From Lenzites betulinus (taxonomy: Eukaryota > Basidiomycota > Agaricomycetes > Polyporales > Polyporaceae), in the NCBI GenBank assembly GCA_022264855.1, contig JABYQU010000038.1, positions 248,001 to 312,000 of the forward strand: a stretch of 64,000 bases of DNA, read 5' to 3'. Both the position numbers and the translations under genes were made by a program. Within the stretch, counting starts at the first letter, position 1; the number at the start of each line of letters is the position of its first letter. Below, one piece after another: positions 1 to 64,000 of this stretch. The notes under the pieces are model-generated. The model saw only the letters and a list, made by a program, of their open reading frames with translations. It ran no database searches and was not told the origin of the DNA.

Positions 1-815
1 TTCGGTAGTTGCAATTCGGCGGTGCGGCAGAAGAGACAAGACCGGCGTTAAGCTCTCGCATTCACACCGTCGGGTAGGAGTGGTAAAAGGAGAAAATGGA
101 AGGGTTCGAGGAAAGATGGAGAGAACTGCGGCACGTTGACACTCACGGTCTATCCGTCCACGTGTAAACGGTTGCGAAGCCCCAGGAACGTACTTGAGCC
201 TCAGCATCCTGTCGAGAGAGTGAAGACATGGTTCTGGGAGTGACAGACGGAGCTAGTTGAGCAGAGAGATCGACAGCCGAGCGACTGAGAGTGAGAACCA
301 GCGCAAGGTTATTGTTGCAAGAGGGAAACTAAGTCGTCATGCGGGGCGCGAAGGAGCTCCACCGTGAGTGCCAGAGTGACCGTGGCAGAATGCTTCCGAG
401 AGCCAAGGTAACAGATTTGGATACGAAGACATCCAGACAAGGTAGAGTGAGAGTAACTCTTGCAGAGGACGTGAGCAGCTTGAAAATTTGTTTCTCATGT
501 CAGCTGGCATACCTTTGGAAAGTTTGTCGGCAAACGACGCGGGTGGAGAGAGACTAAGTACAGCTTGAAGTTAAGAGTCGGCAGAGACATCGCGATGGGC
601 GCCTACAAGTGTCTTGCTGATAGCGTGACGGCGTTACATGTATCACGCGCCGATCGTCACACCAAAATTCAGCGAGCGCCCGTAAAGGTGTGCAAGGGCG
701 CTCTTCTCAGGGACTTCAAGTTCTGGCTTTGCTGCCAGTACCTGTACTGTTCTCGCTGTCGACAACCCCTCAGTGGATAAAACTACCGCCCATTAACGAC
801 CGTTCCGCTTTATAA
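1..815. other. Upstream intergenic region, no gene recognised
   Basis: Short open frames exist on both strands but none shows a recognisable domain, splice structure or good start context. An AT-rich TTTATAAA lies directly against the start codon of the G-patch gene, too close to act as a conventional TATA box. I see nothing else here. Confidence 0.5.
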
Positions 816-2609
816 ATGGGTTTGTCTGGCCGCAAAACAAAGCAGCGCATCCCGAACGACCCGCGCAACCTCGCATGGGCAAACGGTGCATCCCCCTGCT
901 CTTTACGCATTCTACTTCCTCCTTCTAACTGCACCCACATCGCGTTCACTAGATGCAACCAAGTTCGGTGCCGCGTACCTCGCGAAGTTTGGCTGGGACT
1001 CCTCGCAGGGCCTCGGCGTGTCCGGCGAGGGCCGCACGAAGGCGATATCCGTCACCCAGAAGCTGGACATGCTCGGCATCGGCGCGGACCATCGTAACAG
1101 CCAGGAGGGGACCGCGTGGAAGCAGAACAAGGACTTTGAGAACTTGCTTAAGCGGCTGAATGCTGCGAACGGGACCGTGGAGGAGGAGGAAATCGCGATG
1201 AAGGTGGACGGGTTCATACGCGCTGGGCCGGGGGCCGGCGCAGAGACCGTACCTGAAGATGAAGCTCAAGCGGACGAGGCGGTGGTGGACGCGAAGGCCG
1301 ATGGGAAAAAGTCGAAGGACAAGAAGCGGAAGAAGGGGTCGAACGAGGAGGATGGCGAAGGGAGGAAGAAGAAACACAAGAAGAGCAAGTCCTTTGTGGA
1401 TCAGTCTGACTCCGAGGCCGAGTCCAAGAAAGACAAGAAGAAAAAGAAGAAGCAGGGTACATCGGAGGAGGAGGCTGCCGCTATCCCCACCCCCTCGAAG
1501 GATGAGCCGACCGCTGCACAAGCCGCGCCGGCAAGGTCGAAAGCGTGAGTGCGCCATTCCGCTCATCTGCTGGACCACCTTCCGGATCCTACCCGCTGAG
1601 TTCACGAACCATCGTGCATTAGCTCGCATGTGCCTTTTGGGCTCGCGAGTTCGACATTTACTCCGCCGTTATCCCGTTATTCAATAAGCTAACGACCCGT
1701 CCCCACAGACCGCGCATCCACCGCGCCCGGCACATGGCCGCCAAAAACCTCGCTTCCAAGTCCGCCGCGTCCATCGCCGAAATCCTCGGCATCGCGCCGG
1801 ACGCCAGCACCCCCGTCTCCGGGTCCGCCACGCCCTACTCCGCCTTCTCGTCCGCCCTCACATCGCCTTATCCCTCCACGCCTTACGAGCCCGGGCCTCC
1901 AAGCACCGCCGGGCCCTCGGGCTCCGCGGCACCCGCCACGATGCAGGTGCAGGCGGTAGACTTGAAGCTGCAGGAACTCACGGTCTCGACCAAGAGCGTC
2001 ATGGACTACTTCAAGGACAAGCTCGCCGCGAAGAGCAACGCGCGCCTTGGCGAGTCGCCATCGCCGTCCCCGCGCGCAGAGGAGCTCGACGACTGCGAGG
2101 ATCGCCCGCGCATGGGCCTTGGTGCGTCCCGCTTGCGAGTAGAGACGCGCGCGGGGGAGGTCGAGGAAGCGCAGGAGTCCCGGCGGGGTCTTGGCGGGAT
2201 CGGCAGCGGCTCGCGGGTGCAGTTCGCGGCGATGTTCGCGCAGGCGTCCACTACCGTCACGAGCATCGCCGTTGCGGAGCCCGCAGAAGATCCTGAGACG
2301 GCGGAGGAGGAGGTGGCACCCCAAAAGAGCAAGGACAAGAAGTCCAAGAAGGAAAAGAAGGACAGGAAGGGGAAGGGAAAAGACACAGCGGAGGTTGGGG
2401 ACACCGCGGATGCCGCACTAGAGGCGGGCGGCGACGCCGACGAGAAGGCGGAGCGTAGGCGGCGGAAGGAGGAAAAGCGGAGGAGGAAGGAGGCCGAGGC
2501 GCAAGCTGCAGCTGCAGTAGACGAAGCTGGCGATGCGGACGCGTCCCCGGAACCCGAAAAGGAGCGGAAGCGGAAGAAAGACAAGAAGAAGGGAAGAGGA
2601 GATAGCTAG
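816..2609 (+). CDS. PXR1: PXR1/PinX1-type G-patch protein
   Basis: Likely nucleolar G-patch protein of the Pxr1/PINX1 family, which in yeast acts in rRNA/snoRNA processing and inhibits telomerase. Three exons fit one frame: 816-885, 953-1544 and 1709-2609, about 520 residues. The N-terminus MGLSGRKTKQRIPNDPRNLAWAN is the family signature, and splicing joins it directly to DATKFGAAYLAKFGWDSSQGLG, the G-patch. LDMLGIGADH and the tryptophan of GTAWKQNKDFENLLKRLN follow, also typical of the family. The rest is low-complexity: Lys/Glu/Asp-rich KKxK runs (about residues 170-240 and 430-520), matching the KKE/D repeat of Pxr1, and a Ser/Pro/Ala-rich middle. The second intron (1545-1708) has a GTGAGT donor and keeps frame. 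The gene converges with the FHA gene downstream. The family call is firm; the telomerase and rRNA roles are inferred from it. Confidence 0.88.
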
Positions 2610-3197
2610 TGGCTTGTTGTGATACCCTGAGATGTACCCTGCTCTTCTTTCATGCTTCCCTGCTCTGTTGTACACCTGCTCCCCGTCATATCGCCCCTTC
2701 AGTCCAGTGAGAGGAGGGATCCATTCAATCGTCTAATCAACCAATGCTCAGGGTATCTCAGTGTCGAGAGGTCGCGCAGGCGCAGACACACCTCATCTAA
2801 TGCAGGGGGGAGATCATAAGATAGAGGTAGTCATTAGGCGTCGTTAAATACCAACCGAGAGGAGACAGGGAAAACACGAGCGAGAGGCTATGTACATGTG
2901 CGTATGCGGCGATAGAAGGAGGTGTAGAAGGAGGGTCGGGCACCGCCGCATGGGGCGCGGCGGGTGAGAGGCGAAGGGAGCCGGGGGCGGGTGAGGACAC
3001 ACTAAACAGGAACTATCCAGGCGGGGAGCGCGTCATAGAGGGGGGCGGCGAATAGCGAAAGCTGAGAATTCCGGGATATTGCGAGGCGGAGGAAAGGAGA
3101 GGACGAGGACGGGAGAGGGGGACATGACGCGCCGGGCGGCGCCGGACACTACCTACACGCGGGAGTACGAGGCCGTTTTTGCTGCTTATGCTGCTGT
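2610..3197. other. Intergenic space between two convergent genes
   Basis: Holds the 3' ends of the G-patch gene and of the FHA gene. No domain-bearing open frame is seen. It presumably carries both 3' UTRs. Confidence 0.5.
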
Positions 3198-5949
3198 CTA
3201 TACCGACATCTCCGGTTTGATTCGCCACGCGACCGCGACCGCTGCCACCGCAAGCACCGCGACACCAACGGCGGCGGAGAAGTTGTGGTGGGGGTACTGG
3301 AGCGCAATATTAGGGGGAGGAGCGGGGGAAGTGATGGCTGCGGAACTTACGCCTTCCTTCGGAGGCTTCTGCGCACGGGGATCGGTCGTCGCGCCTGACA
3401 CCACGCTCGCTGCAGACGAGATGGGCTGGTTGACGACTGAAGACTCGGGAGTGATGGGGAATGGCATCTTGCCTTGTGTCGGACCGTCGCCATCCCGCTC
3501 GCGGTCGCTGGGCTGGAGACCCTCCGAGTCGCTCGAGTCGTCGTCGCCCCATGGTGATCGCCGATGGGGCCCCGAGCCAGAGAACGACCCCTCGCTCTCG
3601 CCGTCGCGCGCACCAGCGCGTTCTGGCTGATCGTCGACAGCGGGCCCAGGAGACATGGATCGTGACCGTGTCCGGCCCCTCGAAGCGCCAACACGTTTCC
3701 GGCGTGATCGTGGCCGCGTCGACTCCGCAGACAGACTCCTTGGGCTCGGAGGGGTGACCAGACCACCACTCGAGTGCGGTTTTGCGTTGCCGTTCACGAG
3801 GCCCTGGTGCTGCTGGGCCCGAAAGGACGCAAGCGATAACAGACCCGACTCGACCTTCGCCGCTGCCCCAGTGATGGTTTCTTCCGCAGAGCGCATCCGG
3901 CTCTCCCACTCCTCTTTTGCACGTCGTAGGCGCTCGCGCTCCTCGTTCCAGTCCTCCTGGACGCTGCTCCAGCGGCCCTCGACGTTCTTCTTCCACTCGG
4001 TGAACATCGCCGTGAGGGATTCACGTTCCTGCACACGCGCTTCCTCCAAGGCTGCCGCTGGCACAGACGGTTCTGATGGCGCGGCACGCGCTGCTTCCGC
4101 CTCCTGCGCGAGACGACCAGTCACCTCGGTCTGCTCCTCCACCTGTGTCTGCGTCGCCTGGACCATTGTCTCGAGCGATGCGACCTTGGCCTCCAGAACG
4201 GAGATGGTCGATTGTGCGCTCGCGTGCTGCGCTTCCAATGACCGTGAGACTTCCAGCGCCATTTCCAGCTGCTTCGATAGCGCGTTTAGCCGCTCAATCA
4301 GCTCATCAGGGATGGCGGGCGACGCAGGCGGTTGAGGCGAGCGGGACCGTCGGCGAAGCTCGGTCGTTGACTGCTTGCGATAACGGTCCTGGTCGTGTTC
4401 CTGGTCGTCTTCGTCCTCGTCCTGGGACATGCCAATCCCAGTTGGTTCAGGTGTCCGTGGCCTACCAAGCTCGTCTCTTCGTCTCCGCCGCTCCTCCTCC
4501 TCCTCGGCCGCGACCTGCTCCTCGTCGACCTCATCGACGGGCTCGAGCTCGTGAGGCACGATCGTCGCAATGCTCCGCGCATCATCGTCGTCGTCATCCG
4601 ACGCATCGTGCTCGTCGCCGTGCGTATCCCGCGAGCGCCTACCGTGATTGCCGTTCTGGGTCCGGAACCGGAACAGCTCCATCTCCCGCTTCCTCTCCTC
4701 CATGGCATTGCGAAGCGTGTTCACCTCCTGCTTGATCACGTCGTGCTCAGCGAGCATGCCCTCCAACGTGCGAACCTTGTCGACATGATCGGCGAGCGAT
4801 CGTTGGGTTTCCTGCAGCTGTACCTGCAGCTCAGAAATGGCAGGTGATGGCTGCTCGGGCTGCGGCTCAGGTTGGGTTTCCTCTGACGGGCGGCCGGGCT
4901 GTGGTGGTACGACGGGTGGAAGCGTCGAAGGATATGGAGGCAGATTCGGCGGCTGTAGCGCAGCGTTAGCACCTAGTGGGCAGTGCAAAAAAGGAATACA
5001 CGCACGAGGTTCCCGCCGAGGGTGTCATGGATCTCCGCAAGCCCACCGGTCAACGAGTGCAGCTCTGCGCCCGTCTCCCTGCTCTTCTGGAGCTCGCCCT
5101 GCAGTCGGCTCAGGATGTGGTCGAAAGTGAGCCCGCTCTTCCCTGGGACGCGGACGTTCCCACCCATGCCACCCATCCCGACCAGGCCCTGCGGCTGCAG
5201 CGTAGGTCTCCGCTGTGGGCCGCCTGCGGGGCCGTTTGAGCTGCCCTGCCCGTTGCCAGCGAAGTTGAACGCATTGTTTCCCCCGCCGGGTTGATTTGAC
5301 ATTTGGCCGAGGTAGCCCTGCGGGCTTTGTTCGGCACGTTGTGCGGCCTGTGCCTCGAGCTCGGTGAAAACGCACACGACACGGGCGGCGACCTTGTGGT
5401 GGACAATCGTCTTGTTGTCCTCCCCGACAATGTCGATACCGAACTCCTGCGGGGCGCAGCGGTGCGTCAGCGGGCATAATATGGACACCAATGAGCGAAG
5501 GGGCACGCACGACGACATCGTCCGACTTGAGTTCGCACGGCTCGGACTCGAGCCCTTCAGGGCTTAGTCGCTCGCCATTAATGAAGGTTCCGTTAGAGCT
5601 CTTCACGTCTTTGATGTAGATCTTCGCGGTGGTGGTTCATGTCAGACCCAGACGCGCTTCCCGCCCGCCGACGCGACAGTTCCCAGATGTCACGGGCGGG
5701 CGGACACAGACAGCGGCGCACCTTGCCATTATCCTCCCAGACCTCCGCATGTTGCCTGCTGAGCACTTTGGAGTCGAAATAGCCGTTGCGTTCTTGAGGG
5801 ACGGTCTTCGCGTTCGTTTGGCGGCCGATCTTGACGCGCTGGTTGGAGGCCAGAGATATGTGTTTGGGGATGAACGTGTCATTGAGCGGGTAGAGATAGA
5901 GTGCAGGAAGAGGCACAGGGGTGTGCGGGGTGGCGAACGGGGCTGGCAT
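3198..5949 (-). CDS. Tail-anchored FHA/coiled-coil protein, SLMAP/HAM-4/Far9-10 type
   Basis: Probable STRIPAK-complex subunit related to animal SLMAP, Neurospora HAM-4 and yeast Far9/Far10, anchored in the ER or nuclear envelope. Four exons, all phase 0: 5722-5949, 5511-5621, 5006-5446 and 3198-4952, giving about 844 residues. The FHA domain (about residues 20-125) shows KIGRQT, VLSRQHAEVW and KSSNGTFINGERL, then DDVVEFGIDIVGED, rebuilt exactly by splicing. A Gln/Gly-rich linker and a long coiled coil (SELQVQLQETQRSLADHVDK onward) follow. The last about 22 residues before RIKPEMSV are Ala/Val-rich and hydrophobic, a C-terminal tail anchor. The third intron appears to use the second of two acceptors: the first AG is only 33 nt from the donor, whereas CTACAG lies behind a GCTAAC branch site. 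An upstream in-frame Met at 6081 is possible, but Met 5949 lies just before the conserved region. Family confidence is good; the STRIPAK role is inferred. Confidence 0.82.
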
Positions 5950-7447
5950 CGTGGACGCCGTCGTCGTCGTCGTCGTCAACAGCGAGCAGGAAGAGGGCTT
6001 TGTTTGGTCGTTGTTTGGCTCACTGACTCTGTTTAGTGTGCTCACGTGGCTAGCGCCCGATTCGGACCTGTGCCGCGCCACCCTTCCTTCGCCTTTATCT
6101 CGTCAATGAAGTGTGCATTGCCGCACGTAAGAAGCATGTTATAAGTAGCAGTCCAGAAAATAAAGTGTGCGAAGAATTCAATGAGTTATCTGGCTATCAC
6201 TGTTTGCATAACCCTTCTCTCCGAGCTCGACCGCCGTTAATGAACGCATTCTGCGCGTTCTCTAACAGCTAATTAGTGTTATCTGACAGGCCTAGAGCCC
6301 ATCTGGAACACCTGCGACATACCTGTTTACGGCATAAAGCATCATGGGGGTCCGAGGCAGCAAGCCAATCGGCATCATACGCGATCACCTGTAGAGTTCC
6401 CGCGCGCACAATGTGTACGGGGCACGCGTGCGTGCTCGTGCCCAGGCGAGATGAGGTCATGCGAGCGGTGCAATCAGAGACGGGAGAAGAGGGGGTACGT
6501 GTGCGCGGAAGCCTGCTGTTGGTAGTGTACTTTGTCAACCGTGGTGGACGAGGCTGTATTTTGTGAATGCGCGCTCTGGGACAGATCGTTCATTTCGAGC
6601 TAGTTTCCGACGATGCTGGAGGCACTGTGAGTGCTAGCGTACTTCATAAAGTCTTTGAATCACATGCATTAAGCCCGGGCGCATTGTGAATTGGGTTTTT
6701 TTTACTACTACAACCGAAGCACAGAGATTACCCCCGGCCTATCGCGAAGTATTGCACCACTACCCGGGTTCTCATCTGGCAAATTGCATGCGCAATACTA
6801 CCCCAGTCTGGCAGAAGCCATACAAACTCGGCAGCGGGGAAGCCGACAAGGCCCTGGCCACATCTACCCATGACATCAACAGCACCGCACGCGATCGCCC
6901 ACGTCTAACAAGAGCAAGAGAAGACCCAGCATGGTCGGGGAGGGGAAGCAGTTCCAGCGCCAGACAACTATAGTACACAAGCTACGGATCGAAATATCGG
7001 GCAGACAGAACCCTCGGCGCAAGACGATGGTGTACGCTTCCACTAAGTACTAGACCTCCAAGGATACGGTAGACGGAGAACAGAGCTGAGCGCAGATAAC
7101 ATAGCGAGACATGTACATGAAAAACACTGTGACGGACTCATAGACGCGGGGTGTGAGGAGAAACGGGAAGGGGAGGGGGGCGCAGCCGTGCTGCAGCATA
7201 CAACTATTACTGTATCGAACGAGCGTTCTGTCGTCGTCGCGGTCGTCGTTGTCGTAACGGGGATGGCTCACCAGATGCCAACACCTAGCACAAGAATAGA
7301 GCCACCGTATCATACAAGAAAACTCCGGCTCAGGGGACGCCTCCCCGGGACCCTGCTGCGACGTCAAGCCAGGCCTGACGCGCGTCAGCGCCCCCGTCGC
7401 CACAAATGCAGACAAGCGTACCGAGCGCACGGGACTGGGTATACGTA
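5950..7447. other. Gene-poor intergenic region
   Basis: Between the divergently placed FHA gene promoter and the 3' end of the F-box-like gene. Only short overlapping frames without recognisable motifs are present. No RNA gene or repeat was identified. Confidence 0.4.
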
Positions 7448-9073
7448 TCACGGCTCCCGACGGGTAGCCTGAAGCATCTCCCTCACCCGATCCGCCTCCA
7501 CGCTGGGGAGCCTCTCGAGCACGAGCTCGTCTTCGTCCTCGTCCGCAGGGCGGTCGGACACCTGATACCACGTGCTGTCGAAGGCGTACATGCCCACATC
7601 CGCCTTCTGCACGCCGACCGCAACGTACTGGAGCGAGGTGATCTCCTTCGCGAGCGTCCGCGCTAAGCTCAGGTACCGCTCCTGGCGCGTCTCGGAGACC
7701 GAGGACGAGTCGTCGGCGCCAGTGTAGGCGATACAAAGGCCCGAGATGGCGGTGGTGCGCAGAATATATATGTTACGTTCCTATATGAACTCCGATGAGT
7801 TTGTCTGACACGCAGCAGCCTGAGCAGCACTCACCGCCCACTCGCGGAACGCAGACCAGTGGACGCCAGCGCGCCCGTATGCGTCCGTGTACACGAGCTC
7901 GAGATAGCGCATTGACGGCATCGCACCCTTCATGCGCTCCAGCATCGTGAGGGGTACAGCGTCCGATACCGTGCATGACAGCACCACGGGGTTTGCGCGC
8001 TCCATGAGAGGGAGCGTCTTGAGGTCTGAGGAGTTGTGTGACCCGGGTGTGGCACCCACCGGGTACTGCAGCTGCAGCCGGCGGGCGGGAGAAGGGAAGG
8101 AGGGAATAGGCGCGCTCGTCTCCAGATAGTCCAGCTCGGGCCAGCAGGTGACGGGTCCGGTCTCTGGCTTCACCGAAAATTCGAGGTAGAACGTGAGCCG
8201 CCGCAGGTTGGGGAATGCGTGGGCGAGCTCGGATATTTTGGCGATACGGCCCCCGATTTCGAGCGTGTGCAGGTTCGCCCAGACATGGCGGTCGATAATG
8301 CTCTCGAGCATGCATCCGCACTCCCATAGCTTGAGATGGCGCATGGACTCGACGAAGGGGCCGAACGGCGTGATGTCGCCCTGCGGACGGGGGCCATCCT
8401 TCCAGAGCCCGTTCTCGATGATAGAGGGCGTGCTCCGCAGCTGGGACATCGCCTTGAGCGAAGAGTTGCCGATATAGTAGAGGGAGAGCTCCTTCAAGTA
8501 TGACAGCTGCGCAAGCGCCTCGTAGACAGCCGGATGCGATTGGAACAGGGGTTCTGCATCGCGGATTTGGACCACGCGGAGATTGTCGGCCTGCAGCAGG
8601 AGGTCCGCGAGAACGTCTGCTGGGGAGAAGTCCGCTTCCAATCGCTCTATGCTCCGCACGTAGAGGACGCGCGCGAAAGCGCCCTCAAGGAGGCGGAGGG
8701 CGCGCAGGTGTCTGATGCGGCGGCGGGGGTCGGCTAGCATGAATTGACAGAATTTGAGGAGTCTGTCGGGCCCGTCGCCGTAAGCAGGGTCACCGATAGA
8801 AACGTCGGCGAGGACGCGGGGCATGGCAAGTTCGTAGGCATCCTTGCAGGTCATGGCGAGCTGAATGGCATCGCCCGGTGCGCAGAAGTCGCTGATGGTC
8901 TTAAGCACATCGCGGTTGAGGGTGAGGAACTCGAGGCGGCGGAGGGGGAGGAGATGGTCGTAGAGACGCGACCGGTCGGCGCGCGCAATCAAGGGGTGCG
9001 CTGGCGCGAGGGAGGAAGAGGGGACCGGGGGAAGGACGGGGACGGGGAGAGTGAGCTCACTGGTGACTGGCAT
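7448..9073 (-). CDS. F-box-like / leucine-rich protein
   Basis: Putative substrate adaptor of the F-box type found in large numbers in agaricomycetes. Two exons in phase 0: 7835-9073 and 7448-7780, joined by a 54-nt intron (GTGAGT...ATATAG), give about 523 residues. The F-box-like helix set begins about 45 residues from the chosen start with LTLNRDVLKTISDFCAPGDA and QLAMTCKDAYELAMPRVLADV. The middle is a series of leucine-rich segments (HLRALRLLEG, LKELSLYYIG, LHTLEIGGRI). The second exon encodes a beta-rich end containing YVAVGVQKADVGMYAFDSTW and an acidic stretch. I chose the Met at 9073; the frame stays open to a Met at 9307, but those 78 residues look like translated leader. A sister gene lies at 36482-37880 and a third, broken one at 49341-50377. 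The F-box assignment rests on pattern and layout. Confidence 0.7.
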
Positions 9074-12000
9074 CTTTACAGGGGCTGCGTAGGGGCCAGC
9101 ATGAAGAAAGTAGAAGACGTTGAGGACGGCTGGCTGGGCTGGGGCAGCAGGGGGGATGCGGGGGGCGAGATGGAGGTTCAGGTTCAGGCCGGAGCCCTTA
9201 TGGGAGGAGAATATAGCGTTAGGAGGAGCATCTGGATCCGGTTGACGTTGGCAGGCTTGATCGGGCCCGGAGTCCTCGAGCTCGTAAAGACGGTTGCAGC
9301 CCAGCATCCTCGCGTATACCCTCCCCGCCCTGAAGGATCTACGGGCTGGAAGATATCGAGCAGGCGACCGCGACGACGGCGGGAGGAGAAGAAGATGCGT
9401 CGAGCTCGCTCGTCGTCCCCACGCGCTCGCTTCGAGCTTCTTCTCGACACGCGACGGTTCATATCCCGCTGCTTCCGCCCGTTCTGCGCAGCGACGTACT
9501 CAACGCCGGCGGCAGGGGGCGTGGGGTGTCCCCAACGCCCCCGCTGTGCTGCTCGTCGTGCGCCCGCCCTCTGACAGCGCACGGGGCGGCCTTAGTCAAC
9601 TTCCCAGTGGAACGGGCCTGCTGCCCCAGGTGAGCCAGAACGCCGGGTCGATCGTTGGGTGCGGCTGTGGTCTGATTGCGTTTGCATAGACGCTCGCGCT
9701 GTATCATCACCATATCATGCAGCATATCATTCGCACCCCCTGCCCTCTCATCATCCGAGGCACATACTCATCCTGCTCTCGCACGCGTGCCCGCCGTGAG
9801 GCAGACCACGGCCAACTACCAATCAAGGGTCGAAAGCTCTTCGAGCGACGAGGACGCCGCCCACAGCGGAGCCCACGCTAACAACGTCAAGAATACTCTA
9901 TCGCCTACGCGCGTTCGGCGCCCACCACAGGCACTCTGCCACTAGCAACCTGTCGTGCATCAGATCGTATATTTGGGCATAAATCAACGCTCGGTATCGA
10001 CCCGAAATCTCGCTATGGCCCGCCCTTTGTTTCTGAACATGGCCGCCGCCCGCAGCAGCGCAGATGTGACCATGCGCACCCTCTCCGCTGCGCTCCGCGA
10101 TCCCGTACTAGATCGCTAAAACAGACCGCGGCGGGATTGGTGGCTGCCAGCGGGCGGTCGCCGCGAGGGTTGTAGCCGCTAGCGGGTAGTCTGTATCTTC
10201 TTACACTGATAGTCCAGTCCGCTGCTAGAGTCTACGTAGTCGCTAGCGGGCGGTCTCTCGCCGAGGGTACCCTGGCGAAGTTCAAGACGCCGTTCCGCCG
10301 CCGCGTGCAAAATTGCCATCTGCGGTTAACACCGTGCAAAACCTTGGTTGCGCACCCGTGTGTGGTCGCTCTTCCTACCATCTCAATGTTATCGATCTGA
10401 TGTGGTGTCTTGAACAGGTCTAGGCAATCTCCGTCACGCCGGGCAACTCGATTATATCCACCGCATACATAGGCCTGAGAGAAACAACAGAGGAACCTCT
10501 CAAGTCATACCTCGGCTGACGGCTTATTTCTCTCCTCTTCCGCCCCCGGAAAATCCCAAGCCTATCGGATGACCCGTGTTGCGCGTGGCGAACCTGAGGA
10601 AGTAGTTTCAGCGCAAATCCGGTCGAAACGGGGCTTGGGGGCGTTGCCGAAATCTAGGTATGGGGTTCATTTGTGTAGCGGTGATATCCTCTTACTTTCC
10701 ATAACACGACAGGGGAAAACGGAACCAGGCAGACATCCGCTACAAGTTCGTTCATTCTCCTTGCCAATGTGCAAGTTCTGTTCCCTGCTCGACTGGCAGC
10801 AATTCCTGTGCGTACCGCAGGCTGGTCACGAGACCATGAAGTAGGCAGGGAGTCGCCGGATATCATCAACGCCTTAGCCTTCCTTCGAAGCCAGGACATG
10901 GACTTGCGGGATACGGGATATCCGTGTGCGCGAAGCATTCGCTCCGGTCTGACACCCCTGTATTCGAAGTGCTGTTTCGCATCGCGCGAATCTTGGCGGG
11001 GCAGTATGACTACCGTCCGCGGCCCAGACGCGCTGCACAAGTCCATTAGGGCTGCACGCAACGCAGGGCAAACGTTTTGCGATGCAGCTCTGATCTTGCA
11101 AATATTTGTGCGCCCCTTGCCAGGTTTCCCGGGCCCAGGAATGAAGAATGCCGCGCATCATGTGGCGTCAGGATGTCCGCACAAGGCGAGAAGAACGAAC
11201 CAACCGGAGACGGAGGTTCCGCTATGGGCCCGCAACGTACGTCACGTCCGCTGCATCCCAAGAACACCAGAGACGACGGACGTCAGCGGGTGGCACACAC
11301 ACGCCGCTGGCATATGACCACGGCGGTCGTACATTCTCCTATACCCTGGTTGTGGTCAGTCTTCCACTCCAACATACGAGGTAATACACCTACCTCCACC
11401 GCACGGAGAGCCGCGCGATTGAATAGTGTTGTGCACGGGCGCGGCACTAGCGTCAAGATAGCCGGTGGACGCCCTACAATTTCATCATGCCTTGCGCGCG
11501 ACGATGTCACCTGGCCCCGCGCGCAGCGCCCCCGGTGCGCACTGGGAACATGGCCCCGGGGAGTGGTGCGTGTGGTTTGTACCCGGACCAGGGGATGAGG
11601 ACGAACGCGCCATCGTCCCTGCATGTTATGACTACGTGCGCCCGCCATCGACCCACCATCTCGCCCGGGACCGCCACGCAGATGGCCCCATCTCGGCCGG
11701 TTCGCTTGAAGCCGATGGTTGCGAGCTAGTCCGTGGGCGGATGCAGTTGACTAGTGGCAGCGCGCGTATGTCATTGGGCGAAGCTCGCGCGCGTTTGCCT
11801 CGCGAGCAACAGGAAGTGTCAAGCACTGGGGAGCACTTCGCGCCTGGAAGAAGTTTTATCCTGCGATGGGTCATGCAAACGTTTTAGCAACATGGTTGAG
11901 GGTACGTAAATGCTACGCATCATTCCTCATCCCGTCTGGATCCCAGAGTGTTTGCTGACTTCTCTTACGCACGAAGACGCAAGCCTCTCGATATTTCCCC

Positions 12001-12914
12001 GCGATCGAAGGTCGTGTTCTGCGCAGCGAGTAGGAGCAGGTCGTGCACGACATTAAAGGAAGTCTGACTGTTGTTTAAGACGGACGGGTGAGTGGAAGTC
12101 TTGTAACTTATGCCCCTCATTGATCAGTCTCCCCCGTCCTGAGCAGGCCAGAGGTGCTGCTTCAAGTAGTCCTCTCGGTTAACTGCTAAACGTTCCTCGA
12201 CGTCGGGGATGCTGTAGCGCTCCATCAGTCGCAGAGAATCCCAGAAACCTCAAAGTCTATTCTCACTTTTATAACCTAGTATATCAGCCTAGCTACACCA
12301 TGGCGCCGTGCTATTCACTGGAGCCCCGGTAAGGCCGTACTAGCGGCGGTGTGGAGTTGACGTACCGTGTCAGCGCTTTGTCAAGGTTGTGAACATGTGA
12401 TCGGCTAGCGAAGAGATTAATTTCACCATGGTGAGCACCAGCCGGTCCATTTGAGCAAGGCTGCTCCCTAACTTATCATGTTCAGGCATCGTACGGCAGC
12501 GTACGCCTCACCTCCTCCCCCAACTGTGGCTAGTATCCCAGCGGCTTGAAAACCATCTAGCACCCGTCATAGACAGCTTGGCTGGCCACTTACCACATCA
12601 CTAGGTTTCCAGTCGTGTGTACTCTCCGTATGTGCTTGGAGTCCGAGTCGCGCATATTCCGTAAGTGACGAAGACTGTACTGGAAGCATAGGCGAGGCTA
12701 CCATTGGCTCGGCTAACGTCGTACACGAGTTCTTGTCGACGGCTCTGCGCTTCTGCACACACCGTTTACGTCTCTATAAGTGGACGTCATCGAGCGGGCT
12801 TTATTACATCAAGCACTCACAGTCACCAGTGGTTTGAACCGAGCAACACAGAGCGCTCGCGACCGTCAAGCATTTAAAGCCTGTCCCGCGCTCTCCTCCT
12901 CCGTTCAATTAACC
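9074..12914. other. Long region without a convincing gene
   Basis: About 3.8 kb with many short overlapping frames on both strands, as expected for GC-rich non-coding DNA. No domain, zinc knuckle, polymerase motif or consistent splice pattern was recognised. A few imperfect copies of a GCTAGCGGG(C/T)(A/G)GTCT-like motif occur between 10143 and 10270. Confidence 0.4.
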
Positions 12915-14743
12915 ATGGCGGACAGCAAAGAGACGCAAGCGTACGGCGTGCTGTACGCATCCCCAGCTGCCTCGTCTATCACCAACGCAAAAACCCTGAA
13001 CGAGCTGCTGACCCCCGACATCGAATTCGTGCGGGTCCAATGGCTCGACCTCGTCAACACAATCCGTTTCCGCGTTCTTCCCTCTGCCTACTTCCGCAAG
13101 CTGCTCTCGCAACCAGGCTCGCGCTCCGGGATCTGTATCCCCAAGATCGTGCTGGGGCTCGTCGGCCTAAAGTCCGCACCCGGGTTCGGTGCCATCGGCG
13201 AGTATCTCTATGTGCCCGATCTCAGCAGCTGGCGCGTGTGCACGTACGCACCCGGGCACGCGTCTGTCATGGGCTGGTTCGAGGAGAAGACCCCGCTCCC
13301 GCGCACCGGCGTCCTCGTCGACCTTTGCCCGCGCACGCTCGTCGCGCGGATCATCCGGTGAGCGAAGCGCCCCTGCTGCCACCTCCTTCTCTATCCATGT
13401 GCGCATGAGAGGGAAGCGGAAGCTTATTGCGTTTAGGGAGGCGCGTGAGAAGGCGGGCGTGTCCTTCCTTGCCGGCGTCGAGTCCGAGTTCATCCTCTTG
13501 CGCCCGACGGTGCCCGGCTTGCCCTTCCAGTTCGTCGGGGACGCGGACTGGTCATGCTCCGCGAAGACGCGCACGGGCACCGCCGAGGCCACCGTGCTCG
13601 AGGAGATTGTGCGCGACCTGCTCGCCGCCGGCGTTGAGGTGCAGATGTACCACGCCGAGGCGGCCCCTGGGCAGGTGAGCAGCGCGGGCCCGCTTCCCCT
13701 TCCCCATCCCCTCCCCGTCTGTGTTCTCTTCCTTCGCCCGCCCGTTCTGTCGGCTCGTTTTCACCGGTGATCATTTCGCTGAAGCGCATCTTCTGCTCCC
13801 GCCCCTTAGTACGAAGTGATCACCGGACCGCTCCCGCCCCTGGAGGCGGCGGACACACTCGTCTTCACGCGCGAGACGATATACAACGTCGCGAGCAAGC
13901 ACGGCCTACGCGCCACCTTTGCGCCGCGCCTCAGCAGTACCTCGTGTGAGTCCTGACCCCGCGTTCTCGCGCTGTCCGCATCTCAATATACTTCTGACAC
14001 CGTGCGCCCTGCTTCCACGTCCCTGTTCGTACAAACCCTATCTCTCCCCAGGCGGAAGCGGCGCACACACGCACGTATCGGTGCACGGGCCTCCCACGGC
14101 AGCGCGCCCCTCCGACGAGGCGCGCGCGCCGACGCTGACGCCCACCGAGCGGTCGTTCGTGCAAGGCCTGCTCGCGCACCTCCCCGCGGTGTGCGCGTTC
14201 ACCCTCCCAACGTCCGCGTCGTACGCGCGCATGGTCGACGGGATCTGGTCCGGGGGCACGTACGCGGCGTGGGGCACGGACAACCGCGAGGCGCCCGTGC
14301 GTTTGTGCGGGCCGCGCGGGCACCACCACTTCGAGGTGAAGTGCGTGGACGCGACGGCGTCGCCGCACCTCGCGCTCGCGGCCATTTTTGGTGCGGGGCT
14401 GCGCGGGATCGTGGAGGGCGCGCCGCTCCTCGTGCACGACTGCGTGAAGCCAGTCGCGGAGATGAGCGCGGAGGAGCGGGCGGCGGTCGGGCTGGCGAAC
14501 CCGCTGCGACTGCCGCAGACTGTGGCGGACGCCCGGCGGGCTCTCGCGGCGGACGAGACTGTGAGAGACGTACTGGGGACGAACTTTGTGGACACGTATC
14601 TGAGCGTGAACGAGGTGAGTGTCGTGTTGCTGGCGTTATGGAGCGAACAAATGGTTCTGACCGGATGCATGCAGACGTTTGAGAAGTACATGGAGAGCGG
14701 AAGCGCGCAGGCCACCGTCGAGAAGTTCGTTCAGTACTTCTAG
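12915..14743 (+). CDS. Glutamine-synthetase-like ligase (FluG C-terminal type)
   Basis: Member of the type I glutamine-synthetase superfamily, ATP-dependent gamma-glutamyl ligases; in fungi the closest relatives are FluG-like proteins. Five exons: 12915-13357, 13437-13674, 13810-13945, 14052-14614 and 14675-14743, giving 482 residues. All four introns have good donors (GTGAGC or GTGAGT) and keep frame. The start AACCATGGCG is a strong context. Family features are VRVQWLDLVNTIRFRVLP near the N-terminus (beta-grasp), AGVESEF with paired metal-binding glutamates, SCGSGAHTHVS rebuilt by splicing (the GSGxHxH loop), and HHFEVKCVDATASPHLALAA near the end (the usual ExR...D..A.P.LALAA block, here E-V-K). 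The start lies about 4 kb from any upstream gene, and the gene converges with an amino-acid permease 137 bp away. The substrate need not be ammonia; a role with amines or polyamines is only a guess from the neighbours. Confidence 0.85.
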
Positions 14744-14879
14744 AGATCCCGCGAGCGACGCCCCCAACATAGAAGAACACTGCAGCGGCCCCGCTCGGAC
14801 AGGTCCACAGATATATCTACGCAGGCTCGATCACTTCTTGTTACATGTACACTAACACCCACAACGCCCGATGCATCGA

Positions 14880-17140
14880 TCATGTACTCTCCTCACTCCC
14901 TGCAACGCCCTCGGACGTTGCGAAAGACACATCGTCGACGGTCGTCCTAGGGCCGTTGAACCAGTGCACGCCCCCATACACCGGGAAGTAGTAGTATACC
15001 AAGCACAGCGTGATCCATCCCACGAGGACGACGATCATGTAGTTCATTTCTTCCGCGGTAGGCCCGGGTGCCGTGGGGAAGACGAGCATGATGACGGAGA
15101 ACACCATCCAACACACAGCAACAGTCGCCACGGGTAAACTTTGAGGTGCCGTAAAGGTGTTAGTGGGTGTGACTCGGGATGTCAGAGCTGAGTATACGTA
15201 CGAAGCGACCCAGCGTGAATGGACCCGGCTTCCACTCCCTGCCGCCCAGAAAACGGCTGAGGATGGGTATGCAGTACGCTGTGTACTGCCCCGCGATCCC
15301 AAGGCTGAATATCGACGTGTACGTCGTCGGACCGGCGAACACGAGGAGGCCTATCAGGAGCGCAGCAATTGCCGACGCCCACACTGCGTTCACAGGGGTC
15401 ATCGTGCGTTTGTTGACACGACTGATGAAGCGGGAGAACGGCAGAGCGCCATCGCGAGCAAAGGCGAAGCTTTGTCGAGATGCTGCAGTGAGCTATACGA
15501 AACATCCTGAGCCCTTATCTCCTTTCGCGAGAGGTGGGCAGCACGTACCAAACTAGATACCACCATAAATCTATGCGAAACACAGGTTGAGCGTGTGCCA
15601 TGTACGCTAGACGTGGCTTGCAGTACTCACTGAGCGCTGATCACAAAGGACCCTAATGCCAGGCATCCGTTTCGTCCTAGGCTATTGAGAAGGATCTGAC
15701 ATGCATATTTGATGAAGATGTGTATTCATTGGATTTCAAGTGTACTTACCGTGGCCATGGACTGTCCAATAGGACTTCCTAGCGCTGCGCTGAGGTCGGG
15801 TTCCATGCAGAATGCAACGACCACATTGATGACTACATGAAATTAGCAGAATTAACTCACAGGGCACTATCGACGGACGTACCCCATCCGAGAATAGCTG
15901 CGATTCCGGCAGTACTGATGATTGCCCACGGGACGATGACACGGGCATTGGAGGCTTCTTCGCTGATGTGTACCGAAGAGTCAAAGCCACCTGGAGCACC
16001 AATGTTGGGTTAACAGGAATATGCACTATGCGAGGAAGCGTGTTATCGATGGTCCAAAGCGGGGCGAGGAAGCTGAGAATGAAGGCCCATCCGTTTGGCC
16101 ATCCGTAGACTAGGAGACACGGCTTCAGTTGAGCGTGTCACGGCTGTGCAACAAGGGAGAGTAGCACAAACAGTTTGAGAATTCACCGAAGATGTCGGAA
16201 GCGGAGTTTTTGAACCTCTTGGGTGTCGCCGCAGGGAGCGCGATGATGATCGCGAGGCAAAGTCTAAACGCGCCATAGATGGCAAGTAAGACGTAGGTAC
16301 GCGGGCCGAGGATGCGCACGCACAGAACGTTGAGTGCGATATACAAGCCTTTCAAGCGGGGCAGCGGAGGTCGCGAGGGACGACAAAATGGCGTGGAAAA
16401 GGAGGAGGGCTGCGGAGACACCGCTTACACGGGTAAATCAATGGTGTGCTCTATCTCTATGAAATGCGGGCGCACACTCACAAGGCCTGGTCCGTAGTCA
16501 GGACGAACTCCTCGTTACTGCCCACCGAGACGGTGACCATGAGTTGTACGGCGCACCCCCACTCTATTGAGGCCACCCCCGAGAGGATCCCGATGGAGTT
16601 TGAGTCTATATCATGCGGATTTTCAGTTAAAGCGCTACGTGAAGTGCAGGAGGAACGCATGTGCTCATATCCCACGACCCAGGACAGGACTTTCCTCCAT
16701 CTCGGCGTTGCAAATGCCCACGTCCAGGAGTATAGCCCACCAGAGGTGGGCGCTGCCGATCCAAGTCCGGCAAGCGCGAGGGCGATGAACATGAGGAACA
16801 CGGCGCATATAGCCTACTGTCACTGTGCGCACGATGGGGTCAGCGGAGCGCGCTTACTCCCACATCATGGCGACGGGTCCCCCGTTCGGGATTGAAAACA
16901 CCAGCACCGACCTAGTCAAGAGAGTCATGGCGTTGTCGGCGCTAGGAGATATGGGATACGCACGATATCCCGGGAACTACCTCGATTATGCTGAAGCCGA
17001 CGCCAAACCGTTACCACCATGGGCTTGAACGCCCTCCGAAACTCCTGCTTGTATCCAAGCTTCGCGAGCGCTGCTTCATCGCTCGCCAGGATTTCCGAAT
17101 CCACCCCAACGTACGCATCCTCCTTGAACTTCACCGAGTG
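14880..17140 (-). pseudogene. Decayed APC-family amino-acid/GABA permease (proximal copy)
   Basis: Homologue of the intact permease at 19348-21714, with the same exon order. Recognisable pieces include SEILASDEAALAKLGYKQEFRRAF (about 17025-17095), VFSIPNGGPVA, FLMFIALALAGLGSAAPTSGG followed by LYSWTWAFATPRWRKVLSWV, the segment with MTPVNAVWASAIAALLIGLL and LGIAGQYTAYCIPIL, and the C-terminal MNYMIVVLVGWITLCLVYYY. Against the intact copy, this one has four extra bases just after RAFKPM (near 17015), which shifts the frame before the first membrane helix. At the next junction the donor has one base fewer and the codon matching the Trp of WAIC reads TAG (near 16812). No initiator Met is seen before NPATDKSI, because the sequence there becomes the FunK1-derived duplication. 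The distal half still looks like coding sequence. If these are assembly errors the gene could be functional. Confidence 0.6.
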
Positions 17141-17170
17141 AGATGATGGGTGAAATAGGATGGACTTGTC

Positions 17171-19276
17171 AGTGGCGGGATTAGCGTTCGGCAAACCCCT
17201 TTGCGGAAGAGTCGGCATGTTCAACGTGGGAGTCGCGATCGTAGGACACACCCACAGTTCTGAATGCGCAACAAGCTCATGCGGTACGCGCATAGCTCAT
17301 AGTACTTATGAAGAGCTCAGCAAGGTTAGGAGGCGAGTCGTATGTCGTTTAGCGGATTTGCGAATACTTACGCGCCGAGAGACAAGTAGCCGACAGGCGC
17401 CCGTGGACCAAGTTCAACTTCAGCACGCTCAGCTCGAGGCGCAGCCGTCCGGAGCTTCATATCTCGTTACCTCGTCCAACGTGCGCAACATTTAATGCAA
17501 ATGAAGAGTGGAATGCTGACGTATGCGTTCTCAGCGCGACACCGGCTACATATGCTACATACCTCGACATAGTCATCTCGGTTTTCCCTGATGCGGGGCT
17601 CTCTCTCATCTCCGCGGTCGTAGCAGATTTCCACTAGCAGACACCAAGCCCGGGAAGCGACTTGTAGGGTCCTGCAAAAGCTATCGGATCTAATATTGTG
17701 AGTGACTTGCGAAACAATGTAAACGAGTCGCTAATAGCCATCGTCCACAACCATGGCACGCCGTCTGTGTTCAGCCCAGCTCTGCCTTTCTGCCTTAAAT
17801 AAGGCATAGACAATCACCTACCCAAAAGGCTGACCAGGTGTGCATGTTCTCAGTTATTTAAGTGAAGCCATGGCAAGCCTCAGATAAAGGATTTGTGAGT
17901 TGATGACTCGGATAAACCCAGTCATGATCAGAGCAACGTGACGCGTATAGTGTTGAGTCCCCTCCTCGGCGTTTGAACGCATCCTCATTGTTCATTTCAA
18001 CCACCACCGGCCACCGGCCACTAATTCCTGAAAGACTCTCAGCCTTTCGATGGTGCGTGAACCGGCGTCCTTGGGGCAAGAGGCTTGCGACGACAGCCAA
18101 GACAGCGCGGAGGATGGTGATGTGAAACAGAAGGAGCGCACAGTGAGTCTCTCTTCATGATTTGCAGCGTTCATGGCGGCTGATAATTTGACAAGGGAAC
18201 CTACTACTTCATGGCGGTGGAATTGGTCTTGGCCGCGCCGGGTACCATTCACGACTGCTATCATGACCTGGAATCCTTCTACTGGGTCGTGATCTGGGTC
18301 GTATTGCGCCATACCGAGTGTTCTCAATTTGTCTGCAAGGGCCCTGATATTTGCCAAGACCTCTTCGTTTGGGAGAGCGACACGGCTGCGGCATCAGCGA
18401 AGAGGAGATTTCTACGATTTGACGCGCTCCTCGTCAAAAACAATCCCCCGTTGACCAAGCTCATCGCGGAATTGACTGCCCTCGTCTTTCTGAATCAACC
18501 CAACATCGAGGACAGCTCAAAGGGCCCCGAGTGCAAATTAACATACGACGCATTCCTCAACGCACTCAACGCCGCACTCGCTCCGGACCAGGTCTGGCCA
18601 ACGAACGACTGGCAGCGCTGCACGATGCTTGACGATCGCGATCCGCGCACGGTCGCACCAGAAGTCATATCGCCTCCAGTCTGCCGGGCACCTGCTCCCC
18701 GTCCACCTCTCGCATCGATCGACGAGCTCCTTCGACGGGCCACCGGCGCGAGCCCTCACGTCAGGCGCAACCCCATTCCACCTCCTGGATTGACGCACAG
18801 TTTGCCCCCGCACCTATCCGAGTCCTCTATCGGTGCCGGCCGTCCGCTGGAGCCCTTGGCGGAGGACATCTTGAAGATGCCCCCGATGAAACGGCAGAAG
18901 ACGGGCGACGACATGGCAGCGCCACACGCAAGCGGCAGCAACGGTGCCGGACCATCACAGCCTCGCCGAGGACCTGTCTCCCGTGTGCGCCGCAGTGCCT
19001 CCATCCGCCGCCAGCCTACACGGACGAGCACGCGGCTTGCGGAGAAGGCGGAGTCCAAGCAGGCGTGATGGATGCGGTATGCACTCTCGAGTCCGTACGC
19101 AACGGCCTCGACGCGTCGTCGACTGTGGCGGCTTACGCGCTCACGGACCATTTGTATAAGGTCATGTACTGCTTTGTATCGCTCTTGCTATCCGTACTTG
19201 CTGTATCATCATGTCAATCTACTATAGCTTACATCCCTTCCCGTCGCGCCTCCACTAGCACTTGGAATTGCATCAT
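17171..19276 (+). repeat. Truncated inverted copy of the FunK1 locus
   Basis: This segment matches the reverse complement of 30091-34050. Collinear similarity covers the 5' flank (17171 to about 18040), including a GGCCACCGGCCACTAATTCCT stretch, and then about 18045-19276, which holds the last two coding exons, the intron between them and the 3' flank up to a shared ATTGCATCAT end. The roughly 1.9 kb between these blocks in the other copy, containing the kinase N-terminal exons, is missing here. Introns are retained, so the copy arose from DNA rather than RNA. No terminal inverted repeats were recognised at the edges. Its left edge coincides with the lost 5' end of the permease pseudogene. 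Confidence 0.85.
18050..19068 (+). pseudogene. Truncated FunK1 kinase copy (C-terminal part only)
   Basis: Corresponds to the C-terminal part of the FunK1 kinase encoded at 30299-33190. The HRD and DFD catalytic segments and the whole N-terminal part are gone, so no phosphotransfer is expected. What remains is open: a Met at 18050 begins VREPASLGQEACDD..., a GTGAGT donor at 18143 and acceptor at 18195 rejoin it to GTYYFMAVELVLAAPG, and the frame runs to 19068, potentially 321 residues. The C-terminal low-complexity tail (PRRGPVSRVRRSASIRRQPT) is almost unchanged from the other copy. It may be a dead remnant, or it may still express a kinase-tail fragment. Confidence 0.7.
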
Positions 19277-19347
19277 AGGAAAGAGGAGAAGGGAGGGCAA
19301 TGACTCTATCGTCCAACTCACAAAGATAAACACTCACGATTTACACT

Positions 19348-21714
19348 TCAGCTTGAAGCCCCCTGCTTCTCAACAGACCCGGAGCCCGACGACCGACTCG
19401 CCCGATCGACCTGCTCGACCTGCCTCGGACCGACCCGCAATCCTGCCTGCACCGCTTCCTCCAGTGTTATCTGCGGCCCGTTGTACCAATGCGAGCCGCC
19501 GTACACCGGGAGGTGGTAGTACACCAAGCACAAGAACAGGGTCCCGACGAAGACGACGATCATGTAATTCATGCCGTCTGCATCAGGCCCGGGCGCGGTT
19601 GGGAACGCAAGAATAATGACCGAGAACACCATCCACGCGACCGCGATTATCGCAACCGGCATGCCCTGCGACACACGCACACATCTTAGCAAACGATTTC
19701 GGGGACATTGCACATTGAGTAAGCACATACGAATTTCCCAAGCGTGAAGGGCCCTGGGTTCCACTTTCTGCCGCCCAAGAACCGGCTTGCAACGGGCACG
19801 CTGAAGGCCGTGTACTGGCCGGCAATAGCTAGGCTGAAGATCGCTGAGTTTGCGGAGGGGCCAGCGAAAGCAAGCAGTCCGAGGAGGAGTGCGACGAAAG
19901 CTGACGCCCAGACGGCGTTGACGGGGGTCTGGGTGTGCCTGTTGACCCTGTAGATGATGTGCGAGAAGGGCAGGCCATGATCGCGCGCGAAGGCGAACGT
20001 TTGACGGGACGCTGCCGTGAGCTGTGGAAGGTGAGCGTGCGTTCATCATTCCAAAAACATGTACTTACAATGCTCGAGCCCATGAGGAATCTACGGCAAG
20101 CAGTCACTTTAGACTTGACGTACTCGGACAAACGAAAATGACCTTACTGTACGAAGACCACAACGGACCACACGGCCAACGTACCGTTCCTCCCGAAGCT
20201 GTTGAACAGAATCTGCACGTGCTGGTAAGCATATATCACTAGCCAGGATATTTCCGGAAACTCACGGTAGCCATGGGTTGGCCTATCGGGTTCTCCATAA
20301 TACTCTCCAAATCAGTACCCATGCAAAACACGATGACCACATTGATGGCTGAATGGGTGTCAGTCAGCTCGGTGGGTTCTCACTAGTATCTAAGCCGCTA
20401 CTGACCCCATCCTAACACGCCGGCGATACCGACTGCGCTGATGATTGCCCAAGGTACAGCTGTACGAGCGTTGGAAGCTTCTTCACTGATGTGCACGGAT
20501 GCGTCGAAACCTCCTGAGAATGATTTAGAATGGAGCTTAGTTTACAGTCTCGTTCGAACAGACCGATGGTCCATAGCGGCGCTAGGAAGCTAAGTATGAA
20601 TGCAAAACCGTTGGGCCACCCGTTGACTATTCGATAAATCGCACATTAACGCGTCTCGTGATGACTTTTACGCTTTTTGTGTCACTCACAGTTGGCAAAC
20701 CCGCCAAATGCAAAGGAAGCCGAGTTCTTGAACTCGGCGGGGGTAGCCACGGGCAATGCAATGATGATGGCCAAGCACAGTCTACACGCAACACCCACAA
20801 ACAACTCAGCCAGAGGATCGGGGACGAAAGAGACAGACTCACAATATGTTGAGGACTACGTATACGCCCTGGAGCCGCGCGACAACTGACGTCGCAAGCG
20901 ACGCGACCATTCCGTGACATGCCAGCAGCGCGACATAGACGGCACTGGAAGCGTTCGTTACATGTTGTCAGACGTGCCAAAGAGCGTCTGCAATGAAACT
21001 TGGGGCTCACTACGTCTGACCGGTAGTCGGTATGAATGCCTCATTTGTGCCGATCGAAGCCGCGGCCATAAGCTGTACAGCGCAGCCCCAGTCAATCGAC
21101 GCCAGCCCTGCAATAAGGCCTATCGAGTTTGAATCTGCAGAATCGCGTGTCAGCGTCGGAAAGATGTACACGATAGTGTGGGTAACACTCACAGCCAACG
21201 ACCCAGGAGAGTACCTTCCGCCACTTCGGCGGAGCGAAAGTCCATGTCCAGTAGTACAAACCCCCGGATGTGGGCGCTGACGACCCCAGCTCGGCCAGCG
21301 CTAGGGCGACGAACATGAGGAAGAACGAGCATATGGCCCACTGTAAAAGATTCAGAACGGCAGCATTCGACAGAAGAGCTGTCCACTTACCCCCCAAACC
21401 AGGGCCACGGGCCCGCCATTCGGGATCGCGAAGACGAGCACAGACCTGTGACAGCGGTGAGACTACACAGCGGAACTTATAGAAGTATACGCCTACGCAA
21501 TAGATGGAAACAGGCCGATGATGCTAAATCCGATACCAAAGACCTCGATGGGATTGAACGCCCGCTTGAACTCCTGCTTGTACCCGAGCGTCGCCAGAGC
21601 CGCGTCATCGCTTACTACACTAGCGCCGTCTAAGTGGTTTTGAGGATGAGAGAGTTCGGTAACATGAACAACAGCAGGAGACGAGGCCTTTTCTCCGTTA
21701 GCGAGGAACGACAT
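19348..21714 (-). CDS. APC-superfamily amino-acid/GABA permease (distal copy)
   Basis: Integral plasma-membrane transporter of the amino acid/choline/GABA permease family (Uga4/Hnm1-like). The gene is cut by about ten short introns. Start MSFLANGEKASS at 21714; the first exon ends GFSIIGLFPSIA. Successive exons encode FAIPNGGPVALVWG, WAICSFFLMFVALALAELGS with APTSGGLYYWTWTFAPPKW, DSNSIGLIAGLASIDWGCAVQ, a segment from the LAIIIALPV region, PFGGFDASVHISEEASNARTA, and a long exon with HRQTPVNAVWASAFVALLLG, LAGPSANSAIFSLAIAGQY and RKWNPGPFTLGKF. The last exon contains MNYMIVVFVGTLFLCLVYYH and PVYGGSHWYNGPQITLEEAV. Each reconstructed junction keeps frame. E-A-S-N-A-R is the conserved loop motif of this family. 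The substrate is unknown; GABA, polyamines or other amino acids are the family's usual cargo. Confidence 0.83.
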
Positions 21715-24700
21715 AATGCCCTGCGAGGTTGAGTGAGAGAGTTGAGAGGGCGGCCGTAACTCCCGGTGCTATCTTATGACCATGGAAAGGTGGAGTGGCT
21801 GGAGCCTCGTCGATAAACCGATAGCAAGCTCCCACGAAGAAGATGGCCTTGCATATACGCAGTAACAATGCTGTCAGAATTTACGTAGTCATTGGAGGTC
21901 TATCGCCGACGCAGAGGGCAAAGCTGCAGGTCAATGTCGATGTCAGTGTACTACAGTGGATGGTATGTGGCCAAAGTTTACCTTGTGACGCTGTTTGTGT
22001 GCACAGAGTGCAATCTAACGTGTCGAGGTTGCCTCATTCCAATGTTTCGATGGAATTTAAGAAGACTAAGGCTAATCACAAGACCGCCCTAACGTCAGAT
22101 CCCGAGGCCGAAGATAGGAATATGCTAGATATGCTAGTGATATCAAGTATCAGGTGTTTGAACAAACGCCGACAAGGGCGCTGATAGAGAGAAAGCAGCT
22201 AGCATTGCGCACAGCGGTATGTATACGGCGATCGTGGTTTGAGTCGGAGAGACTCGTGCACTGGCGAAGTTGAAAGCGCTGCAGAAAGCGCATGCCGCAT
22301 TTGGAAGGTGTAGTAGTTGACTTCTACTACTACGCCACGCTCTAATTTATCAACGACATCCATAGCATGCGCGCACCCTGCATCCACTTCGAAAAAAAGC
22401 AAGGCCGGGCATACAGCAAGAATTGCGAGGCCATCGTGGTCAGTCAACAGACCAGAAGTCGGCTCCTTCTTTTCAGACACCAAGTACGACCCTCAAGAGT
22501 GTCGTGAGGCGCGTTACCAAAAGAGATCATATCCGAGTAGTAGATAACGTGGAAAATTCACAAGGGGTCATAAATCACGAGCTGAGATCTCGTGCATCAG
22601 TAACCATGACCTCTGAAAGCCATGAAAATTATAAACGTAGAAGAAGCTACTCGCGGGCAGCGCATATGGGCTTCTCTCTTACTGAGTGCAGTTGCCATAC
22701 CAGACACCCACTCCCCCTCTGTTACTCTATGAAAAAGTAAGCAGCTTGAAGTGACGAACGGAAGCATCCCTCCGGCCGTCCTTATCTGAACCAGGTACCC
22801 AACCGTGCCTCAAATCCAGCCGCGCGCGGAGAGACCCCAGAGCGGAAGCTTATCGCATCTCGATACCCCTGTACCGCCGGCGAGGAGGCCGTCGTAAGCC
22901 GTCGTACAGTCGTACCAAGGACTGAGACTCGTCGCACTGGCACTCAGGGCTTTGTAAAACCGACCAGACTCCATGTTTCCGATACTTATCTCCGCGCACC
23001 ATCTCGGACACTCGGCGGTAAGCCCAAGTTCAGTGCCCTAACGACGAGGGCCTGGCAGACCCTCGAAATCATCCTGATTTCTGGTCTTCACGTCGTCCCT
23101 GCCTTCGTTCCAAATCCTCGCGGCGCAACAGGTCAACCAGTGCCACACAGCCACCCGACCACACTCTGCCGTGCTTATCTCCACCACACAGTGCAGCCGC
23201 GCGCACAAGATTGAAGAGCCTCGCTCGGAAACGCCACGACGGGCCTAAACCACGGCCCCCGACTCCCGAAATTCGAATATCCCCGGCGCCGTGCCTCCAA
23301 TCCGCTGCGGTCTGGCAGGTCTGGCCCTCGATCCACCACCACGATCGACAATCGAGATCGCATCGCGCGCACTCACCGGGTGCGCTGTTTAGACTTCGCA
23401 GCACCAGCTTACTCTAGCTTATTACATAGACCTGGAACCAATCATAAACCGAGCACGAAATTTTGCAAGCTGAAGTACCAGCCCCACGCGGCCGCGGGAG
23501 GGGTGCCCCCCTGGCGACCTCTAGCGACTCCCTGCTCTCTCACTTCAGGGCCCCCAGCAACCACGAATTCAGCAGCAACCACGCCGACCGACGACGCTAG
23601 TGCCCGGCACGCGGTCGTCGGGCGCGCCCACACAGAGGCACCCCGTGCGCCCCCGACCGGAGGCGGGCCACCCGATGCGGCGTTCCTGCGCACGCGAGCG
23701 CGGGCGTCCCGGAGAATCATTCATTCGCGATAGCGCGGGAGGGATATACATAAGCGGGTTCGTACGTATAGAGGGAAGAGAGCATTGGGGAAAGTAACTT
23801 AAGGAGAAAAGGAAAGGGGAAAGGGGGGAAGACCTCCGTGGTCATCCTCCGGCGTCGCGGGGTGCACTGGTGAGTGGGTTGTGAGTGGTGGGTTGTGGGG
23901 CGCTCCGTCCGCTCTGCGCGGGCGGGCGGGGCGTGTGATGTTGTTGCTTATTCGTTCTTGGCGGTCGAGAGGTCGTGTGAGCTGAGGCTGATGTTGTACA
24001 TGTTGCAGGGTCCGTTCGTTCTTCGTCTGGTGAGTGGTGGGTACGAGTATCTGGTTTTTCTTTTCTTTTCTCGAGGTGGTTGTTCTGGGCTCGTCGGCTT
24101 CGTCTCGCCCGCCTCGCGCACGTCACCGGTCGGCCACCTAGTGTCCGGTTGTAAAGCGCACGTCCCACGTCACGGCCGTACGCCAATCGCGCATACGCCG
24201 ACGCCGCCCCGACGAGTCCGACGAGCCCGGGCAGAAGCACCCCGAGCGCGACCGGTCGCAGCAGCAGCGTTCCGTGGCCGGCAGATGGATGCATGGGTCC
24301 GGCCCCGAGCGACTGTTCGAAGACCTGCGCGACGCCTGTGAAACAGAACAAAGAAGAGTGGTCAGCGCGTGTTTGACAACCCGGCGGCAAGATAAGGCGC
24401 GAGGCGCAATAAGCGGAAGAAGCAGAAGCATAAGAAGAAGAGGAAGGTGCAGATGAACGCGAAGAGGCAGGACAGAAAGGACGCGGGGAAGCGTGCGAAT
24501 GATTGGCACCAGAAGGAGGGGGCTACGGAAGTGCAGAGGAGCCGGCGTGGATACAGTAACAAATGGGGACGAGGTGTATGGCTAGTAACCCGCCGCCGGC
24601 GCTGCCGCACCACCCGAGACCCCACCCACCGCGCGCGCCGTGGGCCGTAGTCTGGGAACGACGGCGGGCGGTGCGCATCGTCGAAGGGTTCGGGGCGCGA

Positions 24701-25586
24701 TAACGAGGGAAGCTCCACCGGGCGGCAACGACGTGTGAGTCGCCGCTGGGGGCCGGCGCGCGACGGCCTGGGCGTGTGGCACGCGCAGGCGGGCGGTTGG
24801 TAGACGTGCGGCATGCGGCAGGCGGCGAGCTGGCAGGTGGACAGGACCTAGATGTGACGTAACGTATGCAGCCGTACCGTAACAGCGGCGCCGTGACAGG
24901 TATCAGAGGCCGGGGGGATCAGATGCAAGCAATACAGTACGCGATACGCGGTGTAGATGTGGGGAAACAAGGGGGGAGAAGTGCACTAGAAGTGTGCGAC
25001 AGAAACAGACGTCGCGGGGGGAATTGATAGAGGCAGCGGGGTGATGCGCGCGGCGAGTGGAGAAGCGCCAAGCTGTGTCCTCGGGGCTCGAGGAGCACGA
25101 GCAGAGCACAGCGATAAGGGAGAAGCATGGATGGTGGTAGGGACACAATGAATGGATCCGCCTGCAGGCGGGGCAATGCGACGAGATGGTACACGGTGTT
25201 CCGGTTGTGGCAGATGGCAGGTTGTACACGGGAGTGGCAGGATGAATACACACGCGACCTGTGCTGCGTGCGGATCTCAGCGTAGAGAAGCTGATATCGA
25301 GGGAAGGTGTGGTCGAATGCAGATGGGTGGATGTGAAGACCGAGATGGGTGGGAGGGCGCTGATAGACGTGGGGGTGCCGGAAACGGGAAGCACCGGGGG
25401 AGTGGGAAGCATAGTGAGAGGATACAGTTCGGGGGAATGGACCAAAACCCAAGGAGACGACGCCGACGGAAAGCATAGTGGAAGGCGAGAGCAAGACGAA
25501 TGAAGCCCGGAAATAGAAATCCGAAGAAAATAAAATGAAACGCATGTAAAAATGCGGAAAAGAGTGAAAGGCAGACGAGCCAGGGG
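21715..25586. other. Gene-poor region, at most one weak gene
   Basis: Runs from the permease start to the 3' end of the DUF3602 gene. The first 2 kb has moderate AT content and only short frames. 23.0-25.5 kb is very GC-rich with overlapping frames on both strands. The only stretch I consider possibly coding is listed separately at 23842-24390. Confidence 0.4.
23842..24390 (-). CDS. Possible small membrane protein, exon with hydrophobic segment
   Basis: A frame opening after a plausible acceptor (TTTCACAG near 24338) reads GVAQVFEQSLGAGPMHPSAG and then a hydrophobic run, PVALGVLLPGLVGLVGAASA, followed by a basic and Pro/Ser/Thr-rich tail. The DNA just upstream encodes another Leu/Phe/Cys-rich stretch (24370-24500) that could be a preceding exon or a pyrimidine-rich intron. 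I do not recognise the family. It may simply be GC-rich non-coding DNA. Confidence 0.25.
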   Translation of the reverse strand: MPPGCQTRADHSSLFCFTGVAQVFEQSLGAGPMHPSAGHGTLLLRPVALGVLLPGLVGLVGAASAYARLAYGRDVGRALYNRTLGGRPVTCARRARRSRRAQNNHLEKRKEKPDTRTHHSPDEERTDPATCTTSASAHTTSRPPRTNKQQHHTPRPPAQSGRSAPQPTTHNPLTSAPRDAGG

Positions 25587-27715
25587 CTAGTCAAAATCAA
25601 AGAAAGATACATACACTGTGTCCTCATCTACCGTGGGCAACGTTTGCGTCGAATGAAGGGAGGGTGCCGAGCGCTGCGAGCGCGTCTTGGCGGAGCGGTA
25701 CATAGACGGGTCGGGTGCGGAGATCAACTTGATTGTTGGATGTGCCATGTGTTGCGAGTGCGGCGAGAGCGAACCGGCGGAAGAGCCTGACGACGCTCCG
25801 TCAAGACACATCCAACACTCGCATCTGCTATGATGTGCAGCTAGCGAGATTGACACAGGCGGAGGGAGCGAGATGGTCGAAACGGACGAATTTGAAGATG
25901 CAGTCGGAGAAGGCGGAGCAAACTGGAGCGCAGAGGGGGCGGGAGAGGAGGGAGAATCACCGTGCGGGTGGGGGTAGTGTGCGACGCTAGAGGACAACTG
26001 GGAGGCCTGCAGGGGGAGTGGGGGATGGACCGTGTTCTTGCGCGAGCGTCTCCGGAACAGACGTTTGCGCTGCGGTGGTTGCCCTGCACGCCTCGCAAGA
26101 AGTCATTCCTGCACGCTCTGCGGACCTGGACCCGCGCCTATACCACTAGGCTCGCCGTCCTCCGCGAGCGCAGCCATCCCGTCCTCGCCGACGGGCGCGT
26201 GGTGCCCGGGAGAATGGAGGCCAACCTTGTTCAGCATACGCGCGAGACTGCTCCCTCGGTCCTTGGAGCCCGACGGCCCACGGCTTGCGCTGCGGCTGCG
26301 GCTTTGCTCTGGTCCGCGGGAGGCAGACCGCGAGTGGATGTTGCCTATGCCGCCGCGCCCTGTCGCTTCGTAGTCGTGTGCGTGGGGAGACGCAGGCTCG
26401 AGCGGGGGGCTGGGGAGCGACGTCAGGTTCGCACGGCCGCCTCGGCCAGTGGAGTGGCTGTATACGCGAATGTCAAGACGTGCAATGGAGATAGCAATGT
26501 GCAAATACGAACACTCCCGCCTCGTGCGCGTACCGATGCCGCTCTTCCTCCTCGAGCTGCGCAAGAAGCTCAGCGTCGGCGTCTGTACCTGGCTGCAGGT
26601 TCCCCGCTCCGCCCCGCCCAGTGGAAAGCACCTGGGGCGCACGTGAGCGGGAGCGCGACTTTGAGTCGGACTTGATGTTCCCCAGGCCGCCGCGTCCAGA
26701 AGAGCGCTGCACAAAGCTCGTCAGACTAGCCCTCCGCGCTGAAACAATGCAAACGTACCGCGCGTGCCTTGGCGGCGTCCACACTCTGTTGGATAACATA
26801 CTTCTCGTACGCGGCCATGTTCGCGGCCTCATCAGAGACCAGGGACGCGGTTTGAACCAAGTTCTCCGGGACCTTGGCGGCGGAGCGTGCGCGCGAGCGC
26901 GAGCGGATGTTGCCCATCCCGCCGCGGCCTGTGGACTTTGCCTGAATCCAGTGTCAGCAGACTGGTAAAAAATGGAGACCGAGCGCAAAGTAACACAAGA
27001 TTTGGATGGCAATCGTGGAAAGACCTAGGAAGGACGATCTGCACATGCGAGGCTCGCTATATGCGCTCAAAAAAGCACTCAAGCTGCACTTGCGTCTCGT
27101 CGTCTTAGTCAAATATTGAGGGAGACCGCCGGAGACCGCCGCGCATATAACGACGCAAACAGAGCATGCGTTCGTGCGTCCTCCTTCGCCTGCACCTGCG
27201 GCCCTCCACGACTGCCAAATAAATATGCAGGCCATGGAGGCTCGAGGTCCCGCAGCCACGACGCATATCTTACGTCGATAAATGCGCCGCGGTGGGCGCA
27301 GTCGTGGAGGCGCCTTTTCGAAGGGTGCGCGAGGCTAACACAACACCTCGCGCGCGACCCGGCTCTCGATACTTGGATGTCGGCGAGTGTGCGGTATCCT
27401 CTCGAAGGGGCCCATAGTGCCCAGACAACAGTAACGGGACGGGAGAGAACTTACGCGCTCGGGGTCTACAGCCGCTTCGCGCCCGCGCACGGGCGACATG
27501 GCCTCCTTCGTCGGAGGGCGCGAGGGGCTGTCGGTGTCGATGGAGGGCCGGTGCATGTTGCCAGCCCCGCCGCGGCCAGAGGACTGTGTGCGGAGTAAGA
27601 AAAAAGTGGCTCGCGCGCGCGAGTCAGCGGGGAGACGTACGAAAGCATCGCGGCCGCGCGAGACAGAGCGGCGGTCTGGGGAGGTGGGGGTGACGGAGCG
27701 TTCGGAGTCTGGCAT
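25587..27715 (-). CDS. DUF3602 (GRGG-repeat) protein
   Basis: Protein with repeated S/T-GRGG-x-GN motifs, the hallmark of the fungal DUF3602 family (yeast Par32 belongs to it and is linked to TORC1 and ammonium signalling). Six exons fit: 27641-27715 (MPDSERSVTPTSPDRRSV...), 27455-27583, 26759-26941, 26513-26706, about 26130-26457 and 25587 to about 26073. The motif occurs as SSGRGGAGNM, STGRGGMGNI, SSGRGGLGNI, STGRGGAGNL, STGRGGRANL and ATGRGGIGNI. Several exons begin within a few codons of a motif. Between motifs lie Arg/Ser-rich runs and one helical, acidic segment (DAELLAQLEEEERHRY). The last exon is Ser/Pro-rich with a cluster SRCECWMCL and ends TVYVSFFDFD. The fifth intron is the least certain. 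The protein is probably disordered, phosphorylated and cytoplasmic, by family analogy. Other than DUF3602 membership, its function is unknown. Confidence 0.75.
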
Positions 27716-30090
27716 GGTGTGGATGAGCACTTGCGCGGGAAGAGGAACGCAAGAAAACGAATGGAGGAAGAGGGAGGAAGCAAGGGGCAAGGAGAATAAA
27801 TTGGCGCGGGCCTGCCGCGAGTAAGCAATACTCTGTGGCGCAGGGCGAGGGAGTCGGGTGAAGCTTGTGAAGCCTCCGCCGCCGCCGTCCTGCGCCCGGC
27901 ACTCCAGATCGGGTGCAACGCCGAGAGAACGTGAGATAAGACTAGATAGCCTCGGGAACATCTGAGAAGGTCGACGACGACGAGGCTTATCTCCTTATCT
28001 CTCCCCGGGTCCCCCACCCCGCGCACTCTCGCCAACGAGGCTACTCACCTTCTTTCCCTTCCCCCACCACCATCCCCCGTCCCCGTCGTGTCCACGCCTT
28101 CAGCGACGACACATCGCCCTCGTCGACCAACGTTGCCTCTTCGTCCTTGTCGCCGGGCGATAGTATCTTCTGCAGCTTGGCGCCTAGCCAAGAGCCCCGT
28201 CTCTGTGGCGGCGCGACCGCCGTTTCCTGACTATCCATTCTTTTCAGTAACGTCAGCAGTGTGGGCAAACCTTTGTGCTCGCTCTCCGTGCGCGGGACGG
28301 CCAGCGGGCGAGGGGGGCGGGCTGCGTGGTTGTCGTGAATGACTCGTGAGTCGTGCGTACCCTCCCCGTCTGGTCCGGGGCTACTAGTACCCTCGCCTGC
28401 CGCGCCCCGGCTCTTGCGCTCGATTGCGACGTGCCCGCGTCATGGGACGTGTCTCCAGCCCTGCGCCGTCCCTCGCCTTTAGCCTTTGCCCGCTCGCTTG
28501 GCTTCCCATCATCATTCTCGTGGTCGTCGACACGCCCTGCGCACCCACGTGAAGCCTCCTCCCACCGCCTCCTGCACCCTCTTGTCTATATCGGCGCAGG
28601 CACGTTGCTTTCACCTCGCACGGACAGGCCACATACACCATCGTGCGTGATTCTCTGCCCTTCAAACGTTCGCCTTCTGCTCTTCGCCGGACATGGAGGC
28701 CTCTTTTCTCCGGTGGGCGTATATATAGCCCCATCCAACCCCCTCGCGTCTTATGCATATGGATCACACGGCGCCGTGATGAACCTGTCCTATGTGCCCT
28801 CGCTATTACGCCATCCGTGTAGCCTCCGACCTTGTCTCAGCACGCAATATATGGATTTAGCGCCCATCTGCGACTTTCAATAACCACAGCACGCAGGCGG
28901 ACTTCTATTCAAAATCCGCTACAGAAGAGAAGTCAGGCGAGCTCCGCTGTAGTCCGATTGGCCATGTTAAGCTTAAATCGGCCCGTGTGCGTCTCTGACT
29001 CTCTAGCGAGAGTTGCGACCCTCGAGCCTCAGCACAACGCCACATCCGCTCGCTCATCTCGCTATCTAGGCATACATCTACAATCGACCACTCGGCGGAA
29101 GCGTTTGTGGGTCTGCTTATACCCACGGAAGTGCGATCTGTCAAGGGGTTTGCTAAGTACCAGTGGCACAACCTACACGCGCGTCAACTCGGATCTTGGT
29201 GACAGCGGGCCATGATGCATGATGCATGACCACAGCAAATCTGCGCGGCATGGATGACATGCCGTGCTGCCGTCCTCTCAGGCTGGTACTGCGAACGGCG
29301 CGCGACTCCTCGTCTCGACAGGAATGCGCTCAGTTCTCACTTGTCCCGCTCATATCACAGACTCAGGTGAGCTGCGCCGACGTGGGATGCACCGTTTTCA
29401 ATACGCGCCGAGGAGATCCCCTTTAGAACTACTCCGGCGGCGCGGTGAGTCGGTGTACGTGCACTGCGAGTGTATATAGTTTAACGTACATTCCGGGTGG
29501 CGCAGATGTGGCATGACTGGTATTGGCCACTTCAGCCACTAAGAAATTCTCTATGCTCGCCGCCTCCTTTTCGTGCAGGATGGCGAACGTTGACACCGCA
29601 TGTGGGACATTGACAATCCGAAACGGCGCGTCACACGCGCGTACGCGGGACTGCGCCGTCTCGACTCGAGATGCAGTGGCCACGACCTCGGGGTGCGCTT
29701 ATGTCTGCATGCATGCATATATGCGGGTAATTTTGTGTCATGAAGGGCACGAACCAGTAAATTAGTCAGAACGTATTCAAACGGTGTGTTTCCCTATGTT
29801 ACAATCATCAGCATCATTGTCCCAACAATGTTGCGGTTTGTGCACGACTTGGTGAGCCGGACGTACTATGTCTACTGCCCGTTCGGGGCCAAAGTTAGCG
29901 GGGCATATGCAGTACAAAGATATAGTTCGGGCCGAGTTTATAACTGGCGCGCACATATGCGAGACATAGTACTTACCGATACAGAACACTGTCGACGGCA
30001 CATCTGTACTCAAGCACTCACCTGCATCAAGCGTTTGCTGAGCGGTCTTCTCGCTGTGACATTATCGCATGAGCAGACTTGCGCAAAGAC
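27716..30090. other. Gene-poor region upstream of the DUF3602 gene
   Basis: Contains the likely promoter and pyrimidine-rich leader of the DUF3602 gene (27716-27960), one weak small frame (28041-28238), a TATATATA-containing stretch near 28720 with no gene placed after it, and AT-richer spacer to the edge of the FunK1 duplication. No other gene is supported. Confidence 0.4.
28041..28238 (-). CDS. Hypothetical small protein or first exon
   Basis: MDSQETAVAPPQRRGSWLGA is followed by KLQKILSPGDKDEEATLVDE and an Arg/Gly-rich end, 65 residues in total. A GTGAGT donor overlaps the stop (GAAGGTGAGTAG), so this may be the first exon of a longer transcript, possibly an alternative 5' exon of the DUF3602 gene just downstream. 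It is polar and balanced in composition, unlike most shadow frames here, but I recognise no family. Confidence 0.3.
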   Translation of the reverse strand: MDSQETAVAPPQRRGSWLGAKLQKILSPGDKDEEATLVDEGDVSSLKAWTRRGRGMVVGEGKEGE

Positions 30091-33000
30091 ATGATGCAAT
30101 TACAAGTGCTAGCGGAGACGCGGCGGGAAGGGATGTGAGCGATAGTAGAGTAAGATGACGCAGAAAGTACAGATAGCAAGAGCGATACAAAGCAGTACAT
30201 GTAATTATACAATTGGTCCGTGAGCGCGTAAGCCCCAAGAGTCCACGACGCGTTGAGGCCGTCATTGCGTATGAACTCGAGAGTGCGTACCGCATCCATT
30301 ACACCTGCTTGGACTCAGCCTTCTCCGCGAGGCGCGGGCTCGCCCGTGTAGGCTGGCGGCGGATGGAGGCACTGCGGCGCACACGGGAGACAGGTCCTCG
30401 GCGAGGCTGTGATGGTCCGGCACCGTTGCTGCCGCTTGCGTGTGGCGCTGCCATGTCGTCGCCCGTCTTCTGTCGCTTCATCGGGGGCATCTTCAAAATG
30501 TCCTCAGCCAAGGGCTCCAGCGGACGGCCGGCGCCGATAGAGGACTCGGATAGGTGCGGGGGCAAACTATGCGTCAATCCAGGAGGTGGAATGGGGTTGC
30601 GCTTGACGTGAGGGCTCGCGCCGGTGGCCCGTCGAAGGAGCTCGTCGATCGATGCGAGAGGTGGGGCAGGTGCCTTAAAGCCTGCAGGAGTCGAGATGAC
30701 TTCTGGTGCGACTGTGCGCGGATCGCGATCGTCAAGCATCGTGCAGCGCTGCCAGTCGTTCGTTGGCCAGACCTGGTCCGGAGCGAGTGCGGCGTTGAGT
30801 GCGTTGAGGAATGTATCGTAGGTTAGCTTGCACTCGGGGCCCTTTGAGCTGTCCTCGATGTTGGGTTGAAAGTTCCGCAAGACGAGAGCAGTCAATTCCG
30901 CGATGAGCTTGGTCAACGGGGGATTATTTTTGACGACGAGCGCGTCAAATCGTAGAAATCTCTTCTTCGCCGCTGCCGCAACCTTGTCGCTCTCCCAGAC
31001 GAAGAGCTCCTTGCAGATATCAGGGCCGTTGCAGACAAATTGAGAACACTCGGTATGGCGCAATACGACCCAGATCACGACCCAGTAGAAGGATTCCAGG
31101 TCGTGGTGGATGTCGTGAATGGTACCTGGCGCGGCCAAGATCAATTCCATAGCCATGAAGTAGTAGGTTCCCTTGTCAAATGATCAGCCGCCATGAACGC
31201 TGCAAATCATGAAGAGAGACTCACTGTGCGCTCCTTCTGTTTCACATCACCATCCTCCGCGCTGTCTTGGCCGTCGTCGCAAGCCTCTTCCCCCAAGGGC
31301 GTCGCTTCACGCTCCATCGAGCTGTAGTCGAAATCGTGGAGAAACCCGACTGAGTTCGGCTCGTCCATCGGCTCATCCGTGATGAGGATGTTCCCAAGGC
31401 TGACGTCCCGATGCAATACCTGAGCATCCTCCCATGCGCGTCTGTGGCCTATGCATATAGTCTGTGAGCGTGACTGTAACGATGAACAGGAGGCGATTTA
31501 CTCACCCAGGACAGCGTCTCGGACGGCTTCTACCAATTCCCGCGTGGAGGTAAACTGCGTGAGGGGGCGGCCAACCTTGTTGATGACCATACGCATGTGG
31601 CTGCGTTCAAGGTGCTGGAGGTGAGGACTGAGCTGTCGCCACGAGTAGGTTTGGTGCTGGGGATGCGGCAGAGGGAACTCTCGCGGCTTCTGGTCCGTGC
31701 CCGGCGTGCCATCGCCTGCAGTCGCTGGGCGCCCACTCCCGGTAGAGCAAAATGTCGCATATATGGGGAGAGAATCCAGAGTCGGCGCCGGGGCGGGGGC
31801 GGGGGCAGTGGACGCACAGGAAGATGTGGATGGCTCAGGGGGCGGCGCAGAGGAATCACTCTGAGAGCTCAGGCTGCGTCGTCGCCACCAATCGATCTCG
31901 AGTTTGCCTATGTCTCCGCCGCAGACCATCGTCGCCACACCAGAGTGTACATTCCTCTGGTTAAACCGCCGGTAGAAATCAGCTTCCGCCGTGCGCACTA
32001 CCTGTCGCCATGCTTCCTTCACAATCTGCGGCCTAACTGGCTCGCTGCGCGCTGGATTGCACACCAGCTCGTCGTCCTTCCACATCCGCGTGTCCTCAAT
32101 CGCGCGCCAGACCATCGTGGCCCGAGAGAACAGCCGTCCGTTGACGTCGATCAGGTGGTAGAGCAGGTATGGCACGCTCCTTCCCGTGTCCTCATCGTAG
32201 ACCTCTACCCGGCGACCGTTGTCGAGTTCGCCGACGTGCTGCTCCCAGTCCTTCGCGTTCGCCTTCCGCAGCTGTGTCTGGATCCAGTCCTTGTCCCCCG
32301 CACTGAGTCGGGCCACCGTAGGGTCGCTGCAGGCGACAGTGTTGCCGACAACCGGGTGGGTGAAGTGCCAGAAGAACTTCTGAAGCGCCTTGACTCCGTT
32401 GATGCTCCTAAGGTCGATGCGCGGTGACACAAGGGCGCACGTGTGGTCGAAGTGTGCAATGCGAACGGTGTGACCATAGATGCCGATGACGAACGACGCA
32501 AGGAAGCCGTGGGCGAGCATGAGATTGCGTGCGTTCTTCGCCACCTGTGTGGCAGTCGCAACGTGCTTGTCGCCAATCCGTGGAAACGGGTCTTCTCCTT
32601 CGGTCGCCTTGACCTCGATGACCGAGGCGATGTGCTGCCAGGTCCGCGACGGGACACCCTCACCTGGGAATGAGATCGCGATATCCGGCTTCGTCTGGTG
32701 GTGGTGGTCCTTGAAGGCATGGAAGGGGAAGTCGAGCGGTTGGTTGCTCATGTCGCCGAACGAGAGCTTCTTGTCGGCCTCGAAGGCCGCAACGAGCCTG
32801 TTCAGGCCGGCCAGCTGAGCAGTGGCACGGGAGGTCAGCGACACAGACGTGAGCGAGTCGGGCACGACGTACTAGGTGAGGGTAGCTCTCGACCTCCTTC
32901 CCTGCCTGCGGTTTGTAGTTCGAGAAGGCATCCTTGGCGGTCTGGTCGAATGCGAATGGCTCAGTGCAGGGGACGAGGATGGTGATGAAGTTGTCGATGG

Positions 33001-34050
33001 TGCCAGGGAACGCTTGGATGTGTCCCTTGAGCTCGTTCTCCCAGCCCTTTCTCACAGCCTTGCTGTCGCGGAGGACATCTGCGCGTGTGTTAGCGGGTAC
33101 AGTCCCGGCCTTGAGTGCAAGAGGGGAGGCCTTCGTAGCCATACCTGACTCGTAAGAGGTGCTGCAGCACGAGCGTGTTGAGATCGACATATTTATAGTG
33201 GCTTGTAGAGGGGGGAGGCTGAGGGAGGCTTTTAGGAATTAGTGGCCGGTGGCCGGTGGTGGTTGAAATGAACAATGAGAATGCGTTCAAGCGCCGAGGA
33301 GGGGAAGACTATGCGTGTCACGTTGCTCTGACTGGGTTTATCATCAGCTCAAAGATCTTTTATCTGAGGCCCGCCATGGCTTCGCTTAAACAGCCGAAAA
33401 CATGCCCACCTGGTCAGCCTTTTGGGTAAAATTTGGGGTGATCGGGCGATTGTCTATGCCTTATTCAAGGCAGAAAGGCGGAGCTGGGCTGAACACGGGC
33501 GGCGCGCCATGGTTGTGGACAATGGCCATTAGCGACTCGTTTGCATTGTTTCGCGAGTCACTCACAATATTAGGTCCGATAGCTTTTGCGGGACCCTGCA
33601 AGTCGCTTCCGGGGCTTGATGTCTGCTGGTGGAAATCTGCTACGACCGCGAAGATGACAGAGAGCCCCGGGGTCGCGCTGAGAACGCATACGTCAGCATT
33701 ACACTCTTCATTTGCATTAAATGTTGCGCACATTGAACGAGGTAACGAGATATGAAGCTCCGGACGGCTGCGCCTCGAGCTGAGCGTGTTGACGTTGAAC
33801 TTGGTCCACGGGCGCCTGTGGGCTGCTTGTCTCTCGGCGCGTATTCGCAAATACGCTAACCGACATACGACTCGCCTCCTAACCTTGCTGAGCTCTGCCT
33901 AATTAAGTACTATGAGCTATCCGCGTACCACATGAGCTTGTTGCGCATTCAGAACTGTGGGTGTGTCCTACGATCGCGACTCCCACGTTGAACTTGCTGA
34001 CTCTTCCGCAAAGGGACGTTCGGGTTTTGCCGAACGTTAATCTCGCCACT
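30091..34050 (-). repeat. Full-length copy of the FunK1-bearing duplicated segment
   Basis: Reverse-complement partner of 17171-19276. It holds the complete kinase gene plus about 0.9 kb of 5' flank and 0.2 kb of 3' flank shared with the other copy. Because it contains the whole gene, it is the better candidate for the parental copy. The two arms are about 11 kb apart in opposite orientation. An 11-bp difference near the outer edge (an extra CGAACGT-containing stretch at about 34010-34025) and scattered substitutions show the copies have diverged. Confidence 0.85.
30299..33190 (-). CDS. Fungal-type protein kinase (FunK1 family)
   Basis: Member of FunK1, a kinase family expanded in multicellular basidiomycetes. 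Exons: 32873-33190, 31506-32814, 31225-31448 and 30299-31171, all keeping frame, about 907 residues. Key features are a long N-terminal region (GYPHLL-type junction, AGLNRLVAAFEADKKLSFGD, PDIAISFPGEG, VIEVKATEGEDPFPRIGDKH), the central HSGVATMVCGGDIGKLE and MRMVINKVGRPL, the catalytic loop VLHRDVSLGNILI, the DFG-equivalent LHDFDYSS, and GTYYFMAMELILAAPGTIHD in place of the usual activation-segment end. LESFYWVVIWVVLRH follows, and the Pro/Arg-rich tail includes PRRGPVSRVRRSASIRRQPT. The catalytic H-R-D and metal-binding D are present, so activity is plausible. The first exon may hold another intron (GTATGG...CTAAC...GCAG, about 33075-33143), which would also keep frame, so the N-terminus is uncertain. 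No target is known. Confidence 0.85.
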
Positions 34051-34590
34051 ACTACTCTCGTAACTCTGCGGCGGGAGGAATGACCAGTCATGTTTTCCTC
34101 TAGTACTGTCTTCTTCAACGCGCGTCACGCTGGTTCACAATCCTTCCCACTAAGCGGCAAGATTTTATCTGGTTCCCATCCCGATCTCTGAGTCTGTCTA
34201 GTGCCCAAGCCGCATCTGCCAGATTCCTCCTTCGCTGGCCTTGAACAGGATCCAGAGACGTTCACACTCACGGTATGCTGCCTTCAACGACATCACACCG
34301 ACACCCCCTACCCCCCACCCCCGGTTGTGCCATGCTCATGCGCGTATTCTATGTTCTTTTACAGTCACTCATGACTTGCCGCGCACACCGGTCCGGGCAT
34401 CTTTCGGCGCGAAGGCGGCCGCTCTTCCCAGCGTGCACCCGTGCGCGAAATTGGGTCGGTCCGCCATCCACATGATCCGCTCATCCAACTCTATCGTCTC
34501 CCCGTAGTGGCAGGCACAGTATCGGCACGGAGGGTCTCACATCCCACGATGCACCCAGCGCAAACCATCGCGCTCGTTATCGCTCCCTGC
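33191..34590. other. Intergenic region between FunK1 kinase and aldolase
   Basis: Up to 34050 this is the shared 5' flank of the duplicated FunK1 segment; its frames match those around 17171-18040 and look non-coding in both copies. From 34051 to the CAC microsatellite I see nothing recognisable. Confidence 0.45.
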
Positions 34591-34648
34591 CACCACCACC
34601 ACCACCACCACCACCACCACCACCACCACCACCACCACCACCACCACC
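34591..34648 (+). repeat. (CAC)n trinucleotide microsatellite
   Basis: About 19 uninterrupted CAC units, ending 61 bp before the start codon of the aldolase gene. It therefore probably lies in that gene's promoter or 5' UTR. A frame across it would give a polyhistidine run, but no gene supports that reading. Confidence 0.95.
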
Positions 34649-34709
34649 GCGATCGACAAACCTGAAAACACACGAGAGCCCCACAGCACCAAATCCGAAC
34701 CCAACAACA

Positions 34710-35848
34710 ATGGCCGCCCCCGCCCTCGCGCACCCCCTGCTCAGCGCCTTCCGCGCGTCCAAGCCCGCGTTCGGCGCGTGGCTCACGCTCCCCGGCTTCC
34801 TCGCCGCGCGCACCGCCGCCGCCGCCTCCCCGCACCTCTCCTGGGTCGTCATCGACTGCGAGCACGGCGCGATCGCCGTGCAGCCCGGCGCCGCCGAGAG
34901 CGCGCACGCGATCGCGGGCCTCGGCGCGGCCGCCCCGAGCACGATCGTGCGCATCCCCGCGACGGGCGCGTGCGCGGACGGCAGCGCGGGGTGGCAGATC
35001 AAGTATGTGCTTGATGCGGGCGCGAAGGGCGTGCTCGTGCCCATGGTGCGTCGGGCGTTGGGTTCGCGGTGCGTGGCGGGCGGCGCTCATGCTGACCACG
35101 GCCACAGGTCTCGACGCGTGCGCAGGCGCAATCGGTCGTGACCGCGTCGCGCTTTCCGCCGCGTGGCGCGCGGGGCTTCGGGAGCCCGTTCACGCACCTC
35201 GCGTGGGGGACGACGCCGGGCGAGTACCTCGCGCAGGCGAACGACGCGGTGCTCGTGCTCGTGCAGATCGAGACGACCGGCGGGGTCGAGAACCTCGAGG
35301 ACATCCTCTCTGTCGACGGGCTCGGTGCGTGCTTCCGTCCCCCGCCAGTTGTGGTTTTGGACTGACGCGGATGGGGGCGCAGACGGAGTGTTCATCGGTC
35401 CGTACGACCTCTCGCTCTCCCTTGGCTTCCCGGCACCTTCGCCGGACGCACACCCCGAGGTCGAGAAGGTTATACAGCGCATCCTTGTCTCCTCGCACGC
35501 GAAGGGCAAGAAATGGTACCTCCTCATTCCCTCATGTCTCCTTGCACTTAGTACCGAGTGTTGACATGGGTATCCCGTGCTCAGTGCTATCTTCTGCACG
35601 TCCGGCGCGCAAGCCGCACAGCGCGCGAAAGAGGGTTTCGACATGGTACGTCGCCGGCGTGCACCCATACCTTTTCTCCGCCATCGCCTTGGCCACCTCA
35701 TAACTTATGCCGTCCATGCTGACCATCCGCGTACGCGCACGTACAGATCAACGTCGGTACAGACAGCACCGCTATGGCAGAGAGCCTCGCGCGGAACGCT
35801 GCGATTGCGGTCGGGGGTGAAGATGCGCAGAAGGCGTTCGGGTACTGA
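34710..35848 (+). CDS. HpcH/HpaI-family aldolase
   Basis: Class II metal-dependent aldolase/lyase of the HpcH/HpaI family, which cleaves 2-keto-3-deoxy acids to pyruvate and an aldehyde. Five exons: 34710-35045, 35108-35324, 35383-35515, 35585-35645 and 35747-35848, giving 282 residues. Motifs run in order: FGAWLTLPGFLAAR, SWVVIDCEHGAI (catalytic D-x-E-H), STIVRIPATG, YVLDAGAKGVLVPMVSTRAQ, RGFGSPFTHLAWG, VLVLVQIETTGGVENLEDIL (metal-binding Glu), LDGVFIGPYDLSLSLGFP (metal-binding Asp, rebuilt across an intron), AIFCTSGAQAAQRAKEGFDM and INVGTDSTAMAESLARN. Length and motif order match the family. It probably works in aromatic or sugar-acid breakdown; the substrate cannot be told from sequence. 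Confidence 0.9.
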
Positions 35849-36481
35849 GTTCTTACTACCGATTACTGGGGACTGCTAAGGGCACGCAGATGGCGCAGAC
35901 ATAGGGCGAGCGCGACGGTGCAGCATTTCAATATGGTAGTCCGGCGCAAGTGTACGATATTGGCAGTCTATTGATTCCAATCAAAAGCTGTCCGGCGTTG
36001 ACGTTGAATATTGCGACGTTGCATCTACATCTTACAAGTGCATTTTACGCGGCGGAGAGGTACTGGACTGTCAGCGCTTCAGCCATGGCATTATACGCGA
36101 ATTACTGTACACATGCGCCCACAGGGCGAATCCATAGCCACAGGTGCCCAAGTGCACAGACGTCATTCAAGAATCAGAAACACGAGCGGGACGAATCGTC
36201 TAGAGAGAACCAAACGTATACGAACGTAGAAGGATCTAAAGCAGGTATAGAGGGCGGGACGGGAATATTAGGTACAAAGGAAGAACGCATTAGCTCGGCA
36301 CACGAGTCGGGGCGGCGAGCAACAGCAGTTTAGTCTACGGGGCGCGATGATGCAACCGTCTAAGCACGAGTCTAGTCTATGTTTGCACGCATAGATATAG
36401 CAATGAGGGGTGGAGCTAATGTTAATGTCAGTTTTTGACGTCCTGTCCTCATGCCGGGGTATGTACGCACCATAAGGAGGC
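35849..36481. other. Intergenic region
   Basis: Space between the aldolase and the 3' end of the second F-box-like gene. No recognisable feature apart from short frames. Confidence 0.45.
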
Positions 36482-37880
36482 TCAGTCCCACCGGTTCAAC
36501 GCGTACATGCGCCCCAGTGCTGCTTCACCCTCCGAATCGTTCATCTGAACGACGCTTCGCTCTGTTCCAGCGTCATAGGCGTGGAAGCGCGCCACTGCGT
36601 CCTTGTCGGACCCGGGCGCGGCGGAAAGGTCGAGCGAAACAAATTGGAGGGACGGCGCGTGCTTCGCTAGTGTGCGCGCAATAGCAGCGATGTCCACTCC
36701 CTCTTCTTGCTGTTGGACGGACGGCGCGGGGGAGGGGGAGCGTGTAAGGGCAGGTGTGGACGGCCCGGACATGGATGTGGTGTAGGTGTAGGGCTTGAGG
36801 ACGTTGTGTGTCGCCATGCGAGGGATCGCGGACGTGACAGAAAGCGCAATCCCGAGTAGAGGGACTTGAAGCGTCGAGAGTACATTTGCGACACGCATCT
36901 GAGAAGTAAACAGGGACGATGAGTACATTGCATTAGCACAAATGGATTTATCGTACCATCCATTCCGAGGCTTCCTTGACGCCCTCGCATCTGTCTCCAA
37001 CGAGCTCGAGGAAACGCAGGCCAGGGGCAACGACCTCTGCATCCAGCACGGCGTGTAGCTCCTCCTCCGTCAACACTGCGCTAGTCGATGCGCTGAGGAC
37101 GACCGGATGCGTGCGACGCAAGAACTCGCGGGCACAGAATAGGCCGTATGTGTCCGACACAAGTGGGTGGCGCATAGCGACGCGGCGCACTGGACATGCG
37201 AGGGGCAGGATTGGGTATGCGGTCTCAACGCTGTCAAGACATTGTTGCCATACCCCAAGAGCGCGGGTGTCGACATCGCTACTACCGTTGGCGGCGGCAA
37301 AGAGCGCCCAGTCGGGCGCACACGACCCACTGCCAGCGATGAACTGAACGGCACGGACATGCGGGAAAGCGGACGCCAGCGTAGGGAGAGCAGGCACGTC
37401 TCCGCCTAGGATGAGAACCTGGATGGATGGGCTGCTATTCTGGGCAAAGGCGGGGCACGCGGCGAACAAGGCATCAGAGCCCCAGAGAGTGAGCTTTTGC
37501 AGATTTTGTGCTCGCTCAATCACAGAGGACAAGAGGGCGACCCCGGACGCGTCGGAGGTCCACGCGCCACCTTTGCGGACACGGACCGCATCGCGCATGA
37601 CTTGCAGGCTTTGGAGGGCATCGATACGTGCCGAGGGCGCGCCGTGCCACGCTGGCGCAGGTGCGAGGAGAAAGTTGCAGAAGTTGGTGAGCTGCGAAAG
37701 GGCACTGCCGCCTGGCTTGTGGTAGAGACCGCCTAGAGTGACGTCGGAGACGATGCGGGGGAAGGCCAGGACATAGGCAGCGCGAGAGGCAAGCGCGAGC
37801 TGAGCGGCGTCGTGAGGAGAAAGAAGCTGGAGAATGTCCGAAAGGACGTCGTAGTTGAGCGTGAAAAGCGTGTGCGGCAT
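36482..37880 (-). CDS. F-box-like / leucine-rich protein, second member
   Basis: Two exons in phase 0 (36957-37880 and 36482-36898) joined by an intron with GTACGA donor, GTGCTAATG branch region and CTCAG acceptor give 446 residues. The N-terminus carries the F-box-like helices LNYDVLSDILQLLSPHDAAQ and LASRAAYVLAFPRIVSDVTL, aligned with the same blocks of the gene at 7448-9073 (LNRDVLKTISDFCAPGDAIQ, TCKDAYELAMPRVLADVSIG). Leucine-rich segments follow (LQKLTLWGSD, IQVLILGGDV). The C-terminal exon ends in SLQFVSLDLSAAPGSDK and an acidic stretch, paralleling the other gene's last exon. These are clearly paralogues. It is probably an SCF-type adaptor; the target is unknown. Confidence 0.72.
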
Positions 37881-37951
37881 TTTGGGTAACTGTGAAGGAG
37901 GAGGGGGACCACTAAGGATAGCGTGGGTCTATATGGGAGTGGGAGTGCGGA

Positions 37952-37980
37952 GGGAGAGGGAGAGGGAGAGGGAGAGGGAA
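37952..37980 (+). repeat. Purine-rich GGGAGA tandem repeat
   Basis: About five tandem GGGAGA-type units, 72 bp upstream of the F-box-like start codon at 37880 on the opposite strand. As CT-rich sequence on the gene's own strand it resembles the pyrimidine-rich core promoter tracts common in fungi. Confidence 0.75.
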
Positions 37981-38050
37981 GAGTGAGAGGAGTCAGAAAT
38001 GGCAGTGACGATGAGATGAGCCAAAAACATATTTTCGCGATCGCGCTCCG

Positions 38051-38450
38051 TCAGTTCCCCGCACTCCCAATCCCGGCCGCGCGCTGTACCTCCGGGACCC
38101 CGCGGGGTACGGGGACGCCACGTGGGGCGCCCTCCGGCTCTCCCCGCCGCCTCCGACCGTCTTCCGTTCCCCTTCTGCCGTTCGGCACAATCTTCTTAAA
38201 CTGCTCGTCGTACAAATTCTGTACCCAGGCACTCGCTTTCTGGTGCACTTGCTGCCTCTCCAAGCGCCGCCGGGCATGTAGTGAGCAGCGCACTGCTTGA
38301 TAACTACGATTAGCCATCGCACTGCGTGGATGATGTGCTCTCACCTGCTTACACGCGGCCGACAACTGCCCAATCTTCCTCCGATATTGCACGGAAGCGA
38401 GTCTATCAGGGACACGTCTTTGGTCGCGCTCGACCTCGCCCGCCTTGACA
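38051..38450 (-). CDS. Hypothetical protein, partial model
   Basis: A frame reads VKAGEVERDQRRVPDRLASV and QYRRKIGQLSAACKQ, meets a GTGAGA donor near 38343, and resumes after ATCAAG (branch-like GGCTAAT upstream) with AVRCSLHARRRLERQQVHQK, ASAWVQNLYDEQFKKIVPNG and a Gly/Pro/Arg-rich end. Polar, helical composition and the frame-keeping intron argue for a real, basic protein. No initiator Met is seen in this exon, so the first exon must lie upstream and was not located. Family not recognised. Confidence 0.35.
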
Positions 38451-40718
38451 TGTGCAGCGATCAGTCATCTTTGCGCTGTTGCACGGCCAGTGCACGACGA
38501 TCCAGACGGGTCCCCCGCCGGAGCGATACGGAAGAAGCATTACTAGGCGGAAAAGGCGGAATCGGGCGTCAGATACGGGCGCACTGCCCCAGAGTCGCGG
38601 TTTATCGTCTCCTCGTCGTCGAGGCGGGAGGATGACTATGGGGGGCAGAAGGAAAGAGCGTCGTGCGTTTTTGCGGGCGCATATAAGAGTCTGCGAACCG
38701 AAGAGCGTTCCACGGCTTGAAGCCAGCTGATCCTCCGCAGGCCTTCGTGCCCGCCACGCCGTCACAGAATCCGTCCTCTTATGGTAGCAGGCGCTCCTTA
38801 TACGGAAAGTCAATACAACGCCCCACCCGACTTCCCCCACACGACGCGCATTTGCCCGCGGTTCCCCTCCGGAACAGCGCCGAAACTGGACTCCTGTCGA
38901 CAGCCTGGTTCCGAGCCTGCCTCAGGTCCTGAAGCTCAGTTGGAAGGTTATTGATTGGACAACAAAGCGGCCCACAGTGGCCCTTTGTGCTTTCTTGTCG
39001 GTGCTCCAAGCACCTCTCCAAGCCTGTTAGACTGTCTCTGGCCCGGAACCACGAAACCAGCTCTAGACCTGGACCTACCCTGTTTTGGACCGGAACCTTG
39101 GCCCATTGCGCGTCGTGCCATCGGCTCGTGGTAGCTTTTCGTCCTGAATCACCTGCTCTCCCGGATCTTCCTCTCATCATTACAGCTTGATTCAAATGCT
39201 CACTCACGCGCGCCCCAACGTGTGAGCGAGCCTGAATTTACTCTGCTCCGTCATCTTTACGTGGGAAGAGCACCCGAGCTCGGAGCGCGAAGGGATTTGA
39301 TCTATCGACATCGTGCTACGCTAAGGCCTTCAAGCTTCAAGACTTGTAGCAACTGCAACACGATGAAGAAATACCGGCGACGTCAGGTTCATCATCTTGA
39401 GCGTTGAGCGCTGAGCAACAATGAATAATCAACTTGAATGCCACTTTCTTCGCGATTGACAACTACACTGTTTAGTACTACTAGTATTACGCGCTCCTCT
39501 GCCAACCTAATTTTGACTCTTCCGTTGCTCGAACTCCATCGGTGCGTTGCTCGTCCTTTCCCCGCGAGTCTCGCATACTAACCTTGATTGTCTTTTCTCC
39601 CGCACTCTCAGACCTCCTGCTTCGTATTATTTCCGCGATCGCCACGGTTGCAATTTGAATATGCTCTGCATCTTCAAGCAGTGCGCATTTTGGCGCGTCA
39701 GCAGTGACAACGGGACTTGGAGCATCGTGCGCGAAGTTCGCCCAGTCTATAAACCCGAGCAGGTGGAAGATTGGCGTTCCGTCGGATACGAAACTTGGAC
39801 ATAATTGGACTCCCTCCGCGTCGAGTGGTCTTTCATCGACCCGCCAACGCGGGAGTGGACATCCCTTTCTGCGCCTTCGTCGTCGTCGTTGGCGTGAAAA
39901 CCTCGGCCCTTCTCTTCGAGACGGCCGTTGCTGCTGCCTCCACCGCCGAGAAGATGCTTCACAATTCCGGCTGTGTTGGTGCTCAGGCGGCCATTGTGGA
40001 GGCGGCCCTTGGCAAGGCTGAGATTGGCCGCCGCTGGTCAGGCTCAGGATGGGTGTTAGGCTACTCAGTTGCTCTCAAGAACGGCACACTCGTCTGGCGA
40101 CAATCAAACCTACCCTACTCGCAGCACAGGCTATTGGTATTCTAGCCTCAGAAGTATAGGTGACGGCTCCCGGTAGGAGACCAGACGCGGACGTCCAACG
40201 AGTCGGAAGATCGCAGCGCTCCACACGGATGCGATAACCAAATTGAACAGGCCCACACCTCTGCGGCCCCGAGAATGAGATGCAAGCGACAGATTCTCCT
40301 GCGGCACTTAAGCTTAAAAGCGATCCCATCATGAGGTCAGTATTCGCGATGGGGCATTTGACGACCAGGAATCACGACGTGACATACGTCTCGAAGTGCG
40401 CGAGGGGTCCTCGTAACGAGGCGCGAATCCAAACCTGCGGCGGGGCGAGCGCACCCACATCCACGCAATGCGAAAAAGTTGAACAAGGAAAAGAGCAGTC
40501 CTTGTTACGAGCCCCGCGCACTATCCGCCGCCGGGCTCCCTGAACCCGGGACGGACGTGCCCCTGATGGTACAGTACATCCGCGGCCTGCCAGTATCGTT
40601 CGTATCGTATCTGCCTGACCACCAACACACAAAGTTCCTACGCGCGACATAATTTATGCCGAAGCTCGGCGTCAACATCCATGCTCAAGTCTGCGGGCCG
40701 TCACATCCAGCGTCGCGC

Positions 40719-41615
40719 TCAGAGCTGGCCGCCCGCGTTCGGCGCGGACGTGAACGGGTACGGGGCGACGGTAGTCGGGCCGTACGACGCGTAGGTCACA
40801 TTCTGCACGGGCGGGGCGCGCTTCTCGTCGTCGCGGAGCTCCTGCTCTTCCTTCAGCTGTCCGACGTACTCGAACGCGATACCGCAGCCGTCTACCAAAC
40901 ACACGCATCGTCAGCACTCTCGCTCCGACAGAAACGCGCGCGGGCGCGCGGGCGCGCGAGTAAGAGACGGGGACGCACAGATGGTGAAGATCCAGAAAGC
41001 TACCCAGAGGACGATGACGATGGTGCGGAGGGTCTTGAACGAGGCGTTGCACGCAAAGTGCGTAAAGTCCGCGCTGATCGCGGCCTGGTCCTTCTCGCAC
41101 TTCGCCTCGTCCGCCGCGCCCTCGCCGTGGAAGAGCTGGTAGATGACGTAGATGCCCCCCGCGACGTCCGCGATGGTCGCGAGCGTGATCACGCTCGCGT
41201 AGAACGTCACGAGCCCGCGCAGCCTCCCGATCGCGCCGACGAGTCTGCGCGCGATGTACAGTGAGCACTGTGTCGTACGCGGAATGAGACGGATGGGGGG
41301 CTTACCCGAGGAGCGAGGCGAGGAAGTATATGGTGGAGATGATGGCGAGCACCCACAACGCCGTCTTCTCGTTCGAGGCGAATGGGGGGTTCACAGTGCC
41401 TTTCACTGTACGCGCGCGCGGCCGCCATCAGCATCTGTTCCCGTGCGCCAGTGCCGAGCAACACAGGGGGATCACTACTCACTGTAGTTGTGGATCTGGA
41501 GCCAAGCGCCGACGGCGAAGAGCCCGCCGACAGCCATCCCCAGGATACTCTCACAGAACACGCCGAATCTGACCGGCAGACAGAGGCAGAACTTGCGCGA
41601 GCGGACGTAGACCAT
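40719..41615 (-). CDS. Four-segment integral membrane protein, unknown function
   Basis: Four exons, all keeping frame: 41483-41615, 41306-41405, 40979-41244 and 40719-40891, giving 223 residues. Start MVYVRSRKFCLCLPVRFGVF. Hydrophobic segments are VFCESILGMAVGGLFAVGAW, ALWVLAIISTIYFLASLLGL, VTFYASVITLATIADVAGGI and LRTIVIVLWVAFWIFTIYGC. Between the last two lies a soluble loop with two cysteines (EAKCEKDQ, HFACNASF), suggesting a disulphide on the outer face. A cytoplasmic-looking tail follows: KEEQELRDDEK then Tyr/Pro-rich TYASYGPTTVAPYPFT. Layout (four segments, large loop between 3 and 4, N-terminal Cys pair) resembles tetraspanin-like proteins common in agaricomycetes, without the classical CCG motif. 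Function unknown. Confidence 0.72.
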
Positions 41616-44204
41616 CTTCGTTCGTGGCTTGTTTTCTTAAGAGCAAATGAATGCGCGGGGCGTCGTTCAACAAGGAACCGAGAAGGGCGGTGGCAAAGGG
41701 CGTCGGAACGGCGGCGGGAGAAGAGCGTTGGGCAAGACAAGCAAGCGAAAGGGCGAGAAACCGCAAGCGCGGGGAGGGGCGGATGTACAAGAAGGTCAAA
41801 GTGGGGGAGGAGGCGCAGCCCTACGGAGCCCAGGGCGCGCGGGCTGCATGTTATATACCTTTCGCCGTGATCCCCATCGAGGCTCCGAGGCTCAGACATT
41901 ATGATGATGTGGAGGCAGATGCGATGCGCTCCAGCCAAGAGGTGGCCGGAGACGGATGGCGCCCTTGCGACGACGCGGTGCATGGCCATCAGTGCAACAG
42001 GCCAGTGAATGAGACGGACAGGCGCGTGTGCGCTGTGCGGGGGTCTCTTGCCGCTTCTAGTCCCCCATCTGTCAACAGACCGCTTGCAACGAGGGTATAC
42101 GCGAAGAAGAAGCATACGCGCACGGCGGATGGGATAGACAAGCAGCGTATGAGATCGCAGCAGGAGTTCGGAGAAGAGGGACTCTGAGGGAGGACGGGCG
42201 GCTGAGGGGAATGCGGTGCAGAGAGCGGCCCATTATGGCTGTTGCCGTATTGAAGGTGTTGATCAACCGCCAGTGATCGTCGTTCACTGTTCCTGCTATG
42301 ATGGCCCATCGTTGGAGTGTGAGGCCCGGAGTCGCAAGAGAAGTCGCGCTCTGTACGGGGTTCACAATCGCCGGTCGTATCCAGGTGGAGAGGGACGAAA
42401 GTCGCGCAGCGACCGTGAGGTCTCCGTCTACGCCACGGTAAAGCCAGGTAAAGCCACCGCCATGGATGCTATAACGTGGGTAAGCGCGACTCCTCATGTG
42501 GACTATCGCAAATTTTCTTGACATGCGTACGTATGCTTGTGGGCGATCCGAGCATGGAGGACGATGAGTTGTGTGAATGATCTTGTGATGGGTGATATCC
42601 CCATAGCTGTCTCCCGGGAAGCGCCTGCCCGGCATACAGTCAGTTCATGAGCCTATGTTCCACAGCAGCCTCCCATCAAAAATATGGACGACCGTTACAC
42701 TCACCGCCCAACATGCCCTTGCCACCCATCCTGCCCGTTGATGACGTATGACGCATCGGAAACCAGGAGGGGAAGTGGCAGTCAGAATCCATCACCCAAG
42801 AATGGTTCTTCCTCGGTCTTCCCTGACCACCACATCCGAATGTCAGAATACGCAGCGCCAACGCCCGAGCCGTAACGTCCCCACATACCTAGTCCTAGTC
42901 TGGCTTCCCTGCACTGGAGCTCCCAAGTTCCATTGAAAGCACCCGTGACGGGGAACCCCGCACCGATACGGCGGAACTTGTGAAGGTGCTGGGACCCCGT
43001 CCCCGGTCCCGGGCTAGTGCGCGCGACGGACCCTGAGTGGACCAACAAGGACCAACCGGTCGGTGCGGGCACGCTGCGCGCGTACGCGCACTGGCACGCC
43101 CGCACAAACCGAGACGACGGTCCTCAGCCCATGTGCATGAACGATAGGTCTTGACCCGGGCTGCACCTATCAAGGCAGAACATGGTGAGTCCGAGCGAGC
43201 TAATGCACTTACCTGCGAGCATCCGGCCGCACGGCCCCGTCGAACGGCGCACATACGCGCACGAGCTTCAACAGCGAGGAGATGATCAGGAATTCGGCGC
43301 TCTAGTACGGTAGTAGGGGGTGGTGGTGATAACGTGCGAAGTGGGTAGAATACACACGGCAGACAGGGAATCGAGAGCTCAGAGAGATGCAATGCAGAAC
43401 TGGAAATGGGAAAGGGGATACGAAGAAAACACCTGACAACGACCGGATGAGAAGGGGAGAGAAAGGAGAAGAGGAGGAAGAGCGGGCCCGGGGCTGCCAC
43501 CTCCCAGGCGCCTGCGGGTCCCATACGCGTGTCCACCGAACGAGCTGAGCTGGATCCAGTTTCAGTGTCGCCGGACTCGGGGCCCACCAGTGCCACGCTG
43601 CACGCCATTAAGAATGCGTTGCCCGTAAGTAAGCAGGCACACCACCAGAAACACATAAAAGTAGAAAGGGGTAAGGGTAAAAAAACGCGCGCGGGGGCAG
43701 GGCAGGCAGAGGGAGTAATGTACCGTGACCGACATGAATGCACGAAAGGGCAGGGCGGAGGGGCGGAGAATGGGCACGAAAGAACGCAAAAATGTCCCGG
43801 GGCGGAGCGGAGAGGCCGCCCCGCGTCGTATGTACGGATGTATGCGGCTGCGGGAGGAATGATATGTGAGCGGGTCCCGGTAAGGAGGGAGTCAGGGGTG
43901 GGGTGTAGGGGGGCGGATGGTCTGAGGGGGGACAGGGCATGCAAGATGGGCGGGGGAGTCGTGCGCGGGCATGAGGATGTGGAAGAAGCTTGAGTATGAG
44001 GTGGTATGGAGGACTAAGTACGAAAGAATTCCGCGTGTGTGCGAGCGCCGACAGAACGCAGGAGTGAAGCGTAAAAGGGGGCGAGCTGAAGTTCGTGTGG
44101 CGCATAAGTACGACCGCGATACGATAGTGTTACTGTTATTATAGCGAGTGTCCGCACGAATGGGCACAAACAGGCAAGACGTCGTTCATCGCGCGATTCT
44201 CCAA
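41616..44204. other. Gene-poor region with a weak candidate
   Basis: Upstream of the membrane-protein gene and downstream of the GH16 gene. The reverse-strand frame at 42782-43105 looks somewhat protein-like and is discussed as an observation. The longer reverse frame at 42895-43944 looks like low-complexity shadow. Confidence 0.35.
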
Positions 44205-46809
44205 ATTAGTACTTGTCCGTGCGCTAGCATGAGCCCGCGAGCTACATTCACCGGCGTCAGGACGTATCCAGCGAATAAGAGATTAAGAAACGTACCGCAG
44301 AGTTCTTGGGCCACGGGTACCCAGCGCTGTCAGGGCCGCTTCCTGACCAGAAGGTCATGTTCACGTCTGCAGCAGCACCATGTGAGTAAACTATAGCATT
44401 TAATGAGATAGTAGCCACGCACTCTGGTAGGCAGTTGGATGTTTATTGATGTAGTCCGCCGTAGGGTAGTCAACGGGGTCACAACCAACATTGACGCTGC
44501 TTGCGCGCTGATACACGCGCACGTAGTCAATCTGCATCACCGCCGGGAAGATCATCGTCTCTGGCAATATAGTCTGCCAGTTGTCTGTATGCTATTGTCA
44601 GTCACAAGACCCACGAGCGTTGATGGACGATGATGTACTCACTGGACAGGCCCAAGTTTAAGATGATGGACTGCAGGCACAATTCAGTCAGCCCGAAGCT
44701 CAACAGGTGACGAGTGAATGACCAGACAACGCACCATAGGCTCCTCAGGGATGAGCCGTTGTGAGACCTGTGAGCCATCCGCGCCTGTATCGGGACCCAT
44801 CGCAGACGCGCCCAAGCGGACGGACGGCTGACCATCCGTCTGCCAGGTGATGAAGCCCTCGTCGCGGTTCTTCGGGTTCGCCCAGTACTCGAACCCGAGC
44901 GTCTTGAAGTTCGCGCCCGAGCCCTGGAACATGTCGTCGGGCAGGTTCGTCAACGCGGATACGGCTTGCTGGCTAAGGGGATGCTCTTAGCCATCAAACT
45001 CAACGAAGAAATCCCAGTTATGTGGCTTACATCGCGGAACCCCTGTAGCTGTTCGGCCGTGTCCGGCTGCTGTCGTATATCGTCCATGCGTCCGCCGTGT
45101 CATTCACGTAGTCATAGTCGTGCGTGAACGGGGCAAACTGTGCTGATTGCGAAACGACCTGACCCACTCCGCCCGTGGTCTTATTCTTCTCAGCCTCCAG
45201 GATATCTATCTCCGGTACACCACGCCCGATATTATTCGAAGGGCCAGGGTGCTCTTCGTTTGGACATGTGCAAGCACTGACGCGTTGTCCGGGTAGCCAC
45301 GAGAGCTCGTTATTGTACTTGTCCCGCGATTGGTCTGAATGCAGCGCCGCGGCGGGCCCGGAGCCATCGGCGAGCGTTTGATTCGGGAAGGTACCTACAT
45401 CGCAGGCGTCGTAGCTGCCACGTATATGTCAGCCAGAAGATGGCGTAAAAAGCGCTGGAGGCTTACGAGTAAGGCCAGGTACCGTCTGTCGTTGCACGGT
45501 AACCTGGTCGACCGAGGTTTCCCATGGTCCATGCACCGGGCCACTGCGCGATGTCAATATCATAGCCTCTGGTGGCGGAGTTGAGGGAATACGCACGTAG
45601 CCCTGCGTGTTCGAATCTGGGCCGGGAAGCGTCATCGAGACCTCGATGTATCCGCTCGTGAAGCAGAACTTATTCCAGCTCTGGAGCATGCCGCTCACGT
45701 ACGAAAGGTTATGGTTGTACGATGTGTCTGTGACCTGCTCCATCGTGATTTGCAACGCACCACCCTTCGTTGTCACCTGCTTCGGGTCGTACCACTCAAG
45801 GTCTGCTGTCGAGCCGTACCAGAGGTCGGCAGCCTCCCAGAAAGGGTCGTCGCCGGGATAGAACGTCCGGTTGTCCTTGTTGAACTCGTCTGAGAATACG
45901 AGGACGTACTGCTCGCCGTCGAAGCCTGTGCGTGTCTTCGCCGGCTCTGGTGTGTCGGAATCGATTGGGTCCGGCAACGCAAACCTGCGCGAAAAACAGT
46001 TAGCATAGTGGCACGCGAGCTTCCTGGAGGGCTCACAATGCTGGCGCCTGTCCCGTTCCATTTATCCTGACGTTCGCTGTGATGGCGGCATTACGAGGCT
46101 CGTTGCGAATAAAATCGAGGAGCGGATAGCACAAGAAGAGGGTGAGGATGGCTGCGACGAGGATGACGAGCACGCCGATGTTCAGGAACCCACGCGTCGA
46201 CCAATACGAGCGTCGGTCATGGCCATACTCAGGAGTATGCAAGAAGTCGTCGTCGTCATCCGGCGCGTCCTTGTCCACTTCTGGATCGTATGCGTAAGGC
46301 ACGAACCCTCGCTGTCCAACGACAAAGCCCGAGGGGTATTTTGAGTCGGAAGAGAGGGAGAAGACAGAATCTCCAGAGGACGAGATGACTGAGTCGCGGT
46401 TCTGGAGCGCTTTCGGGGGCGCAAGATGTTCGCTCGCATTGTCGTCCGAGGCAAGACGGTAGAGAACCATAGAGCCGCGCTGGCCGCCGCCGAGAGAGCC
46501 ATACGGGCTCGCGAGAGCCTGAGACTCTTCAGATGCGATGCGATTGAAGTACGTGCTGCCGCGCGAGGCGGGGCGCGAGCGTGCACTGTACGCGGAGTTG
46601 GGGTTGAGGGGGGACGAGACGAAGTTTGCGCCTGTCGAGGACGAGCGGGCCTGCGCCCTCGGCGTGGGCGGGTCTCTTGAGTCGGGCGACAAGAGCGGGG
46701 ACTCAAAGGTGGATGTGAGGGGGGTGCGGGGCTGGGCGAGGTCTTCGGGGGTGGAGGCACCGGAGCGTCCCTGCTCGGGGGGCGAGTCGGACGGCCATGG
46801 CGTAGACAT
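44205..46809 (-). CDS. SKN1: Skn1/Kre6-type GH16 beta-glucan synthesis protein
   Basis: Type II membrane glycoside-hydrolase-16 protein of the Skn1/Kre6 family, needed for cell-wall beta-1,6-glucan. Start [20 protein letters not shown] at 46809. The cytoplasmic Ser/Pro-rich head spans about 200 residues, then [20 protein letters not shown] is the single membrane anchor. The first exon ends at 46037; the second starts at 45984 and reads [34 protein letters not shown] and [20 protein letters not shown]. Later exons rebuild [48 protein letters not shown], the catalytic [10 protein letters not shown] (E-x-D-x-x-E), [36 protein letters not shown] and [20 protein letters not shown]. Several introns of 50-60 nt keep frame. 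The very end is uncertain: a last micro-exon ending RTDKY at 44205 is likely, or read-through to a stop near 44268. An upstream in-frame Met at 47220 is less likely. The enzyme probably sits in the secretory pathway or plasma membrane. Confidence 0.87.
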
Positions 46810-49340
46810 CGAGCCAGGGGGCGTGGACGTCGCGGGGACGACGTGGGGGAGGAGGGGGAAGGAATGAAAGGAAGGAGGGACGAGGGTGGGGAGAGGCAAA
46901 AAGGCAGGAACCGGGGCCAGTCCGCGCAAGTGCGAGCCCAAGATCGAGGCGTGGGACGCGAGACGCCCGGCGGCAGCCGCTGCCCGTCCGCCGAGCCCGC
47001 TCTCCTCCCTCTCCTCGCCCCTCCGAGTCGCCCGCGCCCCCTTCCCCGTATCCACCGTGCATCCCAACGAGCACACGCGCACCTCCCCGCCAGTTTCGCC
47101 GTCGCTAGCTCGCCCCGTGCCTCTTTCGCCATATGAGCCCGCCTTCGATCGCACGCGTTCTGCCATGAGAACGCCCGCCTTCCTCCAGGTTCCCATCCGA
47201 CTCAATACCCCCGGGCCCACGATAAGCCTCGTCCCCGAGCGACCTACAGCGCATCAGCTCATGCGAATTCTCCCGTCAGTTGCGTCGGACAAGCGCATGC
47301 ACACTATGTCATACACGCCGGGTGCTGCTCACCCCCAATCACTGCGGGGTGCATCACTCTGAGGCACCTGCCGCGAAGGCTCTGTATCATCCACCCCAAT
47401 CACAGATTGCACATAAAAGGGCATGCGCGCCCTCACCACGCGGCTGTTGCTCCCGCCGTCCACGGCGTGCGTCAGGAGCTTTACGCAGCCGCACACGGGC
47501 ACGGACATGCTCTCACTAAGGTGCCTACCATATCCTACTACCCAAACCGCTTCCGTGAACGATCCTACCGTACTTACTTCTATCGAAGCAGCCACGCAGC
47601 GCCGCGCCATCTCGCCGTTAACTGCGCGCTGTACGCGCTCCCAGGGCAACCGACCCTCTCCATTTGGCCTCCGAGGAAACAAGCGTCCTCCGCGCTACAC
47701 TCGACGCCCACAGCGCTCCAGCGGGCGCAAGCTCTGAGTCTGAGATAGATGCCGCCACCGGACGCCGCACTGCCACCCCTGCAATGTTCCGACCACCGTT
47801 CGGTCGTCCTCGGTGCTGTGCCTTCAATTCGTGGTGGCCACCCTTGCCGCGCTTCCGCGACTCTCGTCGGACTGGCGCGCGGGCCATCCGGGTCCGATGC
47901 CTCAACATTCCTGCTTGCCCCCGGGGAGCATCCGGGCATACCGCGAATGTCAGCGAGGCGGCGTTACAGGCCGCATCTTCAGGCGCTCGGATAAATCAGA
48001 GCACTTCGTCGTCCGGTACGTGCAACAAATTGCTGGCGCTCGTTTAACCCCGGACGCCCAGCAGGAGTTGACTCCGGGGGCGAGCTTTCGGGGAACTTCA
48101 CTGTCCTCTGAACACCCAGCGGCACACTATAAAATGAAGCATGAGCCTCTTCGGGAGTGTACTACACGATGGTGAACGTGTGCGCGAGGCATGTTCTACC
48201 TCCCATGAGCCGAATATTTGACGTGATATATACGCGCAGCGGCTTTCACGGTGTCCTTCAGTGGCGTCGGTTGCCCCTGTAGATGCGTCCTTAAATCCCA
48301 AGGCACGTAGCCGATGGCACCTCGACATGACGCGGACGTCCAACATTCATCCCACGAACAAGTAACTCGTATACCTTGCTCTCCACCCCGCTCCCAGCCT
48401 ATATTACCCTGGCCCGCCAAGTACCAAATACGATATATAGAGCCCTCCACCGCAGAGGCGTTTTGCCAGCGATCATATGTCACAACACGACACACCCGAC
48501 GTCACCGGGACTTCCTGCTCTCGTGCCGCTGGTGGCTGCTCTTGGCTGATGCGGCGGGAGCACGTATCGGGCACTCCAGGTGCGGGATGCTGGACTTGTG
48601 CATCTTGCGCAGGGGCTGTCCCTGATTGTCTCCATTCTGCATGGTCACCGGTCCCCGGTCACTGGTGTTTTAGCGAGCACTGAGCAGGCCCAGGTTGGGG
48701 ATGGCGGTGCTGGAGAGCCGACCTTTTCCTTCGCCAGCCCCAAAGAGGGTAGTATCGATAATCGCCTGGGATAAATCGTGCAGAGGAGACACATACTTGA
48801 GGGTGAGCGGTGATACTCCGCACGCCCAGCCCGATTCCACCCATTTTGGTAGAACGGTAAACATATAGTGCTCTCTATAAGTTTCATAAGTTATCATATT
48901 TGATATACTGAGCATTCAAGTTATGGACATCGTCATAACATGTTTAAGATGCGCGCCAGTGGCCGTGGAATACACTACTGCACTACTCAGAGAGCTCATC
49001 ATGCAGTATTGGGCGCACACTTCGGGCGGACTACGCCCGCCCTCAATGCGCGCCCCCTCTCGTAAGAAGAACTTGAACTTGAATGAACGTGGTGGTTGTT
49101 GAGTCAAAGACATTCTGAAGTACTGACGGCTCGCGCTCGAGTCTGCATGCACCACGCCACAGCAAACACATAAATGTAAATGTCGGGGGTACCAGGAGAA
49201 ATGATCAATCGCGGCCAAAAACTGCGTGCATCTGGATTCACATGCACCACCAAACTCTCATTGTCAAGACCAACTCCCGGTGGAATCGGAATGTTTGAAC
49301 TTTACCCAACCCTTCTAGTACACGCAACACCGCACAAGCG
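46810..49340. other. Region without a convincing gene
   Basis: Starts with the GC-rich leader and promoter of the GH16 gene (to about 47300). The rest contains overlapping short frames on both strands with no recognisable domains or splice logic. Confidence 0.4.
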
Positions 49341-50377
49341 TCATATCCTGCCATCTGACAACCCGAGCCCAAGTGTCTTCAAAATCCCCCGACTCGTAGC
49401 CTCGTCGAACTGCATCAGTCGTCCCCCGTCACCGCGTACCACATGCTCATATGCGTAGTCCTGTACCTCCAGGACGACATGGGTGAGTCTCGGGGAATTC
49501 TCGAACAGGGGCGGGAAGAGACGGGAGGCAGTGAATACCAGTCGGATTCTCTCGATCCAGTCCTCTGCGACATAGTTCTCGTCTTTCTCCTCCGCCTTCA
49601 GGCCACTGTAGTTGAGAGCCAGTTCTTCATCGAACACCTTACGGTGCAGGACACGGATAATGAGGAACTGGATCGGGTGGCTATTTAATAAGCATATGAG
49701 GCTATTCTGGGTACCTACAGTCAGCGTCGTGGTAGGAGTCGTTGATGTATTATGAGCCACTCACGTGGTGCTCACGCATTGTGCCCGCTATCAATCGGCC
49801 ATCCAGGTTCACCGCCAGGTGCGTGATGTTCGATCCCTCGAATGGCAGGCAGACGGCAAGGTCCGAGCCGAAGAACCAAGGATCGCCAAGAGGGTGATAG
49901 ACGTACACGCCGGGCACACCGATATGCAGCACCAGGTAGTTCGGCAGCGCACACGAGACCACCGTACGCAGCCGCCGGAGCAGCGTGACGTCGGAGTATA
50001 TGCGGTACACCTCGAGGACCTTCGCCACAGGAAAGCCACCGAGCGCGTAGAGCGCGTTCACGGAGCCGCACATACGATCAAGGGCACCCCATGGGTTATC
50101 GAAAGCGAAGGTCTCGGCGTGAGCTCGAAAGTGTTCTGCATCGAGGTTGTCTTCCTTGATGGAGATCTCCAGATGTCGAATGACAGGGAACATAGTATAC
50201 AGTGTGGTGACTCCATCTTCAAGGTACTCGAGGTTACGGAGGGCGAGTGCACGGAGCTGATCGAAGGTCACCCACTTCTCGTCTGAGTCGTCTGAGCCAT
50301 CGTCATCACCGGCGCCGGCGGTCTCGTCGTAGCCATCGGTCTCGTCGTAAGCATCGGTCTTGTCGTCACCATCGTTG
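49341..50377 (-). pseudogene. F-box-like gene, 3' part, cut by the LINE insertion
   Basis: The C-terminal part of a third F-box-like/leucine-rich gene. Two coding blocks: 50377 down to 49765, and 49341-49706 after a 58-nt intron (GTGAGT, GCTGAC branch, CCCAG acceptor), which keeps frame. It begins in an Asp-rich segment (NNDGDDKTDAYDETDGYDET), then WVTFDQLRALALRNLEYLED, VIRHLEISIKEDNLDAEHF, a long leucine-rich middle, ITHLAVNLDGRLIAGTMREH, FLIIRVLHRKVFDEELALNY, WIERIRLVFTASRLFPPL and the end ILKTLGLGLSDGRI. Upstream of the Asp-rich segment the frame runs into the poly-T tract of the retrotransposon. The 5' part of the same gene reappears at 63932-64000 in the matching frame. Apart from the insertion the coding sequence looks intact, so inactivation was probably recent. 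Confidence 0.8.
50364..50377 (+). repeat. Target-site duplication, left copy
   Basis: CGTCACCATCGTTG (the match extends to 16 bases if the first two T of the poly-T are counted) directly abuts the poly-T tract. The identical sequence is at 63932-63945. It is the insertion signature of target-primed reverse transcription. Confidence 0.88.
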
Positions 50378-50402
50378 TTTTTTTTTTTTTTTTTTTTTTT
50401 TT
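50378..50402 (-). other. Poly-A tail of the LINE (poly-T on + strand)
   Basis: Twenty-five uninterrupted T on the + strand, equal to a poly-A 3' end of a minus-strand element. It lies about 100 bp past the stop of the RT ORF and next to the target-site duplication. Confidence 0.92.
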
Positions 50403-50501
50403 GGTGCGCCCTGGCGCGCGAGCTACAAGCCCTACGCCAGGTAAGCAGTGGTTTGGGGGGGATCGCACCCCGGCACCATGGGGGAAATGCTTGATGCACG
50501 C

Positions 50502-53500
50502 CTATGGCAGTGTGGGACTCCTCCGTTGCGGACCAGGTATGTGTTGGAGTGTACCCACTAAAACCCCCTGTGTTTTGATCCAGTTCTCCGGTAAGGCTCT
50601 TTCGTCATGCAGCGTCCCCTTCCACGTGCTCAGCACGGTCTCCGGGGGGAGCCGCTTTCTTGCACCTTTGTATTTCGCGCGGAAGATATCGATCTTAAGC
50701 CGCTCGTTTATCACGTGTTTCCACTTCCCCGCCACTTCCGCGTTTGTGTGTACTCTAGTTGGTTGCTCTGCGGCCCACCCTATGACTCTCTCACATCTTA
50801 TCTTCCATATCAGGTGCACTGCTTCGGTCATCACTATTCTCGTTAGTCTCGTTTTTCCATTCTGTTCCTCGTCCACCAAGGCGTCAACGGTAGTCGATGC
50901 CGCTCCCAACACTGCTCCAAGTGACAGCCTCGGCGTTGGTGCTCCCCCTGCTCTCAACACATGTCGCACCTCTTCCCATATTTCATGTTGGCCCGGGGCA
51001 CTGCATTGCAGGAGGATGTGCTCCATAGATTCCTCGACTACGCAGCTCCGACACACCCCGCGATCCTCGTATCCCTCTATGTTACTCCAGTATGACCCTA
51101 CTTTGTAGGCACCATGTATTGCTTTCCAGAGGAAGGCGGCTGCTCTCTTTCCTACGTCCTTCGCCCATATCGCTCGCCAGATCGTTGCGGTTGTTGGGTC
51201 ATGTTTATAGTCTTCTCGCATCGCCGCTTTTATCATTTCTATGTTCCGCTCAGTTGTGTGCCTATCTACGCGTCCCCCCCACGCCAGTATTCCTTTGTAA
51301 GCCAGTTTCTGCGTCATTGTCGCCAGCTTTGCTCCTTTGGCAAGGAATCCCTTCTCGTTCTCTGACCATTCAACCTCAGCGCTAGGCTCACCACGTGTGC
51401 CCTGCTCGGCCAATCTGTCCGCTCCTTCATTTCCATCATCTCCGGAGTGGCCTTTTACCCACCTCAGCCAGGTGGGTGCGCTTCTCTTTCGGAGCTTCGC
51501 AATCGTGTACTGAAGGACCTCCTTATTTTCCACTCCTATCCAGCCCCTGTTTTCCCAGGCTTGCAGGTGCTCTGTTAGTCCGTTGTACATGTACGTGGAG
51601 TCGGTGACTATAGTAAGTGGTGCGAAGGTGGGGGTGATTTCCGCCGCGAGCGCGATTGCGTATGCTTCCCCTGTTTGGTTCGATTGTCGGGGTCCTGGGA
51701 CCCGGCGCGCAGCGTTCCTGTGGTCGTTGTGTCCAAAGTACACCCCGGCTCCCGCTTTCGCATTATCCATGCCGTTGTTCATGCACGAGCCGTCGGTGTG
51801 TACTTCCGCATGCTCTTCTCTCACCTGATACTGTCTCATTCTCCTCTTCGCAGGTGCATCTTCGGCCTCCCCTTCTTCGACGAATACTCGGAAGGCCGAG
51901 GCAATCGGGCCTTCATGGGATGTGGCCGGGTCGAACAGCGTATCCCCCCTCTCCATCCTTGCCATTCGGTTTACCTCCAGTCTCGTCGGGGTTAGACTCA
52001 GTCCATCGTCCTCTTTCGCAGACGGCCTCCACTTCTCTCTCAGTTTTTTGATCATTTTTTGGGCCGCTCTCGCACACCATGGGGGGTGCGTGCATTGTAT
52101 TTCCAGGCGCATCTTCTCACACCACTGGCATTGGCAGCCTTCTTTGTCAATGTGCGCCGCGCATTCCTTTGCTTCGCTGGATATTCTGACGCAGTCTGCC
52201 ACAGTGTTCACTCCGTGCCTGTTTCGGAGGCACTTCCCGGTGCGGGAGTTCGCACTACTTCTCTTCTCTACCAGCCCGAAGTGGTACCATATCGGTAGCT
52301 CACGCTTGAGCCTCTCTTTGGGGTTCGGTGCGTCGACCTTCACTCCATATTTCCTGGCTGCCTTGATCATTCTCCCTAGGTCACTAGGTAGGCCTGCGTT
52401 CGCAGAGGCATTCACTTCCCACGTCTGTAGGAAGCAGTTTATGCGCGCGTTCGCCTCGACTCTCCTCGACGTTGCTATCACCGCTCGTTCGATTATCGCG
52501 TCCGCAACGTATGCCCATCTTGGCCGGCTCGGGGATATATCCAGATATTCTTTCAGCCACATCAGGTCTAGGGCCTCGTTCCTTGCTTGCACGTCAAGCA
52601 GTTTTATTCCCCCCTCCTTTAGGTCTCCTGTCATGATCGCCTTTGCGACTCTCGGTTTTGTGCCGTCCCACACGAAGTCCGATATCATTTTGGTGAGTTT
52701 TTTCTCCACCGTAGCCGGCATGCCCTGTACACGGGCCAAGTATTGTGTTCGTCCCCCCACCTCCATGTTTATTATGAGTCTCTTGCCGGCCAGGGTCGGG
52801 CGTCTTCTCTTCCATCTTTCGAGCCCTTTCTCGGTGGTTTGAATAGTCTTGTCCCACACTGCTCCGTGGTCAATTGCGGTGCCAACCCAGGCCCCTAGCA
52901 TCCTCGTTGGTTCACCTTCGTTTAGTATTTTCAGATCCTCTGGCAGCCGCCCGCCTTCTGGTGACAGCCTTTTCGTCGTGCGTAAGTTCTCTCGGTATTC
53001 TTTCGACCCGATCGGGATCAGTTCCGTCTTGGGCTCATTGAATTTTGCCCTGGATGCCGCGCACCAGGTTCTCAGTACGTCTTCCATGTCATGGTAGTTA
53101 TCCCGTTCGTTGAGGTATACCGTAGTGTCGTCAGCGAATAACGTTGTTATCAGACGTTCTTCTAGCCCGGGGATCTGGAATCCGGCGAGGTTCGAGCGGC
53201 GTAGAGCGCATGCTAGCGGCTCGATGGCGATGTTGAACAGTAGACATGACATCGGGTCGCCCTGCCTGACGCCCCTCGTGACTGTGAAGAATTCGCTTGT
53301 AACTCCGTTCAGCATCACCGTGCTTCTCGCCGCATGGTATAGGTGCTTGATCGTGTTTATGAAGCGATTGGGGAAGTTGGCGTGCTTCATGACTTCCCAC
53401 AGATAGTCATGGTTTATCCGGTCGTAGGCCTTTTCTTGGTCTAGTGCTACAATTGCACCTCCCATGCCCTCTGCTTCAGCGTACTCCACCATCATCCTCG

Positions 53501-55727
53501 TGAGTTTAACGTTCCCATGGATCTTCCTCCCTTTAACAAACCCAGCCTGATCGGGGTGTATTAGTGTCTCTGCTACCTCCGCAAGTTTCGTTGCCATTGC
53601 TTTTGTCATTATTTTGTAGTCAGCGTTGAGTACCGTTATCGGTCGATAGTTGCTGACTATTCGCTTGTCTCCTTTTTTATAGATGGGGCACACCCAGCCG
53701 TCCGTGAAGGTCGTCTTTGGCGTCACGCCGTACATTTCGATGTCGTTGAAAACCATTTGCATCATTTTTGCAACATCGAAGGTCTGTTTCCCCGCCGCAG
53801 CGTCCTTCGTGTGTTTCGCGGTTAGGGTCTGCCACAGCTCGGCTGTTAGCCCGTCCAGCCCGGCCGCCTTGTTCTTCGCCGTCTCCTCCATTGCCTCCTC
53901 TACTTGCAGGCGGGTGAGCCTTTTGCCTATTATGTCTTTCTGTCTCGCCGTTAGTTTCGCCGCAGCTGGCTGGAGGGCTTTATCTATCGCATCGTTGTGG
54001 GTCGATGGTAGGTCCTTCATGTCATCTGTTTGGAGGCCGTCGTAGTGCTCTTTAGCCACGTTCGCCATTCCTTTCGAGCTCGATACTAGGTTCCCGGTTG
54101 TCAGTCCCCCCGGCCACAGCTCGTAGAAGGGTGTGTTTGTTCGTCTTGTTTTGCCTTGCATTGTCCAGAAGGCGCTCATCGTCTCGCCTTCAACCCATTG
54201 TTTCATTCTAAGTTCCTCTCTTCGGTATTCAAATCTTTTTTCTTCGATTTTCGCGAGCTTGTCCTTTAGCAGTGCGGAGGTTTCCTTAGCCTCTTCTTCG
54301 CTCAGTCTCTTTGTCCTTATTTCGTCGTTCAGGGTTATTTCAATCTCCTTTCTCAACTTCTCGATCTTCTTGTCCCATTTCGCAAACAGGACTTTCGACC
54401 TCTTTCTCGCCATATCTCGTATTTCGTCCTTAAGCCGTTGGTATATTAGTTGCACGTTTTCAGTCTCACTCCTGCTTGTTAAGTTGTCCGCCTTCATCAC
54501 TGCCGCTCGTCCGGCTGTTACGGTTGCGTCGATGAATTCATGGTCTTGTAGGATGGATTTCGTTATCGTCCATCTACCCTTTCCGATGTACGGTGCTGCG
54601 TAGTTCGCTATCGATACTGATGCCATTAGGTGGTCCGTTTTTACTCCAGATCCAGTCAGCGTCCAGTCGGCCGCCTGGTACTCTAGGTCGGTTTTGATGT
54701 ATATTCTATCTATTCTTGACTGACTCGCCGTACTTGTTTGGAGGAAGGAGTAACACCGTTTGTCTGGGTTCATGTTCCTCCATCCGTCAGTCAGCCTAAG
54801 GGAGTTTAGCAGGTCGTTCAGCGCCTCCACCGGTTCGTCTCGGTCCTTTCGTATTGGGAGCCTGTCGAGAGCATCCGTCACTATGTTGAAGTCGCCCAGC
54901 AGTACGTCCATTTTGCAGGTGTCGTTCTCGTCTGTCATGTGCTTTAGCTTCCTCCAGAAGTTCGCGTTCTCGTGAACGTCGTTGGGGGCGTAGACGTTCG
55001 TTATTTTCAGTTTGCTTCTCCCACTCCAGTTGATTGTGACACTCATTGCTCGTCCCGGGACTAGTACTTCCACATTTGTTTCGGCATCCTCGCTCAGAAG
55101 ATTTTTGTTTAACACTATCGCCACCCCTCTCGCCATGGTCGGCACCTGCGGGTCAGGCGATGCCAGTACACGTAGGGATGACTCGAAGAGTTCGTTCAGT
55201 CTGTCTGCTTTCTCGCATGTTAGGTGCGCTTCTTGTATTGCAAGGGCGGTGAGTCGTGATTCTTTCATAACTTGGTTTATTCTCAACCATTTGTCGCTGA
55301 TTCCGTTCGTCTCGCCACTTCCCAGTCCTCTCATGTTCAGGCTCGCAATCCTTACTCTCGCGCTGGTTGTGTTTTTGTTCTTCACAGGCCTAGCACCGCG
55401 TCCGGTCTCCTGCGCTACGTCGGCTCCTGTCCTTCCACTCAGACGGCCGGCCGTGGTGCTATGTCTGTTGTACCTTTCTCTGCTAGCATTCAGGGTTCCC
55501 CCGCGGCCCGCCGCGTGGTTGCTGCCACCGGTGCCGCCGGGCCCATCACTAGAGCCGGCCTCGACAGCAAGGGGGTCGGCCCTTCCGGGCCCATCGGTCA
55601 CGTTTAGCCAGGTGCCGGGTGTACATTGCCAGGTGTGTGATGTTGTTTGTGTTTGTTCAGTAGCTGTCATGCCCCGTGAGGTACAGCGATCGCTCATGGG
55701 CGCTGCGACCGGCAGCTCGGTTATCAC
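50502..55727 (-). CDS. LINE ORF2: endonuclease, reverse transcriptase, RNase H
   Basis: Uninterrupted 1741-residue polyprotein. The N-terminal 120 residues are low-complexity. An AP-type endonuclease occupies about 125-375: RIASLNMRGLG, QEAHLT, LLGDFNIVTDALDRLP (about 275), SRIDRIYIKTDL and TDHLM. A charged helical linker follows, then the reverse transcriptase about 640-960: NYRPITVLNADYKIMTKAMA (about 691), HPDQAGFVKGRKIHGNV, VALDQEKAYDRI, GVRQGDPMSCLLFNIAIEPL and the catalytic FADDTTVYL (about 863). RNase H lies about 1305-1440: HTDGSCMNNG, GEAYAIALAAE, IVTDSTYMYNGL, WVKGHSGDDGNEGADRLAEQ, so the D-E-D-D set is complete. After it comes GVCRSCVVEESMEHILLQC, a zf-RVT-like CX2CX7HX4C (about 1555). 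All catalytic residues are present, so the enzyme is probably active. Confidence 0.95.
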   Translation of the reverse strand: MITELPVAAPMSDRCTSRGMTATEQTQTTSHTWQCTPGTWLNVTDGPGRADPLAVEAGSSDGPGGTGGSNHAAGRGGTLNASRERYNRHSTTAGRLSGRTGADVAQETGRGARPVKNKNTTSARVRIASLNMRGLGSGETNGISDKWLRINQVMKESRLTALAIQEAHLTCEKADRLNELFESSLRVLASPDPQVPTMARGVAIVLNKNLLSEDAETNVEVLVPGRAMSVTINWSGRSKLKITNVYAPNDVHENANFWRKLKHMTDENDTCKMDVLLGDFNIVTDALDRLPIRKDRDEPVEALNDLLNSLRLTDGWRNMNPDKRCYSFLQTSTASQSRIDRIYIKTDLEYQAADWTLTGSGVKTDHLMASVSIANYAAPYIGKGRWTITKSILQDHEFIDATVTAGRAAVMKADNLTSRSETENVQLIYQRLKDEIRDMARKRSKVLFAKWDKKIEKLRKEIEITLNDEIRTKRLSEEEAKETSALLKDKLAKIEEKRFEYRREELRMKQWVEGETMSAFWTMQGKTRRTNTPFYELWPGGLTTGNLVSSSKGMANVAKEHYDGLQTDDMKDLPSTHNDAIDKALQPAAAKLTARQKDIIGKRLTRLQVEEAMEETAKNKAAGLDGLTAELWQTLTAKHTKDAAAGKQTFDVAKMMQMVFNDIEMYGVTPKTTFTDGWVCPIYKKGDKRIVSNYRPITVLNADYKIMTKAMATKLAEVAETLIHPDQAGFVKGRKIHGNVKLTRMMVEYAEAEGMGGAIVALDQEKAYDRINHDYLWEVMKHANFPNRFINTIKHLYHAARSTVMLNGVTSEFFTVTRGVRQGDPMSCLLFNIAIEPLACALRRSNLAGFQIPGLEERLITTLFADDTTVYLNERDNYHDMEDVLRTWCAASRAKFNEPKTELIPIGSKEYRENLRTTKRLSPEGGRLPEDLKILNEGEPTRMLGAWVGTAIDHGAVWDKTIQTTEKGLERWKRRRPTLAGKRLIINMEVGGRTQYLARVQGMPATVEKKLTKMISDFVWDGTKPRVAKAIMTGDLKEGGIKLLDVQARNEALDLMWLKEYLDISPSRPRWAYVADAIIERAVIATSRRVEANARINCFLQTWEVNASANAGLPSDLGRMIKAARKYGVKVDAPNPKERLKRELPIWYHFGLVEKRSSANSRTGKCLRNRHGVNTVADCVRISSEAKECAAHIDKEGCQCQWCEKMRLEIQCTHPPWCARAAQKMIKKLREKWRPSAKEDDGLSLTPTRLEVNRMARMERGDTLFDPATSHEGPIASAFRVFVEEGEAEDAPAKRRMRQYQVREEHAEVHTDGSCMNNGMDNAKAGAGVYFGHNDHRNAARRVPGPRQSNQTGEAYAIALAAEITPTFAPLTIVTDSTYMYNGLTEHLQAWENRGWIGVENKEVLQYTIAKLRKRSAPTWLRWVKGHSGDDGNEGADRLAEQGTRGEPSAEVEWSENEKGFLAKGAKLATMTQKLAYKGILAWGGRVDRHTTERNIEMIKAAMREDYKHDPTTATIWRAIWAKDVGKRAAAFLWKAIHGAYKVGSYWSNIEGYEDRGVCRSCVVEESMEHILLQCSAPGQHEIWEEVRHVLRAGGAPTPRLSLGAVLGAASTTVDALVDEEQNGKTRLTRIVMTEAVHLIWKIRCERVIGWAAEQPTRVHTNAEVAGKWKHVINERLKIDIFRAKYKGARKRLPPETVLSTWKGTLHDERALPENWIKTQGVLVGTLQHIPGPQRRSPTLP

Positions 55728-56020
55728 TTATGCACGTTAGGTGTCCAGCCACCGTGAGTGCTTCAGCCTCTCGGCACGGCGCGTGATTGACCTAAATAGG
55801 TCTCCGTTTGTTTCGCGTACCCAGGACGCTTTCCTGCACCCTTAGGCCAGTGTATTTGGGCGTCCTGGAGACCACCCATTTGGATCATCTGCTGGGTCTG
55901 ATCGCGCGTGGGTTCACCCTTGGTCAGTGGTTGAGGTGGGTGGGCGTATACTGCCATGTCTTGTTGTCTCTTTCTTTAGGTTTTGGTATACGCGCAGTTT
56001 GTCTGTCTACTCAAAGTATA
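55728..56020. other. Spacer between LINE ORF2 and Gag-like ORF
   Basis: About 290 bp without a recognisable domain. A 64-residue minus-strand frame (55763-55957) is open but shows no motif. How the downstream RT ORF is translated is unclear; no frameshift overlap joins it to the Gag-like ORF. Confidence 0.5.
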
Positions 56021-57433
56021 CTAGCCGAGGTAACTTCCTGGCGGCCCAGGATACATTGGGGCTCTCCCTTGTCCGTAGTTACGTCCGCCTCTGCTCATCA
56101 TGCCACCTCTTCCTCTTCCTCTCTGGGAGGCTCCCACTCCCATGCCGTACATCGGTGCCGTCGTCTGGGCCTGTTGTCTCGGTCGTCCGAACATCCTTGT
56201 CTCCGGCTGCGGGGCCCTCCATCCAGGTGTGCTGGGGAGTCGGCACATGTGCGTGACATGGTCCGCGCTATGGCAGCATCCGCACAGCTCCAGCGGTCGT
56301 GCTGTTGCCGTCGGGTTGTATTGGCTCTCGAAGGGGAGGGTCATCAGGTTTCGGCGCCACTCGAGCCACCGGCTGCTAGAGGTTGTGGGTGAGTCACAGA
56401 AGACAGCGGCATGGAGGTTCCCGTTGTTCAGCTTGTCGATTCTCACTGTCAGGGTCGAGAGGATGAGGGCCGCGGCTTCGTCGGGTGCGAGGTCTGTCAG
56501 CCCGGGGTGTTCGCTCGTTAACTCTATGATGGAGGTGAGGACAGGGTCGCTCGCGAAGGTTTCTTGTACTGCGGCGCTGATGTTGTCGTCGTAGTTGTTG
56601 GTGAAACCCGTAAGTGTGAAGAGATAGCGAGGGATGACCAGCTTCCTTTCGTAGACGATGATCGAGACCCAGTCGGACGACAGGATTCTCTTCTCGACTA
56701 GGTTCGCCACAGACGTGACATCCAGTCCCAGCGCGGCCCAGGTGCGTGGTGTTCCTCGTCGTGCCGGCGGTTCTACCCACTCCGGCTCCGGCGCGATGAC
56801 TACGAAGTTCGTTTCTCCGGTTTGCGCTCGTATCAGCCCAGTTATTTCGACCGTGAGGGCGGCTTTCTGCGAGGGAGAGGGGTAGCCCACGTTCACGACG
56901 TGTATCAGTGCGACACGTCCTTGTTCTTGCTTCCAAAGATCGTTCACTCGTCGTTGGGCCAGCTCCTCGGTGAGGCTCTCTGGCCTGGCGTGATGTATTT
57001 CTGGGAAGCCACCCGTAGGCGTCGGGGTCACCGCGTACTCCTCTTCTTCTACGACTGCCGATAAGGTCTGCGTCTGTCGTGTCGCGGTGTCGCCGCCTAT
57101 GTCTGCCGGTCTGTTCATGGGTGCCGGGGTGGCCCGTCGGCCGGTATCGTGCAGCGGGGTGCCTCTACTGCGCGGGGCTGGGGGGGCTATTGCGGTCGGG
57201 GTAACTTCTACGTTCCTCAGTGCCGACCTTGCGTCCAGGCGAGGGGGGCGTGCCGCCTGCTCTATCGGCGCGTTGGGGGGGTTCCTTCGGTGGGCTTCAG
57301 CCGGCTGTATCGTTCGCTGCTCGTCCTCCGGTGGGTCAGTGTCCATCAGTTCTTCGGCCACGCCGGGCGTCGTCGTGCTCGTCTGTGCATAGTCCTCGTC
57401 GCGGAGGTGTGGGGAGGGTGGTCTGGCCCACAA
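56021..57433 (-). CDS. Gag-like nucleic-acid-binding protein of the LINE, copy 1
   Basis: 470-residue ORF1/Gag-like protein expected to bind the element's RNA. The N-terminal 150 residues are Pro/Ala/Thr-rich. A folded core begins at GGFPEIHHARPESLTEELAQ and includes WVEPPARRGTPRTWAALGL, SSDWVSIIVYERKLVIPRYL, FTLTGFTNNYDDNISAAVQE and AAVFCDSPTTSSSRWLEWRR. It ends in one zinc knuckle, C-G-C-C-H-S-A-D-H-V-T-H-M-C (CX2CX4HX4C), and a Gly/Arg-rich RNA-binding-like tail (GASQRGRGRGGMMSRGG). Core order and knuckle match the ORF at 58701-59714, so the two are paralogues. It lies 69 bp downstream of the 277-residue ORF on the same strand. Confidence 0.8.
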   Translation of the reverse strand: MWARPPSPHLRDEDYAQTSTTTPGVAEELMDTDPPEDEQRTIQPAEAHRRNPPNAPIEQAARPPRLDARSALRNVEVTPTAIAPPAPRSRGTPLHDTGRRATPAPMNRPADIGGDTATRQTQTLSAVVEEEEYAVTPTPTGGFPEIHHARPESLTEELAQRRVNDLWKQEQGRVALIHVVNVGYPSPSQKAALTVEITGLIRAQTGETNFVVIAPEPEWVEPPARRGTPRTWAALGLDVTSVANLVEKRILSSDWVSIIVYERKLVIPRYLFTLTGFTNNYDDNISAAVQETFASDPVLTSIIELTSEHPGLTDLAPDEAAALILSTLTVRIDKLNNGNLHAAVFCDSPTTSSSRWLEWRRNLMTLPFESQYNPTATARPLELCGCCHSADHVTHMCRLPSTPGWRAPQPETRMFGRPRQQAQTTAPMYGMGVGASQRGRGRGGMMSRGGRNYGQGRAPMYPGPPGSYLG

Positions 57434-57501
57434 CGGGATTGCCGTGCTTGTCGACGTCCCCTTTGCTGGGGCGGCCGCCTGCTCGTCCGATTAGCTACTT
57501 C

Positions 57502-58335
57502 TTATTTGCTTAGCGTGGGTCGTACCTTCAGAAGGTTGGCGCTGCTCTGCCTGCCTCTGTTCTCTGTTCCTCCTCCTCGCGGTGTGCCTCTCCCGCTGTT
57601 GCCACTACCTTGATTGTTCGGTTCGCAACCTCTCTCTCTAGGCGACGCTGTTCCGGACGACTCTACCCATTCTTCTACTCTGCTGAAGGGGTTGAAAGGC
57701 GGGGGTGGGCCGGTACTGGGAATGGGGCGATATTTGCGAAATCTGATTGATATCTTCTTCGGCTCCTTGGTGTCTTCTTCCATCCTCTGTCTCTTCCGTT
57801 TCCTCTCTTCCTCCAGCACCTGTTCATGTCCTGGGAGTGGGTGGCCATGGCGGTCCATGCCGTCAGTGACATACTTCTCCAGGTCTCCTCCGAAGTGCGC
57901 TATGGTCTCGCCCAGGCAATCGCGCACCGCTTCGGAGCACATACTGTCGTCGCCGTGTACTGACAAGTTCTTCCAGTCTTCCAGCGTCGGGTAGCCGTAG
58001 TGCATGATCGCCTCCCTCTCCTCCTTCTCTCGCAGCTTGAGCAGTTCTGGGCTCACCACGAAGTCGTTCGTGTCCGATGCTTCGTTGTCGCTCGGTGGTG
58101 TCGGGTCGGCATGCTCTGCGCGGTTTGATCTCGGTGTCCGTGCTCCTACGTTCGGCTCGGGGCTGTCCGTTTGCTCGTCGTGCTCGACCATTTCGTCGGC
58201 CTCTGCTTCGGGTGCTCTGGGCGCCCGTCTGCGTCTAGGGGTCCTCGGTGGGGATGCGGCGACCTGCGCGTACGTGGGCTTCGTCGCGTTCTTCGCAGGG
58301 GGTTCCGGCGTAGCGGGGCGGGCTGGGGAAGACAT
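57502..58335 (-). CDS. LINE accessory ORF, basic and coiled, TYAQVA start
   Basis: 277 residues, not assigned to a family. Begins MSSPARPATPEPPAKNATKP then TYAQVAASPPRTPRRRRAP; a (S/T)YAxVA motif near the start is a recurrent feature of retroelement Gag and ORF1 proteins. A helical acidic middle (ELLKLREKEEREAIMHYGYP, SEAVRDCLGETIAHFGGDLE) is followed by a very basic stretch EEERKRKRQRMEEDTKEPKK that could be nuclear-localising, and a Gly/Arg/Asn-rich tail. Probably an RNA-binding or nuclear-import helper, by inference from composition and position between two Gag-like ORFs. Confidence 0.65.
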   Translation of the reverse strand: MSSPARPATPEPPAKNATKPTYAQVAASPPRTPRRRRAPRAPEAEADEMVEHDEQTDSPEPNVGARTPRSNRAEHADPTPPSDNEASDTNDFVVSPELLKLREKEEREAIMHYGYPTLEDWKNLSVHGDDSMCSEAVRDCLGETIAHFGGDLEKYVTDGMDRHGHPLPGHEQVLEEERKRKRQRMEEDTKEPKKISIRFRKYRPIPSTGPPPPFNPFSRVEEWVESSGTASPRERGCEPNNQGSGNSGRGTPRGGGTENRGRQSSANLLKVRPTLSK

Positions 58336-58700
58336 TGGGATTTAGAGTGTTGCTTAGGTTGCTGCTGAGTTGCTTGTTCACGTTCGTATTTATGTAGTGT
58401 CCATTAGGCGCTCTCATTCCTTTGTCGCCCGTGTCCTTTCGGTTTGCTTGCGTTTTCGTCGTACTTCTGCGCGTCTCCTTCGCTATGTATCAGTCATCGC
58501 GTCCAACGTGCAGCGTCTCTGGTGCATCCTGATCACACACCTATGTCTGGTGACGCTCTTCAGCATTTCGGCTGCCTCATGTTCGCTAGCTCCAATTCTC
58601 ATTCGGGCGTTAAGCGGTTGTGATTGCACTTCAAGATTGTCAAGGGGTATGTACAGCACACTAGCCAATCTCCTTCATCCATAGTCCTCTACTCCCGCGC

Positions 58701-59714
58701 TTACATGTCAGCGAGGGTGCTCGTACCTTTCCACCCTGGGTACCGTCCTTTGTCGTACGGGCATGTTTTCGTTGTGTGGTCAGCTCCGTGGCATCCTCCG
58801 CACCGGATGTCCGCCCGTGCTGGCCCTGTCGCAGATTCGAGTTTGATTGCGGCCATCGCGTCCCTCCACCTTATCCATAGCTCGTTATTCTTCGTCGGGG
58901 GGTCGCAGTAGACTAGCGCGAACTCTTGTTCTGCGTCAGCGTAGCGAGCCGGCTTCATTGTCGTGAGTTTGACTCGGAGTGACGTCGCAATCGTCTTTGG
59001 CCCATCTTCGAGGTTGTATCGAGCAAGGGGGTCGCCTCTGAGTACGATTTTCGTAGCTTCTGACGCCTTTCCTGACACTAGGGACCTCGCGAGTTCTTCG
59101 CGTACCGCCTCCGCAGTGTCTACTGTTACTCCGGCTAGCGCGTAGAGGAAGCGTGGGGGGAGTGGTTCTTCGTCTAGCGCACGGAAGGAGGCTAGAGTTG
59201 TGTCCCACATCCTCTGCGTCCTGAGGATCGTCGGGGATCCGGGTGGTAGTCTGTACACCATGTAGATTGTGGACGATCCTTCCTCGTGCCAGTCTGCCGT
59301 TATCGCTGCTTCGGGGTGCGTAATCTGGATCCTTTTCCCGCCAGTGATCGTCGCCAGGACTGCCCTCAGGTTGCTTTCCAGCTCGCTGGCCTGCGTCGGT
59401 GTACTTGGGGGGGTGCCGAAGATGTCGACCATACATGTCGTGTCTGCTGGGCGTTGGAGGAAGCGCTTCAGCTTGTCTCGAGGGATACGTCTTAGATGGT
59501 CGTACGGGTCTCTGGCGTGGACCTCCGGGTATCCCTCCGGTGGCGGTGGTGTGACATTGAGTGCCCCTTTCCTCGTCAGGAATTCTGCTCGTGTCTCCGT
59601 TGGGTTCTGCCGGTCGCCACCTCTGTCGGCCGTTTCGCCGTCTTCTTTCGCCGGTCTCCTCACAGTTGCTCCCTCCTCCCTTGTGTTCTCTTGTTCGTTC
59701 TTCTTTTCTTCCAT
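58701..59714 (-). CDS. Gag-like nucleic-acid-binding protein of the LINE, copy 2
   Basis: 337 residues. Lys/Glu/Arg-rich start, then a core beginning EGYPEVHARDPYDHLRRIPR and containing CMVDIFGTPPSTPTQASELE, SSTIYMVYRLPPGSPTILRT, LPPRFLYALAGVTVDTAEAV, LVYCDPPTKNNELWIRWRDA. It ends in the zinc knuckle C-G-G-C-H-G-A-D-H-T-T-K-T-C (CX2CX4HX4C) and YPGWKG. Motif order matches the ORF at 56021-57433 (GG/EGxPExH, PR(F/Y)Lx(A/T)LxG, CDxPT...W..WR, C..CH.ADH). It lacks the long Pro-rich head and the Gly/Arg tail of that paralogue. Confidence 0.78.
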   Translation of the reverse strand: MEEKKNEQENTREEGATVRRPAKEDGETADRGGDRQNPTETRAEFLTRKGALNVTPPPPEGYPEVHARDPYDHLRRIPRDKLKRFLQRPADTTCMVDIFGTPPSTPTQASELESNLRAVLATITGGKRIQITHPEAAITADWHEEGSSTIYMVYRLPPGSPTILRTQRMWDTTLASFRALDEEPLPPRFLYALAGVTVDTAEAVREELARSLVSGKASEATKIVLRGDPLARYNLEDGPKTIATSLRVKLTTMKPARYADAEQEFALVYCDPPTKNNELWIRWRDAMAAIKLESATGPARADIRCGGCHGADHTTKTCPYDKGRYPGWKGTSTLADM

Positions 59715-60020
59715 TCCTTCGCTTCGGGTTTGGGAGACTACACGGCACGGTTTCGGCGACGTGTCTTATCTGTCAGTTTACGAACGCACCAGTTATTCGC
59801 ATGGCTCACCGGTGTGTTCGCCCGCTTGTTCGCTCCTGCTATCCTCCAGCTCGTTTTCTTGGAATCTCCGCGTCCCTGCTAGCTCTTCGCGTGCGTTGAT
59901 GGGTGCGTTCCTTTCCTCTCTCCAGGGGCCTACACGAGTCGTGTCCGGGTGTGCTGCATCCTGCGTTGCTCCTAGCAGTCTCAGTGTTAGTCTGCGTTTC
60001 GTTGTCGTCTGTCCGCCGAT

Positions 60021-60488
60021 CTAGTGTGTCGTACCTCTCGCTTGTTCAGCTCTCCCGACGCACTCTGTCTGCATTATTGCCTGTAGTTCCTTTTCGAGGC
60101 CGTCCGTCTCTGCGCTCGGTACGTCTTCTGGTTCCCAACCCTGCGATTCGGTCGCCTCGCGTGCCACCCATGTCGTCGCGTATCGATCCACTGTTACCTC
60201 CACCCCTCGTTTGGCCAGTTCACCTTGGGCCGTCCTGATTAATTGGATCATTTTCGTCATGTTCGGCTTCAGCTGCAGCCCGCGTGGTTCGAAGAAGAGG
60301 GGCGATAGGGGTCTGGCCTCCGTTTCATTCGTGTCGGGGAGGGGTAGGCTCTGGGGGGCGGTACGGGGTCTCTTCGCTATCGACGACGCTGTCGGGGATG
60401 CTTGTCTCTTCGTCAAGGTCGCTTCCGGTGTGTTGTCTTCGTTCGTTTCGTAGACATTTGTCTCCTGCGCTCTGTTTGCGTCGTTCAT
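60021..60488 (-). CDS. LINE accessory ORF, unknown function
   Basis: 155 residues, MNDANRAQETNVYETNEDNT at the start, an SSIAKRPRTAPQ patch resembling a nuclear localisation signal, and a helical C-terminal half (MIQLIRTAQGELAKRGVEVT, DGLEKELQAIMQTECVGRAE). Its first 164 bases overlap the 3' part of the next upstream ORF in another frame. Frames 60325-60792 and 60021-60488 could be joined by a +1 shift or by splicing around AAGGTGAGTAACAG near 60500, giving one larger protein. No family recognised. Confidence 0.55.
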   Translation of the reverse strand: MNDANRAQETNVYETNEDNTPEATLTKRQASPTASSIAKRPRTAPQSLPLPDTNETEARPLSPLFFEPRGLQLKPNMTKMIQLIRTAQGELAKRGVEVTVDRYATTWVAREATESQGWEPEDVPSAETDGLEKELQAIMQTECVGRAEQARGTTH

Positions 60489-60792
60489 ACTTGTGTAGTC
60501 TGTTACTCACCTTTATGCCATAGCGTTTGTTGGCCGTGTCTATGGCTCTTCGCCCTCGTTCCTCCTCTGGTCCCCTACGGCTCTCGTGCTGGCTATCTTC
60601 TATCTCCTTCCGCCATCCTTCTTGAAACCGTTTTTTGTTCTCTAGCTGTTGCTCGTGCGTCTGGGGGGAGCCTGCGCCAGAGGACGCGGGGTTGGAGTCG
60701 GGCGTTGGTGGAGTGGTCGGAGTATACTGGTACGTTCGGTGTGGCCTGCTCTCGGCTCCGTCGGCTTTTGCCTTGCCGAGTCTCGCGTCCAT
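60325..60792 (-). CDS. LINE accessory ORF, Pro-rich, overlapping the next ORF
   Basis: 155 residues beginning MDARLGKAKADGAESRPHRT. A Pro/Thr-rich section (YTPTTPPTPDSNP) is followed by a strongly charged helix (EQQLENKKRFQEGWRKEIED, GPEEERGRRAIDTANKRYGI). The portion after KRYGIK overlaps the downstream ORF, is less protein-like, and may not be used. No family recognised. Confidence 0.5.
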   Translation of the reverse strand: MDARLGKAKADGAESRPHRTYQYTPTTPPTPDSNPASSGAGSPQTHEQQLENKKRFQEGWRKEIEDSQHESRRGPEEERGRRAIDTANKRYGIKVSNRLHKYERRKQSAGDKCLRNERRQHTGSDLDEETSIPDSVVDSEETPYRPPEPTPPRHE

Positions 60793-61883
60793 ATCTTGTT
60801 GGCTTCTACTGTCCGGCAGTTTCCTGACGGTTCTGGGTCGAGTCCGTTGCTGCGGTTAAGCGGGCGGGAGAAGCAGGAGAGGAAGAGGCGGGGGGCAAGG
60901 CCGACGTCCAGCGCGCGACTCAGCGTCAGCTTCGTCGTCGCTTTCATGCAGTTCCTCGGTCCCTTCATGGTCGGTGGCATCGTCGGCGCGTCGTTCGGGC
61001 ATCTCGATGGGGAGGGTGGGGTTCCAAATCCGCAATGCTTGCCGTTTGCACTGCGCCGTTGTTTGTTCCTATTTGGTTTCTCTGTTTGCCACCTTGGAGC
61101 TAATCTGAGATTGCTCAACGTTCTCTCTTGCTTGCGGCAGGTGTGGTTGCCGTGTATGTTGTCCTGTTCGGTATGTCCGAGCTCCCTACTCTTCGTGTGT
61201 TTTCTGTTGTTCTAGGTGACCTCATTTCTTTTCTGTTTACGTTTCTCTTTCCTAACGCCTTTTCATCAGGGTTCCTTCGCACATCGTCTGATTAGTATGA
61301 TTGCCCTTAGGCATCTTGTTGCTCATGATTATTCGCCGGCACTCTGTCGTGCTGATCGTCTTTCCCTACAATCCTCTTTTGCGTGTGCAGGTATGCCTTA
61401 TGTTCTATTTGTTTCCTGCTCCGTCTTATCTCGTCATCTTTCTTATCCATTGTCGGATGTGCTTCCGGCCATTCCGATGCTTCCGTTAATTTGTTATTTC
61501 ATTCGATGCGGTGCGGTGTGCTCGGCAGCCTATCTCATCTGCCGGCCGCCCCGCCTCGTCTCGTCTCCTCTGGCCGCTGTCCGTTCTCATGTCATGCTGT
61601 TCTTCCGTTTTGTTTCTATTCTTGTGATCGTTCATCTCTCGGCCTTCGCGTGTTCCCAGTTTCGACTTATTCAGCGGTTTCGGCGGTCGGCTGTCTGTTT
61701 CTCATCTTCCCCTGTCTCTGTCCGTGTTCATGCGACCTCATTGCATTGCTAGCGCTGGTCTTTGTCACCCTCCTCCGCCTCGTCTCTATCTGTGCCTCTC
61801 TATTTAGTGTCCTGTCTCCCTCTCGCTGTCCGTCGTCACCTCCTTCTTCTTCGTCGCCGTCGCCTGCTCGGTCTCCCTTCTTC
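60793..61883. other. LINE internal spacer, no clear gene
   Basis: About 1.1 kb. The + strand is very T-rich from 61200 to 61850, so the element's sense RNA would be A-rich there. A minus-strand frame at 60642-61118 overlaps the next ORF out of frame and has little protein character. This could be an untranslated or internal regulatory stretch. Confidence 0.45.
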
Positions 61884-62387
61884 CTACTCTCCGTTTTTCC
61901 CGTCGTCATCCTCTTCGCCGCTCCCTTCATCGTCCAGCACCGGTGTAGACGACTCCGCTGGGATGGACCTCGTGGTCTTCATCGTCCAGTGCGACAGCGC
62001 TAGGAGCGCTTTGGTGTACCATGGGGGGTTCGCTGAGACTCCTGGGATGTACTGGACTGCAAGGTGTGCGTACTCCGCCGCCGTTTCTGGCACGGTGTTC
62101 TTCACCGTCATCTCGAGGATGCCAGGTCCCGCTACCTTCATCTCTGTCACTGGCCCTTCTATTCCGGTATCCCGTGCGACGAGAGTGGCTGGTTCGTCGT
62201 TGTCTGGGCTGGTTGCGGGGGGGTTTGCGGTCACGCTGTAGATGCTGACATATTCCCCCAGTTCGATCGGCGTCGCTGGTTGTATCGTCACGTCCATCCA
62301 CACGTTTTCGCGGCGAGTTAGCTGGTTGGGGATGTGGGACGGCGCTGAACCCCTTAGTCGTGCGTAGACTGTGATGTACTTGTTCAT
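61884..62387 (-). CDS. LINE first ORF, unknown beta-rich protein with acidic tail
   Basis: 167 residues, MNKYITVYARLRGSAPSHIP at the start. The sequence alternates hydrophobic and polar residues (WMDVTIQPATPIELGEYVSI, EMKVAGPGILEMTVKNTVPE), suggesting a beta-sandwich-like fold, then a short helix (WYTKALLALSHWTMK) and an Asp/Glu-rich end (DDEGSGEEDDDGKNGE). It is the first clear ORF from the element's 5' end. No family recognised; it has no zinc knuckle. It could be a capsid-like or host-interaction protein, but nothing in the sequence proves that. Confidence 0.55.
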   Translation of the reverse strand: MNKYITVYARLRGSAPSHIPNQLTRRENVWMDVTIQPATPIELGEYVSIYSVTANPPATSPDNDEPATLVARDTGIEGPVTEMKVAGPGILEMTVKNTVPETAAEYAHLAVQYIPGVSANPPWYTKALLALSHWTMKTTRSIPAESSTPVLDDEGSGEEDDDGKNGE

Positions 62388-63931
62388 CGTGGAGGGTGGT
62401 TGAGGGAGTGGGGGGCAGTTGCTCCACAGGGTTCATCTGTGCTTATATAACATTTCGGCATGGATTTCTTCCCCTATCATATTTCTGGCACGTCTAGGCT
62501 TATCTTCTCTTCTCTCCTTCCCACTCTGGATTTTGTCCACGTGAGTCACTTTGTCAGGTATTGTGTTCCCTCTCTTGGTGTGTCTTGTTACGTGGCGACA
62601 TTTGCCTGTCACCTCTGCATGTTCTTTCCGGCTTCCCGAACTTGGTTTCATTGTGACGTGTGGCGTACCTCCTTGTTCCATTCTTCTCTTCTTCGCCAGT
62701 CTTACACTCCTTTTCTCAGTCTGTACGCCGTAGCTTATAGCGTGAGGGGCTTGGAGGCGCCGCTTGCATAGTCAGTCTGATGTAGTCTGTATTAGCATGC
62801 GTAATGGGTAGACTCGTCCCCTACGGCCGCTAGTAGGTGCTGCGCGAGAACGACCAACGAGCCAGACCGCTAGGTATCAAGGAATAGTGTAGACATTAAG
62901 GGGATGGTGATAGTATGATGGCCGCCTTGGGACCGCATAATACCCTCGTAATAATCATGAGTCGTGGAGCACTACAGATTCCTGTTGGACCTCGGCACAG
63001 TCCTTACGTGTATAGCCATACGGCTGGAAGTTCACCCCCTTTGTCTGCTGAGCCGGCATACTCGAGTACCAGTGCAGGCGAGGACCGTGACCGCTAGGGC
63101 AGTACTTCGACGCTAGGACGTGGTGGCCCGCCCGAAGGTGGCTGGCTTCCTGTACAAAGGGCGGGAGATAATTACCAGCAAGGGGCGGGCACAAGTGGGA
63201 TATAGTCAGGCCAGGGTATAGATTTACTGGAAGTAATGAGGGGTATGGTACAGGCTTCGACTTGCTTCATGCGCGGCGCCACAGGGCGCTCACATGGGAG
63301 GATGGGTGCTAAGTCGCATCACTCTCTGGCGGCTCTCCGAAGCCTTGTATGTATTGTACGACTCGTCCGCTGCTCTTCAGACCTTCCATAGATGCGCGTT
63401 ATGCTGTTTGGGGCGTGATTTCAGCCCTGGTGGTATGAGTGACGGCACCATGGACACGTATGCGCTCAAATACTACATCTTTCGGGTAGGTTTCGTTTGT
63501 GGGCTGACACTCATTGTTGTTTGGTTAGTTCCTGGTCATAGTGAATGTGCCCGCTTCGCTCGCGACACAGGGTTTGTACTCATTGCATTCTTGCGCTCTT
63601 AACCTTCGGCAGGCACGTGCACACACTCGGCGTCTCCGTGACCCTTCTGGTTAGGGTTCATTGGCGTCTTCATCTCTGTGCCTCCCCTTCAGCCCGGGGG
63701 CTGTTATTCCCCTGGGGGATTTCTCCGGAGAGCGTGTCTTACTTGTGTTGTGTGGTATAGGCGTGGAGTCCCATGGGTTTGTATCATACCGTCTCACTGC
63801 CTCACTTGTTTCCTGCACATCTGGTCGTGCCTCTTTTCTTCTGTTATGTTTGCCATATTTCGCGTGTTCTCTTTTCTTGGGCGTGTTCGTTGCATTTGGC
63901 CCATTTGCTTGCGATCTTGTGTTCTCGTGTG
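62388..63931 (-). promoter_or_regulatory. Putative 5' leader of the LINE
   Basis: About 1.5 kb between the 5' edge of the insertion and the first clear ORF. Only short minus-strand frames are present (for example 62433-62681, Lys/Arg-rich). Non-LTR elements carry an internal promoter at their 5' end, so it should lie here, but I recognise no specific promoter sequence. Confidence 0.4.
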
Positions 63932-63945
63932 CGTCACCATCGTTG
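63932..63945 (+). repeat. Target-site duplication, right copy
   Basis: CGTCACCATCGTTG, identical to 50364-50377. Past it the host coding frame (Asp/Asn-rich on the minus strand) resumes. Confidence 0.88.
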
Positions 63946-64000
63946 TTGGTTCCGTGGTTGCCGTCGTTGTCGTCATCGGCGTGGTCGACGAGGTCGGCGT
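63932..64000 (-). pseudogene. F-box-like gene, 5' side of the insertion (partial)
   Basis: On the minus strand the last bases of the window read D-A-D-L-V-D-H-A-D-D-D-N-D-G-N-H-G-T-N-N, which runs through the duplicated site into the D-G-D-D-K-T-D-A-Y of 49765-50377 in the same frame if the insertion and one copy of the duplication are removed. The N-terminal part of the gene lies beyond the window. Confidence 0.7.

Follow-up and report, generated by a model that had tools for sequence, protein, structure and literature searches.

Elements of the LINE class, copying themselves via RNA, are expected to lose introns. For fungi, PMC4427930 names the LINE clades Tad, Deceiver and Inkcap and describes a Tad-like element with two ORFs of 572 and 1312 aa. 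Penelope-like elements, which carry a GIY-YIG endonuclease according to PMC3846280, are retroelements whose association with intron retention is stated there and in a title cited in PMC5718144. Finally, PMC5408684 attributes large size and extra ORFs to the Terminons and the multi-ORF retroelements of bdelloid rotifers. A full-text literature search, judged by titles and the beginnings of abstracts and with subscription papers mostly outside its range, returned no LINE with two Gags or with introns.

Here we analyse a stretch of 64,000 nucleotides from the basidiomycete Lenzites betulinus (the window), in which positions 50380-63931 are a single insertion of a large, multi-gene LINE, that is, of an APE-type non-LTR retrotransposon.

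The insertion and its relatives in the genome

The element occupies 13,552 bp on the minus strand as one unit (Table 1). It is bounded by the 16-nt repeat CGTCACCATCGTTGTT, which is found exactly at 50364-50379 and 63932-63947 with a spacing of 13,568; no other pair in the five repeat families that were listed between 48 and 64 kb is 100% identical. Among the repeats listed only this duplication frames the element, which has no LTRs in that list and in this respect agrees with a LINE. The T-run that represents the A-tail of the minus strand directly adjoins the 50364-50379 copy of the repeat and reaches 50402. When the flanks are joined without the element and one repeat copy, a 482-aa open frame spans the insertion site; from reading its sequence we take it to resemble an Agaricomycete F-box-like protein. 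The minus strand is A-rich across most of 50.4-64 kb; its AT skew, taken in 200-bp steps, lies mostly between -0.2 and -0.7, is weaker at 50.4, 53.2, 56.6 and 63.2 kb and is lost at 62.8-63.2 kb. The original prediction of a single LINE insertion of about 13.55 kb, with a 14-16 bp duplication at both ends and a poly-T at 50378-50402, is borne out by the one exact 16-nt duplication, the A-tail directly beside it, the endonuclease-RT-RNase H protein and the restored host frame. Also supported are the unusual length and the presence of two Gag-like proteins together with additional coding sequence, and the recent mobility that had been proposed agrees with the perfect duplication and the intact Pol frame, which would fit a recent event. 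Elsewhere in the window, 17171-19276 and 30091-34050 are connected by two inverted repeats, one of 1.2 kb (92%) and one of 0.9 kb (83%), and weaker direct repeats lie near 14950-17083 and 19475-21612, perhaps belonging to another repeat or gene family.

Table 1. Features of the LINE insertion and its flanks, in minus-strand order of the element (window coordinates)
Feature	Position	Strand	Basis or remark
Target-site duplication, 5' side of element	63932-63947		exact match to 50364-50379; flanks joinable in frame
5' untranslated region	62388-63931	-	without the ~103-nt 5' module; contains a stretch resembling a ~490-bp genomic repeat
ORF1, 167 aa	61884-62387	-	all-beta domain predicted for residues about 5-113; acidic tail
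Putative Gag1 exon 1 (155-aa ORF)	60035-60488	-	motif like LxQIVxxGLxxLAxxG, read by eye
Predicted Gag1 intron, 63 nt	59972-60034	-	GTACGA..CTAAC..TAG
Predicted Gag1 exon 2	59810-59971	-	intron chain
Predicted Gag1 intron, 45 nt	59765-59809	-	GTGAGC..CTGAC..AAG, weak acceptor
Gag1 main exon, CCHC knuckle	58701-59764	-	337-aa ORF from ATG at 59714
Putative Gag2 exon 1 (most of 277-aa ORF)	57526-58335	-	frame and splice prediction
Predicted Gag2 intron, 47 nt, phase 0	57479-57525	-	GTACGA..CTAAT..CAG; its removal would give a 755-aa Gag2 frame
Gag2 exon 2 with Gag core, CCHC knuckle and RG-rich tail	56021-57478	-	ORF list, genome matches
Pol, 1741-aa open frame, first ATG near 55697	50502-55727	-	Pfam, PDB
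Pol AP endonuclease	about 55280-54669	-	Pfam Exo_endo_phos, E 2.8e-07, residues 150-353
Pol RT	53678-53016	-	Pfam RVT_1, E 1.2e-35
Pol RNase H	51812-51396	-	Pfam
Pol zf-RVT	51194-50997	-	Pfam, just below curated cut-off
3' UTR	50403-50501	-	conserved among copies: GTGCATAAAGCATTTCCCCC-like stretch, GCACC-like end before tail
Poly(A) tail	50380-50402	-	T-run on plus strand; extra A/T bases common to tail and duplication
Target-site duplication, 3' side of element	50364-50379		repeat listing
Interrupted host gene, downstream part	49750-50363	-	other part beyond 63947

A search of the 37.4-Mb L. betulinus genome with Pol scored 27 RT loci among 110 candidates, which is a lower bound. The order ORF1-Gag1-Gag2-Pol, with the 277-aa part also in its place, recurs at 12 of the 27 scored loci, namely in the window copy (W) and in the copies labelled C1a, C35, C25, C16a, C1b, C30, C65A, C65B, C28, C19 and C32. 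Ten further copies, eight of them from this set (C1a, C35, C25, C16a, C1b, C30, C65A and C65B among the double-Gag loci, together with C76 and C37) were read over their length, in pieces. In nine, a poly(A) is followed by an exact repeat of the sequence upstream of ORF1 of 12-21 nt (C1a, C35, C76 and C30 16; C25 15; C1b 12; C37 17; C65A 21; C65B 14), several of these matches including A's of the tail; in the tenth, C16a, neither tail nor duplication was found. The distance between the duplications of these copies ranges from 11,808 to 14,266 bp. It amounts to 13,351 in C1a, 13,223 in C35, 14,266 in C25, 14,118 in C1b, 14,007 in C30 and 14,048 in C65B, and in C65A to 28,253, or 14,205 after subtraction of C65B, which is nested within its Gag1 and has its own duplication. 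C76 (11,808) and C37 (12,285) contain ORF1 and only one Gag. The further copies with the same ORF order and their own duplications for which the original prediction had asked are present, two of the ten copies read being single-Gag. Its proposed counter-evidence, occurrence of the 56-64 kb part without the RT and with its own duplications, was not encountered in the ten copies read, as the 5' part (ORF1, Gag) is followed by an RT in each. At C70 and C24, outside the copies read, 5' parts occur without a scored RT. Two pairs of Gag-like matches have scores that are equal or almost so, C65:961866 with C65:993508, inverted and 32 kb apart, and C18:350595 with C65:647993, which suggests recent duplication.

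Coding content and predicted introns

Pol contains an RT domain and, upstream of it, an AP-type endonuclease (Pfam), an arrangement that assigns the element to the LINEs. Its best PDB match is human L1 ORF2p (E 3.2e-47, residues 123-1048), L1 endonuclease structures match too, and no other endonuclease, GIY-YIG included, was detected in Pol by Pfam at E <= 0.1. The RT region is matched by 1047 proteins; many of the best 120 of these are nameless, and the top-scoring named ones are from Trametes. The expectation that the element ends in a complete AP endonuclease-RT-RNase H protein holds for the three domains, but the copy may be incomplete, the 5' module being absent. At the other end of the coding region, ORF1 has 21 matches in its own genome, itself counted, and a profile search of proteins found relatives in L. 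betulinus only (four proteins, the window's own among them); neither Pfam nor the PDB search revealed any relation. Its AF2 model has a mean pLDDT of 61.5, both predicted structure models made being of low confidence, and ORF1 is read as a small, presumably beta-rich orphan protein. The public protein record P0122, which corresponds to ORF1 of C35, ends unlike the open frame, as if there were an intron of ~54 nt (length by eye) near the 3' end of ORF1.

Seven separate minus-strand ORFs had been predicted. The ORFs are real, but their count as separate proteins was overstated, and they are better read as about four putative genes, ORF1, Gag1, Gag2 and Pol. Within this layout the 277-aa ORF is better read as a predicted first exon of Gag2. 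The junction of the 277-aa part with Gag2 was read in 11 of the 12 double-Gag copies; C32, which was left out, has its matches to the two parts in frames of equal listed length, 688 aa. Both parts share one frame in C25, C1b and C65B and are out of one frame in eight copies (W, C1a, C30, C65A, C16a, C28, C35 and C19), all eight of which contain a phase-0 intron candidate of 47-51 nt. A candidate was called strict when it followed GTRNGN..CTRAY..YAG. In six of the eight copies the candidate joins the Gag2 parts, five times in strict form (W and C30 47 nt, C28 49 nt, C1a and C65A 51 nt) and once in relaxed form (C16a, 49 nt, acceptor AAG); C16a and C35 have no strict candidate. Splicing out that of C35 (48 nt, branch CTCAC) would eliminate the stops and place the motif VEVLPSFL in frame, but a new stop then follows 34 residues from the start of this motif, before the Gag core. 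The strict 48-nt candidate of C19 is stop-free and in frame and removes nothing, the break lying further downstream. VEVLPSFL or a variant of it enters the frame on splicing in C30, C65A, C35 and C16a. C28 was fetched after the intron rule had been fixed, and its junction fitted the rule. Among the copies with one frame, a 54-nt phase-0 candidate free of stops is present in C65B, and no convincing candidate was found at the junction in C25 and C1b.

Dinucleotide shuffles of the local sequence (1500 trials, four strict copies) produced a strict candidate of 40-60 nt in 0.07-0.9% and one of 40-90 nt in 0.07-2.6% of cases. A blind count of frame-joining candidates over all pieces gave 8 in sense and 5 in antisense orientation, and looser limits gave 9 sense donors as compared to 16 antisense; overall, the sense strand is not clearly richer in such candidates. 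Only the test at the Gag2 junction supports introns, so the case for them rests on the place, length, phase and frame of the candidates there, and on these grounds splicing is predicted and introns in Gag2 are likely. For Gag1, whose first exon the 155-aa ORF may better be read as, the exon reading appears weak in comparison. In the window a single chain of the two predicted introns, the first strict and the second with acceptor AAG, yields a 559-aa frame. Of the eight double-Gag copies examined, C65B has one strict joining candidate, C16a has Gag1 in a single frame, and no strict joining intron was found in C1a, C30, C1b, C35 and C25.

In the six closest pairs of copies dN/dS was 0.15-0.26 for ORF1, 0.16-0.32 for Gag1 or the single Gag and 0.07-0.12 for Gag2, and 0.07 and 0.33 for the 277-aa part, the N-part of Gag2, in which the four other closest pairs were saturated; these values, which cover ORF1, Gag1, the Gag2 N-part and Gag2, are rough, synonymous divergence being >1 throughout. 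By this measure purifying selection acts on ORF1, Gag1 and Gag2. A tree of the Gags (39 rows) sets off both Gag1 (12) and Gag2 (13), each behind a branch at 100/99; Gag2 stands beside the single Gags and Gag1 apart, with neighbours at 75/50. As a second Gag, Gag1 is at a distance from Gag2. The RT tree (34 rows, 26 copies from the same genome and 8 proteins of other basidiomycetes) groups the double-Gag copies except C25 together with the truncated C31 at 95/76, below the two-value mark of the tool. The RTs of C25 and of the contig-edge copy C56 are nearly the same and are placed with the single-Gag copies at 100/97, and the 3' UTR of C25 resembles that of single-Gag copies as well. Because both its RT and its 3' UTR go with single-Gag copies, C25 is a chimera that combines a double-Gag body with an RT and a 3' UTR from the single-Gag lineage. 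The suggestion that the element has taken up extra genes holds only in part: Gag1 is a second, distant Gag and ORF1 an orphan, and architectures in between are found among shorter relatives in this genome.

The structured 5' module and the 5' end of the window copy

The other copies whose ends were defined carry at the 5' end a module of ~103 nt that is nearly invariant and structured. The sequence CTCTTCCAYGCACCAYCAYCTGGTCGC occurs at 15 genomic places without mismatch and at none with 1-3 mismatches, and a backwards control gave 0. At 13 of the 15 places the module lies upstream of an ORF1 match, and where the 5' end of a copy is defined (nine copies), no more than a few bases separate its start from the duplication. 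At C70:155053 and C77:2289 the module is exact but has no neighbouring ORF1 match. Over the 15 sequences, 96.3% of the cells of a three-helix structure are paired, as compared to 32-50% for slid versions, a figure biased in its favour by derivation of the structure from nine of these same 15 sequences. Two-sided changes occur in 6 pairs of the helices, helix 1 being invariant. When compared with shuffled partners, the module exceeds 500 of 500 in cells paired and in covariation score and all but 14 of 500 in pairs with two-sided changes; there is no excess of further pair types, for which 259 of 500 shuffles reach its value. When Rfam was searched for an HDV-like ribozyme or any other known RNA family, the 5' pieces of seven copies gave no match at E <= 1, and the 5' pieces of five more gave one match only, at chance level (E 5). 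At the opposite end the 3' UTR is conserved as well, in the window copy too, and a structure is predicted for it.

In the window the module was not found on either strand with up to 5 substitutions in 28 bases, and blastn detected no match of the window 5' UTR to nine other 5' UTRs. Because the module is absent and the 5' UTR matches none of these nine, the window copy appears to be either 5'-truncated or provided with a replaced 5' end. Window positions 63268-63566 are 75-77% identical to a repeat of ~490 bp at C47, C22 and C28, and the end of this repeat, as present at C47 and C22, is matched in inverted order by 62724-62835; these two genomic copies of the repeat are 99.8% identical to each other.

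Proposed cycle and relation to known elements

Taken together, we consider it very likely that the window carries a recent insertion of a large LINE family of L. betulinus with about four genes, which would multiply as follows. Transcription may start from a promoter located at the conserved 5' module or inside it. Part of the RNA would be spliced at the short introns, a step to which the junction sequences lend support, giving full Gag2 and in some copies full Gag1. Given this splicing step, unspliced RNA would be the template for new copies, because the inserted copies carry introns. The two CCHC Gags would presumably coat the RNA. Judging from its domains, Pol would bind the conserved 3' end and nick the target with its endonuclease, the poly(A) end could then prime target-primed reverse transcription, as domains and anatomy suggest, and the RNase H may help in second-strand synthesis. 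Insertion leaves the 12-21-nt duplications that are seen in the copies.

But could the same giant LINE do without introns? Its Gag parts might be made by programmed frameshifting, readthrough or re-initiation, or as separate proteins, and the intron-like stretches might be coincidental. A fungal LINE with two ORFs in different frames is described in PMC4427930, most copies examined lack a strict intron in Gag1, and in C19 and C35 the candidate does not remove the frame break. However, the joining Gag2 candidates of W, C1a, C30, C65A, C16a and C28 cover all three frame relations with a length that fits each, all eight Gag2 candidates are in phase 0 and 47-51 nt long, and local shuffles reach a strict 40-60-nt candidate in less than 1% per copy, so that we regard this explanation as improbable. 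That two or more adjacent or nested elements, or an assembly join, have been mistaken for one element is hardly credible: nested insertions do exist in the genome (C65) and the 5' UTR segment 63268-63566 is akin to a separate repeat of the genome, yet the same order is found in 12 loci, one duplication and one tail surround nine of the ten further copies, and removal of the element exactly restores the host frame. Equally remote is the idea that the element is a standard two-ORF LINE and that its upstream ORFs are remnants without function. The shorter single-Gag relatives in the same genome would be in line with it, but ORF1, Gag1 and the Gag2 N-part are under purifying selection and both Gags have been retained in the same order across deep divergence.

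Starting from the preferred reading of one large LINE with spliced Gags, we tentatively put forward a retrovirus-like gene economy, a possibility to which we give limited credence: the unspliced full-length RNA would be the genome, spliced RNAs of the same transcript would give rise to the two distinct Gags, and ORF1 and the 5' module would be candidates for the control of splicing. If so, some way to spare genomic RNA from splicing is required, and C25 and C1b, with their unbroken Gag2 and no intron candidate, would be candidate products of spliced templates, deletion of the linker being the alternative. How genomic RNA escapes splicing is a testable question. Two Gags, a conserved orphan protein and likely introns in a single LINE of 13-14 kb would illustrate how far target-primed retrotransposition can go in transporting additional genes, and with single-Gag relatives, C25 and C56 in the same genome the growth and reshuffling of its architecture should be traceable.

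Among known systems, the rotifer elements of PMC5408684 are telomeric or LTR elements, whereas the Lenzites LINE consists of fungal insertions with duplications, and Pfam finds in it no esterase or exonuclease ORF. Penelope-like elements are set apart by their GIY-YIG endonuclease, and the feature shared with them may be the keeping of introns only; membership of the Lenzites LINE in this group was considered and rejected, as Pol has an AP endonuclease instead (Pfam). Compared with LINE-1, whose ORF2p is the best match of Pol among solved structures, Pol has an added RNase H domain, and no sequence relation of the upstream genes was found by Pfam or, for ORF1 only, by PDB search. Like the fungal Tad, Deceiver and Inkcap LINEs, the Lenzites LINE combines AP endonuclease, RT and RNase H in one Pol and has a poly(A), an upstream ORF and a fungal host. 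Different from the two-ORF Tad-like element of PMC4427930, it is 13.5 kb long and contains ORF1, two Gags and likely introns.
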